From: Eucommia ulmoides
Taxonomy: Eukaryota > Streptophyta > Magnoliopsida > Garryales > Eucommiaceae
DNA: 64,000 nucleotides
Direction: 5' to 3'
NCBI GenBank assembly: GCA_016647705.1
Contig: CM028336.1
Location: 1,364,001 to 1,428,000, forward strand
Every line of letters begins with the position of its first letter. The first letter of the stretch is position 1. Positions 1-64,000 of this stretch are shown in pieces. Below the pieces are notes generated by a model. It was given only the letters and a program-made list of their open reading frames with translations, ran no database searches and was not told the DNA's origin. Made by a program: the position numbers and the translations under genes.

Positions 1-960
1 TTACTCATGACGCTGAGAGTCAGGATGTTGATTTGGAGAATTATCCGCGACTCAGGAGGTCGGAGTACCACTGAGGAGAATCATTTGCGACGCCGAGAGC
101 CGAGATAACACTCAAGGGGTCAGAATGTAACCGTGGAGAATCACTCACGACGCCGAGAACCAGGATACGGATTTGGAGAATCATCCACAACTCAGGAGGT
201 CGGAGCGTCGTTGCTGGAGACAGGCTGGAAGGCGCTCATCTCTATCTTTAGTAGGATGGAGGGCTACTCGTATTCGCCTTTGAGTTTCATGCTCACAGTT
301 GGCCACTGCTCGAACGCCGTGGTGGTGAGAGGGTGGGAGGTAGGCGTTTGGCTCTGCCCACGATGGGCCCTCAAGTCGGATCTTACTGCGTGGCTGGGAA
401 GCTGAGCCTAAGGGTAGCCCTGGTCAGTCCCTGGCACCATGTTTTCGTGGAGAACGGGGTCTTGACGTGGTTGGGGGGGCTCTCCAGTCCGGTAGCCCCA
501 GTATGGCAAGGTGGAGGGCGGCCCTCGGGTACAAGCCCATTTGAAGATTCCATACAAGCATCGTGATCTTGGGGTCACTCCTCGGGTCCTGCAGTCTAGA
601 GAGACGGTTCCCCCTGGACGGGGGGTTAGCAGTAGACACGCGAGAAGGAGTTGTACATTGGACTTGAACTCTTGCATTTGGCGTTCAAGGAGATCAACCC
701 GAGATGCCTCTATAGCTCTTGAGGTCTGTCCCGCAGCCCCAGGTGGCAGAGTTGACGGTCTTGCCTGACCATGGAGGGGCAGTTATCCTCGTTGGTGGGA
801 GCTGGGAGGTATGCGCTTGGATTGTTCGACATGTCTTCTCGTTCTTCTGTTTTGTGTCTATCTAACTCGACCTTGTGATCACTCAAGCTTAGCTGAGCAG
901 AGAGTAGTGATCAGGGGAAGGCTTTTTGCTCGGTTCCCACAGACGGCGCCAAACTATTGG
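1..960 (-). mobile_element. Internal part of a Ty3/Gypsy-type LTR retrotransposon (fossil, runs off the left edge)
   Basis: This GC-rich block lies directly inside the LTR at 961-1752. On the minus strand a primer-binding-like sequence, TTTGGCGCCGTCTGTGGGAA, sits at 934-953. It starts with TGGCGCC, the complement of a tRNA 3' end, and is a form common after the 5' LTR of plant Gypsy elements. The minus strand then enters a leader and a degraded possible gag start. Positions 1-220 hold imperfect direct repeats built on GGAGAATCA and ACTCAGGAGGTCGG. No protease, RT or integrase lies in the window, so the lineage is not fixed. The element looks broken. Confidence 0.6.
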
Positions 961-1752
961 TGCATAAAACTGGTACACACCTCGAGTATGGTCCAGTCGG
1001 ATGACAGGTGAGTCCTCTTGCCGAGGTGGAGTCGTCGATTGAAAAGTCCTCGAGCGAGTTGTGTTGGGTCCTGGGAGGACTGACCTGCTGTGTCCAGAGT
1101 CCTGCTCCTCAGGGAGTGTACCTGTAGAAGGCTCAGACCGGGGTTTATCCTGGTGAAGCCCCTCCGGCGTGGTAATCAGTGCTCAGAGAGAAAAGGTGCA
1201 GAATATAGTAAGGAAACAAATGAACTCGCACGTAATGTAAGTCATTAAAGCGTACCTCGAGCTTACATAGCCCCCGATATATATAGGCGTTGGAGATGAT
1301 TAGTCAAGTCTAAACACGGTTAAGTAGTTGAAACCCTGTGTTTAGCCGATAATCCGAGGCGTTTAGGAGATAATCATTGGGCTTGGGCTTTTGGGCCCAT
1401 TTGGCAAAGCCCGCGGGCCTTTGTCAGACCTGCGACGGTAAGATGGTGGAGGAGAGCAGAGATCCGTAGAGTCCTGAAGAAGAAACAAGGTGAAAAGGAG
1501 AGCCGGTCGAGGTGAACGGCTGAGTCCCTAAAACTGATTACCCAGGGAACGGCGCAGAGCTTAGAGCGACACGTCCCAGCAAGGCTCCTCGTTCCTCCTC
1601 GGATGCAAATGAGGTTCCAGGGAGGAGCCGTGGTTGGCGTATGCTCCAGTGTGGCGTTTGTGAATTTCGGAATGCGTCCTTGTCATTACAACGACGGATA
1701 CGTGGCTGGGTCCCAAGTGCTGACTCGGAGAAGCCCAAAAATACCCTCATCA
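961..1752 (-). mobile_element. 5' LTR of the left-edge Gypsy-type element
   Basis: On the plus strand the segment runs from TGCATAAAAC to CCCTCATCA, giving TG...CA ends on either strand. It borders the primer-binding-like site on the left and AATAT on the right. Unit 3 carries the same flanking sequence without this element, with AATAT at 62257-62261, which fixes the right boundary. Length is 792 bp. The partner LTR lies outside the window, so age cannot be estimated. Confidence 0.65.
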
Positions 1753-2309
1753 AATATAATTATTGTCATCATATTGTAAAATTTAAATCGATAATTATAA
1801 TTGTAGCCGTAATTGTATATTAAATTATAAATTTAAAAAGTTAGTATTAAATTGACCGGCGCTAGAAATTTATTTGGGTATTTAAAAATAATACGTTGAC
1901 AAGAATTTCAACAGAATTTCTAATTAAACTGTAATAGTTGAATTTATTATTTACCGGTGTAAAAATTGAATCAGTCAATTCTATATTTGTGATTATCGCC
2001 ATTGTTTGTAAAATTTCTCAGATTAATTCGGAATAAATTAGTTGTTATTCGGTTTAGTATATTTGAATTCGTATTTGTAAAAAATGGTATTTATTATTTA
2101 TTGTTATAATCGGTGAATTCAATAATTACAATTTTTGTCGTCGCTTGGTAAATTAAAATATTTTCATAAGGCGAATTATTAATTACTGGATGTCGTCGCG
2201 TTATAAATTTACCAGATTTTATAATGTAAAAATTTGATCAGTCGGATTTTGGTATAAATTCTCCAATGGGAGAAATCGAGTGGCGGCCCTGGAAAACCGA
2301 GCCGTTATA
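1753..2309. mobile_element. Right part of a Gypsy-type solo LTR, interrupted by the element at 1-1752
   Basis: The sequence aligns with 62257-62813 of the intact solo LTR in unit 3. It ends in GTTATA followed by GTTAT, which is the 5-bp target duplication seen on both sides of the unit 3 copy. The left part of this LTR must lie beyond the left edge of the window, on the far side of the inserted Gypsy element. Confidence 0.7.
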
Positions 2310-2800
2310 GTTATGCCTTATTTCACACTTGATGCCACACCTCTTGGAGATGCTCTGGCATTATAAAATTTCTAAATCATCCCGACATAGTCCTGATTAT
2401 TATATAACCGTTGATGTTTTTTTAGCAAACAATTACTCGTCGCACGTGTGACAAATTTTTAAGTTTTTTTATCAACATTTTCAACATTCTCTTCCCCTCC
2501 AAATACTCAGTAATATGTATAAAACATAAAGAGAGACTAGAAATGGATAGTCCCCTTCAAAATAGTAGGATGCATGATATGTAAAGTTAGTGATTTGAAC
2601 TGAAGTAGATTGATTAAGAAATTTCAGGATATCTACGAGGACCAAAGTGAGATAATAGTCAAAGTTTAAGGTATAAAGTGTCAAAAATCCTTGTAATGTG
2701 AAAACCCTCTCTAGGGCATCTCTATTTCACTCATTCCTCAAATATACTTTTAAGTTTTTTAGGGTGATTTTGGATTTCTCTCGACTTCCAAAAGTTAACT
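2310..2800. other. Non-coding stretch shared with unit 3, with half of a MITE
   Basis: No gene is visible. The stretch is nearly identical to 62814-63290. Positions about 2560-2700 match, in reverse, one end of the MITE family found in intron 9 (GTGTCAAAA end with the 'accaaagtgagataatag' type motif), so this is probably a partial MITE. Short open frames here have no supporting features. Confidence 0.5.
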
Positions 2801-4043
2801 TATGAGATGAAATTTTTTTAAGTTAATTCATGAGATGAGATTTTTTTTTTTTTCAAATAGTTAGAATTAATTGATAATTTTATATTTAAATTAGATCAGT
2901 AAAATTTATAATTTTATTATTTTTAAAATTTAAAAAATAAAGAATGATTCTGTTACCACCATCGTCCCACTAATATTCAAATTCATGATTATGATTGAAT
3001 GATGATAAGTTTATTACTTTACAGTACGTCTCTTTATACCCCGTCTGGTAATGGTGGAAAAAATAGTGAATGTAATATGAATGTACAAATCTGAAAATAA
3101 TGAGAAAAAAAAAATAGTGATTGTGATATCATTTTGAAGATCTTATTCAAACGAATATGAATATATAATTAGATCGTGAAAAAAATATTTACAATAATAG
3201 TTATTTTGATTTTAATAAAATAATTTCATTGTGAAATTGTTAAATATGAAAAATCCCAATTATGAAGATCTTGCAAGGGTAAATTTGTCATGTAAAATTT
3301 GCATTTTTGAAATTCGGGACTAGATGGTTCAAAAAATTTATACACTAGGATTGTTTGATTTATTTTTCAACCAGTTGTAATCAATTGGTAATTTGATATT
3401 TAAATTAGATTAATGAAATTTAAGCGCCGATAATTTTATTATTTTTAAAATTGAAAAAATAAAAAATGATGACATATATTCTCTCACCACCACCATCCCA
3501 CTAATATTCAAATTCATGATTATGATTGAACGATGATACGTTTGTTACTTTATAATATGTCTCTTTATACCAGTCTGGTAATAGTGGAAAAATAGTGAAT
3601 GTAACATGAATAAACAAATCTAAAAGTAATAATAATAAAAAAAAGTGATTGTGATATTATTTTAAAGATTTTATTTAGACGAATCTGAATATATAATTAG
3701 ATCGTAAAAAAAATGTATACAACAATAATTATTTTGATTTTAATAAAATAATTTTATTGTGAAACCGTTAAATATGAAAAATCTTAATTCTGAAGATTTC
3801 GTAAGGACAAATTTATCATGTAATTTTTGTGTTTTTGAAATTTTGGATTGGACGGTTGAAAAATATGTATACTAAAATTGTTTGATTTTTTTTTTTTTCA
3901 AACAATTAAAATCAATTGGTAATTTTATATTTAAATTGCATCAGTAAAATTTAAATGTCATAATTTTTATTGTTTTTAGAATTTTAAAAATAAAGAATGA
4001 TGATAAGTATTCTCTCAACACCACCATCCCACTCATATTTAAA
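2800..4043. repeat. Satellite-like tandem repeat, ~530-bp monomer, block 1
   Basis: The marker CCACTAATATTCAAATTCAT recurs near 2969 and 3499, and in slightly changed form near 4029, giving a period of about 530 bp. Each monomer also carries the motifs GTACGTCTCTTTATACC (or a close variant), GTCTGGTAAT and ATAATTTCATTGTGAAA. The array is AT-rich and has no coding potential. It is broken at 4040, where the SNAP43-like fragment and Copia fossil begin, and resumes at 9907. Confidence 0.8.
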
Positions 4044-5710
4044 GGGCAAAATAACCGTTTACTCCAAAAAAAAATAAATTATTTACCGCCTACTCTCATC
4101 TGTTTTTTCTTGCACCGCCTACTCCTATCGACGACCTTCTTTTGCACTGAAAACTCCTACCGCCAGACTTTCTTGCACCGATTAGTCACATTTTCAAAAA
4201 TGGCCGACGATGAGATTACCGAAATGCCCTCCCGCGAGCTTCTTCCATGAGAACAGCAATGGACTCGTGCTGTACTTCTTCTTCCTCCTTCCGAAGCACC
4301 GATCGATTTGCAAACTGGTTGTGATTTTCTTCTTCGTTTTTGTGCAGATCTGTATCTACTTGGGGATTTTGCCCTCTTCTTCTTCGATCAACGATCTTCG
4401 TCGTGTCACCGCCAATTCTCGTAGAAGGTAATTCACTTTTTCTCCCGAAATTTGCATTTGGATCATCTTGGTCTGAAACTAGCCATAGGTATTGAAAGGA
4501 GTTGCTAGTTTCATTCTCGTAGAAGGAACGATTAGTGACACTTGTGATAAAGCATAACTATAAGGAGCTAATTTCTTATTTACGATTAAACTTTTAAAAT
4601 TAACTATTCAAGTTATAAATTTCTGATCGCCAAATTCAGGTTTCAGATAGGTAGTTACGAATTCGCCGATCGCTAGTGTTTTAGTGAATTGTGCTAACTT
4701 CAGTTTTAACCTGCCTGATTCGTGAATCAATTAACTCTCATGTTCATTGTACTTTTTTTGAAATTGCCGTTATTTTTTTGGCCAGTTCTTTGTATCAAAA
4801 GTTAACAAATCTGAGGGTCCGTGTCCAAGCTTGACCAAATTTGTCTTCCCCATAATTTTTTTTACTGAAGGATAAATTTATCATTATATCAAATAGTTCA
4901 TAACGAGGAATGATCTTTAATATAAAAAAGTAATGGTGATTATCAAGATCTCTACTGCAGATATCTATGGAGTTTGTTTTTTTTGGAGCACATGAAATAT
5001 TGGATTTTCCTTTGTGAAAAATAATAATAATTGAATTATAGTTTTTCTTTTGATGAGGTAAGTTCTACTAAATCAAAATGTACAATTAAATTTTAGAAAG
5101 TTCAAGCGAACATGGCATCTTAAATCTTGACTATCGGACTCTCTCTTAGTTTACTTGCACTTCTGATGCATCAAGCTCGTTTACTTCCCTTCTTTATCCT
5201 TTTTTTTTTTAATTCCCCTTCTATTCTCCTAATTTTCCGCGCCAATACGATGGATGTAAGCTAAAGTTTTAATTTTATTGTTTCCATTTTCTACTTCTGT
5301 TTGGTAGTTTGAAAAGTGGGAAACTTTTACAGTGGATCTATGTAGGTAATTGGCATTCGTGAAGAAAATCAACCTTGAATGCAATGGATCTCAAACCGTT
5401 CAAGCTGGACATTGACGAGCTTATAAATAAATTTGTTGAGGTACCTTATGTTGCAATGTTATCTTCTGCTACAATTATTTAGTGAATTTTCTCTTTATTT
5501 CTTCATTTATATATATATATATATATATATATGTATAGATTGTGATGGTCTTTTGGGGGGCAATTTGAATTGTGTTTAACACGGAGGATCAACTTACGTT
5601 GGTTGATATGAAGAGAGTATGGCTATCAAGAAAATTCTCCTTTATTTTTGAAGCCAGTCCTTCGACAAACTTGGCGTGCTTTATGCAATCATTATATTCC
5701 CAAACAATTG
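4044..5710 (+). pseudogene. 5' fragment of a SNAP43/SNAPC1-like (snRNA-activating complex subunit) gene, copy 1
   Basis: A leader exon ends at donor 4427/4428. After an intron, an exon starts at 5346 with ATG at 5384, and coding exon 1 (5384-5440) reads MDLKPFKLDIDELINKFVE before a GT donor. A second exon ending at 5710 contains the stretch VWLSRKFSFIFEASPSTNL, which I recognise from the N-terminus of plant SNAP43-like proteins of the snRNA promoter-binding complex. Here the exon 2 acceptor region is damaged and a frame shift is present compared with the unit 2 copy. The rest of the gene is absent, because Copia gag sequence follows directly. The first ~200 bp resemble the ends of the Mutator-like element at 11571-12677, so this may be a gene piece captured by such an element. 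Family identity is from memory. Confidence 0.65.
5511..5532. repeat. (TA)n microsatellite
   Basis: A run of TA dinucleotides lies in the intron between the two SNAP43-like coding exons. It is shorter in unit 2, at about 29188-29200. Confidence 0.8.
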
Positions 5711-8700
5711 GTATGCTTTCACATGCTTAGCATGGCTATGCTTTCACATGCTTAGCGTGGTTCCTCACTAAATTCTCACATGGTTTCGTGCTACTATCAT
5801 TCTAGAGATCAAATTTTAATTTGATACAATCCAGACAGCTAAAGAAGCTTGGGATCTTCTCCATGACCGCTATACCAAAGCAGACATCTCGAATCGGTAT
5901 CACATTCTCTCCACCCTCCATAGCATGCGCCAGGAACCTAGGCAAACTATCAATAGTTTCCTACGCCAGATGACTGCTGTGTGGGATCAACTGGCTATCA
6001 CTGAGCCCAGCTGGGAATGCATAAAAGACGCCACCATTCATGCCAAATACTGAACAGAGACACGCATTGTGTAATTCCTAATGGGCTTAAGGAAAGAATT
6101 TGAGCTTGTACGAGTTTCAATTCTCCACTGGGGCATGCTAGCCTCTCCAAATAATGTCCTTTCTGATCTACTCAGTGAGAAAACACGTCTTGCGACACTA
6201 CAAAGTTCACATACAGATGTTGCCCTAACAATGCCAATTGTTCCTACAACAATGGGAGGGAAACCGAACCCATCCCAAAAGCCATTATACTGTAGGTATT
6301 CTTATTCACAAGGGCATGAATTGCTCAAATGTCCTTCTCGCTTGTGTAAAGTCTGCAGAGAATCGGGTGACTATCTTTCAGACTGCCCAAAACTTTCTGG
6401 AAATCAGTCAAATGGGAACCAATACCGATCTTGAGGCTCTCGCAATCGATTCTATTTCAAGCCAAAAAATGTTGTTACTATAGCCACTGATGTTACACCA
6501 ACTTTATCCAACACTCCACCTAATTGGAGTAGTTTCTGCACCGCGCTTACCGAGGCTCTAAATAACACTGGTAAAAATGTAGTCATGTCAGCTACACCAG
6601 GTACATCTCGATGATATTTTGATTTTGCCTGTTGCAACCACATGACATCTGATTCCTCTATCTTCTCTTCTAAAACCCGTGATGAGTATGCACCTACTAT
6701 TCACAATGCTAATGGATCAAATATGTTGGTCAGACATACTGGACATGTTGATAGTTCTCATTTATCTCTTCCTGATACATATTTGGTCCCTAAACTTACG
6801 CTCAACCTTATATCTGTTGGACAATTATGTGATCTTGGACTTGATTTGCATTTTTCTTCTACTGGTTGTCATGTGCAGGACCCTCAGATAGGAAAACTTT
6901 TTGGGACCGGCTGTAAAGTTGGACGACTCTTTGAGCTCACTCACCTCCAAGTCCCATCCTCATCATCACCAAACCAATTAGCCGCATCCATCCCAAGACT
7001 CTTACCCATGGAATTATGGCACTCTCGGTTAGGTCATACTTCATCTAGTCGCCTTCGTTCTCTTATTTCTAGTGGTCAGTTAGGTTCTTTTCAGCATGAG
7101 TCTTTCCATTGTATTCATTGTCAACTTGCAAAACAATCAGCTTTACCTTTTAATGAGAGTTAGTCAGTTTCCTTTGCACTTTTTGATTTAGTACATTCTG
7201 ATGTTTGGGGGCCTTTTCCTCATACAACAATAGGTGGTGCTTGCTACTTTGTTATATTTGTGGATGACTATTCTCGATATACATGGTTGTTTCTTATGAA
7301 AAACATATCTGAATTATTTCAAATATATTCTGATTTTTCTTTTATGGTTCAAATTTAATTTTCTCAGAATATTAAAGTTTTTCTCTCAGATAATATAATG
7401 GAATACAAAGACCGTGCTTTTCTCAACCTACTTCACAAAAATGACACTTTTCCCCACCGCTAGTGTCCTGGAACCTCCCAACAAAATGAACGAGCCGAAC
7501 GCAAACATAGACATATTCTTGACACTGTTCGTGCTCTACTAATTTATTCTTCATGTCCTGAGCGCTTCTAGGGCAAGACAGCCTTAACCGCAGTGTACAT
7601 AATCAACCGTGTTCCTTCTGCCACAATCTAAAATCAGTCTCCATTTGAGTGTCTTTTTAGTAAGCCTCCTGATTACTCTGAACTCAAAGTCTTTGGTTGC
7701 GTTTGTCTTGTTCTTCTTAAACCACATGAACATAACAAATTAGAATCAAGGGCTCACCTATGTTGTTTCATTGGATATGGTATTGAATATAAAGGGTATC
7801 GGTGTTGGGATCCTATTTCTAAAACTTTTCGTATCTCTCGTCATGTCATTTTTTGGGAACATCAGATGTTTGTTTCCTTACGGTCATTTGACATGTCTAC
7901 CATCTCTAACTCCAGATTCTTTACTAATCTATCTATTGAGTTATTTCTTGAGGACTCAATTTCAGGTACTATCGAGTCCACCTTTGACCCACCGGCTGGT
8001 TTCACTCTTCCAAATCCAACTCCAGCTCCAGAGTCGCCAGTTGACCTCACTTCTCTGATTCAATCGATCGTCCCTGAGGATATTCCTATGTCTGATAAGT
8101 CTGCACCGACTTCCTCTGAGGGCCATCCTCCAGATCACCCCCCACAGGTCTACCAAGGCCCTCTCATCTCCATGATTTTCATTGTTTTTCTATCATACTT
8201 CATCTGCATGAGCCTCAATCCTATAAGAAGGCTAGTACTAATCCTCTTTGGCAGAAAACAATGGACGAAGAACTTCAGGCCCTAACCAAAACTCATACTT
8301 GGGATATCGTGGATCTGCCTCCTGGAAAAATTCCTATTAGATGCAAATGGGTGTTTAAGATCAAGAAACTTTCTGATGGCTCGGTTGACTAATATAAAGC
8401 TCGACTTGTTGCCAAGGGTTTTGCTCAGGAATATGGCATTGACTATGAAGAAACCTTTGCTCCAGTGGCTAAACTTACATCTGTTCATACACTTCTTGCT
8501 GTTGCCGCCATTCGGAAGTGGACTCTTTTTCAAATGGATGTCAAAAATGCATTTCTCAATGGGAACCTATTTGAAGAAGTCTATATGCATCCACCTCCTG
8601 GCCTTGCTACCCTTCGGAATAAAGTTTGTCGTCTTCGTCATGTTCTATATGGATTGAAACAAGTTCCACGTGCCTGGTTCGCCAAATTTAGTACTACTAT

Positions 8701-9906
8701 TCATCAATTTGGGTTCACATCTAGTGATTATGATTCGGCTCTGTTTATTCTCCACACTATCAACGGTATTATCCTTCTTTTACTGTATGTGGATGATATG
8801 ATTATTACTGGAGATGATTTACGTGGTATTTCTAAACTCAAACAGTTTCTCAGTGGCCAATTCGAGATGAAAGATCTTGGCGTACTCACCTATTTTCTTG
8901 GCCTTGAAGTCTCATCTGGTTCAGATGAATATTTTCTCTCTCAGGCCAAATATGTCTCGGATCTTCTTTCCAAGACGGGGATCACTAACTCGACCACTGC
9001 TACTACTCATCTCGAGTCGAATGTCAGACTTACCCCACTCGATGGTTCACCTCTTCAGGATGCCACTCTATACCGCCAACTGGTTGGAAGTTTTGTATAT
9101 CTTACTGTCACTCGTCCTGATATTGCCTATGCCGTTCATCAGGTCAGTCAGTTCTTGTCCGCTCCTCAAACCACTCATTACTTGGTTGTTCTTCGTATTC
9201 TTCGGTATGTCAAGGGTACTTTATTTCATGGGCTTCATTTCTTAGCTCAGTCTGCTCCCGTTTTACAAGCTTATTCTGATGCCGATTGGGCCGGTGACCC
9301 CACCGACAGACGTTTCATTACTGGTTACTGTTTCTTTTTGGGTAATTCTATCATTTTCTGGCGTAGTAAGAAACAAACTGTGATTGCTCGCTCCAGTACT
9401 GAATCCGAATATCGTGCTATGACTGATGCAACTCAAGAACTTCTCTGGTTTCGATGGCTCCTCGCTGATATGGGCATTTCTTCTCCTACTGCCACTACCC
9501 TACACTGTGATAACATGAGTGCTATCCAGATCGCTCACAATGATGTATTCCACGAGCGTACAAAACACATCAAGACTGATTGTCACTTCATCCGTCATTA
9601 CATTCTCAAGAATACAGTTTGTCTACAATCCGTTAGTTCAGCCGATCAAACTGCAGACATTTTTACTAAGGTTCATCCACCTGGACACTTTCACTATTTG
9701 GTTTCCAAACTCAAGTTCACCTCCCACTTATCACCTTGAGTATAAGGGGGGATGCTAATGTAATAATGGGCTTGGCCCACGTGACCCATTAGGGCAAACC
9801 CTAACCCCTATTTTCCCCTATAAATACATATGTATAGCTTGTAATCTTCGTATCATTCTCATATATTCTCAATACAAGATTCATTCCCTACTTCTCAATT
9901 ATTTCA
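5711..9906 (+). mobile_element. Ty1/Copia retrotransposon fossil, 5'-truncated, copy 1
   Basis: The block holds a gag remnant with a CCHC-like knuckle (about 6290-6400), a pre-integrase region (6640-7160), integrase (about 7170-7700), reverse transcriptase with YVDD at about 8790, and RNase H to 9739. Domain order integrase-before-RT marks it as Copia. A purine tract precedes a short 3' LTR at 9753-9906 that contains CTATAAATA. No 5' LTR or gag start is visible; the element begins abruptly after the SNAP43-like exon donor. It is broken, with several breaks. The same truncation exists in unit 2, so it predates the segmental duplication. Confidence 0.9.
9753..9906 (+). mobile_element. 3' LTR of the Copia fossil, copy 1
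   Basis: The LTR starts at TGCTAATGTAATAATGG right after a G-rich purine tract and ends in ATTTCA before the satellite-like repeat resumes. It is 154 bp long, with a TATA-type CTATAAATA in the middle. The equivalent in unit 2 is 36272-36425. Confidence 0.7.
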
Positions 9907-11570
9907 ATATTAAAAAAATAATTTCGTTGTGAAACTGTTAAATATGAAAAATTCCAATTCTGAAGATCTCACAAGGGCAAATTTGTTATGTAATTTTTGC
10001 GTTTTTGAAATTTGGGATTGGACGGTTCGAAAAATCTATATGCTTGGATTATTTGGTTTTTTTCAAACAGTTGGAATTAATTAGTAATTTCATATTTAAA
10101 TTGGATCACTAAAATTTAAAAATCGATAATTTTATTATTTTTAAACTTTGAAAAATAAAGAATGATGACATATATTCTCTCACTACCACCATCCCAATAA
10201 TATTCAAATTCATGATTATTATTGAATGATGAATCGTTTGCTTCTTTATAGTACGTCTCTTTATACACCGTCTGGTAATAGTGGAAAAAATAATGAATGT
10301 AACATGAACGTACAGATCTAAAAATAAATAGTAATTGTGATATCATTTTTAAGATTTTATTCAGATGAATCTGAATATATAATTATATCGTGAAAAAAAA
10401 TATGTACAATAATAGTTATTTTGATTTTAATTAAATAATTTCATTGTAAAACCGTTAAATATGAAAAAAATTTAATTCTGAAGATCTCACACGGACAAAT
10501 TTATCATATAATTTTTGTGTTTTTGTAATTTGGGATTGGACAGTTCAAAAAATTTGTACGCTGGGATTATTATTTTTTTTTTTCAGTTAGTTGGAATCAA
10601 TTGGTAATTCCATATTTAAATTGGATCAGTAAAATTTAAAGAAAAATTATGCCAAAAGTTTCATCCCGTAAAACACTACTTTATGGAGTCTTGTAAAAGT
10701 GATTTTTTTACACATGAAATGATCCTTAGAAAGTTATTTTTGGAATCTTGGGACCTCTAAAAAAGTTTTCAAAATTCAAACGTCCATAATTTATTGTTTT
10801 TGAAATTTTAAAAATAAAATGGTGACAAATATTCTCTTACCACCACCATCCTACTAATTTTCAAATTCATGATTATGATTGAATGATTTTATACCCCGTT
10901 CGTTAATGATGGAAAAAATAGTGAATGTAACATGAATGTACAAATCTGAAAATAATGAAAAAATAGTGATTATGATATAATTTTGAATATCTTATTCAGG
11001 TGAATCTGAATATATAATTAGATTGTGAAAAAAAAAAATGTGTATAACAATAGTTATTTTAATTTTAATAAATAATTTTATTGTAAAATTGTTAAATATA
11101 AAAAATCACAATTTTGAAGATCTCGCAAGGCCAAATTTGTCATGTAATTTTTTGCGCTTTTGAAATTTGGGATTGGACAGTTCAAAAAATCTGTACGCTG
11201 GAATTATTTGATTTTTTTCAAACAGTTATAATCAATTGGTAATTTCATACTTAAATTGAGATCAACGTTAATTTTTCTTTAATTTTATTAGATTACTTTT
11301 TAAAATTCAAAAACTAAAGAATAATGACATATATTCTTTCTTTTTTTGATTTCTCAAGGTATCTCCGCACCACAGTCGGCGGAGACTAATCCTTCGAGGT
11401 ATTCTCAAGTGCCAAAAACGGGATACCTCTCCCAACAAAGTACTTTCTATGCACAACCCTCAAGATTCGATCTCTGGAAGTTTTGCTTAAGGAGCCCAAG
11501 ACCCTTCTGCTTGGACCAATTGTTGGTGACATATATTCTTTGACCCCCACTGTCCCACTAATATTTATTA
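9907..11570. repeat. Satellite-like ~530-bp tandem repeat, block 2
   Basis: The array resumes with ATAATTTCGTTGTGAAAC and carries marker copies near 10195, 10850 and 11556. Spacing here is longer (about 650-700 bp), because monomers hold extra inserts: about 130 bp near 10640-10770 and the SINE at 11340-11526. No genes are present. Confidence 0.8.
11340..11526 (-). mobile_element. tRNA-derived SINE, copy 1
   Basis: The insert is flanked by a 15-bp direct repeat TGACATATATTCTTT at 11325-11339 and 11527-11541. On the minus strand it starts near CCAACAATTGGTCC, has a box-B-like GATCGAATC about 55 nt in, and ends in an A tract (poly-T on the plus strand at 11341-11347). Length 187 bp, long target duplication and the A tail fit a plant SINE. 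It lies within a ~530-bp monomer. The unit 2 copy is at 37869-38055. Confidence 0.75.
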
Positions 11571-12677
11571 GGGGCATTGACCGAACAATCCTGAAAAGCC
11601 GCGAAAACTACCGAATAAATCCACTCTTTTTTTCATGCACCGAGCAGTTATTTTGCCATTTCTGTGACGAAAATACCCCTCCTATGTAACTTTTAATGCT
11701 AACACCAAAACACATGAATTTTTTCCTTGTTCATGATGTCGTAAAATTAATATTTTTACACCGTATAAATCAGTAAAATGTCCTTTTTTTTTACGATATG
11801 CTAATCATATTTTTTGAACATGTAGATCGTATTATACTTGAATGTTACATGTAATATTAAATGTAAGAATGTAACACTGTCTAATATTGACAAATTTCAA
11901 AAAAAATATTTTCAATGGATGTTACATGTAACATTTATATATCAATAATTATTTCCAATTGATGTTACATATAACATCTTTATTTCAGAAGGTGTTACAT
12001 GTACTCTTAATGCGATTTTCAATTTCTCTCACTAACACACATGCAACATCTATATTTCAGATGATGTTACATGTAACATTAATCCGATTTTCAATTTCTC
12101 TCACTAACACAGATTCATATTATCACATATCAACATTTCACTCACTATATTTCAAGGGGATGTCACATGTAATGCAGACCCATATTCCTCTCACTATATT
12201 TTCAAAAGGATGTTACATGTAACATTGTAGAGTGCAATGTGTAAATAGTCAAAAATGAACTCCAAAACCTTTAATACCCACTTCATCATTTTTCTCTCTC
12301 TCTAAAATAAAGAAAAAATCACCAGATTGAAATATAACATAAATAGAGGTGACGCATCTATTGAAATGCTTAGATTTGAGTTGCGAAGGTGGTGGACAAA
12401 TCGGATCTGGATGATGACGATAGAGAAGGGGTCAGCGATAATGAGAAAGGCATTGGATCTGGATGTCGACGGTGGGAGTACGTCGGATATCGACAGTGAC
12501 AGCGGCAAGGCGATGCTCACGCGAAATCAAGAGAGAGGCATTTCGGTAATCTCTTCTTCAACTGTTTTTGAAAAAATGACTAATATGTGTAAGAAATCGT
12601 AGGTACGTGAATTTTCGATGTAAGAAAAAAAATGTGGATTTTATGGATAGTTTGACTCTAAAAATGAGATTTATTTC
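11571..12677. mobile_element. Non-autonomous Mutator-like element upstream of ABCC10 copy 1
   Basis: Its two ends are imperfect inverted repeats: the left GCGAAAACTACCGAATAAAT matches the reverse complement of the right end, clearest in the unit 2 copy. Imperfect ~9-bp direct repeats (TATTTATTA, TATTTAAAT) flank it, and outside them the ~530-bp repeat sequence continues on both sides. There is no transposase. The inside holds an array of palindromes (11843-12224) and a short open frame (12327-12602, 91 codons) that ends earlier in the other copy and that I do not believe is a gene. The class assignment is an inference from the long degenerate ends and the target size. Confidence 0.5.
11843..12224. 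repeat. Array of the palindrome TGTTACATGTAACA, seven sites
   Basis: Perfect copies start at 11920, 12065 and 12211. Variants start at 11843, 11963, 11993 and 12161. Spacing is irregular, about 30-100 bp. The array sits about 0.7-1.1 kb upstream of the transporter TATA box and within the Mutator-like element. Repeated subterminal palindromes fit transposase-binding sites; a host factor site is also possible. Confidence 0.75.
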
Positions 12678-12950
12678 TATTTAAATACATGGCTATGTCT
12701 AAATGATGATATTTCGAGGTACGTCTCTTTAAACTGTGTCTGGTAATGACACTAATGGAAGTGGTGATGAGAGAGAAGATATAGAGTGAGGAGAAAGAGA
12801 GAGAGTCACCGACGTTCCTCAAGTAGACGACAAACACTTGTCCTTATGGGAAAGGCGCCAGCCATGACGATTTTGATCCGCCAAAACACCGTCACTTCTT
12901 TCATTTAATCACGAGTCTAAAAATCTTGAATCATTTGGGTTTTTTTTTAT
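12678..12950 (+). promoter_or_regulatory. ABCC10 copy 1 upstream region, homologous to the ~530-bp repeat
   Basis: The segment contains TAAATGATGATATTTCG, GTACGTCTCTTTAAACTG and GTCTGGTAATGAC, in the same order as the satellite-like monomer. The proximal promoter therefore looks like a diverged partial monomer. A GA-rich tract (about 12765-12810) follows, and then the TATA box at 12953. Confidence 0.55.
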
Positions 12951-13091
12951 GTATATAAATGGTGGGGAATTTATAGAATTGATTTCCGACATTTTCGCCG
13001 GCGAGGAGAAATGGATCATTTGAGGTTTTTGGGTTTGTTGAAATTTACTGGTTTTCCGATCATCTTCTCGGGTTCTGGTTACTGGTTACAG
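12951..13091 (+). promoter_or_regulatory. Promoter/leader module 1 of ABCC10 copy 1 (TATA box plus first exon)
   Basis: TATATAAAT at 12953 is a good TATA box. A leader exon follows and ends at donor 13091/13092 (TTACAG|GTTAGT). An ATG at 13011 opens a 27-codon frame, starting MDHLRFLGLLKFTGF, that runs to the donor. If it is spliced to the acceptor at 13687, it stays in frame with the main start at 13718. This would add 37 residues to the N-terminus. Confidence 0.55.
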
Positions 13092-13099
13092 GTTAGTCT

Positions 13100-13200
13100 T
13101 CTTTCTGTGTACTTCTTGCTGTTTCTCTCTCTCTCTCTCTCTTCTGTATGTGTGTGTGTGTGTGTGTGCATGAGATTCTCTCTCTTCTTTCCTCTCTCTC
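13100..13200. repeat. CT/GT microsatellite after leader module 1
   Basis: A (CT)n run followed by (GT)n lies just after the first leader donor. A similar CT and GT tract follows leader module 2 at about 13370-13450. Confidence 0.8.
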
Positions 13201-13204
13201 TTGA

Positions 13205-13351
13205 TGTATAAATGGCGGTGTTTTTATAGAACTGATTTCCGACATTTTCGCCGGCGAGAAGAAATCGATCATTAGAGCTTGTTGGGTTTGTCGAAATTTA
13301 CTGGTTTTCCGATCATCTTCTCCGGTTCTAGTTACTGGTTACTGGTTACAG
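13205..13351 (+). promoter_or_regulatory. Promoter/leader module 2, tandem duplicate of module 1
   Basis: The segment repeats module 1: TATAAAT at 13207, TTCCGACATTTTCGCCGGCG, the TTTACTGGTTTTCCGATCAT stretch, and a donor TTACAG|GTTAGT at 13351/13352. Here the upstream ATG is replaced (ATCGATCATTAG), so a transcript starting in this module would use the start at 13718. Two alternative first exons therefore look possible. Confidence 0.55.
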
Positions 13352-13717
13352 GTTAGTCTACTGTTCTGTTCCTCTCTCTCTCTCTCTCTTCCGTATATGT
13401 GTCTATGCATGAAAAACTCTCTCTTCTCTTCTCTCTCTGTGTGTGTGTGCAACTCCCGAACATTTGGCGGTCTCAGGTGTGTCAAGATATTAATGGTGAC
13501 TCGTTACTTAGATGAAATCTTGCTTTGAAAAAAAATAAATTATGTAAACACTTACTACAATTCTCATTTATCCGTCTCCATATAAATCACAAGAATTTGA
13601 CATCATCTAGTTGATCTATGTCGAATATTTTGAAAAATGAATATCCATTTTTGATTGTTAGTATCTATTGCTTTTGATTATTTGCAGGTTTTTCAGGCAA
13701 AGAAAATTCCCCAAGAA

Positions 13718-24326
<10,609 letters not shown>

Positions 24327-24550
24327 CAAACAACCTCTCTCTTTTAATTTCTGACATTATAACACTTTTTTTTGGTTAAATTAAGGAAGATGGTCTTGAG
24401 TTTAAGTTTTTGACATGTAACTTTTTTTTTTTTTTTTTGTAATTTCTCATTTTGTAATATAAGCCTATTTGCTATGAACCCTATTATGTTGCCTTCTTGG
24501 CAGAATTTAATTCTAGTGGTTATTCAATCTTTTCAGATTTGGTTTGGTTC
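24327..24550 (+). other. 3' flank of ABCC10 copy 1
   Basis: The segment follows the TGA stop. It contains a long T tract (24423-24439) and TTTTGTAATATAAGC, typical of a plant 3' UTR with a loose polyadenylation signal. No canonical AATAAA is seen here. Confidence 0.4.
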
Positions 24551-24553
24551 GGT

Positions 24554-24873
24554 GGCGTTTGGCTTGTTTTTGTTTTTAATTTATGAGAACAGAAAAAAGA
24601 AAAAGAAGACACATTTGATTGCAACATTTGTTTGTTTGTTTTTTCTTTAAATGTGTATTATTTGTTTTTATTTTATTTATACTGGCGTGGTTGTGGCGGG
24701 GGCTGCGTGATGGTGATTCTCAACATTTATCCCTATGAAATAGATTTGAAATAGTTTTGCGGGGTGAATAAGAATCGACAGTTTTTGTTTCTCGGATTCT
24801 TAAGCAATTCTAAAATTACTCCTAATTTTATTTTTGACATAGAAATCAGAAAACAGAAATCATAAACAAACGG
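24554..24873. mobile_element. MITE downstream of ABCC10 copy 1
   Basis: GGCGTTTGGCTTGTTTTTGT at the left pairs imperfectly with a right arm ending in CATAAACAAACGG. About 320 bp with no coding content. The unit 2 counterpart is about 59055-59368. Confidence 0.45.
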
Positions 24874-24880
24874 AATCTTA

Positions 24881-25184
24881 GGCCTCCTTTGGTAACTGTT
24901 TCCATTTCAAAAATTCTCATTTCATTCCCAGATTTTTGGGAATTCTGTTTGAAAATAGTGTTTGTTAATTTTTGTTCTTGTTTCCATTCCATTCCCATTT
25001 GGGAATTGTGTCTTTTTTTTTCTCTTAAGAAATGAGAAACAAAAAAAAATTGTTTCTCATTATTCCCATTCTATTCCCAATATTTGTTATTGTTCATCCA
25101 CCGCCGGCCACCGTCAGCCGTTGCCGCCGCCGTCCAACGACCATCTCCAGCGACCGTCGCCAGTCACATCCGACCGTCGCCACC
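24881..25184. mobile_element. MITE with internal deletion, copy 1
   Basis: It begins GGCCTCCTTTGGTAACTGTT. The intact unit 2 version (59377-59910) ends with GGTTACCAAAGGCTACC, giving a clear inverted repeat. Here the right part, including that arm, is missing. A CCGCCGG-rich internal segment (about 25095-25184) is shared. Confidence 0.6.
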
Positions 25185-25375
25185 TAGTGTTTTTGTTCCT
25201 AGAAAATTCAGAACCAAAACAAAAATATACAAAAACAAATCTATTTATGTTCTACTCTTAGTTCAATATTTCTATTTTCCTATTTTTGTTCCAATTTGTT
25301 CAATTCGATTGTGTTTCTCTTTTTTAAGGACTTACGTATGGAGGAAAAAAATGGATCAATGGCACTTTGTCTCCC

Positions 25376-25650
25376 TGTAATTTGACTGAATTGCACTTTA
25401 TACTCATTTGGTATCTTTGCCATCACTTTTTACTCTTGTAACCCACTTGGGAGAATAAAAAAATAGAAAAAATACAACACACCCATAAACGAGCAAAGAG
25501 ATATTATCCAACCTTATCCGATTGAGGGTATAATTATCAATTAATATTAAAAAATTTATTAATTTTGACTTTTGAGTTTTGACTGTTAACTTTAACGAAA
25601 AATATAACTGTTGAAGATAAGTTCTTAGGAAAATACCACAAGGTGGCGTT
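25376..25650. mobile_element. Left part of a MITE, cut at the unit 1/unit 2 junction
   Basis: It starts with TGACTGAATTGCACTTTATA, the intron 5 MITE family. In unit 2 the same element is whole but holds a nested MITE. In unit 1 the sequence follows unit 2 up to the first few bases of that nested MITE (CGTTTGGCACG at about 25648) and then changes to unrelated sequence. Confidence 0.6.
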
Positions 25651-27620
25651 TGGCACGCCTCCTGTAGCAATTGCGTGCACCAACCACCAAAAGTTGCGCT
25701 GACTTTGTGGCACGCACTATCCACTAGTCGCGCCGCCTTCCCCATCGTACGCCGCACCTCCAGCAACTGTTGCGTGCACCAGCCACAAGTAGATGCGCAG
25801 CCTTCATCGCGCGCACTAGCCACCTCAGTCCACGCACACTGTTATCCAATACCTGCTCGCTGCCATCTAGCACTTGTCCCGTGCTGCTGTTAACCGCATG
25901 TTGCGGTCTGTCCACAACAGCAAGCTTCAGTTTGTTTACCGTTGATAAACCTTGATTGTCTGTCGCATCGCTCTACTTCCACATCGTCGTTCTACGATTG
26001 TTAGCCGTCGTCGTTGTTCTACATCCATTTGTGTTCCGGATGTCCTTAACACACGGTTGTTCCTTCTATCTATTGTATGGTCGGGTAACCGCGTGTCTGG
26101 TTACCCTCGTCACATTGTACCTTCTTTTTTTGGAAATCGGTTTGTCCTCTTTAGCATTTTCCAGATTGGTTTCCTGCTACAATCTCGTATCAACTGTACC
26201 CATGGCTTCCAGAAAAGAAGTTGTCCAATCCTAGACCTTTCCTGCTCCATAGTTGCCCATATGCTCAGTTCCTACTTGTGAAAATGATGTCCTGGTCCAT
26301 CGTGTCATAACTGTATTACTCAATGGGCGAATTTCCATGCATGGTTTTGCTCCCTTCGTCTATACCTTGGTACAATACGCAAGTTCGGATGGCTTGTAGG
26401 CATTGAGCCAAGACCAGATATCAACGATCTCAAATTCGCTCAGTAGGATGTTGATAACTATACTATCCTAGGGTGGATATTCAATTCTATAGAGGAACAA
26501 ATCTATAATATGTTCGTGTTCCATGAGACTGTTAAAGGATTATGGTCTGTTTTCACGAAGATGTATGTCCACTCTCACAACGAATCTCGGATCTTCGAGC
26601 TCTATCGCGAGATCTTTCATGCCTCCTAAGTATCCCTGGGGCTATCAATTGCAGATTACTTTGAGTACCTTCAACTGGCACAGTATGAACCTCTGAGAGA
26701 ATTCCCCTAGAATGTTGCGGAGATTGAGTTCAAGCGCCAAGATCGTCGTACCACATACCATTTCTTGATTGGTTTAAACCTTGAAGATGAGAATCTTCGC
26801 ACTCAGATTTTAAACACATCCTCAATGCTTGACCTATATAGAGCATTCTTTATTGTCGATAGTGATTCAAAATACCGATTCCTCTTCCCGCTTGAAGTCA
26901 TTTCTTCTGTCCCTGAGCAGATGACCTTTACGGCCCCTTCCAGTCCTCGCCCAACAGGATCGCACTTACCACTGCCGAAGGTTTAGTCACCACATTGACC
27001 GTTGCTATAACCTCCACCCTGAGTTGAAACTTAGGAACCCAGGAGATAGGAAAGGAAAAAGAGCATCACGTATCTTCTGGCCCTACGGCTGCTCTTGCCT
27101 TATGTACTCTTACAACGCTTTATGGTAAGTCTGGTCGTCTTGCTTGGATTCTAGATTTTGCGGCTTATAATCACATGACTAGTGAGCTCTCTACTTTTGC
27201 CTCCCCTATTTCGTCCATCAATTAATTTGTGTGTGTCGTTGATGGGACCTTTATCCCTATTTGTTGCTAGGTTGTTGCCTGCTTGTCCCCCAATATGACC
27301 CTTCACTTTCTTTAGAATGTCACTAAATTTGCCTATAATCTTCTATTTGTTCATCGTTTTGCTAAGAAAATTAACTGTTTTATTGTTATTTTACTTGACC
27401 GTTGCTTCTTACAGGACCTAACTTCGAGAAAGATTTTTTGCAGGGGATATGAACATGATGGACTCTACTATTTCAGGAATCCTCCACCCCCAAACATTAC
27501 ACCTTCTAGTATGCAAACCTCTATGTTATCTATTTTTTATCCTTCTATCTATTTGTGAAAAAAATTAGACTTGTGGTGTGCTTGTCTGGGACATGCAAGT
27601 TTTTCAAGCGGCCAGGTAAC
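25651..27620 (+). mobile_element. Ty1/Copia fossil, leader to pre-integrase part
   Basis: On the plus strand, a GC-rich leader (about 25660-26200) is followed by a decayed gag (about 26200-27050, with the CYNLHPELKLRNP knuckle-adjacent motif near 27010) and a pre-integrase part near 27560-27620 (LGHASFSSGQ). No LTR was recognised. The fossil is heavily broken, and its family differs from the Copia at 5711-9906. Confidence 0.7.
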
Positions 27621-28460
27621 TAATTCCCATATCTGATTCTACTGTAGAGCATCCATCTCTGCTTGCATATTGGCTACCCACTTTGGATTCTGAATGACCT
27701 CATGTATTGAGTAAGAAATAACGACTGAATCAACTTGTCCAATGAAGGATTTGTATTGATCCGAGACACCCTGAAAGGACAAATACTTAGAAATCGGATG
27801 ATTAGTAGAACAGGAAAGGAGGTAGCGGGAGGGTGGACGACATCCCCGAGTAGGGTAACGAAGGGGAACCGAGTGAGAAATTATAGGAGATGGAGATATA
27901 CCTGATTTGGGTGAAGATGCCAGCAGAGGATTGAAAGCACGTTGATGACAAGAGTAAACCTGTAATGGTGCGGGTGAGGGGTCAGGTGGTAAGTGTGGTG
28001 TTGGCGGTGAAAATACATCAAAGACAAGAATAGGGCGCGAAAGTAAGATATCATTCTCAGCAGGGGTTGCCTCGTTGAGTGGAGAAGTATAGTAGCTGAA
28101 AAATAGGGGACAGTTTCGAAGAACGTAACATCGAGAGAATGTTAAATATGACGAGTGATCGGATCTTAACACCTATATCATTTGGACATGGAGGAATAGC
28201 CTAGAAAGACACATCAGATAGATTTATAATCAACTCCAGGTAGAAAGTATAAACAGCACAATCGAAATCGTAAATTCTAATCACTAAGAAGAGAGATATA
28301 TTGTAAAATTCGGCACATTACACGCACTGGTTTACAACTTGAGAAAATATTAGGTGGCGTCCAAGTAAGTCTAATTATCTGTAGAATATTGTTCTAGAAA
28401 GTAGCACACGCATCAAGAATGTACTTCTTCAAATATCACAGTGTCCGAATTCTGTGACGA
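27621..28460 (-). mobile_element. Ty1/Copia fossil, integrase C-terminal to RT start, opposite orientation
   Basis: On the minus strand the open frame 28172-27639 encodes a Copia segment between integrase and RT, with SVPLRYPTRGCRPPSRYL and a PKWVANMQAEMDALQ end that normally leads into the reverse transcriptase. It abuts the plus-strand fossil at about 27625, so either one element was rearranged by inversion or two pieces landed together. It is broken. Confidence 0.7.
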
Positions 28461-28655
28461 AAATTACGCTTTATTAGGAAAAAAGAATGACTGAGAAATT
28501 AATAACTTCAAAAATAATAGATGCCAAAACTATATTAAACATGTAAATGTACATAATGAGTTCGGAAAATATATAGAAAACAATAGCAAGTCTTACAATA
28601 GGTAGTATAAACAAGTGACCTAAATGACAAGCAATAAGAAATAACTGAATTATAG
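28461..28655. other. Spacer at the junction to unit 2
   Basis: AT-rich sequence without recognisable features. Homology to unit 1 (from 4980 on) starts at about 28656 with GGAGCATATGAAATATTGG. Confidence 0.5.
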
Positions 28656-29383
28656 TTTTTGGAGCATATGAAATATTGGATTTTCCTTTGTGAAAAAAAA
28701 TAATAATTGAATTATAGTTTTTCTTTTGATGAGGTAAGTTCTACTAAAACAAAATGTACAATTAAATTTTAGAAAGTTCAAGCGAAAATGGCATCTTAAA
28801 TCTTGACTATCGGACTCTCTCTTAGTTTACTTGCACTTCTGATGCATCAAGCTGGTTTACTTCTCTTCTTTATCCTTTTTTTTTTTTTAATTCCCCTTTT
28901 ATTCTCCTAATTTTCTGCGCCAATACGATGGATGTAAGCTAAAGTTTTAATTTTATTATTTCCATTTTCTACTTCTGTTTGGTAGTCTGAAAAGTGGGGA
29001 ACTTTTACAGTGGATCTACGTAGGTAATTGGCATTCGTGAAGAAAATCAACCTTGAATGCAATGGATCTCAAACCGTTCAAGCTGGACATTGACGAGCAT
29101 ATAAATGAATTTGTTGAGGTACTTTATGTTGCAATGTTATCTTCTGCTACAATTATTTAGTGGATTTTCTCTTTATTTCTTCATTTATATATATATATAT
29201 TGTGATGGTCTTTTGGGGGGCAATTTATCATGATAGTTGAATTGTGTTTAACACAGGGAGTATCAACTACTTTGGTTGATATGAAGAGAGTATGGCTATC
29301 AAGAAAATTCTCCTTTATTTTTGAAGCTAGTCCTTCGACAAACTTGGCGTGCTTTATGCAATCATTATATTCCCACACAATTG
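28656..29383 (+). pseudogene. 5' fragment of a SNAP43/SNAPC1-like gene, copy 2
   Basis: Homology to copy 1 starts inside the leader intron, so promoter and leader exon are missing. Coding exon 1 is 29062-29118 (MDLKPFKLDIDELINEF-type; here His in place of Leu at the DEL position). Exon 2, 29257-29383, follows an intact CACAG acceptor, reads G-V-S-T-T-L-V-D-M and then VWLSRKFSFIFEASPSTNL, and ends with a split codon before GTATGC. Exon 2 is better preserved than in copy 1. Copia gag sequence follows at once. It cannot make a full protein. Confidence 0.65.
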
Positions 29384-32026
29384 GTATGCTTTCACATGCT
29401 TAGCGTGGTTCCTCTCTAGATTCTCACATAGTTTCGTGCTACTATCATTCTAGAGATCAAACTTCAATTTGATACAATCCAGACAGCTAAAGAAGCTTGG
29501 GATCTTCTCCATGACCACTATACCAAGACAGACATCTCGAATCTGTATCACCTTCTCTCCACCCTCCATAACATGCGCCAGGACCCTGGGCAAACTATCA
29601 ATAGTTTCCTATGCCAGATGACTACTGTGTGGGATCAACTGGCTATCACTGAGCCCACCTGGGAATGCACAAAAGACGCTACCATTCATGCCAAATACTG
29701 AACAGAGACACGCATTATGCAATTCCTAATGGGCTTAAGGGAAGAATTTAAGCCTGTACGAGCTTCAATTCTCCACTGGGGCATGCTAGCCTCTCTAAAT
29801 AATGTCCTTTCTGATCTACTCAGTGAGAAAACACGTTTTGCGACACTACAAAGTTCACATACAGATGTTTCCCTAACAATGCCAATTGCTTCTATAACAA
29901 TGGGAAGGAAGCCGAACCCATCCCAAAAGCCATTATACTGTAGGTATTCTTATTCACAAGAGCATAAATTGCTCAAATGTCCTTCTCGCATGTGTAAAGT
30001 CTGCAGAGAATCAGGCGACTATCTTTCAAACTGCCCAAAACTTTCTGGAAATCAGTCAAATGGGAACCAATACCGCTCTCGAGGCTCTCGCAATCGGTCT
30101 TATTTCAAGCCAAAAAATGTTGTTGCTGTAGCCACTGATGTTACACCAACTTCATCCAGCACTCCACCTAATTGGAGTGGTTTCTGCACTGCGCTTATCG
30201 AGGCTCTAAATAACACTAGTAAAAATGTAGTCATGTCAGCTACACCAGGTACATCTCGATAATATTTTGATTCTGCCTGTTGCAACCACATGACATCTGA
30301 TTCCTCTATCTTCTCTTCTAAAATCCGTGATGAGTATGCACCTACTATTCACAATGCTAATGGATCAAATATGTTGGTCAGACATACTGGACATGTTGAT
30401 AGTTCTCATTTATCTCTCTCTGATACATATTTGGTCCCTAAGCTTACGCTCAACCTTATATCTGTTGGACAATTATGTGATCTTGGACTTGATTTGCATT
30501 TTTCTTCTACTGGTTGTCATGTGCAGGACCCTCAGATAGGAAAACTTCTTGGGACCGGCCGTAAAGTTGGACGACTCTTTGAGCTCACTCACCTCCAAGT
30601 CCCATCCTCATCATCACCAAACCAATTAACCGCATCCATCCTAAGACTCTTACCCATGGAATTGTGGCACTCTCGGTTAGGTCATACTTCATCTAGTCAC
30701 CTTCGTTCCCTTATTTCTAGTGGTCAGTTAGGTTCTTTTCAGCATGAGTCTTTCCATTGTATTCATTGTCAACTTGCAAAACAATCAGCTTTATCTTTTA
30801 ATGAGAGTCAGTCAGTTTCCTTTGCACTTTTTGATTTAGTACATTCTGATGTTTGGGGACCTTCTCCTCATACAACAATGGGTGGTGCTCGCTACTTTGT
30901 TATATTTGTGGATGACTATTCTCGATATAAATGGTTGTTTCTTATGAAAAACATATCTGAATTATTTCAAATATATTCTGATTTTTCCTCTATGGTTCAA
31001 ACTTAATTCTCTCGGAATATTAAAGTTTTTCGCTCAGATAATGCAATGGAATACAAAGATTGTGTTTTTCTCAACCTACTTTACAAAAATGACACTCTTC
31101 CCCACTGCTCATGTCCTGGAACCTCCCAACAAAATGGACGAGCCGAACGCAAACATAGACATATTCTTGACACTGTTCGTGCTCTACTCATTTCTTCTTC
31201 CTATCCTGAGCGCTTCTGGGGTGAGACAGCCTTAACCGCAATGTACACAATCAACCGTGTTCCTTCTGCCACAATCTAAAATCAGTCTCCATTTGAGCGT
31301 CTTTTTAGTAAGCCTCCTGATTACTTTGAACTTAAAGTCTTTGGTTGCGTTTGTTTTATTCTTCTTAAACCACATGAACATAACAAATTAGAACCAAGGG
31401 CTCACATATGTTGTTTCATTGGATATGGTATTGAATATAAGGGGTATCGGTGTTGGGATCCTATTTCTAAAACTTTTCGTATCTCTCGCCATGTCGTTTT
31501 TTGGGAACATCAGATGTTTTTTTCCTTACAGTCATTTGACATGTCTACCATCTCTAACTCCAGATTTTTTACTAATCCATCTATTGAGTTATTTCCTGAG
31601 GACTCAATTTCAGGTACTATTGAGTCCACCTTTGACCCACCAGTTGGTTTCACTCTTCCAAATCCAACTCCAGCTCCAGAGCCGCCAGTTGACCTCACTT
31701 CTCTGATTCAATCGGTCGTCCCTGAGGATATTCCTATGTCTGATAAGTGTAAGACCCCGACCTTTCATATACGAATAATTTAAGTCGCGTTTTAAAATAT
31801 TTCGAAAACATCGGGGGATTACGATATTGATTATGTGAATTAAAATTTTAAGGGGTTGGATTGAAATTTTTATAAACATTAAAACATATATTTGGGTTTA
31901 ATTACTAACCCACCATAATCTAAGGGGAGGTTTGTGTAATTTTACAAAAATATCTTCTTTTATATATATGTATTGAGAGAATGGAGTTGGTAAAGAGGTA
32001 TAGGGGCTGTCCGGCGGGTGGACTCT

Positions 32027-32033
<7 letters not shown>

Positions 32034-32111
<78 letters not shown>
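32034..32111. repeat. (TA)n microsatellite inside the solo LTR
   Basis: About 78 bp of TA dinucleotides followed by a short (CA)n run. Open frames predicted across it (Tyr-Ile repeats) are artefacts. Confidence 0.95.
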
Positions 32112-32123
<12 letters not shown>

Positions 32124-33814
32124 GCGAAGAAAATTCGAGAACCGAAGAGAAGGAAGAGAGAGAAAGGAAGAGAAAGGAGAGAGAGAGAGAGTTCGGGTGT
32201 AGCGTCGATGGTGAGGTGCAGGGTGGTTGGCGGTGGGCTGTTTTGTTCAGAGAGTTCGTTCAGCGTGGTGGTCGGTTGATCGTGTCGTCGTCGGTGGTAT
32301 TACGGTTCACCGGAGATCTGCGGTTGTCTGTTCGGTGGTGCTCCGAGGTGATTGTGTAAGTTCTGGCGTGAGTACGGTGTGTGTATGTGTGTTCTCTACT
32401 GTTCAATCTCCGACGAGCGTGTGTGTGTGTGATCGGTGAAGGATGATCGGCGGTGTGGCGTCGCTGTTTATCATTGACGTTCGGTGAGTGTGTGGGTGTT
32501 GTTCGGGTGTTCAACCGTTGGTGGGTGTGTGAGCTATGCAGGCGTCAGAGGTGTGGTTGTTTCATCAGACGTGTGTATGTGTGTCGGACGTGGTGTATCT
32601 GCAGGCCGGCGGTGCGTGTGTGGTTGTTGCTGTCTGGCGGTGGGGGTGGTTGTGCCAACAGCGTGTGTGTGTTCCTTGTTACTGTTTTTGTTCCATTTTT
32701 GCTCCCGTTCCATGTTTGTTTCCGTTTTATTTTGTTCCAGATGTGGGTGGTGGTCGGTTGTTGGCTGGTTGTTTGGTTGGTGGTGGTGATTGCCGGAAAT
32801 TAGTAAGGATAGAGGGAGTGGACGGCTGAAAAATCGACAAAACAGAGCAGAAAGGAGGAGGAGCGCTCGCTTAGGTGGAGGAAAGTTCGCCTAGGAGGTG
32901 GAAGATCAGTGTCAGAATGAGAGAAAGTTCACCTAGGTAGAAGTTTCTCGCCTAGGCGGTAGGTCGTCAGTGTATAACTTAGAACGGTAAAGGAGCTCGG
33001 TCGCCTGAGCGGTGGTTTGGCGCTCAGGCGGTGAAACTACAGTGTGCAGTTGCGAGTAAGGGAGAAGCAGTCACTCGTTCGCTTCGGCGGTGGGACGTCG
33101 CTTAGGCGGTGAGGGAGCAGAATCAGAAAATACATAGAATTTTAGGGAAATCCACGATCGGTTTGGAATGGGTAACCTTTCTAATTTATTTTGTGAATTC
33201 TAAATTTAGTTTTCTAACCTTAGAATAATAAAATGAAAATAATAAATCTTGAGATTGATTATAAGAATAAAGTTTATAAATAGTAAACCGTAACGAAACG
33301 ATACTAGTTGAATAGTTATATTTCGTAATAAAAGATGGGAAATAGGAAATGAAGGAAATTAGGATTTCATGGCGTGATTAGTTTGTTTTATACAAAAATA
33401 TTAATTTAGGCCTTGTCACTGTTAGGTTCGCGGGCACCGGAGTTCAGATATTGGATAGTCGGTTAAAGTTTACGAAAACGGATATCAGATGAGTGTATTG
33501 CCCTTCTTTCCAAACTATTTTCGTATAGATATGATGAGATATGTATTTATTTAATTGTACGAATTTTATAAATTATATGGATCAAGCCAGTTGTGGGTGA
33601 GTTGGTAAAATGAATTTCCGTTGAAATGTTTGGGTTTTAAAAATAAAGACTTTATAAATAATCTGTTGGATTTGGTGGTTTTAATAAAAGGTGGGAAAAA
33701 CATAATTTTTAAATTAAAAGTGGGTTTTATTAAAAAGAGGTGGACAAGGGTGATTTTGAGGGTATTGATGTAATGGCGATTTTGTCGATATTATTGAAGT
33801 GGTGATTGTTATTA

Positions 33815-33990
33815 TGGTCTGTCCGGAGGGTGGTCCGGCAGACAGATAATTATTTGTGATTGTGTGATGATAGTATTGAATTGACTATGCCATAGTTTAT
33901 GATGTTATGTCCGGAGGGTGGTCCGGCAGGTGGTGATTTATATCATGGTCTGTCCGGAAGGTGATCCGGCAGATGGATACTTATTATGTG
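33815..33990. repeat. Short tandem motif GTCCGGAGGGTGGTCCGGCA in the solo LTR
   Basis: The motif or close variants occurs near 33822, 33908 and 33953. Upstream, about 32860-33110, a different set of CGCCTAGGCGG and GCTCAGGCGG palindromic motifs recurs. Both sets lie inside the LTR. Confidence 0.7.
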
Positions 33991-36425
33991 ATGATTTATA
34001 TTATTGGCCTCCGGAGACGTCCGGTTGGCGGTGATCTGCGCAGTTAGGTCCACTAAGAAGGCATATCCTACGGATGGTTACGGTACCGTTGCAACTCCCG
34101 ATCGTGAGGTTAAAACGATCACTATGGCTTAGCCGGTGGGTATGAGATTGAGATATGTGTTTTGAGTTGGGGTGTTTTAAATATATATATGATGACTTAT
34201 TATTGAATATGGTGTTTGCAAACTTATTCACATTGTTCTTTTGAAATTGGAGGTTTTACCAACTGTGTGGTGGATATACATATAGTTACGCTTGATCCAT
34301 ATGAATGAATGTGTTATTATTATGTTTAAAAATGGATTTTACTAAGAAGGCAGTACACTCGCAGGTAAATTCTTTAGGAGACGGTCCCCTACTGGCATTA
34401 GGTGGAGTCATCTGGGAAATATCTGAGTTGAGCTGACAGAGAGGAATAAATAGATAGTGAAAGTTTATGTACTTGTTGTATGTCGAATTTCTATAGAACA
34501 TTTATGTAATTATGAAATGTATAAGAAGATAAAAAATGAAACAGGTGATGTCATTTGTCGTCACGCCGGTCCTGGGATTACAGGTGTCTGGGACGGGTTG
34601 TGACAATAAGTCTGCACCGACTTCCTCTGAGGGCCATCCTCCAAATCACCCCTACAGGTCTACCAGGGTAACTTATCGTCTCTCTCATCTTCATGATTTT
34701 CATTGTTTTTCTATCATACTTCATCTGCATGAACCTCAATCCTATAAGAAGGTTAGTACTAATCCTCTTTAGCAAAAAATAATGGACGAAGAACTTTAGG
34801 CCCTAACCAAAACTCATACTTGGGATATTGTGGATCTGTCTCCTGGGAAAATTCCTATTGGATGCAAATGGGTGTTTAAGATCAAAATACTTTTTGATGG
34901 CTCGGTTGACTGATATAAAGCTTGACTTGTTGCCAAGGGTTTTGCTCAGGAATACGGCATTGACTATGAAGAAACCTTTGCTCCAGTGGCTAGACTTACA
35001 TATGTTCGTACACTTCTTGCCATTGCCGCCATTCGGAAGTTGACTCTTTTTCAAATGGATGTCAAAAATGCATCTCTCAATGGGAACCTACTTGAGGAAG
35101 TCTATATGTATCCACCTCCTGGCCTTGCTACCCTTCGAAATAAAGTTTGCCGTCTTCGTCATGTTTTATATGGATTGAAACAAACTACACGTGCCTGGTT
35201 CGCCAAATTTAGTACTACTATTCATCAGTTTGGGTTCACATCTAGTGATCATGATTCGGCTCTGTTTATTCGCCACACTACCAACGGTATTATCCTTCTT
35301 TTAATATATGTGGATGATATAATTATTACTGGAGATGATCTACGTGGTATTTCTGAACTCAAACAGTTTCTCAGTGGTCAATTCGAGATGAAAGATCTTG
35401 GCGTACTCACCTATTTTCTTGGCCTTGAAGTCTCATCCGATTCAGATGAATATTTTCTCTCTCAGGCCAAATATGTCTCGGATCTTCTTTCCAAGACGGG
35501 GATCACTGACTCGACCACTACTACTACTCCTCTCGAGCCGAATGTCAGACTTACCCCACTCGATGGTTCACCTCTTCAGGATGCCACTCTATACTGCCAA
35601 CTGGTTGGAAGTTTTGTATATCTTACTGTTACTCATCCTGATATTGCCTATGCCATTCATCAGGTCAGTCAGTTCTTGTCCGCTCCTCGGACCACTCATT
35701 ACTTGGTTGTTCTTCGCATTCTTCGGTATGTCAAGGGTACTTTATTTCAAGGGTTTCATTTCTCAGCTCAGTCTGCTCCCGTTTTACAAGCCTATTCTGA
35801 TGCCATTGGGCCGGTGACCCCACCGACAGACGTTCCATCATTGGTTACTGTTTCTTTTTGGGTAATTCTATCATTTCCTGGCGTAGTAAGAAACAAACTG
35901 TGATTGCTCACTCCAGTACTGAATCCGAATATCGTGCCATGACTGATGCAACTCAAGAACTTCTCTGGCTTCGATGGCTCCTCGCTGACATGGGCATTTC
36001 TTCTCTTGCTGCCACTACCCTACACTGTGATAACAGGAGTGCTATTCAGATTGCTCACAATGATGTATTCCATGAGTGTACAAAACACATTGAGACTGAT
36101 TTTCACTTCATCTGTCATCACATTCTCCAGAATACGATTTGTCTACAATTCGTCAGTTCAGCCGATCAAACTGCAGACATTTTTACTAAGGCTCATCCAC
36201 CTAGACGCTTTCACTATTTGGTTTACAAACTCAAGTTCACTTCCCACTTATCGCCTTGAGTATGAGGGGGATGTTAATGTAATAATGGGTTTGGCCAACG
36301 TGGCTCATTAGGGCAAACTCTAACCCTTATTTTCCCCTATAAATACATGTGTATAGCTTGTAGTCTTCGTATCATTCTCATATATTCTCAATACAAGATT
36401 CATTCCCTACTTTTCAATTATTTCA

Positions 36426-38099
36426 ACAATAAAAAAATAATTTCGTTGTGAAACTGTTAAATATGAAAAATTCCAATTCTAAAGATCTCGCAAGGGCAAA
36501 TTTGTCATGTAATTTTTGCGTTTTTGAAATTTGGGATTGGACGGTTCGAAAAATCTATACGCTTGGATTATTTGGTTTTTTTCAAACAGTTGGAATTAAT
36601 TAGTAATTTCATATTTAAATTGGATCACTAAAATTTAAAAACCGATAATTTTACTATTTTTAAACTTTGAAAAATGAAGAATGATGACATATATTCTCTC
36701 ACTACCACCATCCCAATAATATTCAAATTCATGATTATTATTGAATGATGAATCGTTTGCTTCTTTATAGTACGTCTCTTTATACACCGTCTGGTAATAG
36801 TGGAAAAAATAATGAATGTAACATGAACGTACAGATCTAAAACAAAAAATAGTAATTGTGATATCATTTTTAAGATTTTATTCAGATGAATCTGAATATA
36901 TAATTATATCGTGAAAAAAAATATGTACAATAATAGTTATTTTGATTTTAATTAAATAATTTCATTGTAAAACCGTTAAATATGAAAAATTTTAATTCTG
37001 AAGATCTCGCAAGGACAAATTTATCATATAATTTTTGTGTTTTTGTAATTTGGGATTGGACAGTTCAAAAAATTTGTACGCTGGGATAATTTTTTTTTTT
37101 TTTTTTTTCCAGTTAGTTGGAATCAATTGGTAATTCCATATTTAAATTGGATCAGTAAAATTTAAAGAAAAATTATCCCAAAAGTCTCATCCCGTAAAAA
37201 CAACACTTTATGGAGTCTTGTAAAAGTGATTTTTTTACACATGAGATGATCCTTAAAAAGTTATTTTTAGAATTTTGAGACCTCTAAAAAAGTTTTTAAA
37301 ATTTAAACGCCCATAATTTTATTGTTTTTGAAATTTTAAAAATAAAATGGTGACAAATATTCTCTTACCACCACCATCTTACTAATATTCAAATTCATGA
37401 TTATGATTGAATGATTTTATACCCCGTTCGTTAATGATGGAAAAAATATTAAATGTAACATGAATGTATAAATCTGAAAATAATGAAAAAAATAGTGATT
37501 ATGATATAATTTTGAATATCTTATTCAGGTGAATCTGAATATATAATTAGATCGTGAAAAAAAAAATGTGTACAATAATAATTATTTTAATTTTAATAAA
37601 TAATTTTATTGTAAAACTGTTAAATATGAAAAATCACAATTTTGAAGATCTCGCAAGGCCAAATTTGTCATGTAATTTTTTGCGCTTTTCAAATTTGGGA
37701 TTGGACAGTTCAAAAAATATGTACGCTGGAATTATTTGATTTTTTTTCATACAGTTATAATCAATTGGTAATTTCATACTTAAATTGAGATCAACGTTAA
37801 TTTTTCTTTAATTTTATTAGATTACTTTTTAAAATTCAAAAACTAAAGAATAATGACATATATTATTTCTTTTTTTGATTTCCCAAGGTATCTCCGCACC
37901 ACAGTCGGCGGAGACTAATCTTTCGAGGTACTCTCAGATGCCAGAAACGGGATACCTCTCCCAACAGAGTACTTTCCATGCACAACCCTCAAGATTCGAT
38001 CTCTGGAGGTTTTGTTTAAGGAGCCCAAGCCCCTTCCGCTTGGACTAACTGTTGGTGACATATATTCTTTCACCCCCACTATCCCACTAATATTTATTA
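36426..38099. repeat. Satellite-like ~530-bp repeat, unit 2 block
   Basis: Near-identical counterpart of 9907-11570, with the same extra inserts and marker copies near 36715 and 37380. No genes. Confidence 0.8.
37869..38055 (-). mobile_element. tRNA-derived SINE, copy 2
   Basis: Same insertion as at 11340-11526, 187 bp, flanked by the 15-bp repeat (37854-37868, with one difference, and 38056-38070). The box-B-like motif and the A tail are on the minus strand. Confidence 0.75.
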
Positions 38100-39262
38100 G
38101 GGGCACTGACCAAACAATCCTGAAAAGCCGCGAAAACTACCGAATAAATCCATTCTTCTTTTCATGCATCGAGCAGTTATTTTACCATTTCTGTGACGAA
38201 AATACCCCTCCTATGTAACTTTTAATGCTAACACCAAAATACATGAATTTTTTCTTTGTTTATGATGTCGTAAAATTAATATTTTTACACTGTATAAATC
38301 AGTAAAATGTCATTTTTTTTACGATATGTTAATCATATTTTTTGAACATGTGGATCGTATTATGCTTGAATGTTACATGTAATATTAAATGTAACAATGT
38401 CTAATATTGACAAATTTCAAAAAAAATATTTTCAATGGATGTTATATATAACATCTATAATCAAATATTATTTTAGAATATATTTTCAAAGGATGTTACA
38501 TGTAACATTTATATATCAATAATTATTTCCAATTGATGTTACATGTAACATCTTTATTTCAGAAGGTGTTACATGTACTATTAATGCGATTTTCAATTTC
38601 TTTCACTAACACACATGCAACATCTATATTTCAGAGGATATTACATGTAACGTTAATTCGATTTTCAATTTCTCTCACTAACACAGATTCATATTATCAC
38701 ATATCAACATTTCCCTCACTATATTTCAAGGGGATGTTACATGTAACACAGACCCACATTCCCCTCACTATATTTTCAAATGGATGTTACATGTAACATT
38801 GTAGAGTGCAATGTGTAAATAGTAAAAAATGAACTCTAAAACCTTTAATACCCACTTCATCATTTCTCTCTCTCTCTAAAATAAAGAAAAAAACTACCAG
38901 ATTGAAATATAACATAAATAGAGGTGACGCATCTATTGAAATGCTCAGATTTGAGTTGCGAAGGTGGTGGACAAATCGGATCTCGACGGTGACGATGGAG
39001 AAGGCGTCAGCGATAATGAGAAAGGCATTGGATCTGGATGTCGACGGCGGGAGTACATCGGATATCGACAGTGACAGCGTCAAGGCGATGCTCACGTGAA
39101 ATCAAGGGAGGGGCATTTCGGTAATCTCTTCTTCAACTATTTTTGAAAAAATGACTAATATGTGCAAGAAATCGTAGGTACGTGAGTTTTCGGTATAAGA
39201 AAAGGACTGTGGATTTTATCGATAGTTTGACGCTAAAAATGAGATTGTCCCGTAAGTATTCC
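38100..39262. mobile_element. Non-autonomous Mutator-like element, copy 2
   Basis: Counterpart of 11571-12677. Its right end is better kept here (reverse complement GCGTCAAACTATCGATAAAA), matching GCGAAAACTACCGAATAAAT of the left end. It carries a slightly longer palindrome array. The short open frame at 38902-39099 parallels that of copy 1 but ends earlier. Confidence 0.5.
38371..38798. repeat. Array of the palindrome TGTTACATGTAACA, eight sites, copy 2
   Basis: Perfect copies start at 38494, 38537, 38735 and 38785. Variants start at 38371, 38440, 38567 and 38639. Relative to copy 1 there is an added or retained segment of about 55 bp bearing one more site (38451-38507). Confidence 0.75.
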
Positions 39263-39303
39263 TATTTAAATACATGGCTATGATTAAATGATGATATTTC
39301 GAG

Positions 39304-41298
39304 GAGTTGTTTACATTTATAATATAAATTTAAAACAAAATTATTGAAATAGCCCACTTTTCAACTTATATACGAAAGTAGTGCTACTCAGGGTTCGGAA
39401 CCCCGGGTTTGGTATACGCAGTTATACCCGGGGTTTGGTACCCCGGGTTCTACATAGAACTCGGGGTACCAAACCCCGGGTATAACCCGAATTTAAAAAA
39501 AAAAAAAAATCGTTTTTGCCCAACAAAATTTTTAAAATTTTCAGCAACTTTAAGCTGATTAACGGTGGTCTATCGATATTTTAAATAAATCTATTTTTTT
39601 TGTGCATAAATTAGGTTCAAAATACTACATAATGCTTTTTACAACACTAAAAACGGACAAGTGGATGAATTTTAAAAAATCGCCAAAGTTGACCAGATGA
39701 GTTGTTTCGATAACGGCGGATTTTTTTTTCGGCGATTTAGAATTAACAAAAGATTGTATGTCGATAACAGAAATGAACTAAATTTTTTGTATATAAACTA
39801 TGTTCATAACAATACATAACAAAACTTAGAACACTAAAAACGGACAAGTGGATGAATTTTAAATAATCGCCAAAGTTGATCAGACGAGTTGTTTCGATGA
39901 TGATGCAATTGTTTTGAAAATTTTGAATTAACAAAAAATGATCGTCTATCCGTAACAGAAATGATCCTGATTTTTTTTGTATACAAATTACGTTCATAAC
40001 GCTAAATAATAAAATTGAGAACACCAAAAACGGATAATATATCATCGAGAGAAAATAAAACTTACGTAAAATAATAGAAAAAGTTCGAATGGACATAATT
40101 TTGTACTCGGTGGTCCGTTTGGGGCGATTTGTTTTTTGATTTCGGGTATTTTTTCAAGATCTAGGCGTTGCAATCTACCATAGGCGGTTTGGTCCAGTAT
40201 TTTTTCAAATAAAGCCCGTTTTCACCTTCAATTTTGGATTCGAAGTGTTGGGTGAATAAATTTGTAATCTTCGTTGTTGATTAAATTGAAATCTTCAAAA
40301 GCCAGAGTGATGACTCACATCAGACCCAACTTTTAAAAAAAAAATTGCTCCCAACAGATCACCGAGTGCAAAGTTATGTCCATCCAAACATTGAAGAGCA
40401 ATATAGTGTTTTTTGAAACGTTGAAGAGTAATAAAATGTTATGATAATAACCATTATTTAAAAATTATTCACTAATCCGTTTTTGGTATTCTCGATTTTA
40501 TTATTTAGCGTTATGAACGTAGTTTCTATACAAAAAAATCAAGATCATTTCTGTTACGGATAGACGACCATTTTTTGTTAACTCAAAGTTTTAAAAAAAA
40601 CTGTATCATCATCGAAACAACTCGTCTGATCAATTTTGACGATTATTTAAAATTCATCCACTTGTCCGTTTTTAGTGTTTTAAGTTTTGTTATGTAGTGT
40701 TATGAACATAGTTTATATACAAAAAAATTGGTTCATTTCTGTTACCGACATGCAATCTTTTGTTAATTCTAAATTGCCGAAAAAAATTCCGCTGTTATCG
40801 AAACAACTCATCTGGTCAACTTTGGCGATTTTTTAAAATTTATCCACTTGTCCGTTTTTAGTGTTGTAAAAAGCATTATGTAGTGTTTTGAATCTAATTT
40901 ATGCACAAAAAAATTAGATTTATTTAAAATATCGATAGACCACCGTTAATCAGCTTAAAGTTGCCGAAAATTTTAAATTCGGGATTTTTTTTTGGGCAAA
41001 AACGCTTTTTTTCTTGGACAAAAACGATTTTTTTTATTATTTTTTTTTAAATTCAGGTTATATCCGGGGTTTGGTGCCCCGGGTTCTACATAGAACCCGG
41101 GGCACCAAACCCCGGGTATAACGGCGTATACTAGAAAAAAAAAAATCATATACCCAGGGTTCGGATCCCCGGGTATATCGCTGGCCCCACAAATTCAGAG
41201 TTTCGAATCCCGAATAGCACTATTTTTGTATATAAATTAAAAAATTGGTCTATTTCAGTAATTTTATTTTAAATTTATATTATAAAAGTAAATAACTC
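39304..41298. mobile_element. 2.0-kb foldback (Mutator-like) transposon upstream of ABCC10 copy 2
   Basis: The ends GAGTTGTTTAC and GTAAATAACTC are inverted repeats, and a 10-bp direct repeat ATATTTCGAG flanks the element at 39294-39303 and 41299-41308. The empty site is visible in copy 1 at about 12707-12716. The left arm (39304 to about 40130) and right arm (about 40340 to 41298) are inverted copies of one another over 800 bp or more, leaving about 200 bp in the middle. No transposase frame is present. A 9-11-bp target duplication and long inverted arms fit a Mutator-type element. GC-rich nested palindromes (CCCGGGGTTTGGTACCCCGG) lie near both outer ends. Confidence 0.8.
39393..39490. repeat. 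Nested GC-rich palindrome in the left foldback arm
   Basis: GGGTTTGGTACCCCGGGTTC faces its reverse complement across TACATA, giving a strong hairpin within otherwise AT-rich DNA. Its mirror copy lies at about 41057-41130, with a further CCCAGGGTTCGGATCCCCGG element at about 41152-41175. Confidence 0.85.
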
Positions 41299-41308
41299 AT
41301 ATTTCGAG

Positions 41309-41540
41309 GTACGTCTCTTCAAACTGTGTGTGGTAATGACATTAATGGAAGTGGTGATGACAGAGAAGATATAGAGTGAGGAGAAAGAGAGGAGTCACCG
41401 ACGTTCCCCAAGTAGACGACAAACGCTTGTCCTTATGGGAAAGGCGCCAGCCATGACGATTTTGATCCGCCAAAACACCGTCACTTCTTTCATTTAATCA
41501 CGAGTCTAAAAATCTTGAATCATTTGGTTTTTTTTTTTTG
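41309..41540 (+). promoter_or_regulatory. ABCC10 copy 2 upstream region
   Basis: Counterpart of 12717-12950 with GTACGTCTCTTCAAACTG and GGTAATGACATTAATGG. The foldback element now separates it from the palindrome array, placing the array about 2.7 kb upstream of the TATA box. Confidence 0.5.
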
Positions 41541-41680
41541 TATATAAATGGTGGGGGATTTATAGAATTGATTTCCGACATTTTCGCCGGCGAGGAGAAA
41601 TGCATCATTTGAGGTTTTTGGGATTGTTGAAATTTACTGGTTTTCCGATCATCTTCTCGGGTTCTGGTCACTGGTTACAG
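41541..41680 (+). promoter_or_regulatory. Promoter/leader module 1 of ABCC10 copy 2
   Basis: TATATAAAT at 41541, leader exon ending at donor 41680/41681 (TTACAG|GTTAGT). The ATG at 41600 opens a 27-codon frame (MHHLRFLGLLKFTGF) that joins in frame to the exon starting at 42261, as in copy 1. Confidence 0.55.
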
Positions 41681-41699
41681 GTTAGTCTTCTTTCTGTGT

Positions 41700-41736
<37 letters not shown>

Positions 41737-41790
41737 GTATGTGTGTGTGTGTGTGCATGAGAATCTCTCTTCTTTCCTCTCTCTCTTGAT

Positions 41791-41923
41791 GTATAAATGG
41801 CGGTGTTTTTATAGAACTGATTTGCGACATTTTCGCCGGCGAGTAGAAATCGATCATTAGAGCTTGTTGGGTTTGTCGAAATTTACTGGTTTTCCGATCA
41901 TCTTCTCCGGTTCTAGTTACTGG
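41791..41923 (+). promoter_or_regulatory. Promoter/leader module 2 of ABCC10 copy 2
   Basis: TATAAAT at 41792 and the same leader sequence without ATG. It ends TAGTTACTG|GTTAGT, slightly shorter than in copy 1. CT and GT microsatellites follow both modules. Confidence 0.5.
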
Positions 41924-44900
41924 TTAGTCTACTGTTCTGTTCCTCTCTCTCTCTCTCTCTCTTCCGTATATGTGTCTATGCATGAGAAACTGTCTCTTCT
42001 CTTCTCTCTCTGTATGTGTGTGTGCAACTCCCGAACATTTGGCGGTCTCAGGTGTCAAGATATTAATGGTGACTCGTTACTTAGATGAAATCTTGCTTTG
42101 AAAAAATATAAATTATGTAAACACTTACTACAATTCTCATTTATCCGTCTCCATATAAATCACAAGAATTTGACATGATCTAGTTGATCTATGTCGACTA
42201 TTTTGAAAAATGAATATCCATTTTTGATTGTTAGTATCTATTGCTTTTGATTATTTGCAGGTTTTTCAGGCAAAGAAAATTCCCCAAGAAATGGAAGATC
42301 TATGGACTCTCTTCTGCGGTGAAACCGATCATTCAAACGCCGACTTTAGGCTTTTGACACATCGTTCTTCATGCATCAACCACTTGTTGATCATATCTTT
42401 CGATGCATTCATCTTCTTCATCTTCTTATTCAATATATTCTTCAAATCCTCTCAAATCACATCCCGCCGCCGCCAAATTTCGCGTTTGCAATTAATTTCC
42501 TCAATAGTTAACGGTTTCATCGGATTAATCTACTTGGTTTTGGGGATTTGGATGTTAGAAGAGAAATTAAGAAAAACAGGGTCCGCTTTACCTCTGCAAT
42601 GGTGGTTCATGGTTTCCTTCCATGGATTCATCTGGGTATTGGTTTCTTTGACCGTTAGTCTCAGGGGAAGCCATTTTAGACGAGCCCCATTTAGGCTTCT
42701 TTCGATTTTCTCCTTCTTGTTTGCCCTGTGTTCTTTTGGGTTATCCCTGTTTTCCGCCATTGTTAACGCAGATGGGTTGGTCAAGGTCGGTTTACCCCTG
42801 GATTTATCGTATTTTCTTGGGTCTGGTTTGTTGGTTTTATGCGTTTATAAAGCTTACGAAGATCATAATGATGAAATTACCGATGTTTATACACCGTTAA
42901 ACGATTGTAATGATTTAATCACGCCATTTTCGAGGTCTGGTTTTCTGGGTAAAATGTCGTTTTGGTGGTTGAATCCATTGATGAAGAAGGGGAGAGAGAA
43001 GAGTCTGGAAGAAGAAGATATACCAAAACTGAGGGAATCGGAAAGGGCTGAAGCTTGTTATAAGACTTTCATGGCGGTAATCAACAAACAAAAGCAGATG
43101 AATCCGTCAGGACATGTTTCGATCTTGAAAACGATTGTGATTTGTCATAAAACAGAGCTTTTCTTGTCTGGGTTTTTCGCGTTTTTGAAGATCATAACCA
43201 TCTCCGCCGGCCCTCTCCTTCTCAACGCGTTTATCAGGGTTGCAGAAGGCGATTCAAGCTTCGAATATGAAGGCTATGTCTTGGCGATTCTGCTTTTCAT
43301 GTCGAAAATGGTGGAATCGCTGGCGCAACGGCATTGGTACTTCAGGAGTAGGCTCATCGGACTTAAGGTGAGGTCGTTATTAACGGCGGCGATCTATAAA
43401 AAGCAACAGAGACTGTCAAGTTCCAGCAAGAGTACACATTCCGCCAGCGAGATCATGAACTATACCACCGTCGACACGTACAGGATCGGCGAGTTTCCGT
43501 TCTGGGTTCACCAGACTTGGACCACAAGTCTCCAGCTCTGCTTCGCCGTCGCGATTCTGTTCCGGGCGGTGGGGCCGGCGACAATCGCGTCTCTGGCGGT
43601 GATCATCTTGACGGTGATGTGCAACACGCCGCTGGCGAAATTACAGCACCGGTTTCAGACGAAGCTGATGGTGGCGCAGGACTCCCGGCTGAAGGCGGTG
43701 TCCGAAGCCCTCCAGAACATGAAGGTGTTGAAGCTCTACGCATGGGAGAACCATTTTAAGAACTCCATCGCCGGTCTGAGGATCACAGAGGAGAAATGGC
43801 TGTCGGCGGCTCAGCTCCGGAAGGCGTACAACACGTTTTTGTTCTGGTCGTCGCCGGTTCTGGTATCGACGGCGACCTTCGGAGCCTGCTATTTTCTCGG
43901 CGTTCCTCTGTTCGCAAGCAACGTGTTCACCTTCGTGGCGACGTTACGACTGGTGCAAGATCCGGTGAGGTCGATACCGGACGTGATCGGAATCGCGATT
44001 CAGGCGAAGGTGGCGTTTGCGAGGATCGTGAAGTTTTTGGAGTCGCCGGAGCTCGACGTCGGAATTGTCCGGCGAAAATCCTGTAAAACGGCGAAGACGA
44101 ACGGCGAAATTCGCATCGAATCGGCGAATCTATCGTGGGAAGAAAATCAAACGAAACCCAGTTTGAGAAATATAGATTTGCAGGTCCGATCAGGCGAAAA
44201 GGTCGCCATTTGTAGAGAGGTCGGCTCGGGGAAATCCACCCTTTTAGCCGCCACTCTTGGAGAGGTCCCATATATCCAAGGAATTGTAAGTTCTATTTTT
44301 TATTATTTTTTTTAAGGCCTTTACTTCCACTTCCCTACAGTCCACATTCGGTACAGCCAGTCAAAATTAGTTACAAATTTTTACATGAATTAATATCTTT
44401 TTAAAAAAATTTGTAACTTCCTTCAGACGAAGTTGTTACTTTTTTGGCTATAGAGAACTGTAGGTTGTATTGTAGTCAAGTCCATTTTTTAATTGTAAGT
44501 TCCATTTATCCGGTAAAGTAAAAATATGTCGTTAGGATTCAAGCCTGTGAAAAAATACTTTTGAAAAGGACAATCACGCATTCTAAACGAGATTAGTCTG
44601 AAATCTCATGTGGTTGTAGCTAGAGACACTTGTGGGTATTAAAAAAAAAAAAAAAATCGTTATTTTTTATTTATTTATTTAGTACTCTCTAAAATTAATT
44701 ACTCCATTTTCCTTATAATATTTTTTTTTGTTTAATTTAACTAAATGCATTTAAAAATTAGTAAAATTAAATATTTAATCTTATTTTACATGTAATGAAT
44801 AAAACTATCATTTGCTATCATTGTAATTTTATTTTATTTTAATAAAAAAAAAGATAAATAGGAAACTAGGGAGAGAACACAATCAAATATTCCTTTACCT

Positions 44901-45456
44901 ATTAATTATTTTTTTCACTTATATAAACACGTGGGTTTGAAAAAATTTCCAATCCACCTAAACCGGGAGTATGTTACGTATGTTATAATAAAACTGATAG
45001 TGATTTTTTTTTTCAAAAATGAATTGCTACTCCCCCCGTCATGCAACCCTTTTTTCTACGAAAACAAAAAGTTGATGGTAATACCTCCAGCTCATCAAAA
45101 TCTCATGACGCATGTTATTTACTTTGCATTTTTTTTAATATTTTTTTTGGTAACCTTCTCGTCAAAACCTCATAAGTTGTATGTCAAATTGGTACTAAAA
45201 CATTCATGAAACTTCAATATCATTATTTTATAAAAAAATTTCATAATAATTTTCAATTCTGATTGGCATTATCTAAATAAAAAACTTATATTTTTGGTCC
45301 CTAAAATATGGGCGGTATCTATATAGACTTTGAGATTTATTTAATTACATATTTGGTCCTTTAAGTTTCATTTTTATTTCAATTTTGCAAAATAAAAAAC
45401 ATTGACGATTTTTTCATTTCAAAATTTTCTTATTGATATCACGCCAAATATATTGA

Positions 45457-45936
<480 letters not shown>

Positions 45937-48110
45937 TAAATCTTATTTCATAATTTTTGTATTTTTTGGATTGGATTTTTGCAGGATTATGTAATGAAAT
46001 CGCTTTCAGGAAAAACGGTTTTGCTCGTGACACATCAAGTTGATTTTCTTCCAGCTTTTGATTATGTGCTGGTTAATCACCAACTCTGGCCAGTCGTGTT
46101 TGTTTTGTGTTTTCTATTCCCAAATTTTTGTTTCTATTCTCAAAAATCTGCGAACAAGAAACACTATACTAACGCAGGTTTAAATATTGCTCTCAAAATT
46201 TCATTTTATTTCCTAATCTTTTAGTCTTTCGATGTTTTTGTTCAGCTTCGAATTTTTAGAACAAATTTTTTGGGAAAAAATAGCCTTCTTTCCAGGCTTT
46301 CGGGTTTTCTCCAAGTTTTCTGGGAGCAAAAACATAAATCAGGGAACAAAAACGCTAAACAAACACCGGTTTAAGATTCGAACTGTCCTGGTTTTTAGTT
46401 TTTCTTCTTGAAAGATGATTATGGTTTATATATTTCTCTAAATTTTTGGTATTAAACTTTTAATTCTTTTGAAAACTGGTAACTCTTTTTTCGGCTCTCA
46501 GATTTTTAGAACAAATTTTTGGGAACAAAAGTTCATTCTTCCCAGACTTTTGCTTCTGCTCCAAGTTTTCTGGAGCAAAAACAGAAATCTGGAAACATAA
46601 ACACTAAACAAATGCCAAAATTTTAGATTCAAACTAAATTTTCTCGTTTTTTTGGCTCTAAACAGTTGATGTCGGATGGCGAAATCTTTCAATCTGCTCC
46701 TTATCTTGATTTACTTTCTTCAAGCAAAGAATTTCAAGAGCTTGTCAATGCTCACAAAGAGACCGCCGGTTCCGAAAGGCTCGCAGAGGTTACTTCTTCC
46801 ACAAGGCACGAAAAAGAGATCGCTAGAGACGACAGAAAGCCTCAAACTGATAACATATCTAAACAAAAACCAGGGGCGGATCAGTTGATTAAGCAAGAAG
46901 AGAGAGAAGTAGGGGACGCCGGCTTCAAACCCTACATTCAATACCTAAACCAGAACAAGGGTTTCTTGTTCTTCGCCATGGCCGCCCTCTGTCATGTCAT
47001 TTTTGTTGTCGCCCAGATTTCTCAAAACACTTGGATGGCGGCTAATGTCGATAATCCCGAAGTTAGCACATTGCGGTTAACCACGGTTTACTTGGTGATC
47101 GGATTCGTTTCGACCTTGTTTTTGCTTAGTAGATCGCTATGCACGGTGGTTTTAGGCTTCCAGTCGTCGAAATCTTTGTTCTCAGAGCTTTTGAATTCTC
47201 TTTTTCGTGCTCCAATGTCGTTTTACGACTCCACGCCTTTGGGAAGGATTCTAAGTCGAGTAAGTAACCTTAAGAAACACGCAAAAGGGTAATTTTTAGT
47301 AGTCCATTGATTCTGTCGGAAGTCTAAAGTCACTCTACTGTTGTCAGAGACGGATCTATAAATTAATTGAGAGGCGACTAAAAAAATTTATTTTAGATGG
47401 TAAAATAAATCAGTGGATTTTATATTAAATTTTAAAGATCATACATATATATAAATATAGGGATAAAAGTAAAAAAAAAAAATCAAATACTCAAGGTGGG
47501 GGCTTGTATAGCTTTTCCACATACAATGCAGTGAATGATTTTAGATTTTTGAAAAAATTACTGTAACGCGTGGATTGCATGAACATAATCTTTTTCTTAA
47601 TGAATGCGTGTTATTTTTGTATACAGGTTTCCGTTGATTTGAGTATTGTCGATCTTGATCTTCCATTTAATTTAATTTTCGCGGTTGGCGCAACCACGAA
47701 TGCCTATGCGAATCTCTTGGTGTTGGGCGTCGTCACTTGGCAAATCTTGTTCGTCTCCATACCGATGATTTTTTTGGCTATTCAATTACAGAAATATTAT
47801 TTTGCGTCGGCGAAAGAGTTGATGAGGATTAACGGCACGACCAAGTCATTCGTGGCAAACCATCTCGTTGAATCGTTGGCCGGAGTTGTGACAATAAGAG
47901 CTTTCAAAGAAGAAGATCGCTTTTTCGCAAAAAATCTCGCCCTGATCGATATGAACGCCACCCCGTTTTTCCATAATTTTGCAGCGAATGAGTGGTTGAT
48001 CCAACGGCTAGAAACGCTTTGCGCTATCGTTCTTGCCTCATCTGCACTTTGCATGGTCTTGCTTCCTACCGGAACCTTTAGCTCCGGTAATACTTTAATG
48101 ACACATTGAT

Positions 48111-48414
48111 GGTTAGACTGAATTGCACTTTACATTTTCATAGTACTTTCGTCATCACTTACTTCTTCTGTGATTCAAACTTAAGTTCAACGGTTAAATA
48201 ATTAACATAATTTTGAGAAATGAAAATTTTGCCCATATACCTTATTCGACTAGGGATATAACTGTCAATTGATATTAAATAATTTATTAATTTTGATTTT
48301 TTTAAAATTGACTGTTAATTTTAACAGAAAATATAGCCGTTGCACTTTACTCTGATTTACATGGAATCTGCTTACAAAAATAGTACAGATGTATAAAGTG
48401 TAATTCGGTTAAAC
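48111..48414. mobile_element. MITE in intron 5, copy 2
   Basis: Counterpart of 19727-20030. Inverted ends GGTTAGACTGAATTGCACTT and AAGTGTAATTCGGTTAAACC. Confidence 0.6.
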
Positions 48415-49719
48415 CACGTTTTTTTAATTTGAATTTTTTTTTTGGGAAATTTAAAATAATTATTATATATTTTTGCAGGGTTTATTGGAATGGCATTGTC
48501 ATATGGGCTATCATTGAATATGTTCCTTGTTGTCTACATTCAAAATCAATGTACATTAGCAAATTCTGTCATCTCTGTGGAGAGACTTAACCAATATATG
48601 CATATTCCAAGTGAGGCTCCTGAAGTCATAGAAGACCGCTGGCCACCGGTGAATTGGCCGACTTCCGGCAAAGTAGAAATTCAAGATTTGCAGGTAAAGA
48701 ACTCAATCTTTTTTTTTTTTTTTTGGTGACCCATTAATTTTTGGGTTAATTACACTTTATCTTCTTGTTCTTGTTGTTGGATTCGAATTGTATGTTAAAT
48801 ATGTTGGGTTTATCTCATGTCGGTTGGAGAAATAATTACTAGTCAAGTTATAAGTGTGAGAAAAAATTTCACCTCACTCTCCACTGCTATCAGAGTCCAA
48901 ATTACAACAACTCTACCCCAATAACCATGGAGGGAGAGACAAGTCGAGGGTTAGCCGACCAAAAGTCTGATGTGTGAAGGAAAGATTATTGGGTTCATCC
49001 CATATTGGATGTGGAAGAGGCTGGTGGTCAGGTTATAAGTGAGGAAAATTCTCACGTCAGGAGCTAGTTTTGGGGGGGTGAAAGAGGCCCAACATTACCT
49101 TCCATTGGTATCGAAACCCAGGTTACAATAACTTCAGCCCAATAGCCACAAAAAGAAAGACCGGTCGAGGTTTAGCCAACCAAAAACCTGATGTGTGAGG
49201 TGAAAATTGTTGAGTTTATTCTACATTAGACTCGTGATCAGATTATAAGTGCGAGAAAAAATCTCACATTATTAGCAAACTTTTGGAGGTGAGGGAGGAC
49301 CAAAAGCACCCTATAAAATAGTACTATTTTGTCAAAATTCTTAGAACAAAATAGAATTGTTCTCAAAAATATGTTTTTGAAACAAAAAAAAAAAAAAAGA
49401 ACTTGGAATAGCAACAAAAATATGGGAACAAAAACACTAAACCAGACATCCAACAAATGTTTTTTTTTTTTTTTTTAAAACAGATAAGATATAGGGCAAA
49501 TGCGCCGCTTGTTCTTCGTGAGATAAGTTGTGTTTTCGAAGGAGGGGATAAGATCGGAATAGTTGGCCGGACAGGCAGCGGGAAGACTACACTAATCGGA
49601 GCTCTGTTCCGGCTGGTGGAGCCGACAGGTGGCAAGATCTTAGTGGACGGGATCGACATATCGGTGATCGGACTCCATGATTTGAGGTCTCGGTTGGGGA
49701 TAATACCACAGGATCCTAC

Positions 49720-51154
49720 TGATCGCTCAAAAATAATACCCTTAAATTGGTACCGCGATACTGATGTAGTACGGTGTTCAAGTAGGGTGTCGAACCACAG
49801 AGATCGGTCTTGTAATTATCAATTTCTGATTACTTTTCTTTCTTTAGTGAAAACAATTTTGATTTTTTTAAAATAAGAAAAGAAAATATTAAATCTAAAA
49901 TAAAAATAAAATAAAGAACCAGGATAGGAATTGTGGGGTTAGTATTTTGAGAATTATGTTTTTCTCGTATTTTCTATTTAAATCGGATTTGTATAAACGA
50001 GTGTTCCTAACTACAAGCCGGAACTACTCAGAAATATATGGATTGTTATTCTCCGGCATGATCTATCTTCGGTATTTAATTCCTACATTAAACTAATCTA
50101 AGGTGAATTAAAATCTAGGCATAAACCATCCAGACCAATAATCAATCCCCAAGAATACGATTGTGTGGCCATTAAATCAAGACCACAGGTGCAAGATTTA
50201 ATGTTCTAGCAATAATTGAATTCAAATCAAAATCTCTACAAGAACATTTTGACAATAAATTCAATTATAATTAAATTCATTTTTACGAACGGAATTCCTT
50301 CCACACAATTGTTTATACGAAATCCAAATTTAAATAAGAAAAATACAATATTACATAAATTCAAAAGTACAATACCACAATCCTAACCTGGTTGAAGGAA
50401 GTTAGCTTTTCATTGTTGCATTGAGTGGTATTTTCTCGGATAATATCCTCACAAACACCATTTACACTTTGTACCCCAAACTATTCTCCCTTCCAAAAAT
50501 AAAAATGAAATAAAAGAAAAACAAATAAGAAAATACTACAACTATTCTAAGAATGAAGTAGGAATATATTCATTTTTTTTGCTCTCAAACCTCCCATCTA
50601 TTTATAGAATCAAAAAGGTGAGTTTTGGGGTGAATTTGAGTCAAAAGAGGAGGCTAGGGGTGCAAAAAGTCAAATATGGAGAGCAATGGGGTTGTTGAGC
50701 AATTTTTCCACCGGAGTGGGCGCGGGTCGGGCCGGATCGGGCCGGGTTCGGGTCAAAATGGTTTGACCCGCAGCACTATGTGGCTGCACAGAAGGACCAT
50801 CTTCAAACGGTTGTATCTTTTTCATACGAACTCCGATTTGGCTCTATAACCAGTCGTTGGAAAGCTTAGAGAGTCTACTTTCATATGAAACTTGTATCAT
50901 CTCAGAATTCCAACTGTATAATTAGTTATGTCCAAAACAATGGACAGTGGTCTTGATTCTAGTGCCGAAAATCGCGACTTTTATCCGTTTGATCATTTTC
51001 TCTTAATTTTGCTCCAAATTAACATGGTTTTGTACCATTTCCAAAATCCTACAAAAACAAATAAAACAACTTAATTTATAATATTTTAATTTATTTAAAA
51101 GATTAACAAAACTTAATTTAGTGGTATTAGATTGCACAAAATGAGGTGCTATCA
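49720..51154 (-). mobile_element. 3' LTR of the young element
   Basis: 1435 bp, starting TGATCGCTC and ending GGTGCTATCA. The polypurine-type tract adjoins its right end, which makes it the 3' LTR on the minus strand. Confidence 0.92.
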
Positions 51155-52018
51155 CACCCCCAAACCTAAATTTTGCTAGTCCTCGAGCAAAACTAAATAT
51201 AATAATTAAATAAAAAGTCATTTTCGTAGCGAACACGATTGCATTTAGCATATGCAATAAGCCTTTAAACCTCTAGGTCACCCCTAGTGGACGAGTATAG
51301 TCTCGTGAGGGTTTACAGTGATGCTACCCACAAACATCTCAAAATCTCTTTTTCGTGCATATTATCTCTCACAAAATTTTTATCAATCTTATCCAATGCT
51401 AACATATCAAATCAAGGGCAAACAAGAGTTACTAAAATAGTCATTAATCTCATAGCACGTGATTTTTAACAATATTCATTTTTGTACCCACGACATATAT
51501 ACAACTCTCGTTTATAATGAATTTAACACATGTAGTTAGTCAACTGGTTTTGTACAATTCAAACAATCTTTTCCCCAAAATAAAAAATATTTGTTTATAT
51601 CGGTGTTGTTTCTTTCTTTTTTTTTTTTTTTTTTTTAATTATATTTTTTTAATTTTTTTTTTTTTTTTTGTAAGTAATTTTCTTTAAATAAGTGACATGT
51701 GCAATGTTAACCTCACTGGGCTTTCTAAGATGTCCGTGTAGCGAGTGTTGGACCAATGATCCCAATCCAGTTGGCTCGGGGCACTAGGTGTTAAAGCACC
51801 TTTCAGGTTTAATAACTCGAACAACTTAGGCTTCGAAGTTAACAAGCCTCTTATCGTCTTAATAAATTGTTTTCCCCTTTTGACGCGAACACTCAAAACT
51901 TACTGAGGCAAGAGGTCCGGTTACTTAGCGAAAGTTCATTACTAAGACAGAAAATCTTTATTAGTATCACAATTTATTTATTTTTATTTTTTAAAAAAAA
52001 TAATTTATTTGTTTGTTT

Positions 52019-52055
<37 letters not shown>

Positions 52056-52558
52056 TTTAGGGATAGGTTATTTTCTTATCAAAATTCAGTAAACTAACTT
52101 TTGTACTAAATTTAAAATAAAATAAAGTTAGCATGCATGTAAGCGTCGAAAAATGAAATATTTTTAAAAATCAGTGCTCTGCTCAATAATTATTTAGCAA
52201 ATTCTAGTTTGTACCCGACAGATGTGTTATCAAATGATAGATTGACAAAATTAAGTGTGAAATAAAATATCAGAAAGAATACAAGCATTTACCCCCCCAA
52301 ACCGGAATCTTGCATTGTCCGCAATGTGAAAATGACAAAATTAAATTAGCAAGGAGAGATACAACCTGATGTATCGGAATTGCTTATTTGTACTGAGTCG
52401 ATGTGGACTGCTCGTAAATCTGTCAGATAGAACACTCAAAGAAATCTTATTAAATCAAATATAAACACTAAAATTAGAAAATTAACACAACAGTGGGTTG
52501 CCTCCCACTCAGCGCTAATTTTAACGTCTTTAGCCGGACGTTGAGTGTCTTAACCCCA

Positions 52559-53770
52559 CTAACCGTAGTGAAGTAACCCACTTCTTACCTTCTGTTGAGT
52601 TACTCTCCAGTCGGTGAGTGATGGATAGTGGCCGACACTCAAATTTTTAAACTTCTTTCCCGGATCAAATCCCATTTCTTTTCGTTGGGACTTACTTGGT
52701 GGTCTTTTTATTAGGCCCCCAAATAGAAGTTGAGTTACATCAACCCAAACAAAAAGGCATGATTTTTTTGTGGTTTGGTTTGACGGTTGGTCCACTGCAT
52801 CAAAAAGATATGCCTTAATTTTTGGATGCGGTGGTAAAGGTATAATGGATGTCCCTATCAAAGGAAGATTACCCAAATGTGTCTCGGATGATTGGATCTC
52901 ATTTTCCTTATGACTTTCTACCTTGATCTCCTCCATGTATGTATTTTTGACTTTTTCACTCACCTGCTCACCATCACTTTTGTTCCCTATTTTTTTTTCT
53001 GCCTCACAAATTGGTAATGGTTGAGCCCAAAACGGCTCAAACTCGTGATCATATCGTTTGGGTTCCTCACCAATTTTGCTTAGCTGTGGTCCTTTTGACA
53101 ACTTTCTAAATTCACTTTCGTGCTCTAGACCACTTTTCTTATCACCTACCCGAACGTCAGTCTCTAGACCATTTTTTGCAATTTCCTCTTTTACTAATTC
53201 AATGATTCGCCTAACTAGGGTTTCTTTCCAATCTATCTCTTCAAATTGTTTTTTCAAGGATTGAGCTCGCCTTTCCAAGATTTGGTTTTGCCTTTCTGAG
53301 ATTTGGCCTTGCTCTACTAAGGATTGGTGATTTTCCGTTAAGGTTTGACGTTCCTCTGTTAAGGCTTGGTTAGTCTCTACTAGGGATTGGTTTTGCTCTT
53401 CCAAGATTGTTAGCATTTGTTGCATTACAGTGGGTTCAAAATTCCTAGCTTCTTGGGAAAATGATGGTTGACATTGAGGTTGGTAAAATGATTGATCGTA
53501 ACAATACGACCCTGAAAGCTCACTATAATATTGTTGATCCCATCCGTAATTATTCGAGTATTGATTAGACTCAGGCGGCGAATAATATGGATCGAGATAA
53601 ACATTGTTATAGAGGTCCGTGGGATTATGGTAATTGTACGTAAATTGATTGGTGAAATGGTGTGGATTTTGGTCTGTGGTACATGAGTAAAGGTCAGGTT
53701 GGGGTCTTGAGAGAAAATATTGTTGAGAATCTGCAAATGAAATAGCAAATCTCTCAAAGTAATTTTCCAT
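52559..53770 (-). CDS. Single 403-residue open frame of the young LTR element, function unknown
   Basis: It is the only long frame inside the element. The N-terminal ~110 residues are rich in Tyr, Asn, Gln and Pro. Residues about 115-200 form a Gln/Glu-rich heptad-like coiled-coil segment with repeats of the type 'LTEERQTLTE' and 'LVEQGQISER'. The C-terminal third is charged and ends near 'YPSLTDWRVTQQ'. I see no zinc knuckle, protease or polymerase motif. Its position after the primer-binding site suggests a gag-like or accessory product of the element; homology is not recognised. Confidence 0.55.
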   Translation of the reverse strand: MENYFERFAISFADSQQYFLSRPQPDLYSCTTDQNPHHFTNQFTYNYHNPTDLYNNVYLDPYYSPPESNQYSNNYGWDQQYYSELSGSYCYDQSFYQPQCQPSFSQEARNFEPTVMQQMLTILEEQNQSLVETNQALTEERQTLTENHQSLVEQGQISERQNQILERRAQSLKKQFEEIDWKETLVRRIIELVKEEIAKNGLETDVRVGDKKSGLEHESEFRKLSKGPQLSKIGEEPKRYDHEFEPFWAQPLPICEAEKKIGNKSDGEQVSEKVKNTYMEEIKVESHKENEIQSSETHLGNLPLIGTSIIPLPPHPKIKAYLFDAVDQPSNQTTKKSCLFVWVDVTQLLFGGLIKRPPSKSQRKEMGFDPGKKFKNLSVGHYPSLTDWRVTQQKVRSGLLHYG

Positions 53771-54285
53771 TTACCCAAGTCTAATTTTTTTTTTTTTTTT
53801 TTTTTAATTTTTTTAATTTTTTTTATTTTTTTTTTTATATATTTTTATATTTTTTTAACAAATTAAAACAATTATATCAACAAGCGATCTGGAGGCTCAG
53901 CCTACCAGTTAAGAAAAAAAATTAAAATAAATAAATGCGAATAAGAGGCTCAACCTACCAGATAACAGAATAAAGATAAAGGATGGAGGCCCAGCCTACC
54001 TGTCAACAATTTAATAAACTAATTTTTCTAATAATAATTTTTTTGATTTTTGATTTTTTTTTTTTTTAATTTTTTTGTTGTTATTTATTTATTTTTTTAA
54101 AGAAAAATTAAACAGATTAAACTGAATCCTTGCTTGAAGATTTGGAATGAAAGATTGGATCTCGATTAACCTGGAAAAAATAAAACTCAAGAAAAAAAAA
54201 TTGATGAATTTATACAGATGGAGAAAAAAAAAATAACAAAAATTAATAATTAGCGATGCCAATCCCCGGCAACGGCGCCAAAATT

Positions 54286-55720
54286 TAATCGCTCAAAAAT
54301 AATACCCTTAAATTGGTACCGCGATACTGATGTAGTACGGTGTTCAAGTAGGGTGTCGAACCACAGAGATCGGTCTTGTAATTATCAATTTTTGATTACT
54401 TTTCTTTCTTTAGTGAAAACAATTTTGATTTTTTTAAAATAAGAAAAGAAAATATTAAATCTAAAATAAAAATAAAATAAAGAACCAGGATAGGAATTGT
54501 GGGGTTAGTATTTTGAGAATTATGTTTTTCTCGTATTTTCTATTTAAATCGGATTTGTATAAACGAGTGTTCCTAACTACAAGCCGGAACTACTCAGAAA
54601 TATATGGATTGTTATTCTCCGGCATGATCTATCTTCGGTATTTAATTCCTACATTAAACTAATCTAAGGTGAATTAAAATCTAGGCATAAACCATCCAGA
54701 CCAATAATCAATCCCCAAGAATACGATTGTGTGGCCATTAAATCAAGACCACAGGTGCAAGATTTAATGTTCTAGCAATAATTGAATTCAAATCAAAATC
54801 TCTACAAGAACATTTTGACAATAAATTCAATTATAATTAAATTCATTTTTACGAACGGAATTCCTTCCACACAATTGTTTATACGAAATCCAAATTTAAA
54901 TAAGAAAAATACAATATTACATAAATTCAAAAGTACAATACCACAATCCTAACCTGGTTGAAGGAAGTTAGCTTTTCATTGTTGCATTGAGTGGTATTTT
55001 CTCGGATAATATCCTCACAAACACCATTTACACTTTGTACCCCAAACTATTCTCCCTTCCAAAAATAAAAATGAAATAAAAGAAAAACAAATAAGAAAAT
55101 ACTACAACTATTCTAAGAATGAAGTAGGAATATATTCATTTTTTTTGCTCTCAAACCTCCCATCTATTTATAGAATCAAAAAGGTGAGTTTTAGGGTGAA
55201 TTTGAGTCAAAAGAGGAGGCTAGGGGTGCAAAAAGTCAAATATGGAGAGCAATGGGGTTGTTGAGCAATTTTTCCACCGGAGTGGGCGCGGGTCGGGCCG
55301 GATCGGGCCGGGTTCGGGTCAAAATGGTTTGACCCGCAGCACTATGTGGCTGCACAGAAGGACCATCTTCAAACGGTTGTATCTTTTTCATACGAACTCC
55401 GATTTGGCTCTATAACCAGTCGTTGGAAAGCTTAGAGAGTCTACTTTCATATGAAACTTGTATCATCTCAGAATTCCAACTGTATAATTAGTTATGTCCA
55501 AAACAATGGACAGTGGTCTTGATTCTAGTGCCGAAAATCGCGACTTTTATCCGTTTGATCATTTTCTCTTAATTTTGCTCCAAATTAACATGGTTTTGTA
55601 CCATTTCCAAAATCCTACAAAAACAAATAAAACAACTTAATTTATAATATTTTAATTTATTTAAAAGATTAACAAAACTTAATTTAGTGGTATTAGATTG
55701 CACAAAATGAGGTGCTATCA
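54286..55720 (-). mobile_element. 5' LTR of the young element
   Basis: 1435 bp, adjoining the tRNA-Asp-type primer-binding site at its left edge, ending GGTGCTATCA before the second CCTAC. Confidence 0.92.
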
Positions 55721-55845
55721 CCTACTCTCTTCAATGGAACTGTGAGGTACAATTTGGATCCTCTGTCTCACCATTCTGATCAAGAAATTTGGGAGGTAAT
55801 TTTCCATTTTCCAATTTATTTTTATTTTATTTTATTTATTATTAC

Positions 55846-56047
55846 TGTTAATATTTGAATATGGGCTTGACCATTCGGTTAATATATGTATATAGACTTG
55901 GTCCATTAGGTCAAAATCCTAACCCTGTGATTACTTCATTCTCCTATATATATTTCTATTGTAAATTTTTGTATTGGACTGTTTTCCTGAATATCAATAT
56001 ATCACTCTATATTTCTCTCAATAATCTATCTTCCAATTATCTTAACA
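55846..56047 (+). mobile_element. Solo LTR in intron 7, copy 2
   Basis: Counterpart of 21414-21615; 202 bp with ATTAC on both sides (55841-55845 and 56048-56052). Confidence 0.8.
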
Positions 56048-56154
56048 ATTACTAATATTATTTTTATCATTATTACCATCATTTTTTTAGGTTCTTGGAA
56101 AATGTCAACTCAAGGAGGTTGTTCAAGATAAAGAAAATGGCTTGGAGTCCTTAG

Positions 56155-57981
<1,827 letters not shown>

Positions 57982-58025
57982 TAAAGTACTAATTTTAATT
58001 TAATACATTGATTTTTGAATATTCA

Positions 58026-58334
58026 CGGGTTTTGACACTTTGCATCCTGAAAGTTTGGCCATTATTTCACTTTGGTCCCTATAATTTCAATTTGAACACA
58101 TGATACCCCGAGGAAGGGGAAAGGGAAGGTTGGAAATACCTATCAAGTCTTTTAAAAATAGTCATAAGCAGTAGTAAGTGACTATTTTTTGTCCAAAATT
58201 GTAACGAGAATATTGACTTGAACGGTAGTGTTATCATTACAAAACTTCAAGGTGTCATGTGTTGAAATTAAAACTACAAGGGCCAAAATGAAATAATAGT
58301 CAAAGTTCATGGATACATAGTGTCAAAACCCCCT
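58026..58334. mobile_element. hAT-like MITE in intron 9, copy 2
   Basis: Counterpart of 23560-23858, with AATATTCA at 58018-58025 and 58335-58342. Confidence 0.75.
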
Positions 58335-59054
58335 AATATTCATAATTTTTCGATTAATATATCACTTATTTTTATTTTCTTATTAATATTTTTTAATCAA
58401 TCACGTCAATCTTATCTCGCATATTTTTAAAAAATTAATAAAAAATATTTTCAAAAATTAAAAGAAATAGTAAATGAAGCACTGTCGCCACTCCACAAAT
58501 ATGCAGTTCGGTTCACATTCATTATTTTCTCTCCTACGGGCAATGATGTAATTGGAGTTCAACTAAACATTTCTGGAGTGCCAATTTTATTTTCCTTTTG
58601 ACAAATCTAAATAATTTTTTTTTTAATTTTCAGAAAAATAATTTTAAACTTTCTGAAACTATTTTCGAGTTATAAACCGAACAGGTAATAAAAATTTTAA
58701 TTTTATTTTAATAGGAAAACTAGTGGAATATGATGAGCCAATGAAGTTGATGAAGAGAGAAGATTCACTCTTTGGACAGCTTGTGAAGGAGTATTGGTCT
58801 CATTCTCACTCTCCACATTCACAAACAACCTCTCTCTTTTAATTTCTAACATTATAACACTTTTTTTTGGTTAAATTAAGGAAGATGGTCTTGAGTTTTA
58901 GTTTTTGACATGTAACTTTTTTTTTTTTTTTTTTTTTTTGTAATTTCTAATTTTGTAATATAAGCCTATTTGCTATGAACCCTATTATGTTGCCTTCTTG
59001 GCAGAATTTAATTCTAGTGGTTATTCGATCTTTTCAGATTCGGTTTGGTTTGGT

Positions 59055-59368
59055 GGCGTTTGGTTTGGTTTGGCTTGTTTTTGTTTTTAATTCATGAGAA
59101 CAAAAAAACGTTTAGTTGCAACATTTGTTTGTTTGTTTTTTTTTTAAATGTCTATTATTTGTTTTTATTTTATTTATATTGGCGTAGTTGTGGTGGGGCT
59201 GCGTGGTGGTGATTCTCAACAATTATTCTTATGAAATAGATTTGAAATAGTTTTGTGGGGTGAATAAGAATCGACAGTTTTTGTTTCTCGGATTCTTAAG
59301 GAATTCTAAAATTACTCCTAAATTTTTTTTTGAAATAGAAATCAGAAAACAGAAACAAGAAACAAACG
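59055..59368. mobile_element. MITE downstream of ABCC10 copy 2
   Basis: Counterpart of 24554-24873, with a short added TTTGGTTTGG repeat at the left arm. Confidence 0.45.
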
Positions 59369-59376
59369 GAATCTTA

Positions 59377-59910
59377 GGCCTCATTTGGTAACTGTTTTCA
59401 TTCCAAAAATGCACATTCCATTCCCAGATTTTTGGGAATTTTTGTTCTTGTTCTCATTCTATTTCCATTTGAGAATTGTGTCCATTTTTTTCTTAAGAAA
59501 TAAGAAACAAAAAAAAATTATTTCTCATTATTTTCATTCTATTCCCAATATCTGTTATTGTCCATCCGACACCGGTGGCCACCGTCCGACGGCTATCTCC
59601 GGCGACCGTCGCCAGTCACCTCCGGCCGTCCGCCGCCGTCACCCACCCGCCGATCACTGTCGCCGTCACCCACTAGCCGCCGCCGTCCGGCCAAAACAAA
59701 AAAAAAATCTCAAAAAAATAATAATTTTATTTTAGGATAAAATCGTTACCAAACACGATTCTCTTCCCAAAACAAAAAAAAAAAAAAAAAAAAAATTATC
59801 GTTACCAAACGCGATTCTATTGCCAAGAATGAAACAAAATTCTCATCTCATCCCATCTTATTCTAATCCCACTGCTGGAATGAAAACAGAAACGGTTACC
59901 AAAGGCTACC
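59377..59910. mobile_element. MITE with TTTGGTAAC inverted ends, full-length copy
   Basis: GGCCTCATTTGGTAACTGTT at the left is matched by AACGGTTACCAAAGGCTACC at the right. The internal CCGCCG-rich part (about 59570-59695) yields spurious open frames. Unit 1 has a shortened version. Confidence 0.65.
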
Positions 59911-60111
59911 TAGTGTTTTTGTTCCTAGAAAATTCAGAACCAAAACAAAAATATACAAAAACAAATCTATTTTTGTTCTACTCTTAGTTCAATATTTCTT
60001 TTTTCCTATTTTTGTTCCAATTTGTTCAATTCGATTGTGTTTCTCTTTTTTAGGGACTTATGTATGGAGGAAAAAAAATGGATCAATGGCACTTTGCTTC
60101 CTTGTAATTTG

Positions 60112-60776
60112 ACTGAATTGCACTTTATACTCATGTGGCATTTTTGTCATCACTTTTTATTCTTGTAACCGATTTGGGAGAATAAAAAAATAGAAAAAAT
60201 ACAACACACCCATAAACGAGCAAAGAGATATTATCCAACCTTATCCGATTGAGGGTATAATTATCAATTAATATTAAAAACTTTATTAATTTTGATTTTG
60301 AGTTTTGACCGTTAACTTTAACAGAAAATATAATTGTTGAAGATAAGTTCTTAGGAAAATACCACAAGGTGACGTTTGGTACGGGAGATTCAAGATGGGA
60401 TGGGAATGACTATGGAAATAGTAATTTCATTCTTATGTTTGTTATATGGGATTTAATTACATTTCCATTATCAAGGATTCCTTAATCCCACAAAGCATAG
60501 GATTAACCAGATATTTGAATTGAAATTAAATTAATTATTATGCCGTTTGAAAATTCAATTAAATTACTATTTTACCTTTTGTTGTCATTCTAATACAACA
60601 TGTAATCCCTTTTATCACCAAACATAGGAATGGTAATGACAATTTCATTCCATTATCATACTAATTTCAATTCTATTGTCATTCCATTCATTTCTAGTGT
60701 ACCAAACGCAGCGCAAGCATTTAAAGTGCTTTTTTTATTTTGATAAGTAACTTAAAGTGCAATTCGATCAAACCAC
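60112..60776. mobile_element. MITE of the intron 5 family with a second MITE nested in it
   Basis: The outer ends are GACTGAATTGCACTTTATAC and AAAGTGCAATTCGATCAAAC. The nested element interrupts it at 60372-60709. Confidence 0.6.
60372..60709. mobile_element. Nested MITE with GTTTGGTAC ends
   Basis: ACGTTTGGTACGG at the left faces GTGTACCAAACGC at the right. Inside are repeated ATTTCATTCC-type blocks. About 340 bp. In unit 1 the sequence breaks within the left end of this element. Confidence 0.6.
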
Positions 60777-61423
60777 AGAGCGTGAACTGCCATTTTCCCA
60801 AGAAAAAAATATTAAAAAAAAAAGAGAGAATAATAAGGAAGAAAAAATTAGGAAAATTCCTCAAAGGTACCAAAAGTAAAAAAAAAAAACATCACTTTGT
60901 AGAAAACCATTCAATGCGTTCTTTTTATCTTTGGATGATTCTTAGAAAATGATGATCCTCGCTAGCGTATGACGGATTCCAAATTGTCAAGTTCTTTATC
61001 AAAATTGCGACGAAAATAACAAACCCCCCCCCCCCAAACCTAAACTGACTTAATGTCTTCTTTTGATGGCTGCTATAACGTACAAGGATCATTTTCACAT
61101 TTGTACAAATTCTAATTGTCATTTGGGGGTTTTAACACTTTTCACCCATAAAGTTTGATCATTATCTTACTTAGGTCCCTGTAATTTCAATTTGAACACA
61201 CATGAATAGTATTTTGGCGTGCTCCAACGGCGTCTTCCAAATCCTTTAACATTGGATATTTTAATATATTTTGAATATAAAAAAACAAATTAAATACTAG
61301 AGAAATTCACTTAACTCTTCCCATAATTAACCAATTGTGGAAAATATAATACAAATAGTGGGGTGAGGCACACACACTTAATGGAACTCCAAACATTGTA
61401 ACGATGGCAAAATAGTTAGTTAT
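60777..61423. other. Spacer before unit 3, with a MITE end
   Basis: AT-rich, with a poly-C run at about 61026-61037. Positions 61114-61210 match one end of the intron 9 MITE family (GGGGTTTTAACACTTTTCAC). No gene is seen. Confidence 0.5.
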
Positions 61424-62813
61424 TGTAATACCCCAAAAATTTAGATTCTTGAAAATATTACTTTATATAAAAGTTTAATATTTTTGGGACTCTTTTGTAA
61501 ATTTATGGTATAAATAATATTAGATAATTTTTTTGAGTGAAATTTTTATTTTAAATTGATTTTAAAATTTTTGGGACTAATGTGTTAGTTAAAATATATT
61601 TTTAAGAGTTTTGGGATATAATTAATATTTTTTTATTTATTTTAAAGGGATATTTATATAATAAATAAATTAATAAATGATGGATATTGTTTCTTTATAT
61701 ATTTATATAACAGGTGTATATGTTAATATATAATAATAATAATAATAAGAAGAAGAAGAAAAAAAAAAAAAAACAGGGCTTCTTGATAACCGGAAGGAAG
61801 GGGATCAGATGCATAGCCGTGGATGGCCATTAGAAAAAAAAAAAGAATGAAATTTCATTTTGATTATTAAACCAAAATGATATTATATTCCGAATGTTTT
61901 GAGAATTTTGGTTCGAATTTCAGCTTTAAATTTCAGGTAAAATTTCTAACTCTTTTAATATACGTATATAATTTTTCTATTGTAGGATTCGTCTTATTTT
62001 TATTATCAAATTATAGCTGTTAATTTTTATGAAATAATTATGTTTATGTGAAAATCACGTTTATGTGTTTTATTTGTCACATTAATTAAATGCACATATT
62101 AGAGGAGATGGAGGTCTACTGAGCGTTGGCTCACAATCCCACAATTTTGATTGCAGGACCGGTGGGAACGAAACGACGACATGAATTATATAAGAAATTA
62201 TATTTGTAATAATTGTAGTTAATATTTACTGTTGTAAAAACTAACTCGATAAATTGAATATAGTTATTGTTATCGTATTGTAAAATTTAAATCGATAATT
62301 ATAATTGTCGCCGTAATTGTATATTAAATTATAAATTTAAAACGTTAGTATTAAATTGACCAGCGTCAGGAATTTATTTTGATATTTAAAAATAATACGT
62401 TGACAGGAATTTCAGTTGAATTTCTAATTAAATTGTAATAGTTCAATTTATTATTTACCGTTGTAAAAATTGAATCAATCAATTCTATATTTGTGATTGT
62501 CGCCATTGTTTGTAAAATTTCTCAGATTAATTCGGAATAAATTAGTGGTTACTTGGTTTAGTATATTTGAATTCGTATTTGTAAAAAATGGTATTTATTA
62601 TTTATTGTTATAATCGGTGAATTCAATAATTACAATTTTTGTCGTCGCTTGGTAAATTAAAATATTTTCATAAGGCGAATTACTAATTACTGGATGCCGT
62701 CGCGTTATAAATTTACCATATTTTATAGTGTAAAAATTTGATCAGTAGGATTTTGGTATAAATTCTCTAATGGGAGAAATCGAATAGTAGTCCTGGGAAA
62801 CCGAGCTGTTATA
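61424..62813. mobile_element. Gypsy-type solo LTR at the head of unit 3
   Basis: It starts TGTAATACCCC and ends GAGCTGTTATA, flanked by GTTAT at 61419-61423 and 62814-62818; 1390 bp. The inner part has CACAATCCCACAATTTTGAT followed by GCAGGACCGG, like the transcribed part of chromovirus LTRs. The unit 1 copy (ending at 2309) is split by the Gypsy element at 1-1752. Confidence 0.7.
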
Positions 62814-63290
62814 GTTATACCTTATTTCATACTTGATGCCACACCTCTTGGAGATGCTCTGGCATTTTAAAATTTCCAAATCATCCCGACATAGTCCTGA
62901 TTATTATATAACCGTTGATGCTTTTTCAGCAAACAATTACTCGTCGCACGTGTGACAAATTTTTAAGTTTTTTTACCGATATTTTCAGCATTCTCCTCCC
63001 CTCCAAATACTCAGTAATATGTATAAAACATAAAGAGAGACTAGAAATGGATAGTCCCCTTCAAAATTGTAGGATGCATGATATGTAAAGTTAGTGATTT
63101 GAAATGAAGTAGATTGATTAAGAAATTTCTGGAAATTTACGAGGACCAAAGTGAGATAGTAGTCAAAGTTTAGGGTATAAAGTGTCAAAAACCCTTGTAA
63201 TGTGAAAACTCTCTCTAGGGCATCCCTATTTCACTCATTCTTCTAATATACTATTAAGTGTTTTAAGGTGATTTTGGATTTATCCGTACT
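62814..63290. other. Non-coding stretch shared with unit 1 (2310-2800)
   Basis: Near-identical to the unit 1 segment; no gene seen. Confidence 0.6.
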
Positions 63291-63669
63291 CTAAAAGTTA
63301 ACTCATTATATTTTTTTTTTTAAATAGTTAAAATTAATTAATAATTTCATATTTAAATTAAATTAGTAAAATTTATAATTTTATTATTTTTAAAATTTAA
63401 AAAATAAAGAATGATAACATATATTCTGTTACCACCATCGTCCCACTAATATTCAAATTTATGATTATGATTGAATGATGATACGTTTATTACTTTACAG
63501 TACGTCTCTTTATACCCCGTCTGGTAATGGTGGAAAAAATAGTGAATCATTTTAAAGATCTTATTCAAACGACTATGAATATATAATTAAATCGTGAAAA
63601 AAATATTTACAACAATAGTTATTTTTATTTTAATAAAATAATTTCATTGTGAAATTGTTAAATATGAAA
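63290..63669. repeat. Satellite-like ~530-bp repeat, unit 3 block (partial)
   Basis: It carries the marker CCACTAATATTCAAATTTAT and GTACGTCTCTTTATACCC. It lacks a short stretch around 63546 relative to unit 1. It is cut at 63670 by an LTR. Confidence 0.75.
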
Positions 63670-64000
63670 TGTCACAACCCGTCCCGGACACCCGTCATCC
63701 TGAGGCTGGCGTGATTACAACATGACATCACCAATACCTAAATAACTAAATGAATAACAATATACATCTACTGTATAAGATAAACATCTATTATGGGGGA
63801 CACACTCGTCCCGAAATTATTACTAACAAAAGTATTTAACCATGAACCTTTTATGGGTTCGCCTTTGACAGTCTCTCTCCAAAGCCTATATGACTCCGTC
63901 ACGTAGCTCTACCTAGTGCCAATAGGGGACCGACTCCTAGCCGTTGTACCTGCGAGTGTACTGCCTCCTTAGTAAAACATTTTATAGTAATACTAGTTTA
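63670..64000 (-). mobile_element. Gypsy (Tekay-like) LTR, runs off the right edge
   Basis: It starts TGTCACAACCCGTCCCGG and is the reverse complement of the end of the solo LTR at 31748-34605, including the counterpart of the GGTCCCCTACTGGCATTAGG stretch. It inserted into the satellite-like repeat of unit 3. Whether it is a solo LTR or a full element cannot be told. Confidence 0.75.

What the first reader, a model, noticed from the sequence alone, without database searches (positions are those of the whole stretch)
49715..55725. Very young LTR element splits the NBD2 exon of ABCC10 copy 2
The insertion has an exact 5-bp target duplication, LTRs with about three differences over 1435 bp, a tRNA-Asp-type primer site and a purine tract. 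The remaining coding exons of copy 2 are open. This looks like a gene knocked out very recently, perhaps still polymorphic in the population. The lack of pol genes means an active partner element existed recently.
Basis: partly seen in the sequence, partly recalled or inferred. Interest (0 to 1): 0.75.

Follow-up and report, generated by a model that had tools for sequence, protein, structure and literature searches.

The report
Young jumping element splits ABCC10 copy
In an unnamed plant genome, a recently inserted, non-autonomous LTR retrotransposon interrupts one of several tandem copies of a transporter gene, and longer gag-carrying relatives that probably moved it are still in the same genome; this is an ordinary kind of event, with one odd feature, a protein of unknown function where gag-pol should be.

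Summary
An LTR element at 49720-55720 (minus strand) is flanked by an exact CCTAC duplication. Its 1435-bp LTRs differ at three sites, all changed in the right-hand LTR only. It has a 19-nt primer site of tRNA-Asp type and a purine tract, and cuts exon 7 (NBD2) of an ABCC10 gene whose coding blocks are otherwise open. Recalled clock rates give about 80-150 thousand years (range 17-436), about 5% of the divergence of the duplicated gene copies.

(1) The gene is one of four tandem places: one complete, one open as far as read, one a fragment with a stop. The broken copy also has a private Gly-to-Arg change in its first P-loop, so it may have been weakened already. (2) A candidate autonomous partner exists: longer elements with the same LTR, primer site and 3' region, a Gag domain and open frames of about 1,830 codons in four copies. 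Reverse transcriptase was not confirmed by any domain search. (3) In the short form gag-pol is replaced almost exactly by a 403-aa ORF with long predicted helices and no likeness to Gag, found in about 45 close whole or partial copies.

Polymorphism could not be tested.

The parts
49715..49719 (.). target site duplication CCTAC, left copy
   Evidence: sequence
49720..51154 (-). 3' LTR (1435 bp, TG...CA); 28 of 28 other fetched LTR loci share its state at all three sites where the two LTRs differ
51155..51166 (-). polypurine tract next to the 3' LTR
   Evidence: sequence
51167..52561 (-). 3' non-coding internal region; window 52542-51155 is 95.9% identical to the 3' region of the longer gag-carrying element on C11
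52562..53770 (-). 403-aa ORF, predicted long helices at residues about 106-199, no Gag or other Pfam domain above cut-off; stands in the place of gag-pol
53771..54261 (-). leader; its first part is about 80% identical to the leader of the longer element
54262..54280 (-). primer binding site, 19 nt, tRNA-Asp type (assignment to Asp recalled)
54286..55720 (-). 5' LTR (1435 bp); carries all three derived changes, including the one in its last two bases next to the primer site
55721..55725 (.). target site duplication CCTAC, right copy
   Evidence: sequence
42291..44285 (+). ABCC10 copy 2, exon 1 (ABCC10_N domain, first membrane domain, NBD1 P-loop with Gly-to-Arg)
45565..45885 (+). ABCC10 copy 2, exon 2
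45985..46071 (+). ABCC10 copy 2, exon 3
46666..47259 (+). ABCC10 copy 2, exon 4
47627..48086 (+). ABCC10 copy 2, exon 5
48479..48693 (+). ABCC10 copy 2, exon 6
49484..49719 (+). ABCC10 copy 2, exon 7 (NBD2), first part; reading on into the LTR ends at a stop at 49874 after 1354 codons
55726..55795 (+). ABCC10 copy 2, exon 7, second part
56091..56154 (+). ABCC10 copy 2, exon 8
57719..57958 (+). ABCC10 copy 2, exon 9
58715..58842 (+). ABCC10 copy 2, exon 10; copy 1's stop is lost, so the coding blocks total 1469 codons against 1462
13718..24326 (+). ABCC10 copy 1, complete: ten exons, 1462 aa, internal splice sites GT-AG; carries the empty site in exon 7 (21058-21363)

Best explanation
A non-autonomous LTR retrotransposon, probably of the Ty3/gypsy kind, was reverse-transcribed and integrated by proteins supplied in trans by a longer relative with the same LTR, primer site and 3' region. 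It landed on the antisense strand inside exon 7 of one of four tandem ABCC10 copies and made a 5-bp duplication. Shown: the LTR, TSD, primer-site and purine-tract anatomy; the empty site in copy 1; three changes, all in one LTR; a close sister element on C2 and a near-identical solo LTR on C4; longer relatives carrying a Gag domain in frames of about 1,830 codons. Inferred: that those relatives encode a working reverse transcriptase and integrase, and that they moved this copy. Effect on the gene (inferred from sequence): an unspliced transcript would end 52 codons into the LTR and lose the second part of NBD2. Skipping exon 7 (306 nt in copy 1, a multiple of three) would keep the frame but remove the NBD2 P-loop.
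For: Exact TSD and 3/1435 LTR differences. All three differences are derived in the right LTR: 28 of 28 other fetched LTR loci have the left state (loci were given for 30 of the 40 rows, and the window's own two were dropped). ABCC10_N and ABC domains. The ten coding blocks of copy 2 are open, and copy 1 has the empty site. Insertion young relative to the duplication: 0.21% LTR divergence against 4.27% in introns (256/6001), ratio 0.049. Sister element L032: 2 of 1206 ORF differences. Solo LTR L002: 2/1435, TSD GTAAC. Family recently active: the 13 LTR pairs compared differ by 0-7. Candidate partner: the C11 pair L019/L016 encloses about 7.4 kb, has TSD GTCAT and LTRs 2/1434 apart, PF03732 at 4.8e-22, and open frames of 1832, 1830, 1829 and 1825 codons in four copies; its 3' 1.4 kb is 95.9% identical to the window element. 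Of 61 U5-PBS sites, 33 are followed by the ORF, 11 by gag and 17 by neither, when compared with 45 of the 112 ORF rows and 13 of the 122 gag rows.
Against: A genome-wide RVT_1 search, 150 scored of 16,744 candidates, listed none at these loci. The 1825-codon copy shows one TAA inside its gag match. One base at the far end of the 19-nt primer site differs in L019. Dates rest on recalled rates and three events. The conserved tract round the insertion site (2/600 differences from copy 1) shows that exchange between gene copies occurs, so local divergence is not a clean clock.
Confidence: 0.92

Rival explanations
1. Copy 2 was already a failing duplicate before the insertion, so the element is a late passenger rather than the cause of loss. 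The NBD1 P-loop had lost its first glycine, and replacement changes were accumulating.
For: GEVGSGKS in copies 0 and 1 is REVGSGKS in copy 2, which no longer fits the P-loop pattern [AG]x4GK[ST] (pattern recalled). The ABC_tran score of exon 1 is 33.3 bits in copy 1 and 25.4 in copy 2. Changes private to copy 2 over exons 1-8 are 31 replacement to 21 silent, against 20:21 in copy 1 and 27:48 in copy 0. Because LTR divergence is only about 5% of the intron divergence of the two gene copies, most of these changes are probably older than the insertion (inference).
Against: No stop or frameshift in the coding blocks. The excess over copy 1 is not significant (P = 0.40; P = 0.011 against copy 0, whose branch is longer). 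Exon 7 and the next intron are nearly identical to copy 1.
Confidence: 0.35
2. The gene still makes product: the element is spliced out as an intron, or exon 7 is skipped in frame.
For: The exon is 306 nt in copy 1, a multiple of three, so skipping keeps the frame. The element lies antisense to the gene.
Against: Skipping would remove the NBD2 P-loop. Read-through ends at 49874. No RNA data were available.
Confidence: 0.06
3. The LTRs look alike because of gene conversion between them, not because the element is young.
For: Exchange between repeats occurs in this family: solo LTRs and multi-LTR arrays are present, and the LTR part differs from sister L032 more than the interior does, if a poly-T block is left out.
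Against: The interior is also very close to L032 (9 differences over about 3100 bp without the poly-T block, 19 with it) and the left LTR is 2/1435 from a solo LTR elsewhere, so youth shows in more than the LTR pair. The TSD is exact.
Confidence: 0.05
4. Assembly artefact: reads from another copy joined into the exon.
For: The family is repetitive (3550 first-look candidates for the LTR).
Against: A perfect 5-bp TSD with clean flanks, three private changes in one LTR, and the same anatomy with other TSDs at other loci.
Confidence: 0.02

Closest known systems
RLG_Cereba / RLG_Quinta autonomous and non-autonomous pair of wheat (PMC11302176, abstract and section 5 read)
   Same: The short element shares primer site, LTR ends and LTR sequence with a longer gag-carrying partner, has its own ORF where the partner has its polyprotein, and both were recently active.
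   Different: [quoted passage not shown] the 403-aa ORF here shows no relation to Gag by Pfam or BLASTP. No centromere targeting was examined. Here the whole LTR is about 98% and 1.4 kb of 3' region 96% alike.
TR-GAG elements (terminal-repeat retrotransposons with GAG; passages read in PMC8704663)
   Same: LTR element with a single ORF, no pol, dependent on a relative for movement.
   Different: The defining GAG domain was searched for and not found.
LARD, large retrotransposon derivative (definition recalled; search listings only)
   Same: Long LTRs, primer site, purine tract, no gag-pol.
   Different: LARDs have a large non-coding interior; this interior is 3.1 kb and carries an ORF matched by about 45 close rows.
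Retand and other plant elements with extra ORFs (PMC11963269, abstract and passages read; PMC6317226, passages read)
   Same: Non-chromovirus plant gypsy elements use tRNAs such as tRNA-Asp and may carry extra ORFs; non-autonomous copies occur.
   Different: Those extra ORFs accompany gag-pol as a rule and in Retand lie antisense behind pol; here the ORF is in sense and replaces gag-pol.

Membership tests
LTR retrotransposon | two direct LTRs with TG...CA ends, short target duplication, primer site and purine tract | tested here: met
   the right LTR's inner end is TA by a derived change
Ty3/gypsy (Metaviridae) | reverse transcriptase and integrase phylogeny or domain order | not testable with these tools
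   the window element has no pol; the partner's RT piece could not be fetched; only its Gag (PF03732) was confirmed
non-autonomous member of an autonomous/non-autonomous pair (criteria as stated in PMC11302176) | identical primer site, same LTR ends, conserved LTR regulatory half shared with a coding relative | tested here: met
   LTRs L016/L019 about 98% identical to the window LTR; U5 end and 18 nt of primer site shared, with one base at the far end of the 19 nt different in L019; shared 3' region 95.9%
autonomous status of the longer form | gag, protease, reverse transcriptase, RNase H and integrase in open frame | tested here: inconclusive
   Gag confirmed; open frames of 1825-1832 codons in four copies; the piece where pol should begin is open in the gag frame but has no significant Pfam hit
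TR-GAG | ORF encodes a GAG domain | tested here: not met
   no gag family among six hits at E up to 10, the best being PXA at 0.01 below its cut-off; BLASTP against the partner's Gag E = 2.1
LARD | large interior without coding capacity (recalled) | tested here: not met
   403-aa ORF, open in 24 of 30 fetched copies, the window's own included
ABCC10 transporter gene | ABCC10_N domain with two membrane and two nucleotide-binding domains | tested here: met
   PF24358, PF00664 and PF00005 hits over five pieces of copy 1, and over the two pieces of copy 2 that were scanned; exon model

The most novel reading that the evidence does not exclude
The short elements are a long-lived lineage in which gag-pol was replaced, almost to the codon, by a 403-aa helical protein that is not Gag but helps the pair replicate or target, so that the two element types together form a two-part system. 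Both lines have a young cluster and an old one (ORF 90-100% and 49-70%, gag 94-100% and mostly 61-84%), as if they had amplified in parallel. Selection evidence is modest: omega 0.79, 0.65 and 0.73 against three old relatives, P = 0.11, 0.001 and 0.03.
Probability: 0.2. Interest if true: 0.6.

Novelty: new member of a known kind. Interest (0 to 1): 0.33.

Why it matters
It is a datable example of a retrotransposon interrupting one member of a tandem gene array, with the empty site, a close sister element and a candidate helper all visible in one genome. For gene-family evolution it shows one of several duplicates being broken. For mobile elements the useful lead is the short form's own ORF: if that protein is needed for movement, the division of labour between the two forms becomes testable by comparing copies and expression across species.

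Tried and rejected
Pfam family ATHILA (PF03078) in the own genome gave nothing, but its 14 controls were silent too, so this says nothing. RVT_1 in the own genome, 150 of 16,744 candidates scored, did not list the partner loci; uninformative. A single-sequence fold of the 403-aa ORF gave mean pLDDT 43 with only the helices at about 112-202 above 50, so no fold search was run. PDB and NCBIfam gave no useful match for the ORF: the best PDB rows are designed proteins at E = 0.055 and above, over the helical part. Strong purifying selection on the ORF was considered and withdrawn: NG86 gave dN/dS about 0.35, and pooled transversions of 13/15/123 by codon position looked striking, but counting distinct sites gave 8/5/13. 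With transition bias allowed for, singletons give omega 1.18 and shared sites 0.72 (P = 0.55 and 0.23; 26 copies after 4 array members were dropped); against three old relatives 0.79, 0.65 and 0.73. The absence of indels in the ORF is biased, because copies were picked by protein match. The mosaic with L032 is weaker than first computed: 15/985 LTR differences include the window's own three private changes; without them 12/985 against 9/3100 gives P = 0.001, and 0.06 if the poly-T block is kept. A search of the own genome with ABCC10 exon 1 did not complete, so ABCC10 copies elsewhere than on C12 are argued against only by the exon 7 flank search (40 of 717 candidates scored). Papers: one search for ABCC10 with retrotransposon insertions (3 papers) and one for tandem duplication of plant ABCC10 (12 of 16 papers listed) showed nothing on this case in titles and abstract starts; these are the only searches behind that statement.
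Full report
WHAT IS THERE. The element runs from 49720 to 55720 and is read on the minus strand. Both sides carry CCTAC (49715-49719, 55721-55725). The LTRs are 1435 bp each, align without gaps, and differ at three positions. Next to the right LTR is a 19-nt primer site (54262-54280). A 24-nt string recalled as the end of plant tRNA-Asp, which shares 18 nt with it, is found at 8 places in the genome; that these are tRNA-Asp genes was not tested. Next to the left LTR is a purine tract. The interior is 3131 bp, with one long ORF of 403 codons (52562-53770) and no pol.

THE GENE. Copy 1 (13718-24326) has ten exons with GT-AG internal splice sites and encodes 1462 aa, with ABCC10_N, ABC_membrane and ABC_tran domains. 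Copy 2 has the same ten blocks; with the insertion set aside they hold no stop and total 1469 codons, copy 1's stop being lost. The insertion falls in exon 7, between the P-loop and the rest of NBD2. Read-through would end at 49874 after 1354 codons, 1302 of them native. Over copy 1's coding length the exons differ at 103 of 4389 positions, and the introns at 256 of 6001.

ONE OF FOUR. The exon 7 flank is found at four tandem places on C12 (the other 36 of 40 rows are short matches at about 77-83%). Copy 0, upstream of the window, is open through exons 1-8 (1351 codons, 0 stops); exon 9 was read for 45 bp and exon 10 not at all. Copy 3, downstream, shows part of exon 6 and exons 7-8, with no match to exons 1-5 in the 7 kb before them; its exons 9-10 were not read, and its exon 7 has a stop in frame. 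So the array keeps at least one complete copy and one open as far as read.

WAS COPY 2 SOUND BEFORE? Of the three copies compared, copy 2 alone has Arg for the first Gly of the NBD1 P-loop. Private changes over exons 1-8 are 31 replacement to 21 silent in copy 2, 20:21 in copy 1 and 27:48 in copy 0. The difference from copy 1 is not significant (P = 0.40; P = 0.011 against copy 0). I read this as possible prior weakening, not proof. Against it, exon 7 and the next intron are almost identical to copy 1: 2 differences in 600 bp against 3.5% overall. The lowest 500-column window has 2, while 300 shuffles have a 1st percentile of 4. This suggests a recent exchange between copies round the later insertion site.

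AGE. All three LTR differences are changes in the right LTR: 28 of 28 other fetched LTR loci, the solo L002 included, have the left state. With rates of 1.3e-8 or 7e-9 per site and year (recalled) the age is about 80 or 149 thousand years, Poisson ranges 17-235 and 31-436. LTR divergence is 4.9% of copy 1/copy 2 intron divergence. The window element is not the youngest: one pair (L008/L009) is identical over 1433 bp, and the others compared differ by 0-7.

RELATIVES. The nearest LTR among the rows scored (2/1435) is a solo LTR on C4 with TSD GTAAC. The nearest interior is L032 on C2: 2 differences in the ORF, and 9 in about 3100 bp leaving out a poly-T block (19 with it). L032's LTR part differs at 15 of 985, 3 of which are the window's own private changes. 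With 12 of 985 the contrast with the interior has P = 0.001 without the poly-T block and 0.06 with it (the first computation used 15). This hints at a mosaic made by template switching, or later conversion of L032's LTR. Two loci have 4 and 3 LTRs in tandem between one TSD (C2:10659136-10674108, GCTGG; C4:52799788-52810237, CCGCC), as unequal exchange would make.

THE CANDIDATE PARTNER. The LTR pair L019/L016 on C11 is about 98% identical to the window LTR, has TSD GTCAT, and encloses about 7.4 kb. Its first part encodes a Retrotrans_gag domain (PF03732, E = 4.8e-22). The frame is open for 1832 codons, and relatives on C7, C3 and C14 have 1830, 1829 and 1825 (the C14 gag match shows one TAA). 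Its last 1.4 kb is 95.9% identical to window 52542-51155, and the first 455 bp of its leader are 80% identical. The shared 3' region begins about 20 bp beyond the end of the 403-aa ORF in the window, and about 11 bp beyond the end of the 1832-codon frame on C11 (16076960 against 16076972). So the ORF stands almost exactly where gag-pol stands in the longer form. Of 61 U5-PBS sites, 33 are followed by the ORF, 11 by gag and 17 by neither, comparing with 45 of 112 ORF rows (those at 90% or more) and 13 of 122 gag rows. By eye, 3 of the 17 (C4:13125013, C6:16682407, C11:7325018) have the pre-pol piece about 3.2-3.5 kb downstream at 71%, so they look like older long forms. The helper role is therefore probable, not shown.

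THE ORF. It has 112 matched rows, 45 of them at 90% identity or more, the window's own and partial ones included; 24 of 30 fetched copies are open. It has no Pfam family above cut-off and no NCBIfam hit; PDB likeness is limited to designed proteins over the helical part at E = 0.055 and above. It is not similar to the partner's Gag. Evidence for selection is modest once shared ancestry and transition bias are allowed for.

COMPARISON. The nearest described case found is the wheat Cereba/Quinta pair (PMC11302176, abstract and section 5 read), in which the short form carries a Gag. TR-GAG elements (PMC8704663, passages read) are defined by a GAG domain, which is not found here. The event is ordinary in kind; the ORF is the one odd feature.

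Noticed in passing
window 31768-34677: The Copia-like element in the second duplication unit (29723-36448) is interrupted between about 31768 and 34677 relative to its twin in unit 1; the insert includes a long TA-type repeat and a strongly G-skewed stretch (GC skew 0.42 at 32001-34000).
   Followed up: no
window 21096-21697 against 49522-56129: The tract round the insertion site differs at 2 of 600 positions between gene copies 1 and 2 (3.5% overall), which suggests a recent gene conversion.
   Followed up: partly
window 1868-3168 and 62372-63586: The window's start and end match each other, so the tandem array goes on beyond the window; two more ABCC10 exon 7 places lie outside it.
   Followed up: partly
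L025, L028, L027 (C2) and L024, L023, L029 (C4): Arrays of 4 and 3 LTRs with interiors between, each bounded by a single 5-bp duplication: multimeric insertions, probably from unequal exchange.
   Followed up: partly
L032 against window 54286-55270 and 51155-54285: The window element's interior is nearest to L032 but its LTR is less so: a possible mosaic, P = 0.001 without a poly-T block and 0.06 with it.
   Followed up: partly
L069-L071 and rows: Old relatives of the 403-aa ORF (49-70% identity, most rows with stops) suggest that the short form is an old lineage with at least one earlier burst.
   Followed up: partly
window 42291-44285 (exon 1 of copy 2): Gly-to-Arg at the first position of the NBD1 P-loop in copy 2 only, of the three copies compared.
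   Followed up: yes
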